From Mycobacterium sp. Root265 (lineage in GTDB: Bacteria > Actinomycetota > Actinomycetes > Mycobacteriales > Mycobacteriaceae), in contig NZ_LMJA01000002.1 in NCBI RefSeq assembly GCF_001428895.1, positions 318,268-382,267 on the forward strand: 64,000 nucleotides of DNA. The letters run 5' to 3'. Shown piece by piece: positions 1 through 64,000 of this stretch (positions within the stretch are counted from its first letter, which is position 1; each line of letters opens with the position of its first letter). The notes beneath the pieces are model-generated. The model worked only from the letters and a program-made list of their open reading frames with translations. It was not told the origin of the DNA and did not search any database. A program made the translations under genes and the position numbers.

Positions 1-241
1 TGCCGGCGAAGCCGTCGCCCTGGGGCTGGGGTGCCTGGCCCTGAGGGTCATGATGCTGGGCCGCCTGCTGCGGCGCACCCTGGGGTTCGAACTGCTGGGC
101 GGGCGGCGCCTGCGCCGGTGCGCCGCCGAGCGGCGCGGTGTGGACCTGCCCCTGCTGGGATACCTGATCGGTCCAATTCTGGCCGTCATACCAGCGGTAC
201 TCGAAGCGGCCCTCGGGGTCGCGCAACCATTGACCACTCAC
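1..241 (-). CDS. DUF2510-domain protein, N-terminal part (cut by window edge)
   Basis: The reading frame starts at a GTG (239-241) preceded by a clear Shine-Dalgarno GAGGAG six bases upstream, and runs off the left edge after 80 codons without a stop. Residues 2-24 carry the DUF2510 pattern (GRFEYRWYDGQNWT), a short tryptophan-rich module found at the N-terminus of many actinobacterial membrane or secreted proteins. It is followed by a Gln/Pro/Ala-rich linker. The rest of the protein is outside the window, so its main domain is unknown; in mycobacteria such N-termini often precede membrane segments or a scramblase-like domain. It is divergent from the small membrane gene at 311. Confidence 0.75.
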   Translation of the reverse strand, partial: MSGQWLRDPEGRFEYRWYDGQNWTDQVSQQGQVHTAPLGGAPAQAPPAQQFEPQGAPQQAAQHHDPQGQAPQPQGDGFAG

Positions 242-310
242 CGTGTACTCCTCAACAACTCAGCCGATTCGATGCGTACAGGATCACCTTAGGCTGGCAT
301 TCTTGGATGT

Positions 311-514
311 ATGGCAGGTGACGAGATCGACCGGGTCCGGGCGAAGAGCGCATTGGCAGTGGTCAAGGAGCATCCGGGGATGGTGCTGTTCCTGGCATCG
401 CCGGCGATCCTCGCGGTGGCCGCCGTCTGGTGGCTGGCCGGTGCCGGCTGGGCGGGACTGCTGCTGGTCGCGCTGGTGCTGGGCGGCGGAGTGGCCCTGC
501 TCAGAAAGCGCTAG
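311..514 (+). CDS. Small two-helix membrane protein
   Basis: 67 residues. A short charged N-terminus (about residues 1-18) is followed by two hydrophobic stretches (about 24-42 and 44-63) separated by a Gly-Ala-Gly turn, ending in a basic RKR tail that suggests the C-terminus is cytoplasmic. It resembles the small conserved integral membrane proteins common in mycobacteria, but I cannot name a family. ATG start at 311; the next gene on the same strand begins 72 bases downstream. No function is inferred. Confidence 0.6.
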   Translation: MAGDEIDRVRAKSALAVVKEHPGMVLFLASPAILAVAAVWWLAGAGWAGLLLVALVLGGGVALLRKR

Positions 515-586
515 CACCGATCATCAGGGCTTTCGCTGTGTGAGAACACTGCCCACCGCGCGTTGTAACGGTGTAATCATGTAATC

Positions 587-1114
587 ATGAGACATCATCA
601 GCACGGGCGGCGCGGCTCCGCCGACGCCGTCACCGATGCCGCGGACTGGTTCGCCGGGCGCCTGCCCGACGGCTGGTTCGCCGGTGATCCGACCGTTGTG
701 GTCGATCGCGAAGAAATCACGGTGATCGGGCAGTTACCCGAATCCGACGGCGACGAGAGTGTGGCCCGGGCCTCCGGCCGGGTCGCCAAGTTCCGCGAGG
801 AAACCCGCGGCGAGCGGATGCGCATCGCCGACGAGGCCCAGGATCGCTTCGGTCGCAAGGTCTCGTGGGGTGTGCAGGCCGGCGGTGAACGCACCCTGTT
901 CACCCATATCGCCGTCCCGGTGATGACTAGGCTCAAACAACCGGAGCGCCAGGTGCTCGACACCCTGGTCGATGCCGGTGTCGCCCGCTCACGCTCGGAT
1001 GCCTTGGCGTGGTCGGTGAAACTGGTCGGCGAGCACACCGAGGAATGGCTGGCCAAGCTGCGCGAGGCCATGACCGCGGTCGACGATGTGCGCGCGGAGG
1101 GCCCGAACCTGTAG
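587..1114 (+). CDS. Conserved actinobacterial protein of unknown function
   Basis: 175 residues, soluble, no signal peptide or membrane segment. The N-terminal half has a compact alpha/beta pattern (WFAGRLPDGWF, then DREEITVIGQL). The C-terminal half is helical, with a stretch (LKQPERQVLDTLVDAGVARS, then RSDALAWSVKLVGEH) resembling the ribbon-helix-helix or Arc-like tails of a conserved mycobacterial family I recall only as hypothetical. Start chosen at the first ATG; the upstream sequence contains two copies of GTAATCAT just before it. It is convergent with the molybdopterin enzyme at 1131, with only 16 bases between them. Confidence 0.6.
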   Translation: MRHHQHGRRGSADAVTDAADWFAGRLPDGWFAGDPTVVVDREEITVIGQLPESDGDESVARASGRVAKFREETRGERMRIADEAQDRFGRKVSWGVQAGGERTLFTHIAVPVMTRLKQPERQVLDTLVDAGVARSRSDALAWSVKLVGEHTEEWLAKLREAMTAVDDVRAEGPNL

Positions 1115-1130
1115 TGATGTCGGCGCTCGC

Positions 1131-3311
1131 TCAGCGAACGTCAGCGCGCCGAAGTAGCTCGATGGCGACGTGGGTGCCGCCCAGCGCCGAGGTCTGCGAC
1201 AACGGATCCAGGGCGGCGCCGTCGACCAGCAGATTGCGGTTCACGCCGTAGGTCTGCGGCGCCGCACCGGAGCGTGGATCGAAAACCCCCGAACCCCAAC
1301 CGTGTTCCATCACCACCAAACCACGGCGGGGCCGGTCCGACAGCGCTGCGGTGATCTCGACCGAGCCGACCGCCGACGTCACCCGCACGGTGTCGCCATC
1401 ACCGATGTCGAGTGCGGCCCCATCCTCTGGATGGACGAAGACGACGTTGCGCTTTCCGGACGGATGCAGGCCGGGCAGTTCGTTGAGCCACGAGTTCATC
1501 GCGTGCCGGTTGCGCCGGTTGCCCAGCAGGTAAGGGAAGTCCGGCTCCGTGCGAGGGCCGGCGCCCGCCAGCAGCTCGCGGGTGCGCGCGACGAACTCCG
1601 CCGGTGCCACCTGCACCTTCTTGTCCGGGGTCCGCAGCGCGGCGCGGAAATGCCCGAACTCGCGGGGCCCCAGCACCAGGCCGTGCGGATTGTCACGCAG
1701 ATCCCGCCATTTCAGCTTGCGGCCGTTGACCTTCCGGGACGTCGCGATCATCAGCCGGTTGATCCAGTGCGGACCGAACGCCAGGCCGGGACGTCCGGTC
1801 GCAGCGGCGGCCCGCCGGCTGGACCGGATGAAACCGTTGAGACCGCGGGCACCGAACAGCGGCCGCTTCATCGCCAGCGCCAGGTCGACGAAGATCCGCC
1901 ACTCCTCACGGGCCTGCGGCGGCGGGTCGACGGCCCGGGCACCGAACTGGACGAACGGTTCGTCGTGCATGCTGCTGGTGAAGGCCAACAGGTCGTCGCG
2001 CTCCAACCAGTGCACCGCGGGCAGCAGCCAATGCGCGTGACGGTGGCTCTCGCGTTGCACGAAATCGATGGCCACCAACAGATCCAGCTGTTGCAGGGCG
2101 GAATCGAGCCGGGCGCCGTCGGGACCGGATATCACCGGGTTGCCGGAGTTGATCACCAACGCCCGGATCTGTCCTTGCCCGGGTGTGAGGATCTCATCGG
2201 GCAGTTCGGCCAGCGCGTGGGCGCCGGCCACCATCTCGCGCCCGGCCACCCGGCTGCGGTGCGGCGCGGTCTCGGCCAGACCGGCCAGTCGAAGCGTGTC
2301 GACGTAGCCGGGTTCGAACCGGCGGCCGCCGGGCCGGTCCATCCGGCCGGTGATGACGTTGAGCACATGCCCCAGCCATTCGGCGACGGTGCCGGTCTCC
2401 TGTAGGGACACCCCGGTCCGGGTGATCACCATCGCACCGGGCGCCGCAGCGAAATCCCGTGCCAACTGCGCGATCTCATCGCAGGGGATATCGCAGCGGG
2501 CGGCCAGATCGGCGAGGTCGCACGCGGTCACCAGCGCCCGGATCTCCGGCATGCCGGAAGCCAGGTCGGCACAGTCACCCACGTGTTCGAGGCGGGCGTC
2601 CAGGATGACCTTGACCATCGCCAGCAGCAGCGCCCAGTCCTGGCCCGGGTGCACGGCCAGATGGGTGTCGGCCTTGTCTGCGGACTCGGTACGCACCGGG
2701 TCGACCACCACGATGCGCGCGCCATGCCGCTGACGATCCAGTGCGCGGCGCCACCCGCCGGGCGCGGACTCCAGCCAATTCCAGGCGCTGACAGCCGGGT
2801 TCGCGCCGACCAGCAGGAAGAAGTCGCAGTTGTCGATATCGGAGACCGGCACCATCAGGGCCGATCCGTACATCGACTGCGCGACCACGTGGACGGCATT
2901 CTGATCCACCGACCCGACGGCATAGCGATTGCGGGTACCGACCGCGTCCAGCCAGCCGTTCATGAACACCAGGTTCGACGACGAGTAGCCGGCCGGGTTC
3001 CCGTAATAGGCGCCGACCGCGTCCGGCCCGTCGGCGTCGATCAAACGGTTCATCCGGTCGGCAATGTCGCGCAACGCCTCGTCCCACGAGGCCTCGACGT
3101 AGCGGTCGCCGTCCCGGCGCATCGGTGCCACCACGCGGCGCGGATGCTCGACCACTGCGGCCGCGGTGCGCCCCTTCGCGCAGAAATCGTGCCAGCTGTG
3201 CGGGTTGAGTTTGTCCGCGGCGATCTTGCGGACCCGGTTGTCCTCGACGGTGATCTCCACGCCGCACGTTGCCAGGCAGTACCGGCAGAAGGTGTGCACG
3301 GTGTCGGCCAT
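1131..3311 (-). CDS. Molybdopterin-dependent oxidoreductase (formate dehydrogenase / nitrate reductase superfamily)
   Basis: About 726 residues from the ATG at 3311; a 34-residue upstream extension to 3413 is possible but overlaps the neighbouring ABC gene. The N-terminus has the [4Fe-4S] ligand set C9-x2-C12-x3-C16 with a fourth cysteine at 44 (DFCAKGR), the arrangement of periplasmic nitrate reductase/formate dehydrogenase catalytic subunits. The middle shows the bis-MGD-binding folds (LLVGANPA, VVDPVRT, INSGNP) and the C-terminus has the molybdopterin dinucleotide-binding barrel. I see no Cys or SeCys at the usual metal-ligand region (GSVDQNA), so the substrate cannot be named. No Tat signal is visible, so it is probably cytoplasmic. 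No small electron-transfer subunit is adjacent. Confidence 0.8.
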   Translation of the reverse strand: MADTVHTFCRYCLATCGVEITVEDNRVRKIAADKLNPHSWHDFCAKGRTAAAVVEHPRRVVAPMRRDGDRYVEASWDEALRDIADRMNRLIDADGPDAVGAYYGNPAGYSSSNLVFMNGWLDAVGTRNRYAVGSVDQNAVHVVAQSMYGSALMVPVSDIDNCDFFLLVGANPAVSAWNWLESAPGGWRRALDRQRHGARIVVVDPVRTESADKADTHLAVHPGQDWALLLAMVKVILDARLEHVGDCADLASGMPEIRALVTACDLADLAARCDIPCDEIAQLARDFAAAPGAMVITRTGVSLQETGTVAEWLGHVLNVITGRMDRPGGRRFEPGYVDTLRLAGLAETAPHRSRVAGREMVAGAHALAELPDEILTPGQGQIRALVINSGNPVISGPDGARLDSALQQLDLLVAIDFVQRESHRHAHWLLPAVHWLERDDLLAFTSSMHDEPFVQFGARAVDPPPQAREEWRIFVDLALAMKRPLFGARGLNGFIRSSRRAAAATGRPGLAFGPHWINRLMIATSRKVNGRKLKWRDLRDNPHGLVLGPREFGHFRAALRTPDKKVQVAPAEFVARTRELLAGAGPRTEPDFPYLLGNRRNRHAMNSWLNELPGLHPSGKRNVVFVHPEDGAALDIGDGDTVRVTSAVGSVEITAALSDRPRRGLVVMEHGWGSGVFDPRSGAAPQTYGVNRNLLVDGAALDPLSQTSALGGTHVAIELLRRADVR

Positions 3312-3384
3312 ATCGCCATACTGCCCAACGGGTTCCGGCGCTGTCCGGGGATTGGAATTGAGCAGGGTGCTTGATCGGGCTCGG

Positions 3385-5301
3385 CTACTTCCCGTCGCTG
3401 CGCTGCGCTGCACTCGCCTCGACCGACATTGCCCAGTACTCGCCGTGGCGTTCCAGCAGTTCGGTGTGGGTGCCCCGCTCCACGATGCGCCCGGCCTCCA
3501 TCACCAGGATCTGGTCCGCGTCGCGGATGGTGGACAGCCGGTGCGCGATGATGAAACTGGTCCTGTCCCGCCGCAATTCGGCCATCGCCTGCTGGATCAG
3601 CAATTCGGTTCGGGTGTCCACCGAACTGGTCGCCTCGTCCAGGATCAGCAACGCCGGCCGGGCCAGCACCGCCCGGGCAATGGTGATCAGCTGTTTCTCA
3701 CCGGCGCTGATGGCGCCACCGTCATCGCCGACCCGGGTGTCGTACCCGTCGGGCAGGGTCTGCACGAAACGCTCGACGTGCGCGGTGCGGGCAGCCTCGT
3801 GCACTTCGTCGGGTGTGGCGTCGGGGCGGCCGTAGGCGATGTTGTCGTAGATGGTGCCGCCGAACAACCAGGTGTCCTGCAGCACCATGCCGATCCGGGC
3901 GCGCAGCACCTGGCGGGGCAGCGACGCGATATCCACCCCGTCGATCGTGATCCGGCCCGCGTCGATGTCGTAGAAGCGCATCAGCAGATTCACCAGCGTG
4001 GTCTTGCCCGCACCGGTCGGGCCGACGATGGCCACCGTCGAGCCGGGCTCGGCGATCAGGGACAGATCTTCGATCACCGGGGTGTCGGGCCGGTAACCGA
4101 ACGAGACATGCTCGAACTCGACGCGACCTGCTCTGGAGGCCGGCGCGGCGGCGGTGGGTTCGGCCGACTCTTCCGGCGCGTCGAGCAGGTCGAAAATCCG
4201 CTCCGCGCTGGCAATCCCGGACTGCAGCGAGTTGTACATCGATGCGACCTGCGTCAGCGGCTGGTTGAACTGGCGAACGTACTGGATGAACGCCTGGATG
4301 CCGCCCAGCGTGATCTGACCGGTGGCGACCTGGATACCGCCGACGACCGCGACCGCCACATAGCTGAGGTTGCCGATGAACGTGGTGGCCGGCGAGACCA
4401 GTCCGGACAGGAACTGGGCGCCCAGACTGGCGCGGTACACCTCACCGTTGAGTTCGGTGAACCGTTCGGCGGCCGCGGCACGGTGACCGTAGGTCTTCAC
4501 CACGGTGAATCCGCTGTAGGTTTCCTCGATATGGGCGTTGAGCCGGCCCGTGTTGGTCCACTGCGCCACGAACAGCTTCTGTGAGCGACGGGCGATGGTG
4601 CGGGTCGCCAGCAGCGACAGCGGCACCGTCACCACCGTGATCAGAGCCAGCAGCGGCGAGATCGTCAGCATCGCCACCAGCACGGCCAGCACCGTCACCA
4701 ACGCGGTCAGCAGTTGGCTGATCGTCATGGCCAGCGAGGACTGCACGTTGTCGACATCGTTGGTGACGCGGCTGAGCAGTTCGCCGCGCTGCCGGCCGTC
4801 GACATAGGACAACGGCAGTCGGTGCACCTTGTGCTCGATCTCGGTGCGCAGCGCCGCCATGGTGCGCTGCACCACCACGTTGAGGATGCGGGCCTGCAAC
4901 CAGACCAGCAGCGCGGCAACCAGATACAGACCCAGCGCGAGCGAGAGGGTGTGCGCGACGGCGGCGAAGTCGACCCCCCGGCCGGGCACCACGTTCATCC
5001 CGGAGAGCAGATCGGCGAAGGTTCCGTCACCGCGGGCCCGGGCCGCCTCGACGGCCTGATCCTTGCTGAGCCCGGCGGGCAACTCGCGGCCGATCACCCC
5101 GTTGAACAACAGGTCGGTGGCGTGACCGAGGATGCGCGGCCCGATCACACCGATCGCGATACCGCCCACGGCGAGCGCGATCACCAGTGCGGTCAGACTG
5201 CGTTGCGGGGCCAGCCGTTTCAGCAGCCGGACCGCCGCGCCCGTGAAATCGCGCGACCGTGCCGCCGGGGGTTCCGCCATACCGCGGATCGGCCTGGTCA
5301 T
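3385..5301 (-). CDS. ABC exporter subunit, membrane domain fused to ATPase (Rv1272c-like)
   Basis: 638 residues. A transmembrane domain with six helices (about residues 35-360) is followed by a nucleotide-binding domain. Walker A is GPTGAGKTT and Walker B ends in DEATSSVD with the catalytic Glu. The H-loop is canonical (IIAHRLSTI), but the signature is ISAGEKQ instead of LSGGQ. It overlaps its partner by four bases (ATGA), so the two are translationally coupled and form a heterodimer. The position beside lprB matches M. tuberculosis Rv1272c, reported to favour long-chain fatty-acid import when expressed in E. coli. Drug or lipid transport is inferred from the family only. Confidence 0.9.
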
Positions 5302-7019
5302 CCCCGCACCGACTGCGAGTCCACGAATTCCGCGTAGGTGGGGCAGTCCGTCAGCAGCGCCTCGTGGGTGCCCGCGCCGACCACCCGGCCGTCGTCGATG
5401 ACGATCACCTGATCGGCCTGCGCCACCGTCGAGATCCGCTGCGAGACGATGATCACCGTCGCTGTCGCGGACACCTCGCGCAGTGCGGCGCGCACCCGGG
5501 CGTCGGTGTGCACGTCCAGTGCCGAGAACGCATCATCGAACAGGTAGACCGCCGGTCGCCGGATCACCGCGCGGGCGATGGCAAGTCGCTGCCGCTGGCC
5601 GCCGGAGAAGTTGATCCCGCCCTGCGCGACGCGCATCTGCAGGTCGTCGGGATGAGCGCGCACGAAATCGTCGGCGGCCGCTACCCGAAGCGCGTCCCAC
5701 ATCTCGTCCTCGGTCGCCGATGCCCTGCCGTAGTGCAGGTTGTCGGCGACGGTGCCGGAGAACAGGTACCCGCGCTGCGGCACCAATCCGACGGTCGCCC
5801 AGAGGTCTTCGGGATCGAAATGGCGCACGTCGACGCCGTCGAGGCGGATGGTTCCCGCCGTGACGTCGTACTGCCTGCTGATCAGGGATATCAGGGTGGA
5901 TTTGCCCGAACCGGTGCTCCCGACGATCGCGGTCACCGTGCCGGGCCCGGCGGTGAACGAAACATCCTGCACGACGGCGCGATCCGCGCCCGGATAGCTG
6001 AAGGTGGCGCCGGCCAGGTGCACCTCGCCGGCGACGGGAGCGGGGGCGGGGTCCTGCGGTGCCGTGATCTCCGGTGCGGTGGAGAGCACTTCGGTGATCC
6101 GCTCGGCGCACGCCGACGCGCGGGGCAGCAGCACCACCAGGAAGGTGGCCAGCAGGACCGCGTACAGGATCTGCATGAAGTAGGCCAGGAACGCGATCAG
6201 CGAACCCACCTGCATCTGGCCGTCGTCGATGCGCTGCCCGCCGAACCAGATGAGGGCGACGCTGGAGATGTTGATGACCAGCGTCGTCACCGGCAGCATC
6301 AGCGCCTGCCAGCGCCCGGCGCTCAGCGCGGTATCGGTGAGCGCCCGGTTGGCCTCGTCGAACCGGCTGCGTTCCAGGGGTTCGCGTGCGAAGGCCCGGA
6401 TCACCCGGATCCCGGAAAGCTGTTCGCGCATCACCCGGTTGATGTTGTCGATGACGCGCTGCATGGTGCGGAAGATCGGCATCAGCCGCGACACCAGCCA
6501 CCCGTTGGCCAGCGCCAGGATCGGCACGCTGATCAGCAGCAGCCAGGACAGCCCGGCGTCCTGGTGGATGGCCATCGCGATACCGCCGATGCCCATGATG
6601 GGCGCGGTGATGAGCATGGTGCTCGTCATCTGGACCAGCAACTGGATCTGCTGAACGTCGTTGGTGGTCCGGGTGAGCAGTGTCGGTGTCCCGAACCGCG
6701 CGGTCTCCACCGCGGAAAAGCCGAGCACGTGGGAGAACATCGCGCCCCGCAGATCGTGGCCGAACCCCATGCTGGCCCGCGACCCGAAGAACACCGCGCC
6801 GACGGCGCACACCACCTGAAGTGCGGTGACCCCCAGCATCACCAGGCCGAGGTGCACGATCCGCGTCGTATCGCCCACCGCAACGCCTTCGTCGATGATC
6901 GCGGCGTTCACCGTCGGCAGATACAACGAGGCCAGCGTGCTGATCACCTGCAGGCCCGCCACCACGGAGAGCAACCCCCGGTACGGCTGCACATACCGGC
7001 GCAGCAGGGCGAGCAACAT
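5298..7019 (-). CDS. ABC exporter subunit with degenerate ATP site (Rv1273c-like)
   Basis: 573 residues from the ATG at 7019; longer forms to 7097 have no support. Six-helix membrane domain, then an ATPase with Walker [10 protein letters not shown] and an intact signature (FSGGQRQR). The catalytic Glu after Walker B is replaced by Asp ([10 protein letters not shown]) and the H-loop His by Gln (VSQRIST). With the altered signature of the partner, this gives exactly one degenerate and one competent ATP site, as in heterodimeric exporters such as TM287/288. First gene of a two-gene operon with the subunit at 3385. Substrate unknown. Confidence 0.9.
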
Positions 7020-7119
7020 CTGGCTACTGTCGCACACCCACCTGTAGGACCCGGTGTGGGACCGGGACACGAAAAGGCAGGTCAGTCGGTATGTCAACGG
7101 TTCCGTGCCGACCGGCCGC

Positions 7120-7125
7120 TACAGT
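7120..7125 (+). promoter_or_regulatory. -10 element TACAGT for leaderless lprB
   Basis: TACAGT fits the mycobacterial -10 consensus TANNNT and is seven bases from the GTG at 7133. That spacing places the transcription start on the start codon, the usual layout of leaderless mycobacterial mRNAs. It also supports the GTG start over the upstream ATG at 7091. Confidence 0.5.
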
Positions 7126-7132
7126 GCATGTC

Positions 7133-7717
7133 GTGACCCCCAGAAGCGGCCATGCTGTCCCTCACGGACGGCTCACTCGTGCAGCGAAGATGCTGGTGGC
7201 CGCCGCTGCGGTGCTCCCCGTGGTGGCAGCCTGCTCCAGTTCCGACGACCCCGCCACACCCTCGGTGCCGCCGAGTACCGAGGCGGCGCCGGCCGCTCAG
7301 CACGGCCCGGATTTCCCGGAATGCGGCGGCATCACCGACCAGACCATCTCGCAGCTGACCGAGGTCGTCGGGCTGGTGAACACGGCCCGCACCTCGGTGG
7401 GCTGCCAGTGGCTGGCCGGCGGCGGCATCGTCGGCCCGCACTTCTCCTTCACCCACTTCCGGGGCAGCCCCATCGGGCGGGAACGCAAGACCGAGGAACT
7501 GTCCCGCGCCAGCGTGGAGGACATCAGCATCGAGGGCCAGAATGGATTCATCGCCATCGGCGAAGACCTGGTGCTCGGGCCCAGCCTGTGCGAGATCGGC
7601 ATCCAGTTCGACGATGACTTCATCGAGTGGTCGGTCAGCTTCGCCCAGAAGCCCTACCCGGATGCTTGCGAAGTCGCCAAGGAACTCACCCGCCAGTCGA
7701 TTGTGAACGCCAAATGA
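7133..7717 (+). CDS. lprB: Lipoprotein LprB
   Basis: 194 residues from the GTG at 7133. A basic N-terminus (about residues 1-20) and a hydrophobic stretch lead to a lipobox, VVAAC, so the mature protein should be lipid-anchored on the outer face of the membrane. The mature part begins with a Ser/Pro/Ala-rich linker and holds conserved motifs (FPECGGI, VGCQWLAGGG, GSPIGRERKTEELSR) that I recognise from M. tuberculosis LprB (Rv1274). It overlaps lprC by four bases. Function unknown; its place beside the ABC exporter pair is conserved. Confidence 0.88.
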   Translation: MTPRSGHAVPHGRLTRAAKMLVAAAAVLPVVAACSSSDDPATPSVPPSTEAAPAAQHGPDFPECGGITDQTISQLTEVVGLVNTARTSVGCQWLAGGGIVGPHFSFTHFRGSPIGRERKTEELSRASVEDISIEGQNGFIAIGEDLVLGPSLCEIGIQFDDDFIEWSVSFAQKPYPDACEVAKELTRQSIVNAK

Positions 7718-8283
7718 TGCGCCGCGCCGTGAAACGTCCGCTGACCGTGGTGATTGCGCTGCTTGCCGCGTTGACCATGGTGATCGGCGTGCAGGGCTGC
7801 TCGCGTGCGGTCGACGGGTCGGCGATCAAGGCCGGTTCCGGCGGCGCCGGGCCGCGCAATAACGACTCGGAGAAGACCTACCCGAACCTGCTCAAGGAAT
7901 GCGACGTCCTGACCGAGGACATCCTGGCCGAGACCGTGGGCGCCGATCCGCTGGACATCCAGAGCACGTTCGTGGGCGCGGTGTGCCGCTGGCAGGCGGC
8001 CAACCCGGCCGGGCTGGTCGACATCACCAGGTTCTGGTTCGAGCTCGGGGACCTGGAGAACGAACGCCAGGCCGCCGAGGTGATGAAGTTCCCGATCGAG
8101 GATCGCCGGGTCGCCGGCGTGCAGTCGATCGTGATGAAGAACCCGGCCGCCAACGGGGCGTGCGGGGTGGCCAGCGACGCCAGCGGTGTCGTCGGCTGGT
8201 GGGTCAATCCGCAGGCTCCCGGTATCGACGCCTGCGCGATGGCCATCAAGCTGATGGAACTGACGCTCGCCACCAACTCCTAG
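7714..8283 (+). CDS. lprC: Lipoprotein LprC
   Basis: 189 residues. The ATG at 7714 overlaps the lprB stop (ATGA), and a second ATG follows directly. The signal peptide (VVIALLAALTMVIGVQGC) ends in a lipobox with the lipidated Cys at about residue 29. The mature domain has paired cysteines and the pattern of the mycobacterial LprB/LprC fold. It is paralogous in style to lprB, and the pair is always adjacent in mycobacteria (Rv1274-Rv1275). Role unknown; co-translation with lprB suggests a shared complex at the cell envelope. Confidence 0.87.
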   Translation: MMRRAVKRPLTVVIALLAALTMVIGVQGCSRAVDGSAIKAGSGGAGPRNNDSEKTYPNLLKECDVLTEDILAETVGADPLDIQSTFVGAVCRWQAANPAGLVDITRFWFELGDLENERQAAEVMKFPIEDRRVAGVQSIVMKNPAANGACGVASDASGVVGWWVNPQAPGIDACAMAIKLMELTLATNS

Positions 8284-8295
8284 TCAGCGGCGGGA

Positions 8296-8787
8296 TCAGC
8301 GCGGAACGTGGAATCCCGCCAGTTGCGCGCCGCCGACCTCGAGGTCACGCCAGGTTGTCGGCACCCGTAGCAGCGCCAGCGCCGAAGTCGGGTACTTCAA
8401 TTCGATCTCCGCGACCACGTCGGCATCGCTGTGGTCATCGGCCAGGGCGAGTGCCAGCCCCGACATCACCGGCTCGTGTCCGATCACCAGCAGCGTCTGC
8501 ACATCATCGGCGACGCCGTTGATCTCGCCGAGGACGATGCCCGGCGTCGCGTCGTAGATCCGGTCCACGAAGCGCGCCGGCGCCTCGATCCCGGTCCGCT
8601 CCAGGGTCTGTCGGGTGCGGGTCGCCGTCGAGCACAACACCGCGTCGATGGGTGGCGCCTCGGCCCGCAGCCAGTCACCGGCCAGCCCGGCCTCCCGGAT
8701 GCCGCGCGGGGCCAGCGGGCGGCCGTGGTCGCCGATGCCGCTGGGGTAGTCCGACTTGGCGTGACGCAGCAGCAGAAGCGTTCTCAT
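8296..8787 (-). CDS. SixA-type phosphohistidine phosphatase (histidine phosphatase superfamily)
   Basis: 163 residues. The N-terminal motif LLRHAKSD carries the RH pair of the histidine phosphatase superfamily, with His9 as the presumed phospho-acceptor. The second catalytic His is in VIGHEPVMSG. The small size and the RHAKS form are typical of SixA, which removes phosphate from His residues of phosphorelay proteins. The start is the ATG at 8787, seven bases from a TAACCT -10 element, instead of the longer frame to 8868. It matches M. tuberculosis Rv1276c in sequence style and position. Substrate protein unknown. Confidence 0.88.
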   Translation of the reverse strand: MRTLLLLRHAKSDYPSGIGDHGRPLAPRGIREAGLAGDWLRAEAPPIDAVLCSTATRTRQTLERTGIEAPARFVDRIYDATPGIVLGEINGVADDVQTLLVIGHEPVMSGLALALADDHSDADVVAEIELKYPTSALALLRVPTTWRDLEVGGAQLAGFHVPR

Positions 8788-8794
8788 CCCACTG

Positions 8795-8800
8795 AGGTTA
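8795..8800 (-). promoter_or_regulatory. -10 element TAACCT for leaderless SixA gene
   Basis: On the minus strand TAACCT (TANNNT) lies seven bases before the ATG at 8787, the spacing expected of a leaderless mycobacterial transcript. Confidence 0.45.
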
Positions 8801-8890
8801 GGCCATGCCGACGCACGTCCCCGGACTTGTCGGACAGCGGACCTACACTCTCCACGAACGACGATCACCGACCCGGAAAGGAGTGCTGAG

Positions 8891-10060
8891 ATGCGCTTTC
8901 TCCATACCGCCGACTGGCAGCTCGGGATGACCCGGCACTTCCTCAGTGCCGGTGGCGGTGAGGCACAGTCGCGCTACGCGGCCGCCCGTCGTGACGCCGT
9001 CTCGGGTCTGGGTGCGCTGGCAGCGGAGGTGGACGCCGAGTTCGTCGTCGTCGCCGGTGACGTCTTCGAGGACAACCAGCTGGCTCCGCGTGAGGTGAGC
9101 CTGGCGCTGGAGGCCATGCGGGCCATCGGCGTTCCGGTGTATCTGTTGCCGGGCAACCATGATCAGCTCGACGCCGGCTCGGTGTACACCAGCACGCTGT
9201 TTCTCGACGAATGCCCCGACAATGTCACCGTGCTGGACCGCGACGGTGCCTTCGAGGTGCGGCCCGGGCTGGAGATCGTCGCCGCGCCTTGGCGTTCCAA
9301 GTCGCCCACCACCGATCTGGCGGCCGCGGTGAGCGCCGACCTGCCTGCCGACGGCACGGTGCGCATCCTGGTCGCGCACGGCGGGGTCGACATCCTGGAC
9401 CCGGATCCCGGAAAACCGTCGCTGATCCGGCTGGCCGGGTTGGAGGCCACCATCGATCGTGGTGCCGTGCACTATGTGGCTTTGGGGGACAAGCACTCTC
9501 GCACCGCGGTCGGCGCCACCGGCCGAGTCTGGTACTCCGGTTCCCCGGAGGTCACCAACTACGACGACATCGAGACCGACCCGGGGCACGTCCTGGTCGT
9601 CGACGTCGACGAGCACGATCCGGCGCACCCGGTCCAGGTGTCCGCGCGCCGGGTCGGGCGCTGGCGCTTCCTCACCTTGCGCCACGACGTGAACGATGAC
9701 CGCGATATCGCCGGGCTCGACGTCAATCTGGATCAGCTGCCCGACAAGGAACGCACCGTGGTGCAACTGGTGCTCACCGGCTCGCTGACCGTCACCGACA
9801 AGGCCAAGCTGGACGCCTGCCTGGACCGTTACGCGCGGGTGTTCGCCTCGCTGCGGTTGTGGGAGCGGCACTCCGACATCGTGGTGCTGCCCGCCGACGG
9901 CGAATTCGACGACCTGTCGATCGGCGGGTTCGCCGCCGGCGCGGTGCAGGAGCTGGTCGATGCCGCGCGCACCGACGGCACCGAGGCCGAGGACGCCCGA
10001 TCGGCGCTCGCGCTGCTGCTCCGCCTGTCCGGCGGACACCTGGAGGGCAACGTCGCATGA
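8891..10060 (+). CDS. SbcD/Mre11-like metallophosphoesterase (DNA repair nuclease)
   Basis: 389 residues. The five metallophosphoesterase motifs of the Mre11/SbcD family are present: HTADWQLG, AGDVFEDN, LPGNHDQ, VAHGGVD and LGDKHS. A good Shine-Dalgarno (AAGGAG) precedes the ATG. The family cuts DNA ends and hairpins together with an SbcC/Rad50 ATPase, and the partner gene follows with a four-base overlap. Orthologue of M. tuberculosis Rv1277 by order. The C-terminal part beyond about residue 290 probably forms the capping and partner-binding region. Confidence 0.9.
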   Translation: MRFLHTADWQLGMTRHFLSAGGGEAQSRYAAARRDAVSGLGALAAEVDAEFVVVAGDVFEDNQLAPREVSLALEAMRAIGVPVYLLPGNHDQLDAGSVYTSTLFLDECPDNVTVLDRDGAFEVRPGLEIVAAPWRSKSPTTDLAAAVSADLPADGTVRILVAHGGVDILDPDPGKPSLIRLAGLEATIDRGAVHYVALGDKHSRTAVGATGRVWYSGSPEVTNYDDIETDPGHVLVVDVDEHDPAHPVQVSARRVGRWRFLTLRHDVNDDRDIAGLDVNLDQLPDKERTVVQLVLTGSLTVTDKAKLDACLDRYARVFASLRLWERHSDIVVLPADGEFDDLSIGGFAAGAVQELVDAARTDGTEAEDARSALALLLRLSGGHLEGNVA

Positions 10061-12669
10061 AGCTGCATCGTTTGGTACTCACCAATTACCGCGGGGTGGC
10101 CCACCGCGAGATCGAGTTCCCCGACCGCGGTGTCGTGGTGATCAGCGGCGCCAACGAGATCGGCAAGTCGTCGATGATCGAGGCACTGGACCTGTTGCTG
10201 ACGATCAAGGATCGCTCCACCAAGAAAGAGGTGAAGGCGGTCAAACCCACCCACGCCGATGTGGGTGCCGAGGTGGTCGCCGAAATATCCACGGGCCCCT
10301 ACCGTTTCGTGTACCGCAAACGCTTTCACAAGCGCGCCGAGACGGAGCTGACCATCATGGCGCCCAAACGCCAGCAACTCACCGGCGACGAGGCGCACGA
10401 CCGGGTGCTGGCCATCCTGTCCGAGACGCTCGACACCGCGCTGTGGGAGGCACAGCGGGTGCTGCAGGCCTCGGCCACCGCGCCGGTGGACCTGTCCGGC
10501 TGCGACGCCTTGTCGCGCGCGCTCGATGTCGCCGCCGGTTCCTCCGACGATGTCGCAGGCGATGCCGATCCGCTGCTGGTGGACCGGATCGAAGTCGAGT
10601 ACCTGACCTATTTCACCCCGACCGGACGCCCGACCGGTTCCTGGGCCGCGGCGACCAGTCGGTTGCGCGCCGCAGAGGACGAGGTGGTGCGCAGCGCCGC
10701 TGCGGTCGCCGAGGTCGAACAGGCCGTGCTGCGACATGCCACCCTGACCACGCAGCTGGCCGCGTCCGTCGCGCAGGTCGAGGCGGCCCAGGTGCGCGCG
10801 ACCGCGGCGCAGCAGGCAGCCGCCGCCGTGGCACGGCTCACCCGCGAACGCGACACCGCCCGGGTGGTCGCCGAGGCCGCGACCGCCACCCACACCGCAT
10901 CGCTCGCGGCGGTCAACGAGCGCCGCCGACTGCGCGCCGCGATCGACGAAAGGTCGAAGTCCGCAGCGGATTTGATTGCCGTGGCCGCCGAATCCGCACG
11001 AACCCATGCTGCGGCCCAGCAGGCCAAAGAGGCCGCCGAGATCGCCGCCGAGCAGGCATGCGCCGCCGCGGACACCGCCGCCATCGCAGTCGAGAACGCA
11101 CGCGCCGACCTGGCCGCGCTGATCGCTCGAGACGAGGCGGCGCGGCTCACCGTCCAGCTGAGCAAGCTCGACAGTGCCGCAGCCGAACTCGCCGACGTGG
11201 ACCGCGAGCTGGTCGGCAACACCATCACCGATGCGCTGATGCAGCAGATCGAGACCGCCGGGCGCGCCGTGCAGCGGGCGGCCGATCAGGCCGAACTCGC
11301 CTCGGCCCATATCGAACTCGTCGCACTGGCCGACGTGCGGCTGCGGGTCGGCGAGCAGACCGTCGACCTCGCTGCAGGCCAGGACTGGTCGGCCAGCGTC
11401 GGCGCCCCGACCGGAATCGAGCTGCCCGGGCTGTTGCGGGCCCGGGTGGTGCCGGGAGCCGACGCGCTCGACACCCACGCCACCCTGGTCGCCGCCGAAG
11501 AGGCCCTCTCCGAGGCGCTGCGGCGTGCCGGGGCAGACAACATCGACGACGCGCGCGAAATGGACGCCCGCCGGCGGGAACTGCGATCCGCGCAGAACCG
11601 GCTGCATGCCACCATCGCCGCGCTCACCGGCGATGAGACCCCCGAGCAGCTGCGTGCCCGGCACGCCGAACTGACTGCCGGACAACCGGTGGTCGCCGGG
11701 GACACCGACAGTGCGCGCGCCGCGCTGAAAACGGCCCGCGCGGCGCACCGGGCGGCATCGGAGAACGCCGACGTGCAGCGTGCGCTCGCCGCCGCTGCGG
11801 TCACCGCGTGCAATGACGCCGCCGTCACCGCGAGCGTGCTGCGGGAGAAGCTCGGCACCGCGCAGTCCGAGCTGCAGGCGGCCAACGCGCGGTTGGTCGC
11901 CGAACGGCTCACCGCATCCGATGACCAGCTCAGCCTGGTAGCCGAAGAGGCTGCCGAGAAGGCCGCCCGGGCGGGCACCGAGGTCACCCGCCTGGACGGC
12001 GAGCTGGCCGCCGCGCACCCGGAGACGGTGGCCGCCGAACTCGACGCGGCAAATCGCTCCCTACAGGGGCTGTTGCGCGAGCGTGAGGCCGCCGCCACCG
12101 CGATCACCGAACTCAGCGCAACGCTCAAACTCTATGGGACGCAGGGGCGTAAGGGCACCCTCGATGCCGCCCACACCGAACGCGAGCATGCCCACGGTGA
12201 ATACCTGCGCATCGAGCGGCGCGCCCGCGCCGCGCAGACACTGCGCACGGTGATGTTGCGGCACCGCGAATCCGCGCGTCAACGCTATGTCGCGCCGTTC
12301 CGCGACGAGATCGAACGGTTGGGCCGCATCGTGTTCGGTGCCGACTTCGAGGTCGACATCGACACCGACCTCACCATCCGCAGCCGCACCCTGGGCGGCC
12401 GGACCGTGGGCTACGAATCGCTGTCGGGCGGGGCGAAGGAGCAGATCGGCATCGTGGCGCGGCTGGCATGCGCCTCGCTGGTGGCCAAGGAGGACACCGT
12501 GCCCGTCGTCATCGACGATGCGCTGGGCTTCACCGACCCGGACCGGCTCACCCGGATGTCCGCCGTGTTCGATTCGGTCGGCGGCGACGGCCAGGTCATC
12601 GTGCTGACCTGCAGCCCGGATCGGTACGCGGGCATCGAGGACGCGCGGCTGATCGAGCTGACCGCGTAG
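10057..12669 (+). CDS. SbcC/Rad50-like coiled-coil ATPase
   Basis: 870 residues from the ATG at 10057, which overlaps the nuclease stop codon. It has the SMC/Rad50 layout: Walker A (SGANEIGKSS, about residues 29-38), a long Ala/Glu/Arg-rich coiled coil (about 200-760), then an ABC signature (LSGGAKEQIG) and Walker B (VVIDDALGFTD). A Walker B with Asp-Asp instead of Asp-Glu is unusual. No CxxC zinc hook is visible in the coiled-coil middle. It forms the ATP-driven partner of the SbcD-like nuclease. Matches M. tuberculosis Rv1278 in order and length. Confidence 0.88.
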   Translation: MKLHRLVLTNYRGVAHREIEFPDRGVVVISGANEIGKSSMIEALDLLLTIKDRSTKKEVKAVKPTHADVGAEVVAEISTGPYRFVYRKRFHKRAETELTIMAPKRQQLTGDEAHDRVLAILSETLDTALWEAQRVLQASATAPVDLSGCDALSRALDVAAGSSDDVAGDADPLLVDRIEVEYLTYFTPTGRPTGSWAAATSRLRAAEDEVVRSAAAVAEVEQAVLRHATLTTQLAASVAQVEAAQVRATAAQQAAAAVARLTRERDTARVVAEAATATHTASLAAVNERRRLRAAIDERSKSAADLIAVAAESARTHAAAQQAKEAAEIAAEQACAAADTAAIAVENARADLAALIARDEAARLTVQLSKLDSAAAELADVDRELVGNTITDALMQQIETAGRAVQRAADQAELASAHIELVALADVRLRVGEQTVDLAAGQDWSASVGAPTGIELPGLLRARVVPGADALDTHATLVAAEEALSEALRRAGADNIDDAREMDARRRELRSAQNRLHATIAALTGDETPEQLRARHAELTAGQPVVAGDTDSARAALKTARAAHRAASENADVQRALAAAAVTACNDAAVTASVLREKLGTAQSELQAANARLVAERLTASDDQLSLVAEEAAEKAARAGTEVTRLDGELAAAHPETVAAELDAANRSLQGLLREREAAATAITELSATLKLYGTQGRKGTLDAAHTEREHAHGEYLRIERRARAAQTLRTVMLRHRESARQRYVAPFRDEIERLGRIVFGADFEVDIDTDLTIRSRTLGGRTVGYESLSGGAKEQIGIVARLACASLVAKEDTVPVVIDDALGFTDPDRLTRMSAVFDSVGGDGQVIVLTCSPDRYAGIEDARLIELTA

Positions 12670-12709
12670 ACCGCGGCTTCGACCCGACCGGGGTCAGTGA
12701 TGGGGCGGT

Positions 12710-13066
12710 CTAGAAATCCTGCGTCAAGAACAGGTTGAGCGGCGGTTTGCCCTCGCACGTGTCGACCTCGCGCAGGGTGCTGCTGTCCAGAGTGACTGCG
12801 CAGACCGAACCGGAACTCAGGGCGTAACTGCCCGTCCACGTGCTGCCGCCCTGCAGGTGCAGGTCGAAGGCAACGGAGCCACCGGTTTGCAGGTGCATGC
12901 AGTCCGGGCCGCACGGTGTGAACGTTGCGGTGGACGCCATCGGCGTTCCATCGATCACCCGGGTGTAGGTCCCGGTCAGCGGATCTGCCGATGCCGGTCC
13001 CGCCAACGCCACCGCGGCGCCAGAAACCGCCGCGATGACCGCCAATCCTCGGATGAAAGCCGGCAT
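12710..13066 (-). CDS. Small secreted mycobacterial protein
   Basis: 118 residues with a classical Sec signal peptide: hydrophobic segment at about 6-22 and a signal-peptidase I site after GPASA (about residue 27). The mature part is beta-rich with four cysteines in two pairs (PCGPDC, then VCAV...DTC) that could form disulfides outside the cell. It resembles a family of small exported mycobacterial proteins of unknown function. It is convergent with the SbcC-like gene, 40 bases apart. Confidence 0.72.
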   Translation of the reverse strand: MPAFIRGLAVIAAVSGAAVALAGPASADPLTGTYTRVIDGTPMASTATFTPCGPDCMHLQTGGSVAFDLHLQGGSTWTGSYALSSGSVCAVTLDSSTLREVDTCEGKPPLNLFLTQDF

Positions 13067-13248
13067 GGTGTGCCCCTCGTTGTCGGTCCGCGGAACCCTC
13101 GCTGGTTTCGTCGATGCCGAACATCATCGCAACAACGGTGCAGTACGTGGGCGTTTTCGCGAATTGGCAGCGATTGACAACATGTTGCTGAACAAGCATG
13201 GCTCGAGAGTTTCACCGTCGGTGGCGGCGTGTCGGGGCAGAACCTCCA

Positions 13249-14628
13249 CTAGGCGACGGCGTCCGCCACCCCTGCTGTCGCCTGGAGGTCATCCACCGTC
13301 GCCCCGGCGGGCAGCGCGCTCAGCCCGAGATGATCCCGCAGGGTGTCGCCGGTGTACTCGGTGCGGAACAGGCCGCGACGCTGCAGTTCGGGGACGACAT
13401 AGTCGACGAAATCGTTGAAGGTGCCCGGGCTTTGGGCCGCCGACACCATGAAACCGTCGGCCTCGCCGGACGTGAAGGACTCTTCGATCTGATCGGCGAC
13501 CTGCGACGCGGTCCCGACGTACTGGGGCAGCAGCACGCCCTGGGCGTACCACTTGCCGATATCGCGCAGGGTCAGGTTGTCCCGGTTGGCGACGCGACGG
13601 GCGGTGTCGAACAGGCCCTGGGTGCCGGTCACCTGGACGTCCTCCACCGGTGCGTCCAGGTCGTACCGCGAGAAATCGTGATTGGTGTGCACGCTCAGCG
13701 TGATCAGCCCGGAGATCGGATCGGCCAGTTCGTTGTGGAAAGCCTGCTTCTCCCTGGCGATGGATTCGGTCTCGCCGATGAACGGGATGAAGGCCGGGAA
13801 GATCAGCACACCGTCCGGGTTGCGGCCGAAATTGCTTGCCCGCGACTTGATGTCGTCGTAGTAGGCCCGGCGGCCCTCCGGCGTCGGGTCGATCTCGAAG
13901 ATGGCCTCGGCCCAGCGGGCGGCGAAATCCCGTCCGGTGTTCGATGAGCCGGCCTGGATGAGCACCGGACGGCCCTGCGGTGAGCGCGGGACGTTCAGCG
14001 GACCGCGGGTGCGGAAGAACGTGCCCTCATGGTCGACCCGGCGGATCTTGTCCGGGTCGGCGAACACCCCGGTGGCCTTGTCCACCACCAGTGCATCCGG
14101 ATCCCACGACGACCACAGCTCCAGCGCGGTCCGCACGAACTCGTCGGCCCGCTCATAACGGAACTCGTGGTCCAGGTGGTCGTCCTGGCCGAAGTTCTGT
14201 GCCTCGCTGGCCGTCAATGAGGTGACGATATTCCAGGCGACCCGTCCGCGGGTGATGTGGTCCAGGCTGGCGAAGATGCGGGCCAGCTCGTAGGGGTGAA
14301 AGTAGGTCGCGGACTTGGTGATCGCCACGCCCAGCTTCGAGGTGACCGCGCCGATGCTGGCGGCCACGATCGACGGGTCCAGCGTCGCGGTGGCCTGGGT
14401 GCCGCGGCGCAGCGGCTCGGTGATGTCGGCGCCGTACTGGGCCGGGGCGGCCAGCAGGTCGGCGAAGAACACGAAATCGAACTTGCCGCGCTCCAGGATG
14501 CGGCCGATGCGGTGGTAGTACTCCGGGGTGGTGAAGTCGGTATCGCTGCCGGGGTGCCGCCACGCGGCGTGGCTGTGGGTGACCTGGGAGGCGATCTGGA
14601 AACCGCCGAGGTGCAGTTGCTTGGTCAT
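13249..14628 (-). CDS. FMNH2-dependent monooxygenase, NtaA/SnaA/DszA family
   Basis: 459 residues from the ATG at 14628, preceded by AAGGAGAG. The sequence has the luciferase-like TIM-barrel hallmarks of the NtaA/SnaA/DszA flavin monooxygenases (FVFFADLLAAP, RGRVAWNIVTS, PVLIQAGSS). Enzymes of this family use reduced FMN from a separate reductase to oxidise organosulfur, sulfonate or chelator substrates. The DszC-like gene just upstream on the same strand supports desulfurisation. It is about 50 percent alike by eye to the enzyme at 32863. No flavin reductase gene is seen in the window, so it must use one encoded elsewhere. Confidence 0.88.
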   Translation of the reverse strand: MTKQLHLGGFQIASQVTHSHAAWRHPGSDTDFTTPEYYHRIGRILERGKFDFVFFADLLAAPAQYGADITEPLRRGTQATATLDPSIVAASIGAVTSKLGVAITKSATYFHPYELARIFASLDHITRGRVAWNIVTSLTASEAQNFGQDDHLDHEFRYERADEFVRTALELWSSWDPDALVVDKATGVFADPDKIRRVDHEGTFFRTRGPLNVPRSPQGRPVLIQAGSSNTGRDFAARWAEAIFEIDPTPEGRRAYYDDIKSRASNFGRNPDGVLIFPAFIPFIGETESIAREKQAFHNELADPISGLITLSVHTNHDFSRYDLDAPVEDVQVTGTQGLFDTARRVANRDNLTLRDIGKWYAQGVLLPQYVGTASQVADQIEESFTSGEADGFMVSAAQSPGTFNDFVDYVVPELQRRGLFRTEYTGDTLRDHLGLSALPAGATVDDLQATAGVADAVA

Positions 14629-14645
14629 GGATGGTCTCTCCTTGT

Positions 14646-14694
14646 GATTTCGGCGTGATTCGCTGCGCCTACCGCAGCGGATCACGCCGAAATC
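14646..14694. repeat. 22-bp inverted repeat between the two flavoenzyme genes
   Basis: Arms at 14646-14667 and 14673-14694 pair over 22 bp with one mismatch and leave a five-base loop (CCTAC). There is no T-tract. It lies between the DszC-like and DszA-like genes transcribed leftwards, so it may end or attenuate the upstream message or act as an mRNA processing site. Confidence 0.75.
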
Positions 14695-14708
14695 GCCGAT
14701 TGTGGCGA

Positions 14709-15911
14709 TCAGAAGTAGGCGTTGGCCGGGATCGGGGTGCCGTGCAGCAGGTTCTGCCCGATGACGCGCGCCTTGAGGCCCACCGGGTTGTGCAGCGTGA
14801 TGGTGCGGATGTTGCGCCAGTGCCGGTCCAGGTTGCGCTGCCGGCTGGACGCGCTCGCGCCGCCCAGCTCCAGCAGGCGGGTGGCGGCGATCGGCGCGAT
14901 ATCGTCCAGATGCACCTTGACCTTGGCCACCTTCAGCTGCGCCGCGGCGGCCAGCGCCGCGTCCGGCACACCGTCGACCTCGGACTCGGTGGCCGCGCCG
15001 ATGGCCTCGGCGGCGTCCAGCACCGCGGTGCGCGCGATGTAGGCCACCGAGGCCAGTTCGCCGAGCTGGCGCTGCAGCAGCGGGTCGTCGGCGGGGCGTT
15101 CGGCCAGCGCATGGCTGAAGCTGCGCTCCCGGGAGCGCAGCAGGTCGACCCCGTCATCGACGACATTGGCCAGGATGCCTGCCACCACGGCATGGATGTA
15201 GAGCTGCAGCGACGCGTACTGGACCGTCGGGACCGGCTCGGCGTCATAGGGGCTGTCGCTGAGCACCTCGTCCTCGGAGACGCTGACACCGGTGAAGGTG
15301 GTGGTCCCGGTACCGGTGCGGCGCTGCCCGAACCCGTCCCAGTCGTCGATGATCTTGACGCCGGGCCGGTCTGCGGGCACCACCACGACGGCCACGGAGT
15401 CGTGATCGGTGGTCGCGGTGGTGGTCAGGTAGTCCGAGAACAGCGTGCCGGTGCTGTAGAACTTCTCGCCGTCGAGCCGGAAACCACCGGCCGGGTTGGG
15501 GAGCAGCCGGGTGTTGAAGACCAGGCTGCCGACGGCCTGCGTGCCCTTCTCGCTGAACGCGTTTCCGAAGATCTTGCCCTCGGACACCAGGTCGAGCCAT
15601 CTGCGCGACTGCGAGCGCAGCCGCTCCTCGACGAACCAGAAGTGGGCGCGGAAGATGTGCGCGACAATGGGATCTGCCTGCGCGACATCGATCACCGCGG
15701 AAAACATCTGCGGCACAGTGAGTCCTGCGCCACCGAACTCGGCAGGAAGTCGTAGTGTGCCGAAGCCGGCGCGCTTGAGGGCGGCGACCTGATCAAAAGG
15801 GTTCTCGTCGTTGAGGTCTCGGTCTCGGGATCCGGAGCCGATACTGCTCAGCAGATCCTTCCACTCGGGTGTCCCGGGCAGGATGCGCTGGTTGTGTGCG
15901 ACGGTTGTCAT
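14709..15911 (-). CDS. Acyl-CoA dehydrogenase-fold flavin monooxygenase (DszC / SfnB type)
   Basis: 400 residues from the ATG at 15911 (an ATG three codons earlier is possible). It has the acyl-CoA dehydrogenase fold used by DszC, SfnB and related FMNH2-dependent oxygenases: N-terminal helices with ADPIVAHIFRAHF, a central beta domain (GEKFYSTGTLFSDY) and a C-terminal helical bundle. Such enzymes hydroxylate or oxidise sulfur compounds, and genes of this type often sit beside NtaA/DszA-type monooxygenases, as here. The substrate is unknown. The first gene of a probable two-gene unit with 13249, although a strong hairpin separates them. Confidence 0.85.
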   Translation of the reverse strand: MTTVAHNQRILPGTPEWKDLLSSIGSGSRDRDLNDENPFDQVAALKRAGFGTLRLPAEFGGAGLTVPQMFSAVIDVAQADPIVAHIFRAHFWFVEERLRSQSRRWLDLVSEGKIFGNAFSEKGTQAVGSLVFNTRLLPNPAGGFRLDGEKFYSTGTLFSDYLTTTATTDHDSVAVVVVPADRPGVKIIDDWDGFGQRRTGTGTTTFTGVSVSEDEVLSDSPYDAEPVPTVQYASLQLYIHAVVAGILANVVDDGVDLLRSRERSFSHALAERPADDPLLQRQLGELASVAYIARTAVLDAAEAIGAATESEVDGVPDAALAAAAQLKVAKVKVHLDDIAPIAATRLLELGGASASSRQRNLDRHWRNIRTITLHNPVGLKARVIGQNLLHGTPIPANAYF

Positions 15912-16033
15912 GTCGACCATTTGTACTGGTGGCACCCACCGGGCCGCACTGCTTGCGATCACCGCGATCCTGAGAGTCACCCGGTGGATGCTCAGGGTGT
16001 GGCCGTTCGGGGCGCGGGGCAGAATGGTGGGTG

Positions 16034-17326
16034 ATGACGATGTCCGCCAAGCGCCGCAAGGCCCACGACAAGCTGGCCGCCCTGCCCGGCGTGCGCCCCA
16101 TCCGCCGGCCGGTGACCCGTGCCGGGGACGCGGTGTCCGACCCGCATCACGCGGCGTTCGACCTGTACTACGTGCGTGTCGGCCGCAAGACGGCCCACCC
16201 GGTGGTGGTCATCCCCGGCGGCCCGGGGCTCGCGTCGGTGGCGCCGTACCGGGCGTTCCGGCGGCACGCGGCCGCCGCGGGCTTCGACGTGATCATGATC
16301 GAGCATCGCGGGGTGGGGCTGTCCCGCCACGACGACGCCGGCGTGGACCTGCCGCCGGAGGCGATCACGGTCAAGCAGGTGGTCGACGATGTCGCCGCGG
16401 TGCTCGACGATGCCGGGGTCGAGACCGCGCACATCTACGGCAGCTCCTACGGCTCCTACATCGCGGCGGGCGTCGGTGTGCGGCATCCGGGCCGGGTCGC
16501 CGGGATGGTGCTGGACGGCCCGGTGCTGTCGGCCGGCGATATCGACGAGATGCGCACGGCGATCCGCGGGCTGCTCTGGGACGGCACCGACGCCCCCGAA
16601 GACACCGACGATCCGGCCCCCGATCTGGCACTCAAGGTCCGCACGCTCGCCGATGAGGGGATGAGGCTCGACGGATCAGCTCAGGTCGCCAGCATGGTGT
16701 ACGAGTACGGGGGCGTCGGTCTGCTCAACCGCCAGCTCGACCTGCTGCTGCACGGGCGCACGCTGCTGTGGGCCGGACTGAGCAGGGCATTACGGATCAC
16801 CCAGCGCAAGACACCGTATCGGCACGAGGACGATCTGGTGGGGCGTATCGCCTTCCGCGAACTCAACTTTGCCGGAGAGCCCGACGGGCTACCGCTGGAT
16901 CCGTCGGTGGTGATGCGGGAAATCCACGAACCGGCCCAGGAATTCGAGCGTGAGCCGTTCGACCTCGTCGCGGCGATGCCCGAATTCGACTGGCCCACCG
17001 CGGTGTTGTCGGGTGGCCGGGACCTCACCACGCCGCCCGCGGTGGCGCGTCAGGTGGCTGATCTCATCCCCGGCGCCACGCTGGTGACCTTGCCCACCGC
17101 CGGCCACAGCGTGCTGGACACCCGGGAGCGGGCGGCGCTGGAGGTCATCGGTGCGCTGCGGATCGGGGCGGTGCACACCCTGGCCGACCGCGGCGTGGAA
17201 CTGGACAATCTGCCCGTCAACCCGCTCGTGCGGACCGCGATCACCGTGATCTCGGCGGCCGCCGCCCTGGAATCGACACTGCCGGCGGCGGTGCCGCGGA
17301 TCGTGTCGCGGATCAGGGTTTCATGA
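16034..17326 (+). CDS. Alpha/beta hydrolase, proline iminopeptidase-like
   Basis: 430 residues from the ATG at 16034 (GTG at 16031 or ATG at 16040 are alternatives). The alpha/beta-hydrolase core shows an oxyanion-hole motif IPGGPGLAS, the nucleophile elbow GSSYGSY and a late His (TAGHSVLD), with an acidic residue in GGRDLTTPP. The GGPG form is typical of prolyl aminopeptidases and tripeptidyl peptidases. No signal peptide is visible. It is convergent with oppA, overlapping by 14 bases; release of proline peptides imported by Opp is an attractive but unproved link. Confidence 0.85.
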   Translation: MTMSAKRRKAHDKLAALPGVRPIRRPVTRAGDAVSDPHHAAFDLYYVRVGRKTAHPVVVIPGGPGLASVAPYRAFRRHAAAAGFDVIMIEHRGVGLSRHDDAGVDLPPEAITVKQVVDDVAAVLDDAGVETAHIYGSSYGSYIAAGVGVRHPGRVAGMVLDGPVLSAGDIDEMRTAIRGLLWDGTDAPEDTDDPAPDLALKVRTLADEGMRLDGSAQVASMVYEYGGVGLLNRQLDLLLHGRTLLWAGLSRALRITQRKTPYRHEDDLVGRIAFRELNFAGEPDGLPLDPSVVMREIHEPAQEFEREPFDLVAAMPEFDWPTAVLSGGRDLTTPPAVARQVADLIPGATLVTLPTAGHSVLDTRERAALEVIGALRIGAVHTLADRGVELDNLPVNPLVRTAITVISAAAALESTLPAAVPRIVSRIRVS

Positions 17327-18980
17327 ATCCGATCGCCGAGAAGTTGACGTCCCCGATACCGCTGGGGCCGTAGTTCGCCAGGGTGCTGCGGACCGCGACG
17401 TTGCCCGGGGCCTGGAACAGCGGCAGGCTGTGGCCTTCGGTCCAGATCAGCTTGTCGAGCTCATTGGCCAAAGTGCGTGCCTTGGCCGGGTCCAGCTCGG
17501 AGAGCGTCTCTTCGATCTTGGCGTCGATCTCGGGGCTGCCGATCTTGCCGTAGTTGCTCTCGCCCTGCGCCGCGTAGATCTGGGTGAGGCTGGCCAGCGG
17601 GAACGCATCACCGCCCCAGGCGAACTGGGCAATGTCGAAGTTCCCGATGGTGACGTAGTCGGGGAACAGCGCACCGCCGGGCGCGGGCACCAACTCGAGG
17701 TTGATGCCGATCTGGGCGAGCTGGTTCTGCGCGATCTGGGCGACCGCGCGGGTGCTCGCACCGTCGTAGAACACATTGCGGATCTTGAGCTGCTTGCCGT
17801 CCTTCTCGCGGAACTGGCCGTTCTGCGTCCAGCCGAGCGCGTCGAGTTCGCTCTTGGCCGCCTCCGGGTCGAAGGGCACGCTGTTGTCCTGGTAGCCCTC
17901 CTGACCGGCCAGGTAGATGTGGTTGTTCAGCGATGTCGGGTTGTCGGCCAGCCCGCGCTGGGTGACCGCGGCGATGGCCTGGCGGTCGAGGCCCTTCATG
18001 ACGGCGGTGCGCAGGCCGGGATCGGACAGGATCGCGCCCTGGTTGCCGTTGATGGTCAGGTGGTACCAGTTCGGCGCCGGCGCCCGCCGGATCGTGACAC
18101 CGGCGGTGCGCTTGGCGTTCTCCAGATCGTCCAGCGAGGCCAGCCCGGCCGCATCCAGGGCGTTGTTCTGCAGCGCCGGGATCACTGCGGCGTCATCGAG
18201 CACGGTGTAGGTGATGGAATCCAGCAGCGGCGGTGTTCCCCACCATTTCGGGTTGCGGGTCAAGATGATTCGCTGCGCACCCCGGTCGACGGTACTGATG
18301 GTGAACGGTCCCGCCGACACCGACGGCCCGTTGAGGAAGCCCTTGTTGAACGCCTCCGGGTCCGAGGTCACCGCCTTGGGCGCGAGCATTGCGTTGCCTG
18401 CGAACATTCCGCGCCAGTCGGCGAAGTGCCTGTCGAAGGTGATGACGGCCTGTCGCTCATCGACCCCCTTGGTCACCGAGGCCACCCGCTCGCTGCCGTT
18501 GGGCGAGGCGAACAGGAATCTCTTGTCCTTGCCGCTGGTGGCGTTGATCTGGGCGGCCATGTCCTCCCAGGTGATCGGTGAGCCGTCCGACCAGACCGCC
18601 TTGGGGTTGATCGTGTAGGTGACGATCTGCGGTTCGGTGCTGGTGAGTTCGACGCTGGTGAAGTAGTCGCTGTTGACCGTCATCTCGCCGTTGGGCTTGA
18701 TGACGAAGGCGCGGGGCAGCGTCGCCCGCAGCATCCTGCCGAGCTCGCCGAGGTTGCCGTCGACGTGCAGGTAGTTGAAGTTGGGCGGGAAGCCGGTCAG
18801 CGCCAGCCGCAGATTGCCGCCCTGCTGCAGGGTGGTCGGGTCCTGCGGGTTGATGTCCGCGGTCGCGCCGATCTCGGCATTACCTCCGGCCGACGGCACC
18901 GAGGTGTCGGGGGCCGAACAACCGGTCAGGGCAAGCGTCACCGCTGCGCCCACCGCGAGCAGACGTGAAATCGCACTCAT
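17313..18980 (-). CDS. oppA: Oligopeptide ABC transporter substrate-binding lipoprotein OppA
   Basis: 555 residues. The signal peptide ends in the lipobox LALTGC (Cys about residue 21), anchoring the protein outside the membrane. The body is an SBP_bac_5 peptide/nickel-binding fold (INPKAVWSDGSPITWED, then FNKGFLNGPSVSAGPF). It delivers peptides to the OppBCD membrane complex encoded upstream on the same strand. M. tuberculosis OppA (Rv1280c) has been linked to glutathione and peptide uptake. A separate TAGAGT -10 element before the gene suggests it can also be expressed alone. Confidence 0.92.
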   Translation of the reverse strand: MSAISRLLAVGAAVTLALTGCSAPDTSVPSAGGNAEIGATADINPQDPTTLQQGGNLRLALTGFPPNFNYLHVDGNLGELGRMLRATLPRAFVIKPNGEMTVNSDYFTSVELTSTEPQIVTYTINPKAVWSDGSPITWEDMAAQINATSGKDKRFLFASPNGSERVASVTKGVDERQAVITFDRHFADWRGMFAGNAMLAPKAVTSDPEAFNKGFLNGPSVSAGPFTISTVDRGAQRIILTRNPKWWGTPPLLDSITYTVLDDAAVIPALQNNALDAAGLASLDDLENAKRTAGVTIRRAPAPNWYHLTINGNQGAILSDPGLRTAVMKGLDRQAIAAVTQRGLADNPTSLNNHIYLAGQEGYQDNSVPFDPEAAKSELDALGWTQNGQFREKDGKQLKIRNVFYDGASTRAVAQIAQNQLAQIGINLELVPAPGGALFPDYVTIGNFDIAQFAWGGDAFPLASLTQIYAAQGESNYGKIGSPEIDAKIEETLSELDPAKARTLANELDKLIWTEGHSLPLFQAPGNVAVRSTLANYGPSGIGDVNFSAIGFMKP

Positions 18981-18988
18981 GCGTCCAG

Positions 18989-18994
18989 ACTCTA
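18989..18994 (-). promoter_or_regulatory. -10 element TAGAGT upstream of oppA
   Basis: TAGAGT (TANNNT) on the minus strand lies eight bases before the oppA ATG and overlaps the end of oppD. It would give a leaderless or nearly leaderless oppA message, allowing more binding protein than membrane complex. Confidence 0.4.
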
Positions 18995-20827
18995 ACCGGG
19001 ATCGGGCTGGTGGCGGGGGACCGCCGACAGCAGGCGACGGGTGTACTCGTGTTGCGGAGCGCCGAACACCTGCTCGCTGTCACCCTGTTCGACGACGCGG
19101 CCCTTGTGCATCACCGCCACCCGGTGGGCCAGGTGCCGCACCACCGACAGATCGTGGGAGACGAACAGGTACGCCAGCCCGAAACGCTCCTGCAGGTCCA
19201 ACAGCAGGTTGATGATGCCGGCCTGGATCGACACGTCCAGCGCCGACACCGGCTCGTCCAGCGCCAGGATCTTGGGTTGCAGCGCCAATGCCCGGGCGAT
19301 GCCGATCCGTTGCTTCTGCCCGCCGGAGAATTCCGCCGGGTAGCGTCCGGCGTCCTCGCGGCGCAATCCGACCAGGCCGAGTAGTTCGGCCACCCGCTCT
19401 TCGGCTCTTGCGCGATCGAAACCGTTGGCGCGCAATGGTTCCGCCAGTACATCGAGTACCGGCAGGCGCGGGTCCAATGAGGCGACCGGGTCCTGGAAGA
19501 CCACCTGCAGATCGCCGCGCAGCAGCCGCCGGCCCGGCCGGTCCAGTTTCGCCACATCGGTGCCGAGGACCTCGATGGTGCCGGACTGCGGGGCGGTCAG
19601 CTCTAGAACCTGATGCAGTGTCGTGGACTTGCCGGACCCTGACTCGCCCACGATGCCCAGGGTGCGGCCCTGATGCAGGTCGAAGCTGACACCGTCGACT
19701 GCGCGCACCTCGCCCACCCGGCGGCGGAACACCACACCCTTGGTCAGGGCGTAGGTCTTGGCCAGATCGCGCACCCGCAGCACGATCTCACCGCTGTCTT
19801 CGGCCGGATCCGCCTGCGGTGTGAGCGGCACCCCGTAGATATCGGCCGCGCTGCGCCCGCGGACCTGTTGGTGTCTGATGCAGGCGACTTGGTGGGCCGG
19901 GCCCACCGTGACGAGTTCGGGTTCGGCGGTGTGGCAGGCGTCGATCACCAGGGGGCAGCGGGGGGTGAACGGGCAGCCCGGCGGCAGCGCCGCCAGGGAC
20001 GGGGGCGCACCCGGTATGGGCACCAGGCGTTCACCGCGGGGTGCGTCCAGGCGGGGCACCGACCCGAGCAGCCCTGCGGTGTAGGGCATCCGGCGGTTGC
20101 GGTACAACTCGGCGACCGGCGCGGTCTCGACCGCCCGGCCGGCGTACATCACCAATGCGCGGTCGGCGAATTCGGCGACGACCCCGAGATCGTGGGTGAT
20201 GATCAGCACGCCGGCACCGGTGACATCGCGTGCGGTGCGCAGTACGTCGAGGATCTGGGCCTGCACGGTCACATCGAGCGCCGTCGTGGGTTCGTCACAG
20301 ATCAGCAGATCGGGGTCGTTGGCGATGGCAATCGCGATGACCACGCGTTGCCGCTCGCCACCGGACAATTCGTGCGGGAACGCCCGGGCACGTTGGTCGG
20401 GCTGGGCGATGCCGACGAGTTCGAGCAGTTCGACCGCGCGGGTCCGGGCCTGGCGGGCGCCGATATCGCGCCGGTGGATCCGGATGGCCTCGGCGATCTG
20501 ATCGCCGACGGTGTACACCGGGGTCAGCGCCGACATCGGATCCTGGAAGACGGTGCCGATCCGGGCGCCGCGGATGCGCGACATCTGCGCGTCGGGCAGC
20601 CCGATGAGCTCGTCGCCCTGCAGCCGAACCGAACCGGACACCTCGGCGAACTCGGGGAGCAGACCGATGACCGCCATTGCGCCGGCCGACTTGCCCGCCC
20701 CGGACTCGCCGACCAGCGCGACCACCTCACCGGAATTCACGTGGTAGTTCAGCCCACGGACGGCGGCCACGGTTTCGGTGTCGGTGGGGAACTCGACCCG
20801 CAGGTCGCGCACTTCGAGCAGTGTCAT
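18992..20827 (-). CDS. oppD: Oligopeptide ABC transporter double ATPase OppD
   Basis: 611 residues with two complete ABC ATPase domains in one chain. Domain 1 has Walker [10 protein letters not shown], signature LSGGERQR and Walker B DEPTTALD. Domain 2 has [17 protein letters not shown] and DEPVSALD. Each domain ends with the oligopeptide/dipeptide C-terminal extension, including a CPFTPRCP cluster in the first that may bind iron-sulfur or zinc in this family. It overlaps oppC by four bases. Fusion of the OppD and OppF roles is normal for mycobacteria (Rv1281c). Confidence 0.93.
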
Positions 20828-21711
20828 GAGCGCCGCCGCCGCGGTCGGGCTGCCGGGTCGAGCGCGTCGCGCAGACCGTCACCGATCAGGTTGGCGCACA
20901 GCACGATCAGCACCAACACACCGGCGGGGAACAGGAACACCCAGGGGAATGTCGTCACCGACCGGGTGCCGTCGGCGATCAGGGTGCCCAGTGAGACATC
21001 GGGTGGCTGCACGCCGAACCCCAAAAAGCTCAGCCCGGTCTCGGCCAGGATCGCGATACCGACGTTCAAGGCGGTGTCGATGATCAGGATGGAAGCCACG
21101 TTGGGCAGGATGTGGCGGACGATGATCCGCCGGTTCGAAACGCCCATGTACCGTGCCGCGGAGACGAACTCGCGTTCCCGCAGGCTCATCGTCATGCCGC
21201 GCACGATGCGGGAACTGATCATCCAGCTGAACCCCGACAGCAGCACGATCAGCCACAGCACGCTGCCGCCGGACTCGCGGATGCGTGGCGTCACGATCGC
21301 GATGAGCAGGAAGCTGGGAACGACCAGCAGCAGATCGACGATCCACATCAGGGCGCGGTCGCGCCAGCCCCCGAAGTACCCGGCGATCGCACCGACGGTG
21401 GCGGCGATCAGGGTCGAGATGAATGCCACGGCCACGCCGATCAGCAGCGACTTCTGCATGCCGCGCAGCGTCTGCGCCAGCAGGTCCTGACCGATCGAGT
21501 TGGTGCCGAACCAGTGCACCGTCGTCGGGGGCTGTTGCAGCGCGTAGTAGTCCAGATCGGTGTGCGAATAGGGCAGCAGCGGGGGCAGCGCCCAGCAACT
21601 GATGAACAGCAGGGCGAGCACCGCCAGGGAGATGACGGCGGGCCGGTTGCGCAGGAACCGGCGCAGCACCAGGGTGCGCCGGGACACGAATCGGTACTCG
21701 GTATCGGTCAT
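20824..21711 (-). CDS. oppC: Oligopeptide ABC transporter permease OppC
   Basis: 295 residues from the ATG at 21711, which overlaps the oppB stop by four bases. Five to six membrane helices, an N-terminal OppC extension (residues 1-40), and the EAA loop ([24 protein letters not shown]) that docks with OppD. The proline-rich C-terminus ([12 protein letters not shown]) is typical. Forms the transmembrane channel with OppB. Matches Rv1282c in position and length. Confidence 0.93.
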
Positions 21712-22685
21712 CCCACACGCACCCGTGGATCGAGGGCGGCGTAGACGACATCGGAGAGCAGGCCGGCGAGCAGGATCGTGACGCCGGTGAAGACGGTGAT
21801 GGCGACCACGATATTGGTGTCCTGGGTGGTGATGCCCTGAATGACCCACTCGCCCATGCCGTGCCAACCGAAAATCTTCTCGACGAACACCGCACCGGTG
21901 AACAGCCCGCCGACGCTGTAGGCGAACAGGGTGGCCATCGGGATGAGCGCGGTGCGCAGGCCGTGTTTGAACAGCGCCTGGCGGCGGGTGAGTCCCTTGG
22001 CCCGCGCCGTGCGGATGAAGTCCTGCCCCAACACATCCAGCATGGCGTTGCGCTGGTAGCGGCTGAACCCGGCGATGGAGGCCAGCGCCAGCGTGAACGT
22101 CGGCAGCACCAGATGCTGTATCCGGTCCACGAACTGGTTCCACCACCCGCCCACCGCATCGGGGGACGTCTCCCCGGTGTATTCGAACAATTGCAGCCCG
22201 AGTATCGAATTCACCTTCAGCGCACCGAGAATCAGCAGGTTGGCGATCACAAACGTGGGGGCGCTGATGATCAGCAGCGAGGCCACGGTGATGGCGCGAT
22301 CGGAGAAACGGTACTGCCGGATGGCGCCCCAGGCGCCGACCACGACCCCGATGATCGTGCCGATGACCGACCCGATCAGCACCAGTCGCAGGCTCACCCC
22401 GATGCGGCGCCACAGTTCGTCGGTGACCGGCTGTCCGGTGACGGTGGTGCCGAAGTCGCCGCGGACGGCTCCGGACACCCAGTCCGCGTAACGCACCGGG
22501 ATCGGCTTGTCGAGGTTGAGCTCGGCGGCCTTGGCGTCGATGACCGCCTGCGGCGGGCGCGGGTTGCGCTCCAGCAGGCTGTCCAGTGGGGAGAACGTCA
22601 GCGATGTCAGCGTGAATGCGAGGATCGAGGCCAGCGCCAGCAGGATGACGTAGTTGAGCAGCCGGCGCGCCAGGAACCGGGTCAT
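21708..22685 (-). CDS. oppB: Oligopeptide ABC transporter permease OppB
   Basis: 325 residues from the ATG at 22685; the frame stays open upstream but that part has no coding character. Six predicted membrane helices and an EAA loop (FIRTARAKGLTRRQALFKHGLR) for ATPase contact. First gene of the oppB-oppC-oppD-oppA operon, in which neighbouring genes overlap by four bases up to oppD. Same length as M. tuberculosis Rv1283c. Confidence 0.93.
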   Translation of the reverse strand: MTRFLARRLLNYVILLALASILAFTLTSLTFSPLDSLLERNPRPPQAVIDAKAAELNLDKPIPVRYADWVSGAVRGDFGTTVTGQPVTDELWRRIGVSLRLVLIGSVIGTIIGVVVGAWGAIRQYRFSDRAITVASLLIISAPTFVIANLLILGALKVNSILGLQLFEYTGETSPDAVGGWWNQFVDRIQHLVLPTFTLALASIAGFSRYQRNAMLDVLGQDFIRTARAKGLTRRQALFKHGLRTALIPMATLFAYSVGGLFTGAVFVEKIFGWHGMGEWVIQGITTQDTNIVVAITVFTGVTILLAGLLSDVVYAALDPRVRVG

Positions 22686-22803
22686 CCGATGGATCCGCTG
22701 CTGGGCTGCATGCGGAACAGGGTAGGAGATGGACGCGCCGCTGGTGCGCCGACGCCGGCGAACGGCGCGTTTTCGTGACGGACCGGGCGGGTAGCCGAGT
22801 GTC

Positions 22804-23028
22804 ATGACATCGAACAAACTGAAGCTGCTGTGTGCCGGCGCCGGCGTCGGTGCGATGCTGACCATGGCGGGTGTTTCCGTGGTTCAGGGCGCCACGTTCA
22901 GCGCCGATCCGGCCCCGCCGGGCCCCGGTCCGGGTGTCACCGCGCCGGAGACCACCGAGCCGCTGGCACCCGGCGACAACATCGATGTGACCACCGCACC
23001 GCGGGAAGCCGACGAATCGGGGACCTGA
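22804..23028 (+). CDS. Small membrane-anchored peptide, copy 1 of tandem pair
   Basis: 74 residues. A basic start (SNKLKLL) and one hydrophobic segment (about 8-28) act as a signal anchor or uncleaved signal peptide, followed by a Pro/Thr/Glu-rich low-complexity tail probably outside the cell. The first 27 bases are nearly identical to the gene at 23148, so the two arose by tandem duplication. No catalytic motif. Divergent from oppB. Function unknown; the proximity to the two-component system downstream may be meaningful. Confidence 0.62.
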   Translation: MTSNKLKLLCAGAGVGAMLTMAGVSVVQGATFSADPAPPGPGPGVTAPETTEPLAPGDNIDVTTAPREADESGT

Positions 23029-23043
23029 TCACTCACCGCGGGA

Positions 23044-23076
23044 AGGCCGGGCCGGATCACATCCGCCCGGCCTTTT
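23044..23076 (+). terminator. Rho-independent terminator after small peptide copy 1
   Basis: Arms AGGCCGGGC (23044-23052) and GCCCGGCCT (23065-23073) pair perfectly over nine bases around a 12-base loop and are followed by TTTT. It separates the two tandem small genes. Confidence 0.7.
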
Positions 23077-23147
23077 CGCTGTGTAAACCGAAGGTGAATT
23101 CACGCGGCCTGGGTTTCATGCCCGGGGGTAGGGGTAACCCACCCGGC

Positions 23148-23381
23148 ATGACATCGAACAAACTGAAGCTGCTGTTTGCAGGCGCGGGCGTCGGTGCAGT
23201 ACTGGCCATGACCGGCATTTCCGTCGTCCAGACCACTACGTTCAGCGCCGATCCGGCGTTACCCGAGCCGACGGTGCCGGGCATCGTGACCGAGGTGACG
23301 GAGGCGCCCACCGAGGGGCCCACCCTGGAGGCCGAGACCCCGACCTACACCACGACCACCACCGTGGCACCGGCACCCTGA
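23148..23381 (+). CDS. Small membrane-anchored peptide, copy 2 of tandem pair
   Basis: 77 residues, starting at the ATG at 23148, not the longer open frame to 22830. The N-terminus (SNKLKLLFAGAGVGAVLAM) repeats that of the 22804 gene with few changes, while the Thr/Pro/Glu-rich tail has diverged. Topology as for copy 1: one N-terminal hydrophobic segment and an extended exported tail. Ends three bases before the convergent gene at 23385. Confidence 0.62.
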   Translation: MTSNKLKLLFAGAGVGAVLAMTGISVVQTTTFSADPALPEPTVPGIVTEVTEAPTEGPTLEAETPTYTTTTTVAPAP

Positions 23382-23384
23382 CCG

Positions 23385-23555
23385 CTATCTGCTCTGTGAC
23401 CGCGGCGGTGGGCCGGGCGGACCGAATCCGCCCGGCCCACCGCTGTGGTCCGGGTCGTCGGTCGCCGCGTAGATCGCCCCGCCGCCGACAACGCCGATAA
23501 CCGCCGCCACCACCACCGCCAGCACCGTCTGACGTGGATTCCACTCGCCTGCCAT
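23385..23555 (-). CDS. Small single-span membrane protein with Gly/Pro-rich tail
   Basis: 56 residues from the ATG at 23555 (ATG at 23576 is an alternative). A short N-terminus (AGEWNPRQ), one membrane helix (about 9-28, TVLAVVVAAVIGVVGG) and a Gly/Pro-rich tail. The tail coding region contains a perfect 17-bp inverted repeat. It is convergent with the tandem peptide gene. Family not recognised. Confidence 0.55.
   Translation of the reverse strand: MAGEWNPRQTVLAVVVAAVIGVVGGGAIYAATDDPDHSGGPGGFGPPGPPPRSQSR
23405..23443. repeat. Perfect 17-bp hairpin inside the small gene's 3' end
   Basis: Arms 23405-23421 and 23427-23443 are perfect complements with loop CCGAA. No T-tract follows on either strand. 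It starts 24 bases after the stop of the rightward gene at 23381 and lies within the last codons of the leftward gene, so it could serve as a terminator for the rightward message while coding for the Gly/Pro tail on the other strand. Confidence 0.75.
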
Positions 23556-23684
23556 ACCGCCCACCCTGACCGACACGGCTGGGCGCAGGCTGTGCGGGAC
23601 ATCGGAGGGCGATGAGCGTAAATCTCACAGCTTGCGCATAGGAACGGCACAGGGTCCGCCCACCGCAGTGCCAATAATGGAGAC

Positions 23685-24422
23685 ATGACGTCCCACGAGG
23701 CACCGGCACGCGCGGTGATGCACCGCGCCGACGGCAGGCCGATCCAGGTTCTCGTCGTCGATGACGAGCCGGTGCTGGCCGAGCTGGTCTCGATGGCACT
23801 GCGCTACGAGGGTTGGGACATCGCGACGGCCGGTGACGGGGCGGGCGCCATCGAACTGGCGCGCGACAACCCGCCGGACGTGGTGGTCCTCGACGTGATG
23901 CTGCCGGACATGAGTGGGCTCGACGTGCTGCGCAGACTGCGCGAGATGCAACCCGGTCTGCCGTTGCTGCTGCTGACGGCGAAGGACTCGCTCGAGGACC
24001 GGATCGCCGGACTCACCGCGGGCGGCGACGACTACGTGACCAAACCGTTCAGCATCGAAGAGGTCGTGCTTCGACTGCGGGCGCTGCTGCGCCGCACCGG
24101 GGTGGCCAACGATGCCGGCGACGCCCAGATCGTCGTCGGGGACCTGGTGCTCGACGAGGACAGTCACGAGGTGACCCGGGCGGGTGAGCCGATTTCGCTG
24201 ACCGCAACGGAATTCGAGCTGCTGCGGTTCATGATGCGCAACGCCAAACGGGTGCTGAGCAAGGCGCAGATCCTCGACCGGGTGTGGAGCTATGACTTCG
24301 GTGGCCGGTCCAATATCGTCGAACTCTATGTGTCGTATCTGCGCAAGAAGATCGACAGCGGTCGCGAACCGATGATCCACACGCTGCGCGGCGCCGGCTA
24401 CGTCCTGCGTCCGCCGCGCTGA
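23685..24422 (+). CDS. OmpR/PhoP-family response regulator
   Basis: 245 residues. The receiver domain has the acidic pair in VVDDEP, phospho-acceptor Asp70 (VVLDVMLPD) and Lys in VTKPFS. The C-terminal winged-helix (about 145-240) ends in the typical DNA-binding pattern (VLSKAQILDRVWSYDFGG, then TLRGAGYVL). It is closer to mycobacterial PhoP and TrcR than to other classes. The sensor kinase follows four bases after the stop. It probably controls the glycosyltransferase genes downstream, which is inference from position. A start at Met12 is possible. Confidence 0.9.
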   Translation: MTSHEAPARAVMHRADGRPIQVLVVDDEPVLAELVSMALRYEGWDIATAGDGAGAIELARDNPPDVVVLDVMLPDMSGLDVLRRLREMQPGLPLLLLTAKDSLEDRIAGLTAGGDDYVTKPFSIEEVVLRLRALLRRTGVANDAGDAQIVVGDLVLDEDSHEVTRAGEPISLTATEFELLRFMMRNAKRVLSKAQILDRVWSYDFGGRSNIVELYVSYLRKKIDSGREPMIHTLRGAGYVLRPPR

Positions 24423-24426
24423 TCCG

Positions 24427-25992
24427 ATGAGCAGCCGCCTGCTCGCACCGCGCACCTGGTCGCTGCGGATGCGGCTGCTGGTCACCCAGGTGATCCTGCT
24501 GGCGTTGGTCTGCGTGGCCATCGGTGTGGCCACCGAATTCGCGTTGCAGCGTTTCCTGATGCGACAGCTCGACACCCAACTCGTCGAAGCGGCTCGCCGC
24601 TCGGCCGGAATCATGGAACTGCCACCACCGTTCCACCTGCCACCCCCGCCGCCGGGCAGTCCCGCGCCCCAGATCCGGTTCCGGTTCGATCCCGAGCAGG
24701 GGCCGGGACCAGGGTTTCTCAACGCACCGGGGCAGGCGATCAATACCGTCGGGGCGGTCATCGGGCCCGGGGGCCGTGGCGGCGGGCAGGAGCGCAGCGA
24801 CCAGGGAATCCAGATCGACGGCGGTGTGATCACCTCCGAAGGTGCCACCGCCGATATCAGCGCGGCAGCATCCGCGCAGTTGGCCCAGGTGGCGCCCGAC
24901 CGCACCCCGGTCACCATCGACCTCGACGGGCTGGGCTCGTACCGGGTGATAGCGGGACAGTTGCGCCACGGCGGACACCGCGTCGTCGTCGGGCTGCCCA
25001 CCACCGTCGTCGACGAAACCCTGTGGTGGGTGCTGCTGATGTTCTGCGTGGTCTCGGCGGTCGCGCTGGCCGCCGCCACCGCCGTCGGGATCTGGATCAT
25101 CCGACGCCAATTGGAGCCGCTGTCAAAGGTTTCCGCAGCGGCACGCGATGTCGCCGATCTGGAACTCGACAAGGGTGAGGTGCGGTTGCCGACCCCGATC
25201 GTGCTCGTCGATCCGGAGGGCGCGCACACCGAGATCGGTCAGCTGGGCTCGGCGCTGAACCGGATGCTGGACCGCATCGCCGGGGCGCTGTCCGCGCGCC
25301 ATGCCAGCGAGACCCGGGTCCGGCAGTTCGTCTCCGATGCCAGCCATGAGCTGCGCACCCCGCTGGCGGCCATCCGCGGCTACACCGAATTGGCACAACG
25401 TAAACGAGATGAACTTCCCGAGGATGTCGCGCACGCGATGAGCCGGGTCGAATCCGAGACCCAGCGCCTCACCACCTTGGTCGAGGACATGCTGCTGCTG
25501 GCCCGCCTGGATGAGGGGCGCCCGCTGGAACGGGCCCCGGTGGATCTGGTCCGGGTGGTGGCCGACGCGGTCAGCGACGCCCATGCCGCGGGGCCCGAGC
25601 ACGAGTGGACCCTGGAACTGCCCGATGACCCGGTGCAGGTCACCGGCGACCAGGCCCGTCTGCATCAGGTGCTGACCAATCTGCTGACCAACGCCCGGGT
25701 GCACACCCCGGCAGGCACCACCGTCACCACCTCGGTCTCGATGCGCAGCGATGGCGCCGCTGTGCTGGCGGTCACCGATGACGGCCCCGGCATCCCGGAA
25801 ACGTTGCAGCCGGAGGTCTTCGAGCGGTTCGCCCGCGGCGATTCCTCGCGCTCCCGGCGCGGCGGCAGCACCGGACTGGGACTGGCGATCGTCGCGGCAG
25901 TGGTGAAAGCGCACCGCGGCACGATCGATCTGCACAGTGTGCCCGGCGATACCCGGTTCGTGATCACCCTGCCCGCCGACGGTCACAGCTGA
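24427..25992 (+). CDS. Membrane sensor histidine kinase
   Basis: 521 residues. TM1 at about 16-38 and TM2 at about 199-223 enclose an exported sensor domain of about 160 residues with a proline-rich insert (residues 65-78). Then come a HAMP linker, HisKA with phospho-accepting His307 (DASHELRTPL), and a HATPase domain with N-box (LLTNARVHT) and G-boxes (DDGPGIP, STGLGLAIV). Paired with the regulator at 23685. The signal is unknown; location next to envelope glycosyltransferases suggests a cell-wall or lipid-linked-sugar cue. Confidence 0.9.
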   Translation: MSSRLLAPRTWSLRMRLLVTQVILLALVCVAIGVATEFALQRFLMRQLDTQLVEAARRSAGIMELPPPFHLPPPPPGSPAPQIRFRFDPEQGPGPGFLNAPGQAINTVGAVIGPGGRGGGQERSDQGIQIDGGVITSEGATADISAAASAQLAQVAPDRTPVTIDLDGLGSYRVIAGQLRHGGHRVVVGLPTTVVDETLWWVLLMFCVVSAVALAAATAVGIWIIRRQLEPLSKVSAAARDVADLELDKGEVRLPTPIVLVDPEGAHTEIGQLGSALNRMLDRIAGALSARHASETRVRQFVSDASHELRTPLAAIRGYTELAQRKRDELPEDVAHAMSRVESETQRLTTLVEDMLLLARLDEGRPLERAPVDLVRVVADAVSDAHAAGPEHEWTLELPDDPVQVTGDQARLHQVLTNLLTNARVHTPAGTTVTTSVSMRSDGAAVLAVTDDGPGIPETLQPEVFERFARGDSSRSRRGGSTGLGLAIVAAVVKAHRGTIDLHSVPGDTRFVITLPADGHS

Positions 25993-26043
25993 CGCACAGC
26001 CAGGACACATACCGGGCGTAGCGGCGCACACCAGAATCGTTGG

Positions 26044-27882
26044 ATGACTGCCGTACTGACGCGTGCCCCCGTCACGACCGCACCGCCGCGGCGGCCCGGC
26101 GGCGAACGTCTCGCGTTCGGGTCCCTGCTGGTCGCGACGGCGGCGCTGTACCTGTGGAACCTGTCGGCCAGCGGCTGGGCCAACAGTTTCTACTCCGCGG
26201 CGGTGCAGGCGGGAAGCCAGAGCTGGACGGCGTGGCTGTTCGGATCCAGCGATGCGGCCAACGCCATCACCGTCGACAAGACCCCGGCAGCACTATGGGT
26301 GATGGGTCTGTCGGCGCGGATGTTCGGATTCAGTTCGTGGAGCGTGCTCCTACCGCAGGCCCTGATGGGTGTGGTCTCCGTCGCGCTGCTGTACGCGGCC
26401 GTGCGGCGGGTCAGCGGGCCCGGCGCGGCCCTGCTCGCCGGTGCGGTGCTGGCATCGACACCGGTGGCGGCGTTGATGTTCCGGTTCAACAACCCCGACG
26501 CACTGCTGGTGCTGTTGCTGGTGGCCGCGGCGTACTGCGTACAACGCGCCTGCGCGCCCGACGCCGGACGGTGGTGGATGGTTGCCGTCGGCGTTCTGGC
26601 CGGATTCGCGTTTCTGGCCAAGATGCTGCAGGCCTTCCTGGTCCTGCCCGCATTCGCCGCCGCCTATCTGATCTGTGCGGCCGCCCCGCTGCGGACCCGG
26701 ATACTACGACTCGGCGCAGGCATTGCGGCGCTGGTGGTTTCGGGTGGCTGGTACCTGCTCCTGGTCGAGTTGTGGCCGGCCGGTCGCCGTCCCTATATCG
26801 GGGGATCGCAGCACAACAGCATCGTCGAACTGGCGCTCGGATACAACGGTGTCGGCAGGCTGACCGGGGCCGAGACCGGCGGGCTGGGGAACCTGAACTT
26901 CGACGTCGGCTGGGGGCGGTTGCTGGGCAGCGGGATGGGAGCCGATATCGGGTGGCTGCTGCCTGCCGCACTGATCTGCACCGGCGCCGGGTTCGTCCTG
27001 ACGCGGCGGGCGCCGCGTACCGACGCGGCCCGGGCGGCGCTGATCATCTGGGCCGGCTGGCTGGTGCTGACGGCCGCGGTGTTCAGCTACGCCAATGGCA
27101 TCGTGCACTCGTACTACACCGTCGCCCTGGCGCCCGCGATCGCCGCATGCCTGGGCATCGGATCGGAATTGTTGTGGCGCAACCGGAACAAGCCACCCTG
27201 CGCGACCGCACTGGCCGGCACGGTGCTGGTGACGATCACCTTGACGGTGGTGCTGCTGGCGCGCAGGCCGGACTGGATGCCGTGGCTGCGGCCTGCGATC
27301 GCGGTGATCGGCGTGACCGCGGCGGTGCTGATCCTGGTGAGCGGCCGGCTGCCGAAACCGGTGGACCGAATTGCCGCGGTGCTGGCGGCCGCGGCGACAC
27401 TGGCCGGGCCCGTCGGCTACTCGGTGGCCACCGCGGCGGCCCCGCATCAGGGTGCGATCCCGATGGTGGGACCGGCGCGGGGCGGTGGGGGCTTCGGTCC
27501 CGGTTTCCTTGATGCGCCGGAACCGACACCGGAGCTCACTGCGCTGCTGACCGATGACGCCGCGCGCTATACCTGGCCGGCAGCGGTGGTGGGCTCCAAC
27601 AACGCTGCGGGCTATCAGCTGGCCGCCGATGTCCCGGTGATGGCGGTCGGCGGGTTCAACGGCACCGACCCCGCACCCACCCTGGATGAGTTCCGCGGGC
27701 TGGTGGCCGCGGGGCGCGTCCACTACTTCATCGAATCGCGCATCATGGCCAGTTCGCGCACCGACCACGGCGGCAGCGAGGCCGCGGTGGACATCGCGGG
27801 CTGGGTCGTGCATACCTTCGTCCCGAGGACCGTCGGCGGCACCGTCGTCTACGACCTCACCGGCGCCGGAGCCGACTCATAG
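26044..27882 (+). CDS. GT39-type polytopic glycosyltransferase, copy 1
   Basis: 612 residues with about 11-13 membrane helices. The family mark is the first external loop (SNGWANS-like: ASGWANSFYSAAVQAG, then NAITVDKTP) in which an acidic residue serves as catalytic base in ArnT/PMT enzymes. Members transfer a sugar from a polyprenyl-phosphate donor to an acceptor on the outer side of the membrane. A soluble C-terminal domain (about 490-612) follows. It is paralogous to the gene at 29179. The sugar and acceptor are not known. Confidence 0.85.
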   Translation: MTAVLTRAPVTTAPPRRPGGERLAFGSLLVATAALYLWNLSASGWANSFYSAAVQAGSQSWTAWLFGSSDAANAITVDKTPAALWVMGLSARMFGFSSWSVLLPQALMGVVSVALLYAAVRRVSGPGAALLAGAVLASTPVAALMFRFNNPDALLVLLLVAAAYCVQRACAPDAGRWWMVAVGVLAGFAFLAKMLQAFLVLPAFAAAYLICAAAPLRTRILRLGAGIAALVVSGGWYLLLVELWPAGRRPYIGGSQHNSIVELALGYNGVGRLTGAETGGLGNLNFDVGWGRLLGSGMGADIGWLLPAALICTGAGFVLTRRAPRTDAARAALIIWAGWLVLTAAVFSYANGIVHSYYTVALAPAIAACLGIGSELLWRNRNKPPCATALAGTVLVTITLTVVLLARRPDWMPWLRPAIAVIGVTAAVLILVSGRLPKPVDRIAAVLAAAATLAGPVGYSVATAAAPHQGAIPMVGPARGGGGFGPGFLDAPEPTPELTALLTDDAARYTWPAAVVGSNNAAGYQLAADVPVMAVGGFNGTDPAPTLDEFRGLVAAGRVHYFIESRIMASSRTDHGGSEAAVDIAGWVVHTFVPRTVGGTVVYDLTGAGADS

Positions 27883-27929
27883 CCGGCACACAGCTTGCGC
27901 CAACGGACGGCACACCGTGGGCACCGAGC

Positions 27930-29156
27930 ATGGACACCATGACCGAGATCCTCTCCGCGGCACGCCCCAACGTCGCACTGACCGTCCCCGGTGTGCCGGT
28001 CGTCGACATCGTGGTGCCGGTATTCAACGAACAGGCTGCCCTGGAGAACTCGGTGCGCAGGCTGCACCGGCACCTACAGGACAATTTCACCTTCGCGGTG
28101 CGCATCACCATCGCCGACAACGCCAGCACCGATGACACCCCCCGCATCGCCGCCGCGCTCGCCGGTGACCTCGAGGGCGTGCGCATGGTGCGACTGGAGG
28201 AGAAGGGCCGCGGCCGCGCACTGCACAAGGTGTGGATCGAATCGGACGCGCCGGTGCTGGCCTACATGGATGTCGACCTGTCCACCGATCTGGCCGCGCT
28301 GGCGCCGCTGGTGGCCCCGCTGCTGTCCGGTCATTCCGACCTGGCCATCGGCACCCGGCTCAACCGCAGCTCACGCGTCGTCCGCGGCGCCAAACGGGAG
28401 TTCATCTCCCGCTGCTACAACCTGATCCTCAAATCGACACTGTCCGCCGGCTTCTCCGACGCGCAGTGCGGTTTCAAGGCGATCCGCGCAGATGTCGCCC
28501 GCGAACTGCTGCCCTATGTCGCCGACACCGGCTGGTTCTTCGACACCGAACTGCTGGTGCTGGCCGAACGCAGCGGCCTACGGATCCACGAGGTGCCGGT
28601 GGACTGGGTCGACGACCCGGACAGCCGGGTGGACATCGTCGCCACCGCCAAGGCCGACCTGCGCGGAATCGGACGGCTGCTGCGCGGCTTCACCGACGGC
28701 TCGATCCCCGTCAACACCATTGCCGCCCAACTGGGTTCGCGGCACGCAGCCGCACCGGGCTCCCTGCTGCGCCAAGTCGTGCGGTTCGGCACCGTGGGTG
28801 TGCTGTCCACCGCGGCATACCTGGTGTTGTTCCTGTTGCTGCACGGAGTCGTCGGAGCCCAGCTGGCCAATCTGCTGGCGCTGCTGCTGACCGCGATCGG
28901 CAACACCGCGGCCAACCGGCGATTCACCTTCGGCGTGCGCGGCGCCGGTGCGGTCGCGCGGCATCATGTCGAAGGTCTCATCGTGTTCGCCATCGCGCTG
29001 GCCATCACCAGTGGTTCGCTGGCCGGACTGCACGCCGTGACCGATCGCCCCGACCAACTGCTGGAGACATCCGTACTGGTGATCGCCAACCTGGTGGCCA
29101 CCGTCGCGCGCTTCGTCCTGCTGCGCGGCTGGGTCTTTCACCCCCGCCGCCGCTGA
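27930..29156 (+). CDS. GT2-GtrA fusion: polyprenyl-phosphate sugar synthase with flippase-like domain
   Basis: 408 residues. Residues 15-255 form a GT-A fold of the dolichyl-phosphate-mannose-synthase type (VDIVVPVFNEQ, DNASTDDT, YMDVDLSTD with a DxD motif). Residues 275-405 are a GtrA domain with four helices (VVRFGTVGVLSTAAYL, GNTAANRRFTFG). The GT2 part would load a sugar on polyprenyl phosphate in the cytoplasm and GtrA would help flip it. Placed between two GT39 enzymes, it is the logical donor supplier to both. The operon is compact (47- and 22-base gaps). Confidence 0.88.
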   Translation: MDTMTEILSAARPNVALTVPGVPVVDIVVPVFNEQAALENSVRRLHRHLQDNFTFAVRITIADNASTDDTPRIAAALAGDLEGVRMVRLEEKGRGRALHKVWIESDAPVLAYMDVDLSTDLAALAPLVAPLLSGHSDLAIGTRLNRSSRVVRGAKREFISRCYNLILKSTLSAGFSDAQCGFKAIRADVARELLPYVADTGWFFDTELLVLAERSGLRIHEVPVDWVDDPDSRVDIVATAKADLRGIGRLLRGFTDGSIPVNTIAAQLGSRHAAAPGSLLRQVVRFGTVGVLSTAAYLVLFLLLHGVVGAQLANLLALLLTAIGNTAANRRFTFGVRGAGAVARHHVEGLIVFAIALAITSGSLAGLHAVTDRPDQLLETSVLVIANLVATVARFVLLRGWVFHPRRR

Positions 29157-29178
29157 CTCCCACCACCGAAGGATTGAC

Positions 29179-31080
29179 ATGACCACGACTGCAGAAGTTC
29201 AGACGACGGCCGCACAGGCGCCCGTGCCCGATATCCGCCCACGCTGGGAACGTCCGGGGTTGCTGGCGCTGCTCGCCGGCACCGCCGCGCTCTACCTGTG
29301 GGCGCTGGGCTCCAACGGATGGGCCAACAGCTACTACGCCGCCGCTGCACAGGCGGGCACCCAGGACTGGAAGGCCTGGCTGTTCGGGTCCTTCGACGCG
29401 GGCAACGCCATCACGGTGGACAAGCCGCCCGCCGCGCTATGGGCAATGGCCTTGTCCGGCAGAGTGTTCGGATTCAACGAGTTCACCATGCTGCTGCCGC
29501 AGGCCCTGATGGGCGTGGCGGCCGTCGCGGTCTTGTACTTCACCGTGCGGCGCAGCAGTGGACCCGCGGCGGGGCTGATCGCCGGTGCCGCGCTCGCGCT
29601 GACACCGGTTGCGGCGCTGATGTTCCGGTACAACAATCCGGACGCGCTGCTGGTGCTGCTGCTCGTGGTCGCGGCGTACTGCATGGTGCGGGCAACCCAG
29701 CAGGGCAGCATGCGGTGGGTGGCGCTGTCGGGGAGCGCGGTCGGTTTCGCGTTCCTGACCAAGATGCTGCAGGCGTTTCTGGTGGTGCCCGCGCTGAGTC
29801 TGGTGTTCCTGGTTGCCGCACCGATGGCATTCTGGAAGCGCATCGGCGCGTTGCTGGTCGGGGCAGTGGTCGCCGTATTTTCAGCGGGGTGGTACATCGC
29901 ACTGGTGAGCCTGTGGCCGGCGGATTCCCGGCCCTATATCGCCGGATCGAGCGACAACAGCCTGCTGCAGTTGGCATTCGGCTACAACGGTATCGACCGC
30001 ATCGTCGGTCAGGGCCAGCCCGGCGGCGGGCCCGGACAGGGTGGCCCCGGCCCGGGCGGACCCGGCGGTGGGGGAGCCAACCTGTTCTTCGGTGGGGACC
30101 CGGGTATCGGCAGGCTCTTCGGCGCGTCCATGGGGACCGAGGCGTCCTGGCTGCTGCCGGCGGCACTGGTCGGCCTGGTCGCCGTGCTGTGGCTCACCCG
30201 GCGCGCCGCGCGCACCGACATGGTGCGGGCGTCCACGCTGATGTGGGGTGGCTGGCTGCTCGTCACCGGTGCCGTGTTCAGCTTCATGGACGGCATCATC
30301 CATCCGTACTACACGGTGGCCCTCGCTCCGGCGACCGCTGCACTGGTGGGGATTTCGGTGGTCGAGCTGTGGCGTCGCCGCGAGCACCGGGCCGCGCGGG
30401 CGGTGTTGGCACTGACCCTGGCGGGCACCGGAGGGTGGGCCTTCGCCCTGCTGGCGCGACTTCCGCAGTGGTGGCCGGTGCTGCGGTGGTCGGTGCTCAT
30501 CGTGTCCGTGGTCGTCGCGGTGGTACTGGCGTTCGGGGCGCACCGACTGGGCCGGGCGGCCGGTGCGGCGCTGGTGGCCGCGGCCCTGCTGGCCGGCGGC
30601 GCGGGTAGCGCCGCGTGGGCGGTGGCGACCGTCGCAGGCGGCAACAGCGGTGGCCCGATGGCGGTGTCCGGTCCGGCTCAGCAACACGATTTCGGGCCCG
30701 GCGGTCCGGGCGGGCGCCCCGGCGGACCAGGGTCCCGCGTCGACGACACGGCGCTGGCCGACCTGGTGACCGGGCTGGACAATCGGTGGGCGGCAGCGAC
30801 AATCGGCTCCATGATGGCCGGAGATCTGGAACTCAAGAGCGGCGCCTCGATCATGTCGATCGGCGGATTCGCGGGCGGGGACAATTCGCCGACACTGCAG
30901 CAGTTCCAGGACTACGTCGCCGCCGGGGATGTGCGGTACTTCATCGCCGGCGAGCGGTTCGGCCCCGGCGGTCAGCGGGATGGCTCGGGCACCCAGATCA
31001 CCGAGTGGGTGCAGCAGAACTTCGGCACGCTCGATGTCGGTGGCAGCACGGTGTACGACCTGAGCACACCGCTGCGTTGA
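29179..31080 (+). CDS. GT39-type polytopic glycosyltransferase, copy 2
   Basis: 633 residues with the same organisation as 26044: external-loop motif SNGWANSYYAAAAQAG and NAITVDKPP, multiple membrane helices, and a C-terminal exported domain. It differs by a long Gly/Pro/Gln low-complexity loop (about residues 278-298) and a second one near residue 510. The two copies probably glycosylate different acceptors or act as a pair. Ends the operon; carbonic anhydrase follows after 72 bases with its own promoter. Confidence 0.85.
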   Translation: MTTTAEVQTTAAQAPVPDIRPRWERPGLLALLAGTAALYLWALGSNGWANSYYAAAAQAGTQDWKAWLFGSFDAGNAITVDKPPAALWAMALSGRVFGFNEFTMLLPQALMGVAAVAVLYFTVRRSSGPAAGLIAGAALALTPVAALMFRYNNPDALLVLLLVVAAYCMVRATQQGSMRWVALSGSAVGFAFLTKMLQAFLVVPALSLVFLVAAPMAFWKRIGALLVGAVVAVFSAGWYIALVSLWPADSRPYIAGSSDNSLLQLAFGYNGIDRIVGQGQPGGGPGQGGPGPGGPGGGGANLFFGGDPGIGRLFGASMGTEASWLLPAALVGLVAVLWLTRRAARTDMVRASTLMWGGWLLVTGAVFSFMDGIIHPYYTVALAPATAALVGISVVELWRRREHRAARAVLALTLAGTGGWAFALLARLPQWWPVLRWSVLIVSVVVAVVLAFGAHRLGRAAGAALVAAALLAGGAGSAAWAVATVAGGNSGGPMAVSGPAQQHDFGPGGPGGRPGGPGSRVDDTALADLVTGLDNRWAAATIGSMMAGDLELKSGASIMSIGGFAGGDNSPTLQQFQDYVAAGDVRYFIAGERFGPGGQRDGSGTQITEWVQQNFGTLDVGGSTVYDLSTPLR

Positions 31081-31139
31081 TCGCCCACCGCTTCGGCTCA
31101 GCCTGATTCTGGCGGGTACTCATCGCCTGGCTTGCGGGC

Positions 31140-31145
31140 TAGTGT
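31140..31145 (+). promoter_or_regulatory. -10 element TAGTGT for leaderless carbonic anhydrase gene
   Basis: TAGTGT (TANNNT) stands seven bases before the ATG at 31153, the leaderless spacing, and supports that start over the in-frame ATG at 31132. Confidence 0.45.
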
Positions 31146-31152
31146 CCGGCGT

Positions 31153-31644
31153 ATGTCTGTCACCGATGAATACCTGGCCAACAACGACGCGTATGCGGCC
31201 CAGTTCTCCGGGCCGTTGCCGTTGCCGCCGAGCAAGCACGTCGCCGTGGTCGCGTGCATGGACGCCCGCCTGGACGTCTACCGGATCCTCGGGCTCGGCG
31301 ACGGGGAGGCGCACGTCATCCGCAATGCGGGTGGTGTCGTCACCGACGACGAGATCCGTTCCCTGGCGATCAGCCAGCGACTGCTGGGGACCAAGGAGAT
31401 CATCCTGATCCACCACACCGACTGCGGCATGCTGACGTTCACCGATGACGGCTTCAAACAACAGATCCAGGACGAGACCGGGTTGAAGCCGCAATGGGCG
31501 GCCGAGGCATTTCAGGACCTCGACGAGGACGTGCGTCAGTCGCTGCGGCGCATCGAGGCCAGCCCCTTCGTCACCAAGCACGAGTCGCTGCGCGGTTTCG
31601 TCTTCGACGTCGCCACCGGCAGGCTCGCGGAGGTCACTCCCTGA
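31153..31644 (+). CDS. canA: Beta-class carbonic anhydrase
   Basis: 163 residues from the ATG at 31153. Zinc ligands Cys35, His88 and Cys91 and the catalytic dyad Asp37/Arg39 (ACMDAR, HHTDCGM) fall at the same residue numbers as in M. tuberculosis Rv1284 (MtCA1). It interconverts carbon dioxide and bicarbonate in the cytoplasm. In M. tuberculosis the gene lies directly next to cysD; here about 12 kb of sulfur-acquisition genes separate them. Confidence 0.93.
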   Translation: MSVTDEYLANNDAYAAQFSGPLPLPPSKHVAVVACMDARLDVYRILGLGDGEAHVIRNAGGVVTDDEIRSLAISQRLLGTKEIILIHHTDCGMLTFTDDGFKQQIQDETGLKPQWAAEAFQDLDEDVRQSLRRIEASPFVTKHESLRGFVFDVATGRLAEVTP

Positions 31645-32866
31645 CGACTTGCGCACGTTCGGTAACGCCTGGCGTTACCGAACGTGCGGAAATCGGCGGC
31701 CAGGGCACGAACCGCGGGATGTAGCGCCACATCATCGCCGCCCCCGTCACCGAGACCACCCCCAGGACGCTCAGCCCGAGGCTCAGCGGCGCCACGATGG
31801 CGGCGGTGCCCAGCGACAACGGGCCCAGGAACATCCCGGCGTCGTGGGTGAGCCGCCAGGCGGCCAGGAACTCGGCCCGGGTCGCGGCGGGCGCGACATC
31901 GGCGCCCAGGGTCATGATGACGCCGTTACCCAGCCCGTTGCCGATCCCCATGATGACCGCCGCGACGATGATCGACCAGAGCGAGTCGGTGAACGGCAGC
32001 GTGAAGAAGGCGACCGCGATGATGAGCAGGGACGGTACCGCCAGCGCCCGCCTGCCGTAGCGGTCCATCAGTTGCCCGGCAGGGTAGGAACACAACAGGT
32101 CGAAGACGGCACCGACGCCATAGACCAGCGACACCGTCGCGGCGGCCAGACCGATGTGATCGGCCCACAACGGCAGCGCGGCATCGCGCGACGCCCGAGC
32201 CGCGCCCATCAGCAGCGAACCGAAACCCAAGGTGGACAGCAGGATCCCGTGCCGGGTCAGGACGCCGATGACCGATATGCCGCCCGGCGTCGCATCGCCC
32301 GCGCGTGGCGGATCGGGCACCCGGGTCAGCAGATAGCCGGACAGCAGCACGGCGACGCACTGCACGGCCAGCCCACCGCGCAGGCCGATCAGCAGAATGG
32401 CGCCCGCCCCGACGAACGGCCCGACCAACATGCCCAGCCGCCACATCAGCGCGAAGGTCGCCATCGCGCGGGCCCGCATGTGCGCCGGTGCGGCCTCGGC
32501 CAGATAGCTCTGCCGGGCCAGCCCCCATACCGCGGTGGACAGTCCGGTCAGCACCGCACCGATGGCGAGCGCAGCCGGTGTCCACGCCGTCGCCGAGAGC
32601 AGCACACCCGCCGCTCCGATGGCCGAGCCGACGACGATCGCCCGCCGTTCACCGAACCGGGCGACCAGCCGCCCGGCCGGCAGATCGCCGAGCACCGAGC
32701 CCAGGCCGACGAACGCGACGATCAGCCCGGCGACACCGACGGAGGCGCCGAGTTCCCGGGCCAGCAGCGCGATTACCGGTATGCCGGCACCCTGTCCGAT
32801 ACCGAAGATCGCCGAGGGGATGAAGACGGTGGTGACGAATGGGCGCAGGGTGGCCCCGGAGGTCAT
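31634..32866 (-). CDS. MFS transporter
   Basis: 410 residues from the ATG at 32866, which overlaps the stop of the upstream FMN monooxygenase by four bases. Twelve hydrophobic segments with the MFS loop motif (GDLPAGRLVARFGERR). Last gene of the leftward sulfur operon, so it may export a by-product or import a sulfur compound. Its 3' end runs 11 bases into the carbonic anhydrase gene, and its last codons are made from a perfect palindrome at 31652, so the natural end may have been extended by that repeat. Confidence 0.85.
   Translation of the reverse strand: MTSGATLRPFVTTVFIPSAIFGIGQGAGIPVIALLARELGASVGVAGLIVAFVGLGSVLGDLPAGRLVARFGERRAIVVGSAIGAAGVLLSATAWTPAALAIGAVLTGLSTAVWGLARQSYLAEAAPAHMRARAMATFALMWRLGMLVGPFVGAGAILLIGLRGGLAVQCVAVLLSGYLLTRVPDPPRAGDATPGGISVIGVLTRHGILLSTLGFGSLLMGAARASRDAALPLWADHIGLAAATVSLVYGVGAVFDLLCSYPAGQLMDRYGRRALAVPSLLIIAVAFFTLPFTDSLWSIIVAAVIMGIGNGLGNGVIMTLGADVAPAATRAEFLAAWRLTHDAGMFLGPLSLGTAAIVAPLSLGLSVLGVVSVTGAAMMWRYIPRFVPWPPISARSVTPGVTERAQVVRE
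31652..31688. repeat. 18-bp perfect palindrome at convergent gene ends
   Basis: Arms 31652-31669 and 31671-31688 are perfect complements with a single central base. It lies where the carbonic anhydrase and MFS transcripts converge and could stop both. A decayed relative is seen near 41983, so it may belong to a dispersed REP-like family. Confidence 0.75.
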
Positions 32867-34209
32867 GCGCTCGTTTCGGCGGCGTGCTGACCGGCCGGCG
32901 CGAATCGGCTCTGCGGGCGGCACAGTCCATAGTGGTCGCGCAACGTGTGTCCGCTGTACTCGGTGCGGAACAGGCCGCGGCGCTGCAGGATCGGCACCAC
33001 CTGGGAGACGAAGTCCTCCAGCCCGCCGGGCAGGTAGGGCGGCATCACGTTGAATCCGTCGGCGGCGCCGGCCTCGAACCACTCCTGCAGGTTGTCGGCG
33101 ACCTGCTCGGCGGTGCCGGCGAAGGTGCGGTGCCCGCGTCCGCCGCCGAGTTTGGCGATCAGCTGGCGGACGGTGAGGGACTCCTGCTCGGCGAGATCCT
33201 TCACCAGTTGGTAGCGGCTCTTGTTGCCCTGGATCTGCTCGATCGGTGGTAGCGCGGGCAGCGGTGCGTCCAGCGCATGGGCGGTCAGGTCGACTCCGAG
33301 CATGTTGGACAGTTGGCGCAGCGAATATTCCGGTGAAATCAGGTCGGTGAGCTCCTGTTCCAGTTCCAGGGCGGCCTCTTCGGTGGGGCCGATGTAGGCC
33401 ACGATGCCGGGCAGGATCTTGATCTCATCGGCGCTGCGACCGTAGGCCACGGCGCGGGCCTTGACATCGCGGTAGAACGCCACCCCTTCGTCGATGGTGC
33501 GTTGGGCGGTGAAGATCGCCTCGGCGTAGTGCGCGGCGAAATCCTTGCCGCTCTCCGAGGACCCGGCCTGCACCAGCAGTGGGCGGCCCTGCACCGAACG
33601 CGGTGAGTTGAGCGGGCCGCGCACCCGGAACAGATCTCCGTCGTGGTCGATGCTGTGCACCTTGTCCGGGTCGGCGAACACCCCGGTGCCGGGGTCGAGC
33701 ACGATCGCGTCGTCATCCCAGCTGTCCCATAACGCGGTGGCCACGTCCACGAATTCCTGTGCGCGGCGGTACCGCCCGGCGTGATCGGGGATGTCGTCGA
33801 GTCCGAAGTTGGCGGCTTCGTCGGCGCCCGCCGAGGTGACGATGTTCCAGCCGGCCCGCCCGCCGCTGATGTGGTCGAGCGAGGCGAAGCTGCGGGCCAG
33901 GGTGTAGGGCGAGTGGTATCCGGTCGACGCGGTGGCGATGAGGCCGACGTGCTCGGTGGCCGAGGCGATCGCGGTCAGCAGCGTGATCGGCTCGAACACG
34001 GCCTGGGTGTTGTGCTTGATGCGCGGGCCGACCGCCAGACCGTCGGCGAAGAACACCGAGTCCAGCCTGCCGCGCTCGGCGATACGACCCAGCTCCTGGA
34101 AGTGCGCGACGCTCAGGATGTTGCGCGCGTCGGTTCGCGGATGACGCCAGGCCGCCTCGTGGTGGCCGACACCCATCAGGAACGCGTTGAGATGCAACTG
34201 CTGTGACAT
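32863..34209 (-). CDS. FMNH2-dependent monooxygenase, NtaA/SnaA/DszA family, second copy
   Basis: 448 residues, same family as the enzyme at 13249 with the matching segments (VFFADGLAV, GRAGWNIVTSAG, PLLVQAGSSESGKDF). It is part of a leftward operon with a sulfonate-type ABC transporter, so a sulfonate, sulfone or related organosulfur substrate is likely. The reductase partner is not in the operon. It overlaps the MFS gene by four bases and starts 28 bases after the permease gene ends. Confidence 0.88.
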   Translation of the reverse strand: MSQQLHLNAFLMGVGHHEAAWRHPRTDARNILSVAHFQELGRIAERGRLDSVFFADGLAVGPRIKHNTQAVFEPITLLTAIASATEHVGLIATASTGYHSPYTLARSFASLDHISGGRAGWNIVTSAGADEAANFGLDDIPDHAGRYRRAQEFVDVATALWDSWDDDAIVLDPGTGVFADPDKVHSIDHDGDLFRVRGPLNSPRSVQGRPLLVQAGSSESGKDFAAHYAEAIFTAQRTIDEGVAFYRDVKARAVAYGRSADEIKILPGIVAYIGPTEEAALELEQELTDLISPEYSLRQLSNMLGVDLTAHALDAPLPALPPIEQIQGNKSRYQLVKDLAEQESLTVRQLIAKLGGGRGHRTFAGTAEQVADNLQEWFEAGAADGFNVMPPYLPGGLEDFVSQVVPILQRRGLFRTEYSGHTLRDHYGLCRPQSRFAPAGQHAAETSA

Positions 34210-34237
34210 TCTGACTTTCTGGTTGGTGAACGGTGCG

Positions 34238-35104
34238 CTAGTTGTTGACCCGCCAGCGGGACAATCGCCGTTCCACGGCGACGATCACACCGTTGAACGC
34301 GAGCCCGACCAACGCGATCGTGACGATGCCGGCGTACATCTCGGGAATCTGGAAGTTGAGCTGCGACGCGGTGATCAGATACCCGAGACCGGCTTTGGCG
34401 CCGACCATCTCGGCGGCGATGAGCACCAGGATCGATGAGGCCGCAGCCATCCGCAGCCCGGTGAAGATCGTCGGGACCGAGGCCGGCAGGATCACCTTCT
34501 GGAACAACCGGACCGGGGACAGTCCCAGCGAACGGGCGGACTTGATCAGCAAGGGATCGACCGTGCGGACGCCGGAGATGGTGTTCAGCAGGATCGGGAA
34601 GGTCGAGGCGTACACCACCAGAGCGACCTTGGAGGTCTCACCGATCCCGAGGATGAGGATGAACACCGGCAGCAGCGCCAGCGCGGCCGTGTTGCGGAAC
34701 AGCTCCAGAATCGGGTTGAGGAACTCGGCAACCGGCCGGTACCAGGCGATCGCGATACCCAGCGGGATGGCGACGGCGACCGCGATGACGAAGCCGAGCA
34801 GGGCCCGGGACAGGCTCGCCGACACATGCTCCCAGAGTTGACCGTTGCCGACCAGCGTGATGAAGGTCTCGGCCACCTGGCTGAACGGGGGCAGGAAGAC
34901 CTTGTCCACCAGCCCGATTCGCGGGGCGATCTCCCATACCGCCAGGAACGCCAGGATGGCGGCGGCCGGTTTGAAGATCTTCCAGGCCAGCGAGCCGACC
35001 GACCGGCGAAGCCCGCGGGACGCCGGGGGAGCCGACGCCGGAGGTGCCGGTGACGACGCGGCGACGGGAACGGCCTCGGCCGGGGTGGCGATGGCGCTAG
35101 ACAT
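34238..35104 (-). CDS. ABC transporter permease, SsuC/TauC type
   Basis: 288 residues from the ATG at 35104 (a TTG two codons earlier is possible). An Ala/Pro-rich cytoplasmic N-terminus (about 1-40) precedes six membrane helices and the EAA loop (IKSARSLGLSPVRLFQKVILPASVP). The family imports sulfonates, taurine or nitrate-like anions. The start overlaps the end of the ATPase gene by eight bases. Confidence 0.88.
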   Translation of the reverse strand: MSSAIATPAEAVPVAASSPAPPASAPPASRGLRRSVGSLAWKIFKPAAAILAFLAVWEIAPRIGLVDKVFLPPFSQVAETFITLVGNGQLWEHVSASLSRALLGFVIAVAVAIPLGIAIAWYRPVAEFLNPILELFRNTAALALLPVFILILGIGETSKVALVVYASTFPILLNTISGVRTVDPLLIKSARSLGLSPVRLFQKVILPASVPTIFTGLRMAAASSILVLIAAEMVGAKAGLGYLITASQLNFQIPEMYAGIVTIALVGLAFNGVIVAVERRLSRWRVNN

Positions 35105-35927
35105 GGACAACCTCGCTGTCGTCGGCCGGGGCCGTCAGCTCCTGGGTGCGGGCACGCTCGACCTCGTGATGCAGCAGCGTCCAGATGTGGTGGCGCAGCG
35201 ACCGGAAACCCTCGCTGGATCGGACATCCTCGGCGCTGCGGTCGATGTCGACGTCCACGATGTTCTTGATCCGGCCCGGTCGTGAGGTCAGCACGGTGAC
35301 CCGCTGGCCCAGGTAGATCGCCTCGTCGATGCCGTGGGTGATGAACAGGATCGTCTTGCCGGTGGTCTCCCAGATGCGCAGCAGTTCGTCCTGCAACGAT
35401 TCCCGGGTCTGGGCGTCCAACGCGGCGAAGGGCTCGTCCATCAGCAGCACTTCGGGGTCGAAGGCCAGGCTGCGGGCGATCGCCACCCGCTGTTTCATGC
35501 CGCCGGAGAGTTCGTGCGGATAGCGATCGCCGAAACTGCGCAGGCCCACCAGATCCAGATAGTGCTCGGCGCGTTCCCGACGTTCGGCTTTGCCCAGGCC
35601 CTTTGCCTCCAGCCCGAATTCGATGTTCTTGCGGGCGGTGCGCCAGGGCAGCAGCGCGTACTGCTGGAACACGATGCCGCGGTCAAGTCCTGGTCCGGTC
35701 ACGGGTGTGCCGTCCAGCAGGATGGCACCCGACGTCGGTTCGGTCAGGCCGCCGAGCAGATCCAGCAGGGTGGACTTGCCGCATCCGCTGGGGCCCACCA
35801 GCACCAGGAACTCGCCCGCGGCCAGATCGATGGTGATGTCCTCGACGGCGGTGAAAGCGGTGTCCTCGCCGCGGATCGGGAACTGCTTGGTCACATGCTG
35901 CAAGCTCAGCTTCGGATGTCCGGTCAT
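35097..35927 (-). CDS. ABC transporter ATPase, SsuB/TauB type
   Basis: 276 residues. Walker A GPSGCGKST, Q-loop VFQQYALLPW, signature LSGGMKQR, Walker B LLMDEPFAALD and H-loop FITHGIDEA match the nitrate/sulfonate/taurine importer ATPases. Start chosen at the ATG at 35927, where the binding-protein gene ends with a four-base overlap. Energises the permease encoded downstream. Confidence 0.92.
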   Translation of the reverse strand: MTGHPKLSLQHVTKQFPIRGEDTAFTAVEDITIDLAAGEFLVLVGPSGCGKSTLLDLLGGLTEPTSGAILLDGTPVTGPGLDRGIVFQQYALLPWRTARKNIEFGLEAKGLGKAERRERAEHYLDLVGLRSFGDRYPHELSGGMKQRVAIARSLAFDPEVLLMDEPFAALDAQTRESLQDELLRIWETTGKTILFITHGIDEAIYLGQRVTVLTSRPGRIKNIVDVDIDRSAEDVRSSEGFRSLRHHIWTLLHHEVERARTQELTAPADDSEVVHV

Positions 35928-36991
35928 TTCTTCGCCAATGGTTGTCCGTCGGGACCGCTGCCGTCGGGATAGCTGCCGTTGGCATACGGATTGAATTCGT
36001 TGGTGTAGAGGTCGGAGGCCTTCAACGTGCCCTCGTCCAGCTCGCCGTTGCGCACCAGCCAGTCGATCCAGGTCTGCAGTTCGCGTTCGGCGATCACCCC
36101 GCCGGCCACCGGAATGCCCGTGCTGCGCCAGAAGTCGATGGCCGCGGTGTTCTCGTTGCGCTTGCGCTGATGGATGATCTCCCTGAATTTCGCCAGTACC
36201 TCCTCGCGAGGGGTGACCTGGGTCCAGCGGGTGGCGCGGGCGGTGCCCTGGACGAAATCCGCGGAGGCTTCCGGGTTGTCGGCGATGAAGTCGTCGCGCA
36301 GGACGTAGGTGCCGTAGCTGAACGCGCCGAACAACGACTTGTCGGTGAACAGCGGGCGGATCCCGCCGCGCTTCAAGGCGCCTTCGCGATAGATGTCGTT
36401 CAGGGCTGCGACGTCGATCTGGCCGTCCCGCAACGCCTGCTCCGTGTTCACCGGGGGCACCACGGTCAGCGCGACGGTCTTGATCTCGTCGCTGGAGAGG
36501 CCCTCCTTGGCCAGCCACTCCCGGGTCAGGAACTCGTGGTGCGCTCCGAGGGTGTTCATCCCGACCTTCTTGTCGATGAGGTCGCGGGCGGATCGAATGG
36601 GGCTGTCCTCCAGGACGTAATAGCCGGTGTATTCGGCGTCGTCGGCACCGTAGGAACTGAGCACCGAGGTGATGTTGGCACCCGCCGCGTTCAGTTTCAC
36701 CACGGCGCCGTTGAACGCCGAACCGAATTCGACATCACCGGTGGCCGCGGACTGGATGTCCTGAGGGCCACTGGTGGTGTCGCCCACCCATTCCAGCTTC
36801 ACCTTCTCGAAATAGCCGAGCGCCTCGGCCAGTTCGGGCATCTTCACTTCGCCGGTGGAACCCTGGTACCGCAGTACGGTTTTGCCATCGGCGTTCTGGG
36901 TGCCCTGGTCGGACGACCCGCAGGCGGCGAGACACAGCGCCACCACCGCCGCGAGCGCGGTGACAAGTGTTCTGCTGGATCTGTGTCTCAT
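35924..36991 (-). CDS. Sulfonate-type ABC transporter binding lipoprotein, copy 1
   Basis: 355 residues with a lipoprotein signal ending LCLAAC (Cys about 24). The body is an SsuA/TauA/NMT1-type periplasmic binding fold (GDVEFGSAFNGAVVKL, SPIRSARDLIDKKVG, YVLRDDFIADNPEA). It should capture an aliphatic sulfonate or sulfate ester for the ABC importer encoded next. It has a close paralogue at 38830. Overlaps the ATPase start by four bases. Confidence 0.9.
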   Translation of the reverse strand: MRHRSSRTLVTALAAVVALCLAACGSSDQGTQNADGKTVLRYQGSTGEVKMPELAEALGYFEKVKLEWVGDTTSGPQDIQSAATGDVEFGSAFNGAVVKLNAAGANITSVLSSYGADDAEYTGYYVLEDSPIRSARDLIDKKVGMNTLGAHHEFLTREWLAKEGLSSDEIKTVALTVVPPVNTEQALRDGQIDVAALNDIYREGALKRGGIRPLFTDKSLFGAFSYGTYVLRDDFIADNPEASADFVQGTARATRWTQVTPREEVLAKFREIIHQRKRNENTAAIDFWRSTGIPVAGGVIAERELQTWIDWLVRNGELDEGTLKASDLYTNEFNPYANGSYPDGSGPDGQPLAKK

Positions 36992-37082
36992 CGATGTGTC
37001 CCCCTGGATCTGATATGCCCATGCTGGCAGCGGGCTCGCGTCCGCTGAACCTTTTGCCTCTGCCGGAATGCAAAGGGCGGAG

Positions 37083-38048
37083 CTAGTTCCCGTCGCCCAC
37101 CGCGCCGCGGAACTCTGCTCCTGCGATGGACAGGGACGCCAACCCGTCCGGGCCGACCGGGATGTCGCCCTCCAGCGTGGTGCGGTACAGCACCCGGGTG
37201 GTCTGCACGTCGTCGAGATCGGTGGGGGCCAGGTGCGCGGTGGCGCGGTTGTCCCAGAACGCGACGGTGCCCGCGCGCCAGCGCAGCCGCACCGTGTACG
37301 CCGGGTTGGTGACCTCGTCGAAGAACAGATCGAGCAGCCGGTCGCTCTGTGCAGGCGACAGGCCGACCAGGCGGGCGGTGAAACCCGGTGTGACGAACAG
37401 CGAACGCTCGCCGGTGACCGGATGCACGCGCACCACCGGGTGTTCGGTGACGATCGGATTGGACCGGGTCTTCTCGGCATAGCTGCTGTCATAGGACCAT
37501 TGCGGATGACGTCCGCCGAAGCGATGCTCGGCGCGCAACCCGTCGGCCAGCAGTTTCAGCGGCTGCGGGAGTCCGTTGTAGGCCGCGGCCAGGTTGGTCC
37601 ACTGGGTGTCCCCGCCCTGCTCGGGCACGATGTCGGCGCGCAGCACGGTGGCCGCCGGAGGATTGACCAGTGCGGTGACGTCGGTGTGCCACTTGTTGTC
37701 GTAGCTGTACTTGACCTTGCCGAATCGCTTCGCGTACTTGCGGCTGTCGACGGCGAGAATCTCCGGAAAGCCCTCCGGTGCCTCATCGTCATAGGGGTGC
37801 GACGGGGTCACCGTGCCGAACCGGGCCGAGAACGCGATCTGATCGGCGTGTTCGATCTGCTGGCCGTGAAAGAACAACACCTTGTACCGGTGCAGCGCGG
37901 CCCGGATGGCGTCGACCTGAGCGTCGGTCAGGGTGTGGCGCAGATCGACCCCCGTGACCTCGGCGCCGATATGGCCAGCCACCGCAGCGAAGTGCGGTGG
38001 CGCGGCGGAATCTGCTGATGTGCTGTCTTTTTCGATCGTGACGCTCAT
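37083..38048 (-). CDS. TauD/AtsK-type 2-oxoglutarate-dependent dioxygenase
   Basis: 321 residues. The iron-binding facial triad is seen as WHTDVT (His and Asp) and the distal His in ATAHLAPTD, with the 2-oxoglutarate Arg in TTRVLYRTTLEG. Enzymes of this group release sulfite from taurine and sulfonates, or sulfate from alkyl sulfate esters; mycobacterial Rv3406 is a sulfate-ester member. Start supported by GGGGGATC just upstream. It leads the leftward operon with the transporter, consistent with sulfur scavenging during sulfate starvation. Confidence 0.9.
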   Translation of the reverse strand: MSVTIEKDSTSADSAAPPHFAAVAGHIGAEVTGVDLRHTLTDAQVDAIRAALHRYKVLFFHGQQIEHADQIAFSARFGTVTPSHPYDDEAPEGFPEILAVDSRKYAKRFGKVKYSYDNKWHTDVTALVNPPAATVLRADIVPEQGGDTQWTNLAAAYNGLPQPLKLLADGLRAEHRFGGRHPQWSYDSSYAEKTRSNPIVTEHPVVRVHPVTGERSLFVTPGFTARLVGLSPAQSDRLLDLFFDEVTNPAYTVRLRWRAGTVAFWDNRATAHLAPTDLDDVQTTRVLYRTTLEGDIPVGPDGLASLSIAGAEFRGAVGDGN

Positions 38049-38138
38049 GATGATCCCCCTGGTTGGCTGTTGGCTGTGTCTTCATGATCGGCAACGCCGG
38101 TGCCACCGGGAATGCGGCTTTCACGATGTGAGAGAGGA

Positions 38139-38852
38139 TCAGCGTGAGCTTATGTCCCGCCGTGCTCCGATGCGCCTGGCGTGCTGCTGAATCACCGGCA
38201 GGATGTCGCGGATCAGCTCGTCGGTGAGCCGGCTGCGCAATGCCTGGACCCCGACCGAACCCCACACCAATCCGTCCGCACCGAAAACCGGTACCGCGAT
38301 CGCGCGGACGTGCTCACCCTGGGTGCCGACGGTATCGGCGTAACCCCGGCGGCGCACCCGTTCCAGCGTCGCCACCGCGGGCCTGCGGTGGAACGCGAGC
38401 ATCGCCATCCCCATCGCGCTGTCGGTGAGTGCCTGCCGTGACCCGGGAAGCTGGTTGCCGCAGAATTTCTGCACCGGGCGGCCCGAGCAGACGGTGACGA
38501 CCTCGTTGTCCTCGGGCATGCCGAGGCTGGCGGTGATCCCGATATCACCGGCCAGTGAATACAGGTGCGGGGCAACCGTTTGCACGTTGAGTCGGTGCAG
38601 GGCCGGTGCCGCCAGCGCGACCATCCCGGCGCCCACCCGGTAGTACTCGCCGTCTGCGGAACGCTCCAGCAGCCCGCCGTGCAGCAGCGCCTGGCTCAAC
38701 CGGTAGGCGGTGCTCAACGGCAGCCCGGTGCGGGCCGCGATGGACGTCAGCGTCAGTTGGTCCTCGGACTCCCCGACGGCGGTGAGGATGGCGATGGCCC
38801 GGTGCAGGACCTGCGGCCCGGGCGGGGCCTCACCGGCCGAGTGCCTGGCCAT
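38139..38852 (-). CDS. IclR-family transcriptional regulator
   Basis: 237 residues. N-terminal winged helix-turn-helix (about 12-72; SIAARTGLPLSTAYRLSQAL) and C-terminal IclR effector-binding domain (about 85-230; CSGRPVQKFCGN, HVRAIAVPVFG). Its start overlaps the end of the binding-protein gene by 23 bases, so the two are co-expressed. It probably controls the sulfur genes on one or both sides; the effector is not known. Confidence 0.9.
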   Translation of the reverse strand: MARHSAGEAPPGPQVLHRAIAILTAVGESEDQLTLTSIAARTGLPLSTAYRLSQALLHGGLLERSADGEYYRVGAGMVALAAPALHRLNVQTVAPHLYSLAGDIGITASLGMPEDNEVVTVCSGRPVQKFCGNQLPGSRQALTDSAMGMAMLAFHRRPAVATLERVRRRGYADTVGTQGEHVRAIAVPVFGADGLVWGSVGVQALRSRLTDELIRDILPVIQQHARRIGARRDISSR

Positions 38853-39888
38853 CGGGGCCCGCGTCCTTGGGGTAGGTGCCGTTGGCGTAGGGATTGAACT
38901 CGTTGGTGTAGAAGTCTTCGGGTTTCAGTGTGCCCTCCTCGAGTTCGCCGTTGCGGACCAGCCAGTCGATCCACAGCTGCAGCGATTTCGGGTCGATAAC
39001 ACCCCCCGGTTCGGCGACTCCGGTGCTCTTCCAGTACTCGGTCTTCTCCACGTTCTCGTTGCGCCCGCGGGCGTTGATGATCTCCTTGAACTTGGCGATC
39101 ACCTGCTCACGGGGGGTGACCTGGGCCCACCGGACCGCCCTGGCGGTGCCCTGGGTGAGGTCGGCCACCGCATCCCTGTTGGCGTCCAGGAAGTCATTTC
39201 GCACGATGTAGGTGCCATAGGTGAAGTCGCCGAACAATGACCCGTCGGTGAAGAGCGGCCGAACCCCGCCACGCGCCACGGCCTCGTCACGCCAGATGTC
39301 GAACAAGGCGATCGCGTCGATGTTGCCCTGCCGAAGGGTCTGCTCGGCATTGACCGGCGGCACCACCGTGAGCTCCACCTGCTTGATCTCCTCGGGGGAC
39401 AAGCCTTCGCGGGCAAGCCATTCGCGCATCACGAACTCCTGATGGGCGCCCAGGGTGTTCATCCCGAACTTTTTGCCGATCAGATCGCGGGCGGAGCGGA
39501 TCGGGCTGTCCTCGAGCACGTAGTACCCGGTGAAATTCTCCTTGTCCGACCCGTAGTAGCCGATGATCGAGGTGATCGGCGCACCGGCGGAGACGAGCTT
39601 GACCACGGCACCGTTGAACGCCCCGCCCACATCGATATCGCCGGTGGCGGTGGCTTGGATGTTCTGCGGACCACTGGTCGTGTTGCCGATCCAGTTGAGC
39701 TTGATCTTCTCGAAATAGCCGAGGTTCTCCGCGAGTTCGGGGAAGGTGACCTGGCTGGCCCAGCCCTGGTAGCGGATGATGGTCTTGCCGTCTTCGGTGC
39801 TGGCGGTGTCCGAGGACGATCCGCACGCGGAGACCAGCCCCGCGATCATCAACGTCGAAACCGCCAGGGCGAGTGCACGCAACTTCAT
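38830..39888 (-). CDS. Sulfonate-type ABC binding lipoprotein, copy 2
   Basis: 352 residues with signal peptide and lipobox LVSAC. Strongly similar to 35924 along its full length (GDIDVGGAFNGAVVKL, SPIRSARDLIGKKFG, NPYANGTYP). No second permease or ATPase accompanies it, so it may feed the same membrane complex with a different substrate, or act as a sensor protein together with the co-transcribed IclR regulator. Start at the ATG at 39888, divergent from the flavoprotein gene. Confidence 0.9.
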   Translation of the reverse strand: MKLRALALAVSTLMIAGLVSACGSSSDTASTEDGKTIIRYQGWASQVTFPELAENLGYFEKIKLNWIGNTTSGPQNIQATATGDIDVGGAFNGAVVKLVSAGAPITSIIGYYGSDKENFTGYYVLEDSPIRSARDLIGKKFGMNTLGAHQEFVMREWLAREGLSPEEIKQVELTVVPPVNAEQTLRQGNIDAIALFDIWRDEAVARGGVRPLFTDGSLFGDFTYGTYIVRNDFLDANRDAVADLTQGTARAVRWAQVTPREQVIAKFKEIINARGRNENVEKTEYWKSTGVAEPGGVIDPKSLQLWIDWLVRNGELEEGTLKPEDFYTNEFNPYANGTYPKDAGPDGQALGR

Positions 39889-40041
39889 TCCAGTGATCCT
39901 GTGAGCAGCGATACCCACTGACAACCGTTCGGCGTCCGGCGATTTTAATCGGGGCGATTGCAGCCGTGGTGGTCCGGCGGTGCCTCACCTACGGTGAGAC
40001 GATCCCGCACTCGAACATGTTCGTTATCAGGGGGTTTCGCT

Positions 40042-41640
40042 GTGCCTGAAGCCAGCACACATATCGAAGAATTGACCGCGGATGTTTTCGTCGCCGGTGG
40101 GGGACCGGCGGCGTCATGGTCGGCGCTGCGGGCGGCCCGCGACGGTGCAGAGGTGGTGCTCGCCGACAAGGGGTACTGCGGTACCAGCGGCGCGACCGCA
40201 TCGGCGGGCACCGGAGTCTGGTACGTCCCGCCGGATCCGCAGTTGCGTGCCGAGGCCATCGCCAGCCGCGACGGTCTGGGTGGCCACCTGGCCGATCATC
40301 GCTGGGCGAACCGGGTGCTCGACGAAACCTACAACCGGATCAACGAATTCGCCGATGACGCGAGGTTCCCGTTCCCGGTGGGACCCGATGGCAGGCAACT
40401 GCGTAACGGGCTGCAAGGCCCGGAATACATGCGCCGGATGCGTATTCTGTTGCGTCGGGCCGGTGTTCGGATCCTCGACCACAGCCCGGTCACCGAACTG
40501 CTGGTCGACGCCGACGGAGCGGCGGCCGGGGTGGCCGGTTATCGGCGGCACGAGAAGCAGGACTACCGGGTGCGCGCCGGTGCCGTGGTGCTGGCCACCG
40601 GCGGATGTGCCTTCCAGTCCAAGGCGCTCGGGTGCGATGTGAACACCGGCGACGGAACGTTGTTCGCCGTGGAGGCCGGCGCCGAACTGTCCGGGATGGA
40701 GTTCTCGAACGCCTACGGCATCGCCCCCGAGGGCACCTCGGTCACCAAGACGGCGTTCTACCACTTCGCCACCTTCTACCGGGAAGACGGCACCGTGCTG
40801 GAGGGGGCGAGCGGACAGAACCGGTCACCGATCGCCACAGAACTTCTGCAGGGCAGAGTGTTCTGCCAACTGGACCGTGCCGATCCGGACAATCGTGCCG
40901 CGATGCGGCTGGCGCAGCCGAACTTCTTCCTGACCTTCGACCGGATGGGTGTCGACCCGTTCACCCAGCGTTTCGCGGTCACGCTGCTGGCCGAGGGCAC
41001 GGTGCGCGGCACCGGCGGCATCCGCATCGTCGACGACGAGTGCGCGACAACAGTGCCCGGATTGTTCGCGGCCGGTGACGCCGCGACCCGTGAACTGATC
41101 TGCGGTGGGTTCACCGGCGGTGGCAGCCACAACGCCGCCTGGGCGATCTCGTCGGGCAACTGGGCCGGCCGCGGTGCGGCGAGGTATGCCCGCGCGCTCG
41201 GTCCGGCCTCGGCTGCGCGCCGGGTCTTCGGCGTGGGGACCGCGGGGATCCGTCCGCAGTCCGGCGCGCGGGCTGCGGATCACCGCGAGGTGGTGACGGC
41301 GTTGCAGCGCGAGGTGCTGCCGTACGACAAGAACTATCTGCGCCGGGGGCCGGTGCTGACCGACGCGCTCGGTGTCATCGATGGGATCTGGGGCGATGTG
41401 CGCGGCTCCCTGGCTGGTGACGGTGAGCAACTGGTGCGCAACAGGCAGGCCGCGGCCATGGTCGCGCATGCCCGTTGGATGTACCGGACTGCGCTGACGC
41501 GGACCGAGACGCGGGGGATGGCCAAGCGGCTCGACCACCCCGAGCAGGATCCGGCCCAACATCACCGGCTCATCACCGGTGGGCTCGATGACATCTGGGT
41601 GCGGTCCGACAGCGCGGCGAGATGGCGGGTGGCTTCATGA
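40042..41640 (+). CDS. FAD-dependent oxidoreductase, fumarate reductase / APS reductase alpha-like
   Basis: 532 residues from the GTG at 40042, preceded by AGGGGG. N-terminal FAD-binding Rossmann motif (FVAGGGPAASWSALRAAR), a second FAD region (GLFAAGDAATRELICGG) and a C-terminal helical part like succinate dehydrogenase/fumarate reductase flavoproteins. It overlaps a 2[4Fe-4S] ferredoxin by four bases. The flavoprotein-plus-ferredoxin pair recalls AprAB of adenylylsulfate reductase, and the surroundings are all sulfur genes, but the substrate is not established. Confidence 0.85.
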   Translation: MPEASTHIEELTADVFVAGGGPAASWSALRAARDGAEVVLADKGYCGTSGATASAGTGVWYVPPDPQLRAEAIASRDGLGGHLADHRWANRVLDETYNRINEFADDARFPFPVGPDGRQLRNGLQGPEYMRRMRILLRRAGVRILDHSPVTELLVDADGAAAGVAGYRRHEKQDYRVRAGAVVLATGGCAFQSKALGCDVNTGDGTLFAVEAGAELSGMEFSNAYGIAPEGTSVTKTAFYHFATFYREDGTVLEGASGQNRSPIATELLQGRVFCQLDRADPDNRAAMRLAQPNFFLTFDRMGVDPFTQRFAVTLLAEGTVRGTGGIRIVDDECATTVPGLFAAGDAATRELICGGFTGGGSHNAAWAISSGNWAGRGAARYARALGPASAARRVFGVGTAGIRPQSGARAADHREVVTALQREVLPYDKNYLRRGPVLTDALGVIDGIWGDVRGSLAGDGEQLVRNRQAAAMVAHARWMYRTALTRTETRGMAKRLDHPEQDPAQHHRLITGGLDDIWVRSDSAARWRVAS

Positions 41641-41978
41641 TCGAACTGGTCTCGACCGAACGCTGCATCTCGTGCGACAAATGCGTCGCGGTCTGCCCGA
41701 CGAACGTGTTCGATCGTGATGCGGCGGGAGTTCCGGTGATCAGCAGGCAGGACGACTGCCAGACCTGCTTTCAGTGCGAGGCCAACTGCCCCGTCGACGC
41801 GCTGTTCGTGTCCCCGTTCGTCACCCCGCAAGCAGGAATCGAGGAACCCGACCTGGTGCGCCGCGGCCTACTGGGCAGCTATCGGGAGCGCATCGGCTGG
41901 GGCCGGGGCCGGGTGTCCGGCGCCAGTACCGCGGTCGGTCCGGCCCTCAAACCGGGCACCCTGCCGCTGATCTCCTAG
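41637..41978 (+). CDS. 2[4Fe-4S] ferredoxin-type protein (AprB-like partner)
   Basis: 113 residues from the ATG at 41637 within the end of the flavoprotein gene. Two complete CxxCxxCxxxCP clusters (CISCDKCVAVCP and CQTCFQCEANCP) bind two [4Fe-4S] centres. A C-terminal tail of about 45 residues beyond the clusters is longer than in simple ferredoxins and may wrap the flavoprotein as AprB does. Electron partner of 40042 by overlap and gene order. Confidence 0.9.
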   Translation: MIELVSTERCISCDKCVAVCPTNVFDRDAAGVPVISRQDDCQTCFQCEANCPVDALFVSPFVTPQAGIEEPDLVRRGLLGSYRERIGWGRGRVSGASTAVGPALKPGTLPLIS

Positions 41979-41982
41979 CGAC

Positions 41983-42023
41983 GTGCCCACCTCCGGTAAC
42001 GCCCACCGTTGCTGAATGTGCGT
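41983..42023. repeat. Decayed copy of the 31652-type palindrome
   Basis: The stretch shares GGTAACGCC and a GTTGCTGAATGTGCG arm with the palindrome at 31652 (GTTACCGAACGTGCG) but pairing is imperfect. It lies in the gap between the ferredoxin gene and the MFS gene. Confidence 0.4.
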
Positions 42024-42039
42024 ACGGCGCAGGGTCGAC

Positions 42040-42045
42040 TAGATT
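42040..42045 (+). promoter_or_regulatory. -10 element TAGATT for leaderless MFS gene
   Basis: TAGATT (TANNNT) lies seven bases before the GTG at 42053, the leaderless spacing, and fixes this start among several possible ones. Confidence 0.45.
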
Positions 42046-42052
42046 TCCTGCA

Positions 42053-43420
42053 GTGTCAGAGCCCCAGAGCCCGCCGCCGTTCCCCCGCGGGATGGCCCTG
42101 TTGGTGGCCGGCGCGTTCTTCATGGAGATCCTGGACGCCACGATCATCACGCCCGCCATCCCGCTGATCGCCTCGTCGTTGGGCGTCGAGGCCGTGGATG
42201 TGAACGTGGCGATCTCGGCGTACCTCGTCACCGTGGCGGTGCTCATTCCGGCCACCGGATGGATGGCCGACAGGTTCGGCATTCGGCGGGTCTTCCTGGC
42301 CGCGATCGTGGTGTTCACCCTTGCCTCGGTGGGCTGCGCGCTGAGCACCTCGCTGCCGATGCTGGTCGGGATGCGGGTCTTGCAGGGTGTCGGCGGCGCC
42401 ATGATGGTGCCGGTCGGACGGCTCGCGGTGCTGCGCTACAGCGCCAAATCCGATCTGGTGCGGGCCATCGCCCTGCTCACCTGGCCGGCGCTGGCGGCGC
42501 CGGTGCTGGCTCCCGTGTTGGGCGGGGGCATCGCGACGGTCGGCAGCTGGCGGTGGATCTTCCTCGTCAACATCCCGCTCGGCATCATCGGTTTCGCCTT
42601 GGCGCTCAAGCTGGTTCGCGGCGGCCCCGCCGAATCGGTGCGCAAGCTGGACTGGCCCGGCATGCTGTTGCTCGGCGGTGGCATCGCTGCGGCGCTGATC
42701 GCGCTGGAGAGCATCCGCATCGCCGGGACGGACTGGCTGTTGGTGGGTGCCTGCGGCGCGGGCGCGCTGGTGCTGCTCGGGCTGGCGCTGTGGCATCTGC
42801 TGCGGTCGGCCTCTCCGTTGATCAAATTGCCGGTACTGCGGGTGCGGACGCTGCGCATCACGGTGACCGCGGGGTCGCTGTACCGGATGGTGATCACCGC
42901 GGTGCCCTTCCTGCTCCCGCTGAAGTTCGTGCTGGAGTTCGGGTGGACGCCCTTCCAGGCGGGATTGATGGTGGCTGTGCTGTTCGCGGGCAACCTGACC
43001 ATCAAGCCGGCCACCACCCCGCTGATGCGCCGATTCGGGATTCGCACCGTGCTGGTGGTCAATGGCATCGCCTCGGTGCTGTGGTTCGGGCTGCTCGCCC
43101 TCATTCAGCCCGGCATGCCGGTGGTGCTCATCGTGATCGTGCTCTACGTCAGCGGCGCGCTGCGCTCCATCGGATTCACCGCCTACAACAGTTTGGCGTT
43201 CTCCGATGTCGACGGTGATGACCTGACCCACGCCAACACGCTGAACGCCTCGGTGCAGGAACTTGCTGCCGGGCTGGGTATCGCGGTGGCGGCGCTGCTG
43301 GTGAGCCAGCTGGCGTCGTACTCGGTGACGTTCCTGGTGCTCGGCGCGGTGCTGGCGGTGACGCTGGTGGAATCCGTCCGGTTGCCTCGCGCGGCCGGTG
43401 CGCATGTGACCGGCCGCTGA
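42053..43420 (+). CDS. MFS transporter, DHA2 (drug:H+ antiporter) type
   Basis: 455 residues from the GTG at 42053. Multiple membrane helices with DHA2-type motifs: LDATIITPAIP near TM1 (the LDxTVxNxALP-like motif), GWMADRFGIRR in loop 2-3 and VLAPVLGGGI in TM5. It exports small molecules with proton antiport. Its place between the ferredoxin gene and cysD may be incidental; it has its own promoter. Confidence 0.88.
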   Translation: MSEPQSPPPFPRGMALLVAGAFFMEILDATIITPAIPLIASSLGVEAVDVNVAISAYLVTVAVLIPATGWMADRFGIRRVFLAAIVVFTLASVGCALSTSLPMLVGMRVLQGVGGAMMVPVGRLAVLRYSAKSDLVRAIALLTWPALAAPVLAPVLGGGIATVGSWRWIFLVNIPLGIIGFALALKLVRGGPAESVRKLDWPGMLLLGGGIAAALIALESIRIAGTDWLLVGACGAGALVLLGLALWHLLRSASPLIKLPVLRVRTLRITVTAGSLYRMVITAVPFLLPLKFVLEFGWTPFQAGLMVAVLFAGNLTIKPATTPLMRRFGIRTVLVVNGIASVLWFGLLALIQPGMPVVLIVIVLYVSGALRSIGFTAYNSLAFSDVDGDDLTHANTLNASVQELAAGLGIAVAALLVSQLASYSVTFLVLGAVLAVTLVESVRLPRAAGAHVTGR

Positions 43421-43429
43421 GCCGAATCG

Positions 43430-43458
43430 TTGACATCGCCGCGGGTCGGCGGTTAAAT
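43430..43458 (+). promoter_or_regulatory. Strong sigma70-like promoter for cysD-cysNC
   Basis: A perfect -35 hexamer TTGACA (43430-43435), a 17-base spacer and TTAAAT at 43453-43458 as -10. Transcription should start near 43465, giving a 5' leader of about 45 bases with GGAG close to the cysD ATG. No riboswitch-like fold is evident in that leader. Confidence 0.6.
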
Positions 43459-43510
43459 ACCCAACCATGATTGCAATTCTGGTCATATCTACCAACTTTA
43501 TGGAGATGCG

Positions 43511-44440
43511 ATGACCGCGCCCGCCGATCTCGACCCGGCCGCCGCCCGCTACGAGCTCAGCCACCTGCGCGCGCTGGAGGCCGAGGCGATCCACATCATC
43601 CGCGAGGTCGCCGCGGAGTTCGAGAAGCCGGTGCTGCTGTTCTCCGGCGGCAAGGACTCCATCGTCATGCTGCACCTGGCCGTCAAGGCGTTCGCGCCCG
43701 GTCGGCTGCCGTTCCCGGTGATGCACGTCGACACCGGCCACAACTTCGACGAGGTGCTCCAGGTCCGCGACGACCTCGTCGCCGAGACCGGTGTGCGGCT
43801 GGTGGTCGCCAAGGTGCAGGACGATATCGACGCCGGCCGGGTCGTCGAGACGATCCCGTCGCGCAACCCCATGCAGACCTTCACGCTGCTGCGTGCGATC
43901 CGTGAGAACAAGTTCGACGCCGCGTTCGGCGGAGCGCGGCGCGACGAGGAGAAGGCCCGCGCCAAGGAGCGGGTGTTCAGCTTCCGCGACGAGTTCGGGC
44001 AGTGGGATCCCAAGGCGCAGCGCCCCGAACTGTGGAACCTGTACAACGGTCGCCACCACAAGGGCGAGCACATCCGTGCCTTCCCCATCTCGAACTGGAC
44101 CGAGTTCGACATCTGGTCCTATATCGGGGCCGAGAAGATCAAGCTGCCGTCCATCTACTACGCGCACCAGCGCCAGGTGTTCGAACGCGACGGCATGCTG
44201 CTGGCGGTGCACAAGTTCCTGCAGCCGCGCAAGGACGAGCCGGTCATCGAGAAGACCGTGCGGTTCCGCACCGTCGGCGACGTCACCTGCACCGGATGCG
44301 TGGAGTCGTTGGCAGGCAGTGTTTCCGAGGTGATCGCCGAAACCGCGGTGTCCCGCCTCACCGAGCGCGGCGCGACGCGCGCCGACGACCGGATCTCCGA
44401 AGCAGGTATGGAAGACCGCAAGCGCGAGGGGTACTTCTGA
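43511..44440 (+). CDS. cysD: Sulfate adenylyltransferase small subunit CysD
   Basis: 309 residues. The PP-loop ATP pyrophosphatase motif SGGKDS (about residues 47-52) and the CysD-typical segments (HVDTGHNF, AFGGARRDEEKARAKER, PLRFRTVGD-like VRFRTVGDVTCTG) are present. It makes APS from sulfate and ATP, driven by GTP hydrolysis in CysN. First gene of a cysD-cysNC-cysQ-like unit; corresponds to Rv1285. Expression in mycobacteria rises on sulfur limitation, which fits the strong promoter upstream. Confidence 0.96.
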   Translation: MTAPADLDPAAARYELSHLRALEAEAIHIIREVAAEFEKPVLLFSGGKDSIVMLHLAVKAFAPGRLPFPVMHVDTGHNFDEVLQVRDDLVAETGVRLVVAKVQDDIDAGRVVETIPSRNPMQTFTLLRAIRENKFDAAFGGARRDEEKARAKERVFSFRDEFGQWDPKAQRPELWNLYNGRHHKGEHIRAFPISNWTEFDIWSYIGAEKIKLPSIYYAHQRQVFERDGMLLAVHKFLQPRKDEPVIEKTVRFRTVGDVTCTGCVESLAGSVSEVIAETAVSRLTERGATRADDRISEAGMEDRKREGYF

Positions 44441-44473
44441 TGTCCAGGGCTAGCGAAGCGACAGGAAACTAAC

Positions 44474-46324
44474 ATGGCAACACTTCTTCGCATCGCGACC
44501 GCAGGCTCCGTCGACGACGGCAAGTCGACGCTGATCGGCCGGCTGCTGTTCGACTCCAAAGCCGTCATGGAGGACCAGCTCGCCGCCGTCGAGCGCACCT
44601 CCAAGGAGCGCGGAAACGACTACACCGACCTGGCTTTGGTGACCGACGGCCTGCGCGCCGAGCGCGAGCAGGGCATCACCATCGATGTCGCCTACCGTTA
44701 CTTCGCCACCGCCAAGCGCAAATTCATCATCGCCGACACCCCCGGGCACGTGCAGTACACCCGCAACATGGTGACCGGTGCCTCCACGGCGCAGCTGGTG
44801 ATCGTGCTGGTCGACGCCCGGCACGGCCTGCTGGAGCAGTCGCGCCGGCACGCCTTCCTGGCCTCGCTGCTGGGCATCCAGCACATCGTGCTGGCCGTCA
44901 ACAAGATGGACCTCGTCGGCTGGGATGAGGAGCGGTTCAACAAGATCCGCGATGACTTCCACGAGTTCGCGGCGCGCCTGGACATCCACGACGTGACCAC
45001 GATCCCGCTGTCGGCGCTCAACGGCGACAACGTCGTCACCAAATCCGATGTGGCGCCCTGGTACGAGGGTCCGGCACTGCTCAACCACCTCGAAGAGGTG
45101 TACGTCGCCGGTGACCGCAACCTGGTCGACGTCCGTTTCCCGGTGCAGTACGTCATCCGCCCGCAGACCCACGAGCATGCGGATCACCGCAGCTATGCGG
45201 GCACCGTGGCCGGCGGCGTCATGCGCACCGGTGATGACGTCGTCGTGCTGCCGGCGGGAAAGACCACCCGCATCACCGCCATTGCCGGCCCGTCCGGTCC
45301 GGTGGACGAGGCGTTCGCCTCGATGGCGGTGTCGATCAGCCTCGCCGACGATATCGACATCTCGCGGGGCGACATGATCGCCAGGCCCAACAACCAGCCC
45401 GATGTCACGAAGGAATTCGACGCCACCGTGTGCTGGATGGCTGATGGTGCAGCCCTCGAACCGGGGCGCGACTACATCATCAAGCACACCACCCGCACCA
45501 CCAGGGCGCGGGTGACGGCGCTGGACTACCGCCTCGATGTCAACACCCTGCATCGCGACAAGAGCGCAACGGCGTTGAAGCTCAACGAACTCGGCCGCGT
45601 CACCCTGCGCACCCAGGTGCCGCTGCTGCTCGACGAGTACTCGCGCAACCCGGCCACCGGGTCGTTCATCCTCATCGATCCCGACAACAACGGCACCGTC
45701 GCCGCCGGCATGGTGCGCGACACCGAACCGGCGGCCAACCGCGCCGCCAGCCCCAACGCGGTGCGCCACCAGAATCTGGTGACCGCCAACGACCGGCTGT
45801 CCAAGGGCTCGACGGTGTGGTTCACCGGGTTGTCCGGATCCGGAAAGTCCTCGGTGGCAATGCTCGTCGAGCAGAAGCTGCTGGCCGCCGGTCGGCCGGC
45901 CTACGTGCTCGACGGGGACAACCTGCGGCACGGACTTAACGCCGACCTGGGCTTCTCCATGGATGACCGTGCCGAGAACCTGCGCCGGCTAGCGCATATT
46001 GCGACGCTGCTCGCCGACTCCGGACAGATCGTGCTCGTCCCGGCGATCAGCCCGCTGGAGGCACACCGCGAGCTGGCCCGCACGGTGCACACCGAGCAGG
46101 GATTCGACTTCTACGAGGTGTTCTGCGACACCCCGCTGGAGGACTGCGAACGCCGCGATCCCAAGGGTCTCTACGCTAAAGCTCGCCGTGGTGAAATCAC
46201 CCACTTCACTGGTATCGACAGCCCCTACCAGCGGCCCAAGAACCCCGATCTGCGGTTGACGCCGGAGCAGTCCGCCGACGAACTGGCGCAGCAGGTCATC
46301 GACCTGTTAGGTAGTCGGGAATGA
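44474..46324 (+). CDS. cysN: Sulfate adenylyltransferase GTPase fused to APS kinase (CysN-CysC)
   Basis: 616 residues. Residues 1-430 are an EF-Tu-like GTPase (P-loop GSVDDGKST, DTPGHVQY, NKMDLV). Residues 440-616 form APS kinase with a second P-loop (GLSGSGKSS) and the substrate segment LDGDNLRHGLN. It activates CysD and then phosphorylates APS to PAPS, channelling the intermediate. The fusion is normal in mycobacteria (Rv1286). The gap from cysD is 33 bases. Confidence 0.96.
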   Translation: MATLLRIATAGSVDDGKSTLIGRLLFDSKAVMEDQLAAVERTSKERGNDYTDLALVTDGLRAEREQGITIDVAYRYFATAKRKFIIADTPGHVQYTRNMVTGASTAQLVIVLVDARHGLLEQSRRHAFLASLLGIQHIVLAVNKMDLVGWDEERFNKIRDDFHEFAARLDIHDVTTIPLSALNGDNVVTKSDVAPWYEGPALLNHLEEVYVAGDRNLVDVRFPVQYVIRPQTHEHADHRSYAGTVAGGVMRTGDDVVVLPAGKTTRITAIAGPSGPVDEAFASMAVSISLADDIDISRGDMIARPNNQPDVTKEFDATVCWMADGAALEPGRDYIIKHTTRTTRARVTALDYRLDVNTLHRDKSATALKLNELGRVTLRTQVPLLLDEYSRNPATGSFILIDPDNNGTVAAGMVRDTEPAANRAASPNAVRHQNLVTANDRLSKGSTVWFTGLSGSGKSSVAMLVEQKLLAAGRPAYVLDGDNLRHGLNADLGFSMDDRAENLRRLAHIATLLADSGQIVLVPAISPLEAHRELARTVHTEQGFDFYEVFCDTPLEDCERRDPKGLYAKARRGEITHFTGIDSPYQRPKNPDLRLTPEQSADELAQQVIDLLGSRE

Positions 46325-46355
46325 GCGCCAGCGAGGAGCCGAAGGTGGATCGCGC

Positions 46356-47093
46356 ATGAGCAGTGATCACGAACTCGCCGGCAGGCTGGCCACCGAAGCC
46401 GGCGAACTCCTGCTGGGAGTGCGCACCGAGTTCGCCGACGCCGAGTCCGCCGACCGGAAGGCTGCGGGGGACAAGCGGTCCCACGATTTCCTCATGGCCG
46501 CGCTGGCCGAGCACCGGCCGGGTGACGCGGTCCTCTCCGAGGAGGGCGCCGACGACAAGGTCCGGCTGAACTCCGAGCGGGTGTGGATTGTCGACCCGCT
46601 CGACGGCACCCGCGAGTTCTCCGAACTCGGCCGCGAGGACTGGGCGGTGCATGTGGCCCTGTGGGAGCGTGGCGAACTGGTCGCCGGTGCGGTCGCAATG
46701 CCCGCGCAGGGCGTCACGCTGGCCACCCCGACGGTCGCCGCACCTCCGGCCGCCCCCGGCGCCCCGCGCGTCGTGGTGTCGCGTACCCGGCCGCCCGCGG
46801 TCGCGCTCGCGGTACGGGACGCGCTCGGTGGCACCCTGGTCGAAATGGGCTCTGCGGGAGCAAAAGTCGCCTCCGTGGTGCAGGGCATCTCCGATGTCTA
46901 CGTGCACGCCGGCGGTCAGTACGAATGGGATTCGGCGGCCCCGGTGGCGGTGGCCCGGGCGGCCGGGCTGTTCACCTCGCGCATCGACGGTTCGCGGCTG
47001 GTCTACAACCAGTCCAACGTGTCACTGCCCGACCTCATCGTGTGCCGGCCGGAACTGGCGGACGCGGTGCTGGCGGTCACCAAGGCGCACTGA
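46356..47093 (+). CDS. cysQ: CysQ-like 3'-phosphoadenosine 5'-phosphate phosphatase
   Basis: 245 residues of the inositol monophosphatase superfamily. Lithium-sensitive phosphatase motifs: DPLDGT (metal ligands) and WDSAAPVAVARAAG near the C-terminus; the EE metal pair is in LSEEGADD. CysQ removes the 3'-phosphate of PAP or PAPS to relieve product inhibition of the pathway started by cysDNC. In M. tuberculosis the gene (Rv2131c) lies elsewhere, so co-location with cysDNC is a difference. Inositol phosphatase activity cannot be excluded. Confidence 0.87.
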   Translation: MSSDHELAGRLATEAGELLLGVRTEFADAESADRKAAGDKRSHDFLMAALAEHRPGDAVLSEEGADDKVRLNSERVWIVDPLDGTREFSELGREDWAVHVALWERGELVAGAVAMPAQGVTLATPTVAAPPAAPGAPRVVVSRTRPPAVALAVRDALGGTLVEMGSAGAKVASVVQGISDVYVHAGGQYEWDSAAPVAVARAAGLFTSRIDGSRLVYNQSNVSLPDLIVCRPELADAVLAVTKAH

Positions 47094-47140
47094 CGCGTAC
47101 GCCACACCGGACTCCGTCAGCCGGGCAACAACACCTTCTC

Positions 47141-47198
47141 AAATGCAGTACTACCGGCGGTACCAGATCGCGGTGGTACTGCCGGTAGTACTGCATTT
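47141..47198. repeat. 25-bp inverted repeat between convergent genes
   Basis: Arms 47141-47165 and 47174-47198 pair with one mismatch around an eight-base loop (GATCGCGG). Each arm contains GTACTACCGGC. The hairpin is flanked by AAA and TTT, so it could end transcription from both the cysQ-like gene and the DinB-like gene. Confidence 0.75.
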
Positions 47199-47243
47199 CG
47201 CACCGCCCTGCGCCCTCCAGCGCCGATACTCGGCGTCGCGGTG

Positions 47244-47720
47244 CTACCGCCCCGTCGCACCGTCGATCAGCTCGCGCAGGATGTCGGCGTGACCGGCGTG
47301 GCGGCCGGTCTCCTCGATCATGTGGGTGAGCGCCCAGCGGACGCTGGGTGAGTCCCTGCCCGGCACCGGGTCGGACAGGTCGGTGCACCGGTCGAGGGCA
47401 TCGTTGGCTTGGCGCACTGTCGCCCGATAGCGGTTCACGACGTCGGCCACGGTGTCGCCGGGGTCGGCGTGGAACGTCGCCGGCCAGTCGGTGACGTTGT
47501 CCCCGAGGAAAATCCAGCGTTCGACACAGGTGACGTGCCTGAGCAGACCGAGCAGATTGGTGCCGGACGGCACGAGCGCGGTCCGCACCTGGGGTTCGGG
47601 GGCACCGTCGACCTTCGCCGCCATCGAGGTGCGCAGGTAGTCGAGAAAGCCGCGCAGCGTCTCGACCTCGGTGCCGCCGGTTCGCGGCGGCGGGGTATCG
47701 CGTCGCCGGGTCGGCACCAC
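47244..47720 (-). CDS. DinB/DUF664-family protein
   Basis: 158 residues from a GTG at 47720 (or the adjacent GTG at 47717). Four-helix-bundle DinB-like pattern with the metal-binding His positions in LLGLLRHVTCVERWIF and MIEETGRHAGHADILRE. The C-terminal HxGHxD motif is typical of mycothiol-dependent or DUF664 proteins in actinobacteria. Function probably thiol-transfer or unknown. Divergent from the isochorismatase-family gene at 47793. Confidence 0.8.
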   Translation of the reverse strand: MVPTRRRDTPPPRTGGTEVETLRGFLDYLRTSMAAKVDGAPEPQVRTALVPSGTNLLGLLRHVTCVERWIFLGDNVTDWPATFHADPGDTVADVVNRYRATVRQANDALDRCTDLSDPVPGRDSPSVRWALTHMIEETGRHAGHADILRELIDGATGR

Positions 47721-47780
47721 ACCAGTGTGGCGCAGGTGAGTGGCGAGGTGCGGGACCCTTGCCGTTCCGGCAAGGACAAC

Positions 47781-47786
47781 TAGGCT
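47781..47786 (+). promoter_or_regulatory. -10 element TAGGCT for leaderless hydrolase gene
   Basis: TAGGCT (TANNNT) stands six bases before the ATG at 47793, compatible with a leaderless transcript of the gene that serves as the integration target. Confidence 0.4.
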
Positions 47787-47792
47787 GACCAC

Positions 47793-48389
47793 ATGAGTCG
47801 CCCCACCCTGCGCAACCTGGTCGATCTGCCCGCTACCCCGCCCGCGCTTCGGGATTCGGCGCTGGTGCTGGTGGACTGCCAGAACACCTACACCTACGGG
47901 GTGATGGAACTCGACGGCGTGCAGGCGGCCCTGGAGGAGACCGCCACACTGCTGGACCGGGCCCGCACCGCGGGCATCCCGGTCATCCACATCCAGCACA
48001 ACGGTGGGCCGGGCTCGCCCTACGACATCACCGCCGAAGTCGGCGCCATCGTCGATTCGGTGGCCCCGCGCGACGGCGAGCCGGTGGTGGTCAAGCAGTT
48101 CCCCAACTCGTTCGTGCAGACCGATCTCGATGAACGCCTCAAGGCCGTCGGCGCCACCAACCTGGTGCTGGCCGGGTTCATGACGCACATGTGCATCAAC
48201 TCCACTGCGCGTGGCGGGTTCAGCCTCGGTTACGCGCCGACGGTCGTCGCCAGTGCCACCGCGACCCGGCCGCTGCCCGGTATCAGTGGCGAGGTCGTAC
48301 CTGCGGCAACACTGCAAGCAGCCAGCCTCGCGGCGTTGTCAGATCTGTTTGCTGTCGTCGTCCCGGATGCTGCCGCGATACCGGACTGA
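47793..48389 (+). CDS. Cysteine hydrolase (isochorismatase family), 3' end supplied by the integrated element
   Basis: 198 residues. The catalytic triad of the family is visible: Asp28 (LVDCQN), Lys101 (VVKQFPNSF) and nucleophile Cys134 (THMCIN). Members hydrolyse isochorismate, nicotinamide or similar amides; the exact substrate here is unknown. The gene is the integration target of the 12-kb element. From about codon 130 onward the sequence is element-derived: the last 36 codons differ from the displaced host copy at 60338-60446 at about 30 of 109 bases and 8 residues, with lower GC. The enzyme therefore stays full length as a host-element hybrid. Confidence 0.88.
   Translation: MSRPTLRNLVDLPATPPALRDSALVLVDCQNTYTYGVMELDGVQAALEETATLLDRARTAGIPVIHIQHNGGPGSPYDITAEVGAIVDSVAPRDGEPVVVKQFPNSFVQTDLDERLKAVGATNLVLAGFMTHMCINSTARGGFSLGYAPTVVASATATRPLPGISGEVVPAATLQAASLAALSDLFAVVVPDAAAIPD
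48179..48280 (+). other. attL: left attachment site inside the hydrolase gene
   Basis: 102 bases shared with 60236-60337. Identical blocks are 48179-48205 (27 bp), 48207-48244 (38 bp) and 48249-48280 (32 bp), with single mismatches at 48206, 48245 and 48248. Similarity stops abruptly to the left of 48179 but continues at a lower level to the gene's stop codon on the right, so 48179 is the outer limit of the core. The crossover must lie in one of the blocks. The core includes the codon of catalytic Cys134. Confidence 0.9.
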
Positions 48390-48397
48390 CGGCACAG

Positions 48398-48449
48398 AAC
48401 CCGGCAAAAACCCGGCGGGCCGGTGACGGCCTGACCGGCGAGCAAACAC
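48398..48449 (+). other. Candidate arm-type integrase sites next to attL
   Basis: AACCCGGC at 48398, AACCCGGCGGGC at 48409-48420 and AGCAAACAC at 48441-48449. The last two recur in the same orientation beside attR at 60084-60095 and 60060-60068. Short direct repeats on both arms of attP are what tyrosine integrases bind with their N-terminal domain. Confidence 0.45.
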
Positions 48450-48506
48450 CAGAACCGGCGGTGTGTCGGCCGCGCACAGTGTGTGTTCACTGAGACGATG
48501 GTGTAA

Positions 48507-49280
48507 GTGGACTGCTGGGACTTGAACTACTGCGCCTACCCGTGGCCGGTTGAACTAGACGTGAGCGTTGACGGCGCGAACTGGGTGCCGTTCCTTGGTT
48601 CGCTACTGCTCTTCCTGGCCTCTCTCGCTGCGTCAGGCGTCGCGTGGTACGGCATCCGCAAGAGCAACGAGACGAACCGCGAAAGCAATAGAACTAACCG
48701 GCTTGCGATCGCTGCTGCTGATGACCGAGAAATTGAGAAGTGGCGTAGGGACCGGCTGCTCACGTTGTGCTCTGACGCCGTCGCAGCGGCGACAGAGTTC
48801 CGCATGGTCATGAGGAGTGCTAGGGACAGGGAGTCTGGCGCAATGGTCCCGGAAGGCCAGCTGGAGAAGTTCAGTGATGCTGTCCGCCTGCTGGCGGACA
48901 GCAGAGACCATCTGCTGCTCGTTGCTGCGTCTCGGCTAAGCGAGCTGAGTCAAGAGATGCTCGATGCCGCAAAGCCAGTCGTCAAGAAACAAGGGGAGGT
49001 GACTGCGGCGAAGGCGCGTATGGCGAAACAACTGAAGGACGACTATTTCGATCTGGTCGAAGTCGGTGCAGATAGCCCAGAGGAACTCAAGGAGCATGAA
49101 GAGGAGGTTCATGCAGAGTTGGTGGCGGAGCCACTAGCTGCCTTTGATGCCGCACTGGACGGCTTTGAAGCCGTCCGGGAGAGGTTCGTTCTAGAGGCGC
49201 AGCGGCAATTGAACGCGCCTACCCAAACAGCTGAACAACTTTCGGCGTCGGCGCAGCCACCGGCTCGCCAAGCGGATTGA
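48507..49280 (+). CDS. Membrane-anchored coiled-coil protein (element cargo)
   Basis: 257 residues from a GTG at 48507. A short external N-terminus with two Cys and three Trp (residues 2-27), one membrane helix (about 28-48), then a long charged helical cytoplasmic part with heptad-like patterns (about 50-240). It is the first gene inside the element and points opposite to the integrase, which it overlaps tail-to-tail by 62 bases. No enzyme motif is seen. Position at the element edge is typical of cargo such as superinfection or defence factors, which is inference only. Confidence 0.65.
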   Translation: MDCWDLNYCAYPWPVELDVSVDGANWVPFLGSLLLFLASLAASGVAWYGIRKSNETNRESNRTNRLAIAAADDREIEKWRRDRLLTLCSDAVAAATEFRMVMRSARDRESGAMVPEGQLEKFSDAVRLLADSRDHLLLVAASRLSELSQEMLDAAKPVVKKQGEVTAAKARMAKQLKDDYFDLVEVGADSPEELKEHEEEVHAELVAEPLAAFDAALDGFEAVRERFVLEAQRQLNAPTQTAEQLSASAQPPARQAD

Positions 49281-50553
49281 CCGGGGCCTCTTCGGGCAGG
49301 AAGTCCGCGTAAACCGCGAGCGTCATGTTCTTGTTTGCGTGACCGCACCACTTCGATACCTGCACGATGTTCACCCCGGCGGTTAGCAGCATGACGGCGA
49401 AGGTGTGGCGGGTGTCGTGCAGCCTGAAGCCATTGGTAGGCGGTGCCACCGTGCCGTCCTCGTTCAGCTTGCGGGCGGTGCCGACCGGGATACCGACCGC
49501 CTCGCAGGCATCGCGCAGAGTGCGCCGCGCGAAGGTGCTCAGCTCCACCGTCTCGGACCAATCGAGCTGCGCTGCGGCATGCTCACCTTTGCGGCGTGCA
49601 CCGCCCTGCAGCCGGTTCGGCCACAGCGGGGCGGCGGGGTTCGCCGGGTCGCCGTGCGTGGCGCTCAGGTAGGTGTGCATGCGTGCGGCGAGCCAGGGTG
49701 GCAGCGGCACCGTGCGCTCGTTCTCCGTCTTCGTGAGGCCGATGTCGAGCTTGCCGCCACGGCGCACGGCGGAGCGTTCCACGCGGATGCTGCCGGTCAC
49801 CCCACCGTCAGCGGTGTGCGTGAGGGTCAGGTCCGCCAGGGTCAGCGCTTGCAGCTCGCCTCGGCGCAGGCCGGTATAGCACAGGAACAGCACCATGAGT
49901 TCGTATGCGGGGTGACTGATTTCCCCCACCTTCGCGGCCAGCGTGGCGACCTGCGTCGGTGTGAGCGGGTGCGGCTTGAACTTGACCCGTGACCGGCGGC
50001 CAGCGGGTGCCCGGTCCACAGCATCGGCGGGTGAGGACTGGATTGCCCTGGCGCGCATCGCATATCGCAGCACCGCTGTCAGGGGCCACCACACGTTCCG
50101 CAGGCTGCGCGGGTTGAGTCTCGCAGCCAGGTCGGCGCGGAATTCTTCGCAGTCCACGAGCGTGATTAGCCCAACCGGCATCATTCCGAAGCGGGGGAGG
50201 ATGTCCACGTCGAGCAGACGGGTGTAGTTGTTCAGCGTCCCAATCTTCAGCGTGCCCTCGGCGTGGCGGCGGCGCTGCTCAGCCAGCCAGCCCGCCGCGT
50301 AGTGCGAGAACGGCATCGCTGCCGCCCGGCGCGCGTCGGAGACACCGGACGTGCCGCCGACCGTGTGGCGGGCGGCGTTCAGCTCGTCGCACAGTGTCTC
50401 GGCGTCGGCGCGGTTGCGGAACGTGGCCTGCCGTTTGTGGCGCTGCAGGTCGCCGTCTGTGTCGGGGAGGTACTCGTCCCAGTGCACCGTGAACGTGAAG
50501 ACAGGCTTGCCGTTCCGGCGCTGCTTCGTCTCATTGGCATCAATGTGAGCCAT
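49219..50553 (-). CDS. Tyrosine-type site-specific integrase
   Basis: 444 residues. N-terminal arm-binding region rich in basic and aromatic residues (TFTVHWDEYLPDTDGD), a SAM-like core-binding domain (about 75-185), and the catalytic domain with Arg in YTGLRRGEL, His379-x-x-Arg382 (HDTRHTF), His405 (CGHANKNM) and nucleophile Tyr415 (LAVYADF). It catalyses integration and, with an excisionase, excision of the element at the att sites. The gene points toward attL, and its start overlaps the stop of the serine recombinase by one base (TGATG), so translation is coupled. Confidence 0.93.
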   Translation of the reverse strand: MAHIDANETKQRRNGKPVFTFTVHWDEYLPDTDGDLQRHKRQATFRNRADAETLCDELNAARHTVGGTSGVSDARRAAAMPFSHYAAGWLAEQRRRHAEGTLKIGTLNNYTRLLDVDILPRFGMMPVGLITLVDCEEFRADLAARLNPRSLRNVWWPLTAVLRYAMRARAIQSSPADAVDRAPAGRRSRVKFKPHPLTPTQVATLAAKVGEISHPAYELMVLFLCYTGLRRGELQALTLADLTLTHTADGGVTGSIRVERSAVRRGGKLDIGLTKTENERTVPLPPWLAARMHTYLSATHGDPANPAAPLWPNRLQGGARRKGEHAAAQLDWSETVELSTFARRTLRDACEAVGIPVGTARKLNEDGTVAPPTNGFRLHDTRHTFAVMLLTAGVNIVQVSKWCGHANKNMTLAVYADFLPEEAPVNPLGEPVAAPTPKVVQLFG

Positions 50554-51221
50554 CAGGCAACCGCCGTTTCGGTTGTGCGCGTGGCACTCTGGTAGATCCT
50601 GCGCACCGTGGACGGATGCCAGGTGCTGCCGCCGCGAGGTGTCGTGATGCCCTCTGCGGCGAGTGCTTTCGCGATGCGGTCGAAGCTCATGCCGCCGTCA
50701 CGGTCCGCGATGATCCGGCGGACGACCGCCGTCGAGGCCTCGCGGGGTCGGCCAATGCGTTCACCTCGGGCCTTCTTCGCGGCCAGCGCGGCCGATGTGC
50801 GCTCGCTGGCAAGCTCGCGCTCGTACTGTCCGAAGTTGACAAGGTTCATCGCCACCATGCGGCCCGCCGCTGTCGTCAGGTCGACGCCGAGGTCGAGCAC
50901 AACAAGAGACCACCCCTGCGCTTGTGCCGATTCGATGATGTTGGCGGCGTTTACGATTGAACGCGACATTCGGTCGAGCTTCGCAACGATCAAGCCATCA
51001 GCTTGACCAGACGCGAGCAACTCCAGCGCTTTTCGCAGCTCCGGTCCGATGCTCTTGCCGCTGACGCCTTCGTCGGCCAGGTGCTCGACGGACCATCCTC
51101 GGCGCTCGGCCTCGGCGTTGATGGCGGCGCGCTGCGCTTCGAGGCCGTTGCGACTGTCGGCCTGCTCCTGCGTGCTGACGCGGCAGAATCCGATGAAGTG
51201 CTTCTGACCTGCATTTTCCAT
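50553..51221 (-). CDS. Small serine recombinase (resolvase/invertase type)
   Basis: 222 residues. The resolvase domain has catalytic Ser16 in FCRVSTQEQ, the conserved Arg region KLDRMSRS and the long E-helix region (YERELASERTSAALAAKKARG). A C-terminal helix-turn-helix (about 165-210; SFDRIAKALAAEGITTPRGG, HPSTVRRIYQ) binds DNA. It is much too short for a large serine integrase. Coupled to the tyrosine integrase by a TGATG overlap, it may resolve element multimers, invert a segment or take part in excision. Confidence 0.9.
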   Translation of the reverse strand: MENAGQKHFIGFCRVSTQEQADSRNGLEAQRAAINAEAERRGWSVEHLADEGVSGKSIGPELRKALELLASGQADGLIVAKLDRMSRSIVNAANIIESAQAQGWSLVVLDLGVDLTTAAGRMVAMNLVNFGQYERELASERTSAALAAKKARGERIGRPREASTAVVRRIIADRDGGMSFDRIAKALAAEGITTPRGGSTWHPSTVRRIYQSATRTTETAVA

Positions 51222-51379
51222 GCTCTCGGTCCTCTCGATAGGGCGGAAACGAACAGTTCGGCTTTACGCCTCATGCCCGAAGGTACGCCCCGCAACCTGC
51301 GGCTTCAACCGATGGACTACTGAAATAAGCTGTGCTGCAACCAATCCCATTGGTAGCTCTGGGAACTGCTGGGCTGGCA

Positions 51380-51598
51380 TCATATTCGGCGCAACTCGTC
51401 CTCCCAGTAGTCACGGCGGGTGCCGTCTGCAAACTGCACCGTGACCTCGATGTCCCCACCGCGCAGCACTGTTCGGCGCACGGTGCCGACCTGGCTGACG
51501 TGCGGGTCGTTCCACGCCAGCGGCGTGACCGCATCGCCGTACCCCAGTAGGGCCGCATCTGGTTGGGCGGGCTGCGGCTTGCCTGGCTGCGCGCTCAC
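51380..51598 (-). CDS. Small element protein of unknown function
   Basis: 72 residues from a GTG at 51598. A Gln/Pro-rich start is followed by a compact beta-rich stretch (TVLRGGDIEVTVQFADGTRRDYWEDELRRI) that looks like a small folded domain. It is in line with the other leftward genes of the element, 73 bases downstream of the zinc-motif gene. No family recognised. Confidence 0.5.
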   Translation of the reverse strand: MSAQPGKPQPAQPDAALLGYGDAVTPLAWNDPHVSQVGTVRRTVLRGGDIEVTVQFADGTRRDYWEDELRRI

Positions 51599-51671
51599 GG
51601 GTAGCCCCGTCCGTTCACCCGCCGACGGGCCGCTCTGGGCGCATATGGGCGCACAGGTGGCAAAGCGGCGG

Positions 51672-52325
51672 TCATTTGAACCGCTCGGACCGCACCCGGC
51701 GGGGCTGGCCTTGCTGCCGCCGGAGGTCAGCGGTGAACGCTGCGGCGTCTTCCATCGTCAGCAGCTCCCCGCCGGAGCTTGCGGGCGGCTGCGGCACACC
51801 GGCCCATGGTGGCGGTCGCAGCGGGCCATCGGGTTGGGCCGGCGGATTCGGGTCGGGGACCACTTCGGCGTCTACTGGTTCCGCAGGGTCGGCGGCGGTC
51901 AGCTCGCGGGGCGGTTCGATCAGGCCACGGCGGCGCTGGCTCTCGTCCAGCGGCACCCGTGCGATACCGGCCAGCATGCCCTGCCACGGCGCGGGCTCAG
52001 CGACGGACACCTCGACTGACGTCTTCTCCGTGATGCCGCCGAGCGCCAGGGCGTGTTTGATCGCGGCCAACCGAACGGCCTCGCTCTCGCCGCTGTCCGC
52101 AATTCCCAGCAATTGCTTCGCCATCCGGTCGGCGCTCTCTTCAAGTCGTTGGTGCGCGCGGCGTTTCACCTGCGGGGCGCGGCCACCGTGCGCGTCGCAG
52201 ACGTTCGCGCCTCGGCGGGCTTGGCGCTTGCAGCGGTCGCCGTTCTTGCGGTGCGCGGTGCAACGGGTGGCCGCATTGCCCTTCCAGCCGTCGTCCACGG
52301 GTACATCCGTCGATAGGTCGTTCAT
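51672..52325 (-). CDS. Zinc-motif protein resembling actinophage terminase small subunits
   Basis: 217 residues. Residues 21-50 carry a Cys4/His-type knuckle (C-x8-C-x9/10-C-x2-H, ending HGGRAPQVK) that I associate with actinobacterial phage-like terminase small-subunit or packaging proteins. It is followed by helices (RLEESADRMAKQLLGI, ESEAVRLAAIKHAL) and a long Pro/Ala/Asp-rich tail. In a satellite such a protein could redirect a helper phage packaging motor to its DNA. A Shine-Dalgarno AAGGAA precedes the ATG. Assignment is from pattern memory, so moderate. Confidence 0.65.
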   Translation of the reverse strand: MNDLSTDVPVDDGWKGNAATRCTAHRKNGDRCKRQARRGANVCDAHGGRAPQVKRRAHQRLEESADRMAKQLLGIADSGESEAVRLAAIKHALALGGITEKTSVEVSVAEPAPWQGMLAGIARVPLDESQRRRGLIEPPRELTAADPAEPVDAEVVPDPNPPAQPDGPLRPPPWAGVPQPPASSGGELLTMEDAAAFTADLRRQQGQPRRVRSERFK

Positions 52326-52348
52326 CGGTACAGGTTCCTTCCGGTCTC

Positions 52349-52552
52349 GGGAAACTCTCTATGTTGTTTCCTCCCTAAAGGTCGGAAACAACACTTTCCG
52401 GGTGCGGGAAACATGCGGAAAGTGTGGAAACAAAGTGCAGCACAGTCGTTTTCAAAATCGCGCATCTCGCAACTCTGGGCGGAAACACCGGAAACAAGCA
52501 CTTGAACTGCGTATTTACTGTGCATTTTGGCTCCGTTTCGGGGCTTGTTTCC
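52349..52552. other. Candidate replication origin: GGAAACAA iteron cluster
   Basis: Five exact copies of GGAAACAA occur within 189 bases: 52384-52391, 52426-52433 and 52490-52497 on plus, 52364-52371 and 52545-52552 on minus. Near copies lie at 52349, 52408 and 52481. Two perfect inverted repeats are included (GTTGTTTCC/GGAAACAAC at 52363/52384 and ACACTTTCCG/CGGAAAGTGT at 52391/52416). The region is richer in A and T than its surroundings and sits just downstream of the primase-helicase genes, as the origin of staphylococcal pathogenicity islands lies next to rep. Confidence 0.65.
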
Positions 52553-53726
52553 GCCGGTCGGAAAGTCTGACGACATCTTCGTCGGCCTCCGGTTCGCCGT
52601 CGCCGAGCGTGTGGATCTTCGCCGAACTGATCTTCTGAATCCTGATGTAGTCGCGGTGCTGAGCCCGCGCGTACCAGCTCTGGCACCTCGCTTGACCGCG
52701 CCCGGTCATCTCCCAACCCAGCTCACCGAAAAGCTCGCCCTTGTTGGGATTCCGGCCATCGGCCTGCCAGCGTGCCACGACATCGCGGGCTCGCAATGCT
52801 TCGCGCTCGGCTTCTAGATCGGTGCGATTCGCCCGCCCGGTTGCTGACAGTGTCCGCGTGGCGACGGTGTAGCCGACCTCAAAGTCCGCAACGTCTACGT
52901 CCCGGCCGACCGCTTTGAAGTGCCTAGGGCCGCGCCGGTCTGGCTGGCCGTTGCTGTCGGTGCCGAGCCGGAAAGCGATGTTGACATCGGGGCAGTCCAT
53001 CATCGCGCTCGCACCACGGGCGCGGTCACCTGCTTCTTCCGAGAACCCTGTGTGATGCGCGATGAACATGCCTCGCAACTTCGCCTCGCGCATGATCGTT
53101 TCCAACACCACCCAGAACGCGTTGTACGCAGCGTTGATGTCACCGCCACCCCATGAGCCAGGGTTGAACAGCTTCGACAGCGGATCCCATACCGCATAGG
53201 TGATCCCATGATCGACTAGCCATTTGATGATCCACTCGACGGCCTGCGGATTGCTGAGATCCATTGCGCCAAAGCCATGTTCGCGAGCGTGATAGAACCA
53301 CACCCGCTTGCCTGCGTCTTCGGGCAAGTTGAGGTCTGCGCACCATTGCAGCATCTGCCGCTTCCCAAGCTCCATATTGAAGTACCCAACTTGCTCAAGG
53401 GTTCCGAAGTTGACGTCGAAGCGGCCGAGGAACGGATCGCCGGTGACGAGTGATTGCACAAGGTTGAGCGCGAGCGTTGTCTTGCCCGACTTCGCTGCAG
53501 CGTTCACCTGCACCACCCCAGACGGCGCAAGGTCTCTCACGATCCAATCGACCTCGGGAAGGTCACCGGCAAGCTCTTCGGCAAGTGACACAGAGGGCTC
53601 CGGCGGGTGCCACCTGGCCTGCGCACGCTCCTGCCGCACCATCTCGCGAGCGAGTGTTGCCATCCGTTCGCCGTTGAGGTAGTCCGCGAACTTGTCGTCG
53701 TCGGCGAAGTCGTAGAGGTCAGTCAT
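52515..53726 (-). CDS. RecA-like/RepA-type replicative helicase
   Basis: 403 residues from the ATG at 53726, overlapping the primase stop by four bases. Walker A (AAAKSGKTTLALN, about 66-78), Walker B-like strand (YAVWDPLSKL) and a conserved MFIAHHTGF segment identify the AAA_25/RepA-like hexameric helicase class. A C-terminal part (about 285-395) contains a winged-helix-like region (NKGELFGELGWEMTGRGQ). It should unwind DNA at the element's origin after primase loading. The 3' end of the gene holds the last iteron of the candidate origin. Confidence 0.85.
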   Translation of the reverse strand: MTDLYDFADDDKFADYLNGERMATLAREMVRQERAQARWHPPEPSVSLAEELAGDLPEVDWIVRDLAPSGVVQVNAAAKSGKTTLALNLVQSLVTGDPFLGRFDVNFGTLEQVGYFNMELGKRQMLQWCADLNLPEDAGKRVWFYHAREHGFGAMDLSNPQAVEWIIKWLVDHGITYAVWDPLSKLFNPGSWGGGDINAAYNAFWVVLETIMREAKLRGMFIAHHTGFSEEAGDRARGASAMMDCPDVNIAFRLGTDSNGQPDRRGPRHFKAVGRDVDVADFEVGYTVATRTLSATGRANRTDLEAEREALRARDVVARWQADGRNPNKGELFGELGWEMTGRGQARCQSWYARAQHRDYIRIQKISSAKIHTLGDGEPEADEDVVRLSDRRKQAPKRSQNAQ

Positions 53727-54955
53727 CGGGCGGTCCGTCCATACTTGGGGCGTCTGGGTGTTCGGGGTTGGGCCGGCCGCGGGCGCAACCATCCGCCTCC
53801 TGCCGTTACGGGCATGCGGTCCTCGCCCCAGTCCTCCACGAGGTCGGCGTAAGGATCGTCATCGTTGGCATCGAGTGCCGCCGCAATCGCACCTTCGGCC
53901 ATGCGGTCAAAGTCGTGTTCGTCCAGCTCGCCGCCGCGCTCTGTGTAGGCCGCGATGGCTGCGGTCCTGATTGCCTCGTAGGCCGTCGTCCACGGGTAGT
54001 AACCGCGCACGGCGTCATGCGCGGCTCGCCACAGCGCGTCAAGGCAGGCATTGCGGGTGCCGCCGGTCTTGCCGGTCGCGAGCACGGTCGCGACGACGCC
54101 GCGCAGGATATTCGGGTACTGGTCCAGCGTGTACTCATCAGCGAAGGCCGTCACGTCAGCGGAGGTCACAGCTTGCCCACGCCTGCGGGATCGCTTCGGC
54201 TTGTCATCTCGCAGCGCCGCGCACCACGCCGCTGGCAGCTCGGGCAGCTCGTCGGGGCGTGGCATCGCCTCAACGGGCAACGGTGCGCCGCCTGGGCCGT
54301 AGAGCTGATAGGTCGCGCCCGTGTGATGCACTCCGCCAGGTGCCACGGCGCAGCGGTGATGGCGTTGGATCACCTCAACGTCGCCGCCGCCGTTCAGCAC
54401 ACCGACCCCGACCCAATCGGCAGGCACGCGGTAGAACCGGATACCGCTGCCGGTGTCGTAGTCGCGTGCAGTCGTTCGCCAGGTTGGCGGCAGGTCGCCG
54501 TAGAGCTGTTCGTGGCTGCGCACCGTCGTCAGCCCGTGCTTCGGGCCGTACTGATCAACGTCGATCCCGGCGACACCGACCGGCATGCGGAGAGCGATGT
54601 TCAGCACGCCGCGCTCTGGCGATCCGTTGACGATGCGCCGCGCGATGCGTTCGGGATCTTCAAGCACGTCTGCGAGCGGTCGGTCCACGCCGGTCCATCC
54701 GCTGACCTTCGTGTCCCATGGCACCTTGCCGGGGCGGTCGTCTGGCTTGTGCGGGTTGATCCGCCCTACCGCGATGACACCCCAGCCGGCGCCCATGATT
54801 GCCCACGCTGCTCTGCGGTACTCGTCGGCATCCATTCCGGCGATCTCGACCAGAAGTTCGCCGTTACCAATGTCTTCCACGTACGCGCCGTAGTCGGCGA
54901 GGTCGTCGCGTAACGGCGGCTTGACCTGCTTGGTGGCGGGTGTGTCGGGTATCAT
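53723..54955 (-). CDS. Bifunctional primase-polymerase (Prim-Pol) of the element
   Basis: 410 residues. N-terminal Prim-Pol domain (about 40-235) with the metal-binding DxD in VAGIDVDQYG, the SGxRF segment (GSGIRFYRV) and the downstream catalytic region (EVIQRHHRCAVAPGG). A C-terminal helical region (about 260-370) follows. Such proteins make primers for plasmids, phages and satellites and are usually fused or coupled to a helicase, as here by a four-base overlap. Start at the ATG at 54955. Confidence 0.85.
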   Translation of the reverse strand: MIPDTPATKQVKPPLRDDLADYGAYVEDIGNGELLVEIAGMDADEYRRAAWAIMGAGWGVIAVGRINPHKPDDRPGKVPWDTKVSGWTGVDRPLADVLEDPERIARRIVNGSPERGVLNIALRMPVGVAGIDVDQYGPKHGLTTVRSHEQLYGDLPPTWRTTARDYDTGSGIRFYRVPADWVGVGVLNGGGDVEVIQRHHRCAVAPGGVHHTGATYQLYGPGGAPLPVEAMPRPDELPELPAAWCAALRDDKPKRSRRRGQAVTSADVTAFADEYTLDQYPNILRGVVATVLATGKTGGTRNACLDALWRAAHDAVRGYYPWTTAYEAIRTAAIAAYTERGGELDEHDFDRMAEGAIAAALDANDDDPYADLVEDWGEDRMPVTAGGGWLRPRPAQPRTPRRPKYGRTAR

Positions 54956-54992
54956 CTGATCAGTTCCGTTCTGGCGATCGAGGACTAGCGAT

Positions 54993-55024
54993 AACCCGGC
55001 TCAACGTCTCAGGTGAGCCGGGTT
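54993..55024 (-). terminator. Terminator between excisionase-like gene and replication genes
   Basis: Arms AACCCGGCTCA (54993-55003) and TGAGCCGGGTT (55014-55024) pair perfectly over 11 bases with a 10-base loop. On the minus strand it follows the excisionase-like gene directly and precedes the primase gene, so it may separate the two modules. There is only a weak T-tract. Confidence 0.6.
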
Positions 55025-55031
55025 TCGCGGT

Positions 55032-55262
55032 TTATACGGCTTGTGCTTCTTGGTGTTTGGGTTCCACGCGGCAACTGTCGATGTACTCGATCAGCGCTGA
55101 GCGACTGGTGAACCTGGCTCTCCCGATCTTGACGAACGCAATGCGCTGCTGGCGGATTGCGAACCGAGCCGCGTTCTCGCTGATCGGCGTACCCAGCTCC
55201 GCCGTCGCCTCGCTGATCTCCACCTCGCGATAGGGAATGCTCCACTCGCTGACTTGATCCAT
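55032..55262 (-). CDS. Excisionase / AlpA-like winged-helix DNA-binding protein
   Basis: 76 residues. A MerR-like winged helix of the Xis/HTH_17 type: helix-turn-helix GTPISENAARFAIRQQR and a wing FVKIGRARFTSRSALIEYI. Proteins of this size direct excision by the tyrosine integrase or activate early element genes. It is followed by a terminator and stands between the small upstream genes and the replication operon. Confidence 0.75.
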   Translation of the reverse strand: MDQVSEWSIPYREVEISEATAELGTPISENAARFAIRQQRIAFVKIGRARFTSRSALIEYIDSCRVEPKHQEAQAV

Positions 55263-55397
55263 CGCCCTGTCTCCTGTTCCTGTCGGTTAGGCCGCTTGCG
55301 GGCCTGCGATGAATCTACGCCCGTCGGCCGTTCCACGGCTCGCGTAAGCGGCGTTAATTGCGTTGTCGCGCTTGATAACCCGACGAAGGTTATTCGG

Positions 55398-55709
55398 TCA
55401 ACCTGTCGTCCCAGCTCCGCGCCGTACTCGTGTTCGCCTTGTGCTGCTGACCTGAATTGTCACGCTGTCCCTCCCCGCAGCACCTTCATCGGTGTCTGCA
55501 GGTGGCTCAGTGGCGGCGTCAGGGGTCGGTGCGGCGGGCTCCTGCTCGGGTATCCGCCGTTGTCCGACGCGGGTGCGGATGTGGCCGGGCAACGCCTTGT
55601 CCGGGTCGATCATCTGCGCGGCCAACCGGGCGGCCTGCTCGGCATCCCGCCGCCGGGTTTCGCCAGGGTCCGCGAGCTGCCCGTTCGGGGCCATTCTTCT
55701 CGGGCTCAT
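55398..55709 (-). CDS. Small charged element protein
   Basis: 103 residues, ATG at 55709 overlapping the stop of the upstream gene by four bases. It is rich in Arg, Ala, Pro and Glu; a short helical part (ETRRRDAEQAARLAAQMI) is followed by a disordered tail. No domain recognised. The coupling makes it a co-product of the 286-residue protein. Confidence 0.55.
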   Translation of the reverse strand: MSPRRMAPNGQLADPGETRRRDAEQAARLAAQMIDPDKALPGHIRTRVGQRRIPEQEPAAPTPDAATEPPADTDEGAAGRDSVTIQVSSTRRTRVRRGAGTTG

Positions 55710-56566
55710 TGGTCGTCACCGGCTTGCGCTGCGCGGATTGCGCGAACGCGTACGACGAACTTCTCACCGGCCGCGTCGGCCCTGGCGCTGGCGGGTATCT
55801 CGGTGAGGATCTCACCGCCTTCGGATACCTCGCGTAGCCAGGCAAGGCAGCGACCGCAGATCTCCACAGCCACCGTGACCGGCGGGTGCGAGGACACCGT
55901 GACGTAGGCCGTCGGCCCTACCTCGTTGCGCATCGGCGGCTCATAGCCGCTCGTGTTCAGGCAGTCGGGTGCATCGCCGATGTCGCATCGGCCGGTTGTC
56001 CACCGCACGCCCCACAGCCAACGCCAGTCATCGCGGATCTCGCGGAGATCCCGCAGCACGTGCACCTTCTCCGGCTCGCCCATGAACACGAGCTGCGGCA
56101 CGGCTTCACTGGCGGTGTCGTCACTGAATCGCGCCCGCCGCACAACATCGGCGATCCGCTCAAAGCCTTGAGGGTTGGTGTCCGGGTCAAACAGCCGGTT
56201 GACGTTGGCTGCGTCGAGGTAACGGTCGAATGACTCGGCCACCGCCTCCGATGCGCGGATCGCGGTGAGTGATTGGTCAACGTTGGGTACATGGTTCTTC
56301 CTCTCGGTCGGGCTCGGGCCGCGGCGCGTACTCGTGGGCCGGCTGGTGATGAAGCGGTACAGCTCGGCCGTGCTGTAGCACGCCCGCCCGCAGACGATGT
56401 GCGCCTGAAGCTGGCCGCGCCTGCGTGCGTTCGTCAGATAGGTGGCGGTCACAGTCACACCATGACCACCAAGCCAATCCACGGCGGCCTCTGTGGACAG
56501 CGTTGGTAGATGATTGATTTCGTCCGCCAAGCGCGGGGGCGCTGGCGGCGGAGGTGGCTTGCTCAT
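55706..56566 (-). CDS. Element protein with N-terminal helix-turn-helix-like domain
   Basis: 286 residues. After a proline-rich start, residues 25-78 look like an excisionase-type winged helix (STEAAVDWLGGHGVTVT, TNARRRGQLQAHIVCGR, YSTAELYRFITSRP). The rest is an alpha/beta region with a CGRC pair (EICGRCLAW) near residue 240 and no recognised fold. It is the first leftward gene from the central divergent promoter region, so it may be an early regulator. Two CTCGCATA direct repeats (56600 and 56613) lie upstream as possible operator. Confidence 0.6.
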   Translation of the reverse strand: MSKPPPPPAPPRLADEINHLPTLSTEAAVDWLGGHGVTVTATYLTNARRRGQLQAHIVCGRACYSTAELYRFITSRPTSTRRGPSPTERKNHVPNVDQSLTAIRASEAVAESFDRYLDAANVNRLFDPDTNPQGFERIADVVRRARFSDDTASEAVPQLVFMGEPEKVHVLRDLREIRDDWRWLWGVRWTTGRCDIGDAPDCLNTSGYEPPMRNEVGPTAYVTVSSHPPVTVAVEICGRCLAWLREVSEGGEILTEIPASARADAAGEKFVVRVRAIRAAQAGDDQ

Positions 56567-56599
56567 TCACTGAGCGTGGCACACTGAATGCCGCGATGC

Positions 56600-56620
56600 C
56601 TCGCATAAGGTGCTCGCATA
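56600..56620. repeat. CTCGCATA direct repeat in central divergent region
   Basis: Two copies of CTCGCATA at 56600-56607 and 56613-56620, 13 bases apart, in the 183-base gap between the leftward early genes and the rightward capsid-like gene. One-helical-turn spacing suggests a regulator site. No classical -35/-10 pair is obvious in the gap. Confidence 0.35.
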
Positions 56621-56749
56621 GTGCACGTAAGGGATTGCAAGGTAAACGCATTGGTGCCATGCGGCCCAGTTGTTAAGCGCGGCCTCGCGTAGACCGGCGT
56701 ACGTTCAGATCAACAGCGGCATTGTGTCGCAGCGAGATCGGAGGACATC

Positions 56750-57871
56750 ATGGCCGGGAAGTTTGGCGTCGCCAACAGCGCAACCGTGTTGCGGGACAGG
56801 AACGACCGCGTCCCGCTTGACCAGTTGTGGCAGGAGATTCAGGACGCCGTGGCGCTCTACTCGGCGGAAGTCGATGTGTTGACCGGGCTGCTCACCTACC
56901 GCACGACCAACGCCGCCGACGCCATGCCCCAAAGCCTCACGCCCGGTCGTCTCGAGATCGCATCAGAACATGGTGTCCCCATTGCGATTCGACCTGAGGC
57001 TCCGCATGACATTCTGGGCTACACCCTGCGTGACTACGACATCGCATCGCGGCTCACGCGCTTCTTCTGCAGGGACGCGTCGGCCTCTCAGATTCGCGCC
57101 GCTGTGACCAGGATGCTCGAGGCCGACCGTGCAACCGTGCAGGCGACCGTCCTGCAGCGGATGTTCTCACCTGCGCAGGAACGCAACGAGTTCGCGCACC
57201 AGTGCCTTGGCGCGTACGACGGCACGAGCAACAGCAAGCCGCCGGATTTCATGGGCAAGACGTTCACCAACGGTCACGCTCACCAGATTGCGACGGGTTC
57301 AACCGATTTGGACTCAGAGGATCTAGAGCTGGCAGCGAAGCACGTGACCGAGCACGGTTACGGCCTCGGCGGCGGTCGCGGCCAGCTCGTCGCGATGTTC
57401 AACCCGGAGGACGTCGAGGACTCCGCCCTGACCTCCTGGCGCGCCGGAGTCACCAACGCCAACAGCAAGAAGGCCCGGTTCGATTTCATTCCGTCCGGTT
57501 CGGCTCCCGCGTTCTTGACCGCCGAACATCGAGTTGGGGCCGCGCCCCCAGATGACATCGACGGTGTGCCGGTGCTCGGCAGTTACGGCAAGACGTTCGT
57601 CGTGTCGTCGGAGCTGATCCCGGCGGGCTACTTCGCGATTGCTTCCACGCACGGTGTGGATCACCAGGACAACGCCATCGGCTTCCGTGAGCACCCGGAC
57701 GAGAGCTGGCAGGGCTTCCGCATGATCGAGGGCAACGTCGAACGCGATTACCCGATCATCGAGAGCTACGGCATGCGCTCGTTCGGTGTCGGCGTTCGGC
57801 GCCGCGGCGCGTTCGTCGTCTGCCAGCTCACCGCCGGTACCTACACCGCACCAACCGAATTCGCTCTGTAG
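56750..57871 (+). CDS. HK97-type major capsid-like protein
   Basis: 373 residues. The overall pattern resembles actinophage major capsid proteins: an N-terminal helical part (RVPLDQLWQEIQDAV, LLTYRTTNAADAMPQ), a middle segment (PPDFMGKTFTNGHAHQ, HVTEHGYGLGGGRGQLV) and a C-terminus (ESYGMRSFGVGVRRRGAFVV, TYTAPT) that forms the axial domain. It has no protease or scaffold gene beside it. It faces right, opposite to all replication genes. A capsid gene alone suggests the element builds its own, possibly smaller, heads and borrows tails and packaging from a helper phage. Assigned from recall, not from a search. Confidence 0.7.
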   Translation: MAGKFGVANSATVLRDRNDRVPLDQLWQEIQDAVALYSAEVDVLTGLLTYRTTNAADAMPQSLTPGRLEIASEHGVPIAIRPEAPHDILGYTLRDYDIASRLTRFFCRDASASQIRAAVTRMLEADRATVQATVLQRMFSPAQERNEFAHQCLGAYDGTSNSKPPDFMGKTFTNGHAHQIATGSTDLDSEDLELAAKHVTEHGYGLGGGRGQLVAMFNPEDVEDSALTSWRAGVTNANSKKARFDFIPSGSAPAFLTAEHRVGAAPPDDIDGVPVLGSYGKTFVVSSELIPAGYFAIASTHGVDHQDNAIGFREHPDESWQGFRMIEGNVERDYPIIESYGMRSFGVGVRRRGAFVVCQLTAGTYTAPTEFAL

Positions 57872-57880
57872 GCCGTCGCG

Positions 57881-58105
57881 ATGTCCTATCCGCAGAACCC
57901 GTACCTGCCGCCGCCACCTCGTGACCCCGACCGCCCTGGCGATGACGCGTCAGAGCTGGGTGTGCCGCGCGGGCATCAGGAACGGTTGGCGCGCAAGCGC
58001 ATTGGCCCTGAACATGGCGGGCCGTACCGTCCGAAGGCCCCCGCGATGAACCCGGACGGCCCGCAGCATCAGAGCGGTTGTCCAGGGCGGCGGCGCGCCC
58101 CGTAG
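57881..58105 (+). CDS. Small proline-rich protein downstream of the capsid-like gene
   Basis: 74 residues, ATG nine bases after the capsid-like stop and therefore in the same transcript. Composition is dominated by Pro, Arg, Gly and Asp (YPQNPYLPPPPRDPDRP), with no predicted fold. It could be a head-decoration, scaffold or linker peptide, or a non-functional tail; only the spacing supports coding. Confidence 0.45.
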   Translation: MSYPQNPYLPPPPRDPDRPGDDASELGVPRGHQERLARKRIGPEHGGPYRPKAPAMNPDGPQHQSGCPGRRRAP

Positions 58106-58187
58106 ACATAGCGGCGGCGCTGGCACAGGTGGGCAACCCGCCTGAATTCTAGCGGTGTCAGTGCTGTCGCTATTACGTTGGTGCGCA

Positions 58188-59081
58188 CTACTTTTTCTTG
58201 CGGCGGTTACTCTTCGTCGTCTTCTTCGGTTGCTGGCGCTGTCCACGGCGATCAGCCCGGTTGCCCGCGCCCGGCGACGGTGGCGGTCCGAAGAGCCTGC
58301 GGTAGCCCTCGGTGTTCATGCCCATCGCCTCCTTGTACCACTCGTAGTAATCCTCCGCAGCCGTTTGGTATTCGCTGAGCGCCTCGGCGTTGAGATCCTT
58401 GATTCTCTGCACAAACCAGTTGAAGAACTCGCTGGCGGTGTTGACGTAGCTCTCGATCACCGGCCCGAGATCGAACCGTTCGTCCTTCGCCCCCAGGTAT
58501 GCCTTTGCGGGTGCTGTCCACCCGTCCCACTCCAAGAGCGCGGACCGGTCGAGTGTCAGCCGGTTAATCATCATGCTCGGTCGGTCGCGTCCGCCACTGA
58601 ACGTTGTGCTGATGCCGGGCAACGGAGTTGATCGGTGCGTGCAGTAGTTGCGCAGCTCGGTCATGAACTCGGCCTCGCCGGTTTCGAACGATGCCTTACG
58701 GTGCTCCGTGTACTCCCCAAGCTCGAATTCGGACCTCTTGCCCCAACAGTGCCGTATGACAACTCGTTGCGCTTCGATCAGTGAGTACACCGATGTGAGG
58801 TAGTTGTGCAGGTAGCGCACCAACTCCTTCTCGAACTCGTCGGTGGTGTCTCTTGAGAATCCCCGGCGACCGGTCAGGAACTCGGCGGCGTGGCCCGACA
58901 GCTCCTGGGCATTCCGGTGCATCACGTGGCCCGCCCGCCCGAGGGCCTCCACGTCCAACTTCAACTGGAAACCCGGCATTTCCTCAAGCTCGGCTTTGCG
59001 CCGGTCGTTCTCGATGCTGGTCGGATTCGTCCACGTTTCCAGCACGGTGGTCTCGTCGTCGGTGGTCTGCTCGTCCGTCAT
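58188..59081 (-). CDS. HEPN-motif protein, candidate defence ribonuclease (element cargo)
   Basis: 297 residues. A helical N-terminal region (about 70-115; VRYLHNYLTSVYSLIEAQRVVIRH) precedes the motif Arg144-Asn145-Tyr-Cys-Thr-His149, which fits RNxxxH, the catalytic signature of HEPN RNases found in Abi, toxin-antitoxin and other defence proteins. A beta-rich part and another helical region (about 215-260) follow, and the tail is very basic (Lys/Arg-rich, residues 270-297), as in RNA-binding proteins. It ends a three-gene leftward operon and is convergent with the capsid unit. No antitoxin of known family is seen. Confidence 0.6.
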   Translation of the reverse strand: MTDEQTTDDETTVLETWTNPTSIENDRRKAELEEMPGFQLKLDVEALGRAGHVMHRNAQELSGHAAEFLTGRRGFSRDTTDEFEKELVRYLHNYLTSVYSLIEAQRVVIRHCWGKRSEFELGEYTEHRKASFETGEAEFMTELRNYCTHRSTPLPGISTTFSGGRDRPSMMINRLTLDRSALLEWDGWTAPAKAYLGAKDERFDLGPVIESYVNTASEFFNWFVQRIKDLNAEALSEYQTAAEDYYEWYKEAMGMNTEGYRRLFGPPPSPGAGNRADRRGQRQQPKKTTKSNRRKKK

Positions 59082-59090
59082 CGGCGGTCC

Positions 59091-59723
59091 TTACCTTGTT
59101 GCCCGTGGTCGCTCGGGAGCTGGCACATAGAGCTTGTCGATGCTCTCGACGCTGTCCGGCGATTTCCCAAGCGCGACAAGGTAACTCTTCACGAAATCTA
59201 CGCCGTACCCGGCGTCCATCAGGATGTCGATTGGTGGGTAATATTTCGCGGCGAAGAAGCTTTCACGCTGCCGGGCGTACCCGTTGTATCCGGCATCGTG
59301 GAGATCCTGCAGCGCCTCCGCGATGTCGTCGGGCACGCCGGGATGACGCTCGCCCGTAACAACGTCCAGCGCCTTCGTTGCCGCCGCCCACCCGGTCACG
59401 TCGCGCATGATGGGCGTCGCCACACCGAAGATTTGGCCGTGAGCCAGTTTCAGCCCAAGGCCCAGTTCCTTCAGCAGCGGATGCACCGCCACAACAGGTC
59501 CACCGCGCTCAGGTCGCTTGCCGCGCGCGGTGCCGATGTTCTTGTTGGCGCTGTAACTCTGGTGGTACGCCTCGTGCTGCACCGACATGTGCGGCAGCAG
59601 CAGCGCACGGCGCGCATAGGTGGCGGTGTCGCTGTGCTCGCAGATGTGGTTCTCCACGGCGTCGAATGCAAAGTCCAGTCCGCGCTCGCTGCCGTCAGCC
59701 CACACGTTGTCAGTTGGTGCCAT
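59091..59723 (-). CDS. Cargo-operon protein of unknown function
   Basis: 210 residues from the ATG at 59723; the longer open frame to 59987 overlaps the upstream gene and looks like a shadow. Soluble and helix-rich with conserved-looking His/Tyr clusters (PHMSVQHEAYHQSYSANKN) and a C-terminal part (ILMDAGYGVDFVKSYLVALG). It ends nine bases before the start of the HEPN-motif gene, so the two are probably made together and could act as a pair. Family not recognised. Confidence 0.65.
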   Translation of the reverse strand: MAPTDNVWADGSERGLDFAFDAVENHICEHSDTATYARRALLLPHMSVQHEAYHQSYSANKNIGTARGKRPERGGPVVAVHPLLKELGLGLKLAHGQIFGVATPIMRDVTGWAAATKALDVVTGERHPGVPDDIAEALQDLHDAGYNGYARQRESFFAAKYYPPIDILMDAGYGVDFVKSYLVALGKSPDSVESIDKLYVPAPERPRATR

Positions 59724-59778
59724 GTCTGTAATTGTCCCAGCGGTCACCGACAACTTTTCGGCAGGCGCGCCGAGCGGG

Positions 59779-60024
59779 TCAACCGTGCAGGATGTCCGCG
59801 ATCCGGCGCTCAGCGGCGGCGTGCACGGCGGCCAGGGCGGCGGGGGAGCGGTCCACGAGGGCGTATCGGTACAGCGCGGCCTCGGTGTCGGTGTCCCCGA
59901 GCCCGGAGCACAGCACAACCCCGTCGCCCGCCTCGGCCCGCGCGATGTGCCACGCCAGCACCGCGCGCAGCTCGTCCACGAGCTCATCGCGTGTGAGCTG
60001 GCGGGCCGGGGCGGTGACGGACAT
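59779..60024 (-). CDS. Small helical protein, first gene of cargo operon
   Basis: 81 residues, ATG at 60024. Mostly helical (TRDELVDELRAVLAWHIARA, AALAAVHAAAERRIADIL), acidic overall. It begins the leftward operon next to attR and is followed after 55 bases by the 210-residue gene. Small helical first genes often encode regulators or antitoxins of the following gene, but no motif proves it here. Confidence 0.55.
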   Translation of the reverse strand: MSVTAPARQLTRDELVDELRAVLAWHIARAEAGDGVVLCSGLGDTDTEAALYRYALVDRSPAALAAVHAAAERRIADILHG

Positions 60025-60059
60025 ACAGCCGTTTATACGCTCGCCCGGCGAACCGGGTC

Positions 60060-60095
60060 AGCAAACACGTTCACCCCGGCGAGAACCCGGCGGGC
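60060..60095 (+). other. Candidate arm-type integrase sites next to attR
   Basis: AGCAAACAC at 60060-60068 and AACCCGGCGGGC at 60084-60095, matching sites beside attL in the same orientation. See the attL arm entry. Confidence 0.45.
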
Positions 60096-60155
60096 TGCGG
60101 GAATGCCACCTGCGGGTTCTCGGGCGATGCAATGCCAGCTCATCGGGCTGGTCCG

Positions 60156-60205
60156 ATAACCCTGATCGGGATATTCCCATGTCAGACCGGTTCTTTCAGG
60201 GTTAT
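60156..60205. repeat. 10-bp inverted repeat beside attR
   Basis: ATAACCCTGA (60156-60165) and TCAGGGTTAT (60196-60205) are perfect complements 30 bases apart, 31 bases from the core. They may be excisionase or integrase arm sites. The same pair was not found near attL. Confidence 0.45.
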
Positions 60206-60235
60206 TCAGTGCGGTTTCGCTGCAGGTCGTGAGAG

Positions 60236-60337
60236 CATGACGCACATGTGCATCAACTCCACCGCGCGTGGCGGGTTCAGCCTCGGTTACGCGCCGACGG
60301 TGGTTGCCAGTGCCACCGCGACCCGGCCGCTGCCCGG
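60236..60337 (+). other. attR: right attachment site
   Basis: Matches attL over 102 bases with mismatches at 60263, 60302 and 60305. To its left the sequence is element DNA with no similarity to the hydrolase gene; to its right is the displaced host 3' end. Confidence 0.9.
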
Positions 60338-60446
60338 CGTCGGTGGCGAAACCGTGTCCGCGGCCGCGCTACAGTCCGCCAGCCTGGCCGCGCTCAATGA
60401 TCTGTTCGCCGTCGTCGTCCCCGACGCCGCCGCCGTGCCGGACTGA
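60237..60446 (+). pseudogene. Displaced 3' end of the hydrolase gene
   Basis: Codons from MTHMCIN to the stop at 60446, in frame with the host gene, but without promoter or N-terminus. It encodes the last 69 residues, differing from the element-supplied version by eight residues, all after the core. High GC and host-like codons identify it as the original end. An ATG at 60237 could start a 69-residue fragment lacking Asp28 and Lys101, so no activity is expected. Confidence 0.88.
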
Positions 60447-60466
60447 GGGCTTCGGCACCGCCATAA

Positions 60467-60484
60467 TTGGACTTGCTGGTCCAA
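60467..60484 (+). promoter_or_regulatory. TTGGAC-GTCCAA operator-like palindrome
   Basis: TTGGAC (60467-60472) and GTCCAA (60479-60484) form a perfect dyad with a six-base spacer, overlapping CATAAT at 60462-60467, a plausible -10. It lies 52 bases before the oxidoreductase ATG. GntR-type regulators bind similar TTGGTCCAA dyads; the regulator is unknown. Confidence 0.4.
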
Positions 60485-60536
60485 AAAAACCGGATCACCA
60501 TGGAGCCGTAACGCTCATGTGATGCGGAGGTGCGCA

Positions 60537-61415
60537 ATGGAACTCGGAACGTACGGTGTCTGGCAGCCGGGCTATGCGACGACGCCGGAGATGGCGGCGA
60601 AGATCGAGGCACTCGGATTCAGCACGCTGTGGTTGGGGGGTCCCGATCCCGCCCTCGACGGTATCGACGACCTGCTCGCCGCCACCGACAGCCTGGTCGT
60701 CGGCACCAGCATCTACAACATCTACCGGGGCGATCCAGCCACGCTGGCGGCGTCCTATCGGCGCATCGAACAGCGGTTCCCCGGTCGACTGCTGCTCGGC
60801 ATCGGCGTGGGACATCCCGAGCAGACCGCGGGCTATGTCCGGCCGATGGCCGCGCTGAGCGACTTCCTCGATGCCCTCGACACCCACGGGGTGCCCGTCG
60901 AGAACAGGGCGCTCGCCGCGCTGGGCCCCAAGATGCTCGAGGTGGCGCGCGACCGCACCGGCGGGGCGGTGCCCTACCTGGTGACCCCCGAACACACCCG
61001 CCGCGCCAGGGCGGCGCTCGGGCCGGACAAGCTGCTCGCCCCCGAGCAGAAGGTGGTACTCGAACCCGAGGCCGAACGCGCGCGGGCACTGGCTCGGCCG
61101 CGGATCAAGCACCCCTACCTCGGCCTGGTCAACTATCGGAACAACCTGCGCCGGTTGGGTTTCTCCGACGCCGACCTGGCCGAGGACGGCAGTGACCGGC
61201 TGATCGACGCGCTCGCCGTGCACGGCAGGCCCGAGCAAGTGGCCGCAGGCCTGCAGGCGCATCTCGACGCCGGCGCCGACCATGTGCAGATACATCTGGT
61301 CACCGAGAACTCCGCGCCGCATCCGGCGATGCCCGAGGTGCTGCTGCAGGTGTACGACGACGCGGCCTTCCGCGCCTACACAGCACTCGCACAGGCACTG
61401 GGCATCACGCCCTGA
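60537..61415 (+). CDS. LLM-class F420-dependent oxidoreductase
   Basis: 292 residues from the ATG at 60537, preceded by GGAGG. A luciferase-like TIM barrel with STLWLGGPDP near the start, LLLGIGVGHPEQ in the middle and HGRPEQVAAGLQAHLDAGADHV towards the end, typical of the mycobacterial TIGR03620-type F420-dependent oxidoreductases. It uses reduced deazaflavin F420 to reduce or oxidise an unknown substrate. First host gene after the element. Confidence 0.88.
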   Translation: MELGTYGVWQPGYATTPEMAAKIEALGFSTLWLGGPDPALDGIDDLLAATDSLVVGTSIYNIYRGDPATLAASYRRIEQRFPGRLLLGIGVGHPEQTAGYVRPMAALSDFLDALDTHGVPVENRALAALGPKMLEVARDRTGGAVPYLVTPEHTRRARAALGPDKLLAPEQKVVLEPEAERARALARPRIKHPYLGLVNYRNNLRRLGFSDADLAEDGSDRLIDALAVHGRPEQVAAGLQAHLDAGADHVQIHLVTENSAPHPAMPEVLLQVYDDAAFRAYTALAQALGITP

Positions 61416-61463
61416 CCCGATATTCGCAGGCGAACATGCGCAACTTCGGCCAAGCTGGTCCTT

Positions 61464-62153
61464 GTGAACACCGAGTCCGCAGCAGGTCAACCGTCCACCC
61501 GCGTCAGCCGGCTGCGGGAGAAGCAGCGCACCGAACGCGAAGGGCTCGATGATCTGCTCGACAGCACACCGCTGGCCACCGTGGCGCTGATCCGCGACGG
61601 GCACCCGGTGGCCTTCCCGACCGGATTCGCCCGCCTCGGTGACGATCTGGTGATTCACGGTTCCACCGGCTCGCCGTGGATGCGGGCGCTCGCGACCGGC
61701 GCCCAGGCCGCGGTGTCGGTGACCGCACTGGACGGAGTCATGGTGGCGCGCAGCGGGTTCGAATCGTCCTTCCGCTACCGCAGCGCGACGTTGTTCGGCA
61801 CGTTCACGGTCGTGCCCGATGCCGACAAGAACCGCTACCTGGAAGCGCTGACCGATGCCTTCATCCCCGGGCGGGTGGCCGAACTGCGGGCCAGCACCGG
61901 CCGCGAACTTGCGGCCAGCCTGGCGCTGCGACTCCCGATCGCCGCGGACAACTGGTCGCTGAAAATCAGCGCCGGCTGGCCCGAGGATCCTGAGTCCGAT
62001 GTGGCCGCCGGCGCGTGGGCCGGGGTGGTGCCGCTGACCGTCGGCTACGGCACCCCGCAACGTGCACCGGACTGCGATCCGGCGACTCCGCTACCCGCAT
62101 CGGTGCAGGCCATGACCGGTCCGCTGCGCAACGCCGCGCCGCCACTTCGCTGA
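61464..62153 (+). CDS. Flavin-binding split-barrel protein (pyridoxamine oxidase-like)
   Basis: 229 residues from the GTG at 61464. Split beta-barrel FMN-binding fold of the PNPOx-like superfamily ([40 protein letters not shown]) with a conserved Arg/Phe segment ([18 protein letters not shown]). Actinobacterial members bind FMN, F420 or heme. Lies 48 bases after the F420 oxidoreductase and may share its transcript. Substrate not known. Confidence 0.85.
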
Positions 62154-62184
62154 TCAGCGGGCCTGCAATGGCACAATTCGCGGT

Positions 62185-62661
62185 ATGCGGATGTCGGCGA
62201 AGGCGGAGTACGCCGTCCGCGCCATGATTCAGTTGGCCACCGTGGACGGCGGGGGACTGGTCAAAACCGACGATCTGGCCAAGGCGCAGGGCATACCGGC
62301 GCAGTTCCTGGTCGACATCCTGTCGGACCTGCGGACCGACCGGCTGGTGCGCAGCCACCGCGGCCGCGACGGTGGGTATGAGCTGGCCCGCCCGGCCGCC
62401 GAGATCAGCATCGCCGATGTGCTGCGCTGTATCGACGGGCCACTGGCCAGCGTCCGCGACATTGGCCTGGGGGACCTGCCCTATTCGGGTCCGACGGCGT
62501 CGCTGACGGATGTGTGGCGGGCGTTGCGGGCCAGCATGCGCTCGGTGCTGGAGGAGACCAGCCTGGCCGATGTGGCCGCCGGGTCGCTGCCCGCGCACGT
62601 CGCGACGCTGGCCCGCGACTACCTGGGCCAGGAATCAGACCGGGGCCACGCGTCTAACTGA
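62185..62661 (+). CDS. Rrf2-family transcriptional regulator
   Basis: 158 residues. N-terminal winged helix ([45 protein letters not shown]) is typical of Rrf2. Only a single Cys (VLRCIDG) is present instead of the three that hold an iron-sulfur cluster in IscR/NsrR, so it is probably a non-cluster or thiol-sensing member, as in CymR, a sulfur regulator. It follows the flavoprotein gene by 31 bases and overlaps the TetR gene end-to-end by eight bases. Confidence 0.87.
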
Positions 62662-63283
62662 CGGCCCCGGCGATCCCGTCGACCAGCATCTGCAGTCCCC
62701 GGGTGAAGTCGTCGTCCACCGAGGTCTGCATCGCGACTTTGGACAGCGCGGCGATGTGCGGGTGCTCGGGGCCTGCGACGGCACCGATCTGCGCCGCGGC
62801 GTCGCCGGCATCCTCGGCGCCGGCCGAGAGCGGGCCCGCCAGTTCGGCCTGCGCGGCACCGATCACGAAACCGAGCACGCCGTGGAAGGCGGCCAGTCTG
62901 TCGCGATCGGTCAACCCGGCCCGGCTGAGAGCGGCGATCAGTGTGTCGGCGACGACGAATCCGGTGGCCGAGGACATCCGTCGGGTCAGCACCAGAGGCA
63001 CCGCGGCCGGATGGGCGCGCACTCCCTGCCACATGGCGTGCGCGACGGCCTTCACGTCGTGGCGCCAGTCCTCGGTGGGCTGGGGGACCGTGATCGCTGC
63101 GACGACCGCTGAGACGACGAGTTCTTCCAGGCCGGTTTTGTCGGTCACGTAGTTGTAGACCGTCATGGGGCCGGTGCCCAGCGCGGCGGCCAACGCCCGC
63201 ATGCTCAGGGCGTTCAGCCCCTGATCATCGACGATGCGCAGCGCTGCGGCAGCGATCTCATCGACGGTGAACCGAGCCCGCAT
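62654..63283 (-). CDS. TetR-family repressor
   Basis: 209 residues from the ATG at 63283 (a start at 63304 is possible). N-terminal helix-turn-helix ([42 protein letters not shown]) and a TetR_C-type effector domain. Divergent from the hydrolase at 63365 with two matching operator-like repeats in the 81-base gap, so it probably represses both. Confidence 0.88.
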
Positions 63284-63302
63284 GGCATTCCCACCCCTTG
63301 AC

Positions 63303-63349
63303 AAGTACGACGTACGTGTTGCAGCCTAGCTCATACGTACATCGTACTT
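63303..63349. promoter_or_regulatory. Twin operator for the TetR regulator
   Basis: AAGTACGACGTACGT (63303-63317) and, inverted, ACGTACATCGTACTT (63335-63349) match in 14 of 15 positions. Each holds a GTACG-n-CGTAC-like dyad. They occupy the region between the divergent TetR and hydrolase genes, where -10 sequences would lie. Confidence 0.65.
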
Positions 63350-63364
63350 ATAAGGCAGGTAGCC

Positions 63365-64000
63365 ATGCAGATCACCCTCCCGACCGAACGCGTCGATATC
63401 GACTCCGGCGGCACGCGCTGTGCCGCCTGGCTGACAATGCCCAGCACCCCGGGGCCGCACCCGGGCGTCGTTCTGGCCCACGGCCTCGGCGCCACGCACG
63501 ACATGATGCTGGCGACCTACGAGCAGCGGTTCGCCGCCGCGGGTATCGCCACACTCGCCTTCGACTATCGCTGCACCGGGGAATCGGATGGCTATCCGCG
63601 CCAACATATCTCGCTGCCAGACCAACGCGATGACGTCATCGCCGCGGCCGCCTGGCTGCGTGCGCGCACCGGAATCGACCCGGGCCGGATCGCCTTGTGG
63701 GGCACCAGCCTGGGTGCGCTGAACGTGGTGCGGGCGGCCGCGCGCAGCGATATCGCGGCCGCCGTCATCCAGTGCCCGATCGTGCACGGCCCCGCCGCGG
63801 CGCGGCGCCTCGATCCGGTAGCGGCGCTGCGTATCACGCCGGCCATCACCGCCGATCTGCTGCGCAGACTGCTCCGCCGAAACCGCCGGTACATCCCGAT
63901 CGTCGGCGAACCCGGGACGCAGGCGATGGTCACCGTGGCCGGCGCCCTGGCCGGCTGGAAGTCGACGGTGCCGCCGGGCGGGCGGTTCGACAACCGGATC
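63365..64000 (+). CDS. Alpha/beta hydrolase (cut by window edge)
   Basis: The frame is open for 212 codons from the ATG at 63365 (Shine-Dalgarno AAGGCAGG) to the window end. It has the dienelactone-hydrolase or XynE-like pattern: oxyanion region VVLAHGLGATHD, FDYRCTGESDG and the nucleophile elbow LWGTSLGALN. The His of the triad lies beyond the edge. Divergent from and probably repressed by the TetR protein. Substrate unknown. Confidence 0.8.
   Translation, partial: MQITLPTERVDIDSGGTRCAAWLTMPSTPGPHPGVVLAHGLGATHDMMLATYEQRFAAAGIATLAFDYRCTGESDGYPRQHISLPDQRDDVIAAAAWLRARTGIDPGRIALWGTSLGALNVVRAAARSDIAAAVIQCPIVHGPAAARRLDPVAALRITPAITADLLRRLLRRNRRYIPIVGEPGTQAMVTVAGALAGWKSTVPPGGRFDNRI

Follow-up and report, generated by a model that had tools for sequence, protein, structure and literature searches.

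The kind of satellite described here is already known: in 2023, a paper in mSystems described candidate PICIs of Mycobacterium, defined as regions that combine integration machinery with a major capsid gene (PMC10654092). Our locus comes from the same genus and shows the same combination, and the accessible parts of that report show no helper either (PMC10654092). These candidates pool diverse capsid types, including phiRv1 and phiRv2, and some have terminase or scaffold genes, while in its accessible parts the report singles out no capsid-plus-TerS family, fixed length or Patience-like helpers (PMC10654092); the elements studied here may well be among them. In addition, phiMmcs_2, from a 2014 survey in BMC Genomics, has an HNH, a capsid and an integrase gene as its only assigned genes; in the available text it is termed a prophage-like element, other elements of the survey having portal and terminase genes, and we liken it to ours by this description (PMC3986857). 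An earlier note on this DNA had called a satellite with a lone capsid gene new for mycobacteria, which was too strong, because candidate PICIs with integrase and capsid had been reported in 2023 (PMC10654092), and phiMmcs_2 in 2014 (PMC3986857).

SaPI, P4 and PLE make small heads at the helper's expense, as proposed here, but they remodel the helper capsid with satellite proteins, whereas the present element supplies a complete capsid protein. SaPI-type elements carry their own TerS. The cf-PICIs have, like the present element, their own major capsid protein and need a helper, as ours would; however, according to the part of the review available, they have genes for portal, protease, connectors and the two terminase subunits and depend on the helper for tails alone (PMC10690885), whereas only capsid and TerS were recognised in our element. 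The Streptomyces satellites Mulch and Flayer likewise belong to actinomycetes and have a capsid gene of their own, but the same part credits them with portal, scaffold and the two terminase subunits and with no obvious replicases (PMC10690885). Finally, the phages Patience, Adjutor and Cuke have the same capsid fold and putative metal site as the element. The Patience-like phages are, however, complete viruses whose genomes of about 55-72 kb also code for portal, large terminase, scaffold, a minor capsid protein and a tail, and their capsids form a group separate from the element capsids. In this phage group split hexamers are bridged by gp4 in a T=7 head.

In the 64,000-nt window of the Mycobacterium sp. 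Root265 chromosome that we analysed, the element proper occupies window positions 48179-60235 (12,057 bp; Table 1). The two copies of the direct repeat that flanks it share exact runs of 27, 38 and 32 nt and correspond to the 3′-terminal part of an isochorismatase gene, which attL keeps intact; a full-length gene also results in silico when the left flank is connected with the right-hand copy. These borders, together with the Pfam and PHROG matches, bear out the earlier description of a 12-kb element with capsid gene, integrase, recombinase, primase, helicase and a TerS-like protein.

Table 1. Features of the Root265 element and its attachment gene (window positions).
Feature	Position	Strand	Evidence or remark
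Host isochorismatase-family gene	47793-48389	+	PF00857 4.6e-36; reading frame intact; 3′ end from element (attL)
attL copy of 215-nt repeat	48179-48393		84% identical to 60236-60450
Cargo protein, 257 aa	48507-49280	+	No PHROG, Pfam, PADLOC or NCBIfam match
Tyrosine integrase	49219-50553	-	phrog_1 3e-52; PF00589 6e-14
Small serine recombinase	50553-51221	-	PF00239 3e-32; phrog_125 3e-41
Small terminase (TerS) homologue, zinc-finger-like HGG motif	51672-52325	-	Context and profile
AAA_25/RepA-like replicative helicase	52515-53792	-	PF13481 7e-15
Prim-Pol DNA primase	53723-54955	-	PF09250 2.6e-9; phrog_1156 5e-27
HTH_17-like protein, excisionase candidate	55032-55262	-	PF12728 6e-4, under curated cut-off
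Conserved core protein, family cluster c5	55706-56566	-	C-terminal part resembles cluster c10 (by eye)
Major capsid protein, Patience-like HK97 fold (predicted)	56750-57871	+	phrog_3990 3.4e-79
Small protein after capsid gene, family c6, gp1-like, divergent	57881-58105	+	Family alignment
Cargo protein, 297 aa	58188-59081	-	phrog_12680 7.7e-7; R-X4-H motif
Cargo protein, 298 aa	59091-59987	-	Relatives in elements L089 and L081
attR copy, host gene's original 3′ end	60236-60450		Both copies present in own genome

The element thus shows the features of a PICI in the broad sense, namely integrase and att sites, primase and helicase, TerS, and no tail or lysis genes. As the earlier note had stated, large terminase, portal, protease, tail and lysis families gave no match when the region's 19 proteins and alternative ORFs were scanned with PHROGs; no scaffold gene was found in the Root265 element either. 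Members of clusters c5 and c10 are met again in other elements, immediately upstream of the capsid gene there.

The AlphaFold model of the capsid protein (pLDDT 85.9, pTM 0.82) has the solved capsids of phages Adjutor and Patience as its best Foldseek matches, so that the HK97 resemblance expected for this protein is upheld; the match to Adjutor (5e-30) is far stronger than that to the capsid of the cf-PICI EcCI2 (9gyi, 1.7e-7). Sequence comparison with the PDB gave 8saj (1.5e-63) and 8giu (8e-52). As modelled, the protein is a true HK97-fold major capsid protein of the Patience-like type. The putative metal site of the Patience capsid consists of His198, His200, Glu223 and His224 (PMC10635136), with which H176, H178, E201 and H202 of the element capsid align, and at the three histidine positions 69%, 100% and 70% of 93 non-phage capsids likewise have His. 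At the E-loop hinge, the residue equivalent to Val73 of Patience is Val in 98% of the phage capsids (43 sequences), and 85% of the non-phage ones have Thr there. A single branch of the capsid tree splits the 43 phage capsids from the 93 others with an SH-aLRT of 100; near-identical capsids had been taken out before the tree and the size counts, because the locus sets overlap in their strains. The median dN/dS of 0.125, over 105 non-independent pairs, indicates that the family capsid is under strong purifying selection.

The TerS protein gives weak direct PHROG matches and a poor structure model (pTM 0.37). In phages Golden and Mae-JY09 it resembles the product of the gene that lies immediately upstream of the large-terminase gene, and its family profile matches TerS in Cuke and Onyinye and, in Patience, Candle, Phreeze and Mopey, the genes at the TerS position (8e-12 to 3e-7). 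These are 6 of the 12 Patience-like phages, namely the mycobacterial ones with a terminase region in the search; nothing was found in the terminase regions of Gordonia phage Wojtek or Microbacterium phage Ajin, and the best match of all was Golden, a phage outside the Patience-like group. Homology and gene context together point to a small terminase homologue belonging to the element itself. Concerning the small protein encoded after the capsid gene, the c6 family profile matches Cuke gp86 (2e-7) and gp1 of Onyinye (5e-4) and Mopey (8e-4), the Root265 protein being a divergent copy outside the family motif pattern. This pattern was drawn up after the family was seen, so the positional enrichment of the gp1-like motif is descriptive. 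An equation of c6 with the Patience stabiliser gp4 was rejected (no PDB match at E≤10, about 0.5 bits to gp4). Since TerS, capsid and, in many elements, the gp1-like motif protein are common to the elements and the mycobacterial Patience-like phages (the last in several of the phages), the latter are likely the helpers of the family, as far as shared genes can tell.

The capsid gene or a relative, in some cases only a fragment, is present in 63 of 248 genomes of the genus, Root265 included. The family may therefore, at about a quarter of the genomes, make up a major share of the mycobacterial mobilome that has so far gone largely unread. Capsid relatives occur also in other Actinomycetota, and an order-level sample, with four candidates per genome scored, contained them in 14 of 397 genomes. 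A plasmid collection gave no match to the capsid, nor did viral contigs scanned with the Root265 capsid alone; the capsid profile detected 37 viral loci (IMG/VR), none of which was a free 12-kb satellite contig. These loci served as control for a phage panel consisting of the structural and packaging genes of 12 Patience-like phages plus the terminase-region genes of five others, which found other structural or packaging genes in 35 of the 37 contigs. Applied to 140 genome loci (this count and that of 123 loci include same-strain duplicates, and many loci end at contig ends), the panel revealed other structural genes only in L161, an acidobacterial phage contig, besides single spurious or cargo matches in L085 and L057. 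For a further 184 ORFs (110 aa or longer) taken from 30 elements, the families listed (25/30 and 24/24) included no PHROG for large terminase, portal, protease, scaffold or tail, and a search of the first loci with the lysis and tail proteins of Cuke found none. One core gene order is conserved across the family, with variable cargo, and several relatives are decayed or truncated. The lone capsid gene, presented earlier as a peculiarity of one element, is instead, together with TerS and judged by gene content, the rule for the family across Actinomycetota.

Many different att sites are used across the family, and in 15 of 20 non-redundant elements the repeat lies at a tRNA gene. The isochorismatase gene is occupied also in genomes G082 (L081), which has a second 3′ copy of the gene as Root265 does, and G232 (L032), whose integrase matches that of Root265 at 70%. 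The elements in both genomes are of this same type, and the phage panel found no portal, large terminase or tail gene in them; a full prophage at the same att gene, which would have pointed to a simple remnant, was thus not encountered in these relatives. In a search for empty sites, with at most four candidates scored per genome, 41 other genomes among 118 showed one contiguous att gene, matches under about 80% being possible paralogues; a contiguous gene does not individually prove an empty site, because an occupied genome also shows one through attL.

The 20 non-redundant gene-complete elements measure 12,377 ± 592 bp (12.4 ± 0.6 kb). Their length is nearly constant because core and cargo lengths compensate each other (r=-0.81), as is expected if packaging fixes the size; shuffling gave an SD of 1,352, and none of 20,000 shuffles was as tight. 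The correlation is r=-0.90 in the 11 elements without a serine recombinase inside the borders and r=-0.42, not significant, in the 9 with one. With decayed elements kept, as in the first analysis (33 rows), the effect was weak (r=-0.31, shuffle p=0.045). The later gene-content filter dropped L059, L065, L069, L080, L085 and L166 of 32 candidates, of which L069 and L080 had normal length.

Most likely, with a probability of about 0.7, the element is an integrated satellite of Patience-like phages that brings its own capsid protein and TerS and would be packed in small heads of fixed capacity. The capsid-forming satellite logic anticipated by the earlier note (integration, own replication, own TerS and capsid, no other virion gene) is well supported by gene content: the tyrosine integrase would account for insertion at a host gene's 3′ end, and the element's own primase and helicase for its replication. 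Upon infection by a Patience-like phage, the element would excise and replicate itself, and its TerS would direct the large terminase of the phage onto satellite DNA. The satellite capsid protein would then form small heads with a fixed capacity of about 12.4 kb around the phage portal, with the phage scaffold and protease serving their assembly, and phage tails would complete the particle; the fixed element length would be the mark of the small head. A broader reading, which we put forward tentatively and hold to be rather doubtful, is that of a large and old actinobacterial lineage that exploits Patience-like phages by supplying only the head lattice protein and a packaging selector, with which helper portal, scaffold and motor would make a much smaller head.

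The phage ancestry of capsid and TerS, together with the truncation of some copies, would also suit eroded prophages of the Patience group that keep the capsid gene by chance. Erosion would nevertheless predict varied remnants with capsids scattered among those of phages, whereas the phage capsids make up one side of a fully supported split, the capsid is apparently under strong purifying selection, gene-complete elements are near-constant in length and conserved in core gene order, no portal or tail gene was found in the available sequence of 139 loci (L161 set aside), and so far no intermediates have been found; this origin is very unlikely. It is scarcely credible that the capsid gene serves a host protein-shell compartment or a device like a gene-transfer agent. 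HK97-fold encapsulins do exist in mycobacteria (8wol, among the Foldseek matches), but the gene lies within an integrase-bearing element with TerS and primase, many different att sites are used across the family, and no conserved enzyme cargo was recognised.

Satellites often block their helpers. PLE is an example in the review as available to us (PMC10690885), and the presence of only those structural parts that could interfere, next to variable cargo, would fit a mobile anti-phage device whose capsid protein and TerS poison the assembly or packaging of Patience-like phages and which spreads by other means. Pure poisoning, however, leaves the fixed length of 12.4 kb unexplained, as well as the joint presence of integrase, replication module and TerS, and we regard it as unlikely. 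Anti-phage action as such is compatible with the satellite explanation. The satellite might also be packed as a concatemer in full-size helper heads, its capsid protein only biasing or reinforcing assembly. Concatemer packing is reportedly used by PICMI satellites. These offer a precedent without capsid remodelling, according to the portion of the source available (PMC10803314), and a headful of 62 kb would be made up of five 12.4-kb units; yet there is no obvious reason for a unit length fixed within 5%, and with helper heads already there a whole capsid gene would be unexplained, which makes this route quite unlikely.

Returning to the satellite reading, the capsid-plus-TerS-only architecture, the size law and the helper assignment look new, and we found in the literature no match for this division of labour among known satellites and helpers. 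A satellite that brings one shell gene and one packaging gene would represent a new way to pack DNA. Candidate helpers are already in phage collections, namely Patience, Adjutor, Cuke and their kin on M. smegmatis. Moreover, phages and elements provide a natural pair of related capsids, with heads of about 55-72 kb versus apparently 12-kb heads, by which head-size determination and the absence of small T=3 tailed-phage heads become directly testable. To our knowledge, the T=3 architecture has so far not been seen in tailed phages, to which it would be new if adopted by the small head; a T=4 head would keep the split-hexamer rule of the Patience-like capsid family.

In the Root265 genome itself, L091 (G000 contig 25) was considered as a helper and set aside, being a prophage region of HK97 type whose capsid belongs to another family (phrog_10), and not an obvious helper. 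A PF03354 search of this genome found no large terminase; it is insensitive, because phrog_9 matches one in L091. As for the cargo, the 297-aa protein had been taken for a HEPN protein, a reading that found no backing: Pfam, PADLOC and NCBIfam contain no HEPN family matching it, the PDB gave nothing useful, and only the R-X4-H motif is present. The neighbouring 298-aa protein matches its relative in L089 at 70% over 220 aa and that in L081 at 43% over 204 aa.

The element is very likely a satellite, and its sequence makes it likely that it is packaged in self-supplied small heads with the help of Patience-like phages (Patience, Adjutor, Cuke and kin), in that its DNA would be packed in small heads of its own capsid protein and these phages would assist the packaging. 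The integrase, serine recombinase, small terminase-like (TerS-like), helicase, primase and HTH protein genes all lie on one strand, and the capsid gene is divergent from this block. The capsid-like gene of the earlier note proved to be a true HK97-type match: the protein matches phrog_3990 (3.4e-79) and two solved capsids (8saj, 8giu), and a Foldseek search with its AlphaFold model (36 sequences; pLDDT 85.9, pTM 0.82) places Adjutor and Patience chains in the top four positions (E 5e-30 to 4e-28; next best 6e-10). The putative metal site described for the Patience capsid (PMC10635136) is retained in the capsid protein of the element. Capsid matches occur in 152 of 50,697 phage records, with 27–37% identity among the matches listed.

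Features of the element and its attachment site (window positions)
Feature	Position	Strand	Length	Remark
Element	48179-60235		12,057 bp	Flanked by two copies of the isochorismatase gene 3′ end
Isochorismatase gene	47793-48389			3′ end is the att site
TerS-like gene	51672-52325	-		
Capsid gene	56750-57871	+		HK97 fold
First cargo gene	58188-59081			
Second cargo gene	59091-59987			

The two copies of the 215-nt att repeat share 84% identity, and stretches of 27, 38 and 32 nt match exactly. The host gene is intact through attL, and joining the flanks also gives a full-length gene. Among 118 genomes of the genus sampled, 41 others have a single contiguous match over the junction (closest G096, 91%), and a second 3′ copy is listed, besides the own genome, only in G082, about 12 kb away and with a related element (L081) in between. 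Since an occupied gene also appears contiguous and few candidates were scored per genome, the att sites in the remaining genomes with a contiguous gene are only probably empty.

The element is a member of a family and not a single case. Within the genus, 63 of 248 genomes contain a match to its capsid; this count includes the own genome, and several of the matches are fragments only. The recurring order is integrase, serine recombinase, TerS, primase/helicase, small conserved proteins, the divergent capsid gene, the gp1-like gene and variable cargo; exceptions are some groups in which the integrase is of another kind or the serine recombinase is missing, and some non-mycobacterial elements whose capsid gene is not divergent. 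We compared 140 loci, namely the window, a first set of 59 regions around 59 of 75 capsid match rows and a second set of the best 80 named loci from a capsid profile search of the genome collection. The genera in this second set include Mycobacterium and its split genera, Gordonia, Rhodococcus, Williamsia, Dietzia, Hoyosella, Micromonospora, Nocardioides, Microbacterium, Pseudonocardia and Aeromicrobium. By family profiles, 113 of the 140 loci have TerS, 108 an integrase, 98 a primase or helicase, 94 a serine recombinase and 77 a gp1-like gene; duplicates between sets are included, and many loci are cut by contig ends. Four genomes (G007, G082, G144 and G231) each carry two separate full-length or near-full-length capsid loci, so that two satellites can share one cell. 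At L156 (Mycobacterium lepraemurium), L059 and L084–L087 the capsid gene or element is broken or truncated.

The first cargo gene had been taken for a HEPN gene, a claim for which family and PDB searches gave no support; its protein has an R-X4-H motif and matches the uncharacterised phrog_12680, and may be a HEPN protein. The family of the second cargo gene recurs at two other family loci (L089 7291-8088, 70%; L081 19147-19995, 43%), and on this sequence evidence cargo seems to be exchanged between elements.

The TerS-like protein itself gave only weak direct family matches. Its tblastn matches include gene 1 of Microbacterium phage Golden and one gene of Microcystis phage Mae-JY09, each overlapping the start of the large-terminase gene; the matching genes in Mimi, SM23 and Montesquieu do not adjoin a large terminase. 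Against 3,591 phage ORFs, which cover Suzy, Wollypog and Triscuit in part only, the family TerS profile matches best Golden gp1 (2e-12) and also, at 8e-12 to 3e-7, genes of Patience, Candle, Phreeze, Onyinye, Mopey and Cuke, of which the Onyinye and Cuke genes are annotated as small terminase; no match was found in Wojtek or Ajin, terminase regions included. The matches thus comprise six of the seven mycobacteriophages of the panel, the seventh, DrLupo, being compared without its left end. A third shared gene encodes a small protein with the motif S-E-F-S-W-G-x-G, directly after the capsid gene in many elements. The pattern, derived from the family itself, matches within 1 kb downstream of the capsid gene on the same strand at 70 of 123 loci, with five matches elsewhere in the scanned stretches; no match was seen at 50 loci, nor does the divergent gp1-like copy of the window fit. 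The gp1-like profile finds Cuke gp86 (2e-7), Onyinye gp1 (5e-4), Mopey gp1 (8e-4) and Phreeze gp1 (only 0.09). The gp1 family occurs in 48 phage records, 47 of them of Mycobacterium, and the phages recognised among 40 listed records belong to the Patience-like capsid group.

The earlier note had found no portal, large terminase, protease or tail gene, and scans of the relatives agree. A panel of portal, protease, scaffold, minor capsid, connector and tail tube proteins of 12 Patience-like phages, with the large terminase of two, was extended with terminase-region genes of five other phages and run against the ORFs of all 140 loci; TerS aside, the full set was found only in L161, an acidobacterial phage contig. 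The matches at L057 and L085 are a cargo hydrolase and a spurious match on its TerS, respectively. The panel is sensitive, since 35 of the 37 IMG/VR contigs that carry this capsid, some of them shorter than 6 kb, show structural genes with it; the two negative contigs are satellites within isolate genomes. A PHROGs scan of 30 elements, reaching as far as 3.5 kb beyond the capsid gene, covered 184 ORFs that had no assignment and were 110 aa or longer. It gave no head, packaging or tail family among the families listed (25 of 30 in the first set, the other five being single-member); the matches were methyltransferases, primases and an esterase, besides other enzymes and unknowns. L161 is a Patience-like phage contig with portal and tail genes, binned as an acidobacterium; a correct binning would mean that this phage group extends past Actinomycetota. 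In L197 and L198, two IMG/VR contigs that are 55 and 62 kb long, the analysed part holds satellite genes only and no phage-panel gene, which suggests over-extended viral predictions.

An unlikely alternative is that the elements are recently decayed prophages. The relatives at the same att gene, to which the earlier note had looked for a prophage remnant, are related elements (L081 and L032). Recent decay is further disfavoured by the capsid tree: in a quick maximum-likelihood tree (an earlier one with 12 phages was also made), one branch with SH-aLRT 100 parts 43 phage capsids (12 isolates, 30 IMG/VR and L161) from 93 genome-locus capsids, a few of them on short contigs, with the window capsid as a long branch inside the non-phage group. 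Selection likewise disfavours it: the capsid evolves under purifying selection, with an NG86 dN/dS of 0.125 at the median and 0.48 at most across 105 non-independent pairs.

The satellite reading can be set beside element length. The borders of 32 elements, window included, were defined by exact repeats outside the integrase and outside the capsid gene; 26 carry the complete gene set of integrase, TerS, primase or helicase and full capsid, and removal of capsids >95% identical leaves 20. These 20 measure 12,377 ± 592 bp (range 11,616–13,604) in stretches that left room for 15.6 to 20.7 kb per element. Core (att to capsid end) and cargo lengths vary far more than the total, in opposite directions (r = −0.81, n = 20); when the pairs are shuffled the SD averages 1,352 bp, with 0 of 20,000 shuffles as tight (1 of 20,000 at <70% identity, n = 17). 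Compensation is strong in the elements that lack serine recombinase (n = 11, r = −0.90), does not reach significance in those that have it (n = 9, r = −0.42, p = 0.26), and is weak when decayed elements are retained. We read the near-constant length as a packaging limit. A length-to-architecture model assigns 11.8 kb (8.1–17.1) to T=3 and 18.0 kb (13.2–24.5) to T=4, and the T=4 head of P4 holds 11.6 kb (PMC7762592); Patience (70.5 kb) and Adjutor (64.5 kb) are both T=7, with split hexamers that reportedly do not allow a T number divisible by three (PMC10635136). Therefore a T=3 satellite head would require altered hexamers and a T=4 head would not. Two capsid positions separate phage from other capsids at >80% per side; one is Patience Val73, from which the E-loop straightens to bridge the chasm, and its bearing on head architecture is a lead, no more.

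Mycobacterium regions with integrase and capsid were named candidate PICIs in 2023, 62% being also detected by SatelliteFinder; phiRv1 and phiRv2 were counted among them, with no helper induction demonstrated there (PMC10654092). A 2014 survey includes the small element phiMmcs_2, with HNH, capsid and integrase as its only assigned genes (PMC3986857). Capsid-forming PICIs, as summarised in PMC10690885, have genes for portal, protease and connectors and for both subunits of the terminase, which were not found in the present family. Searches of open-licence PubMed Central papers for mycobacterial and actinobacterial satellites with capsid genes gave no account of the capsid-plus-TerS architecture, the length law or the helper assignment. 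The window's own genome also holds an HK97-type prophage region (L091, contig 25, 195000-214999, the sixtieth region besides the first set) with large terminase, portal, protease, capsid, tail tube, tape measure and endolysin genes; its capsid family (phrog_10) differs from that of the element.
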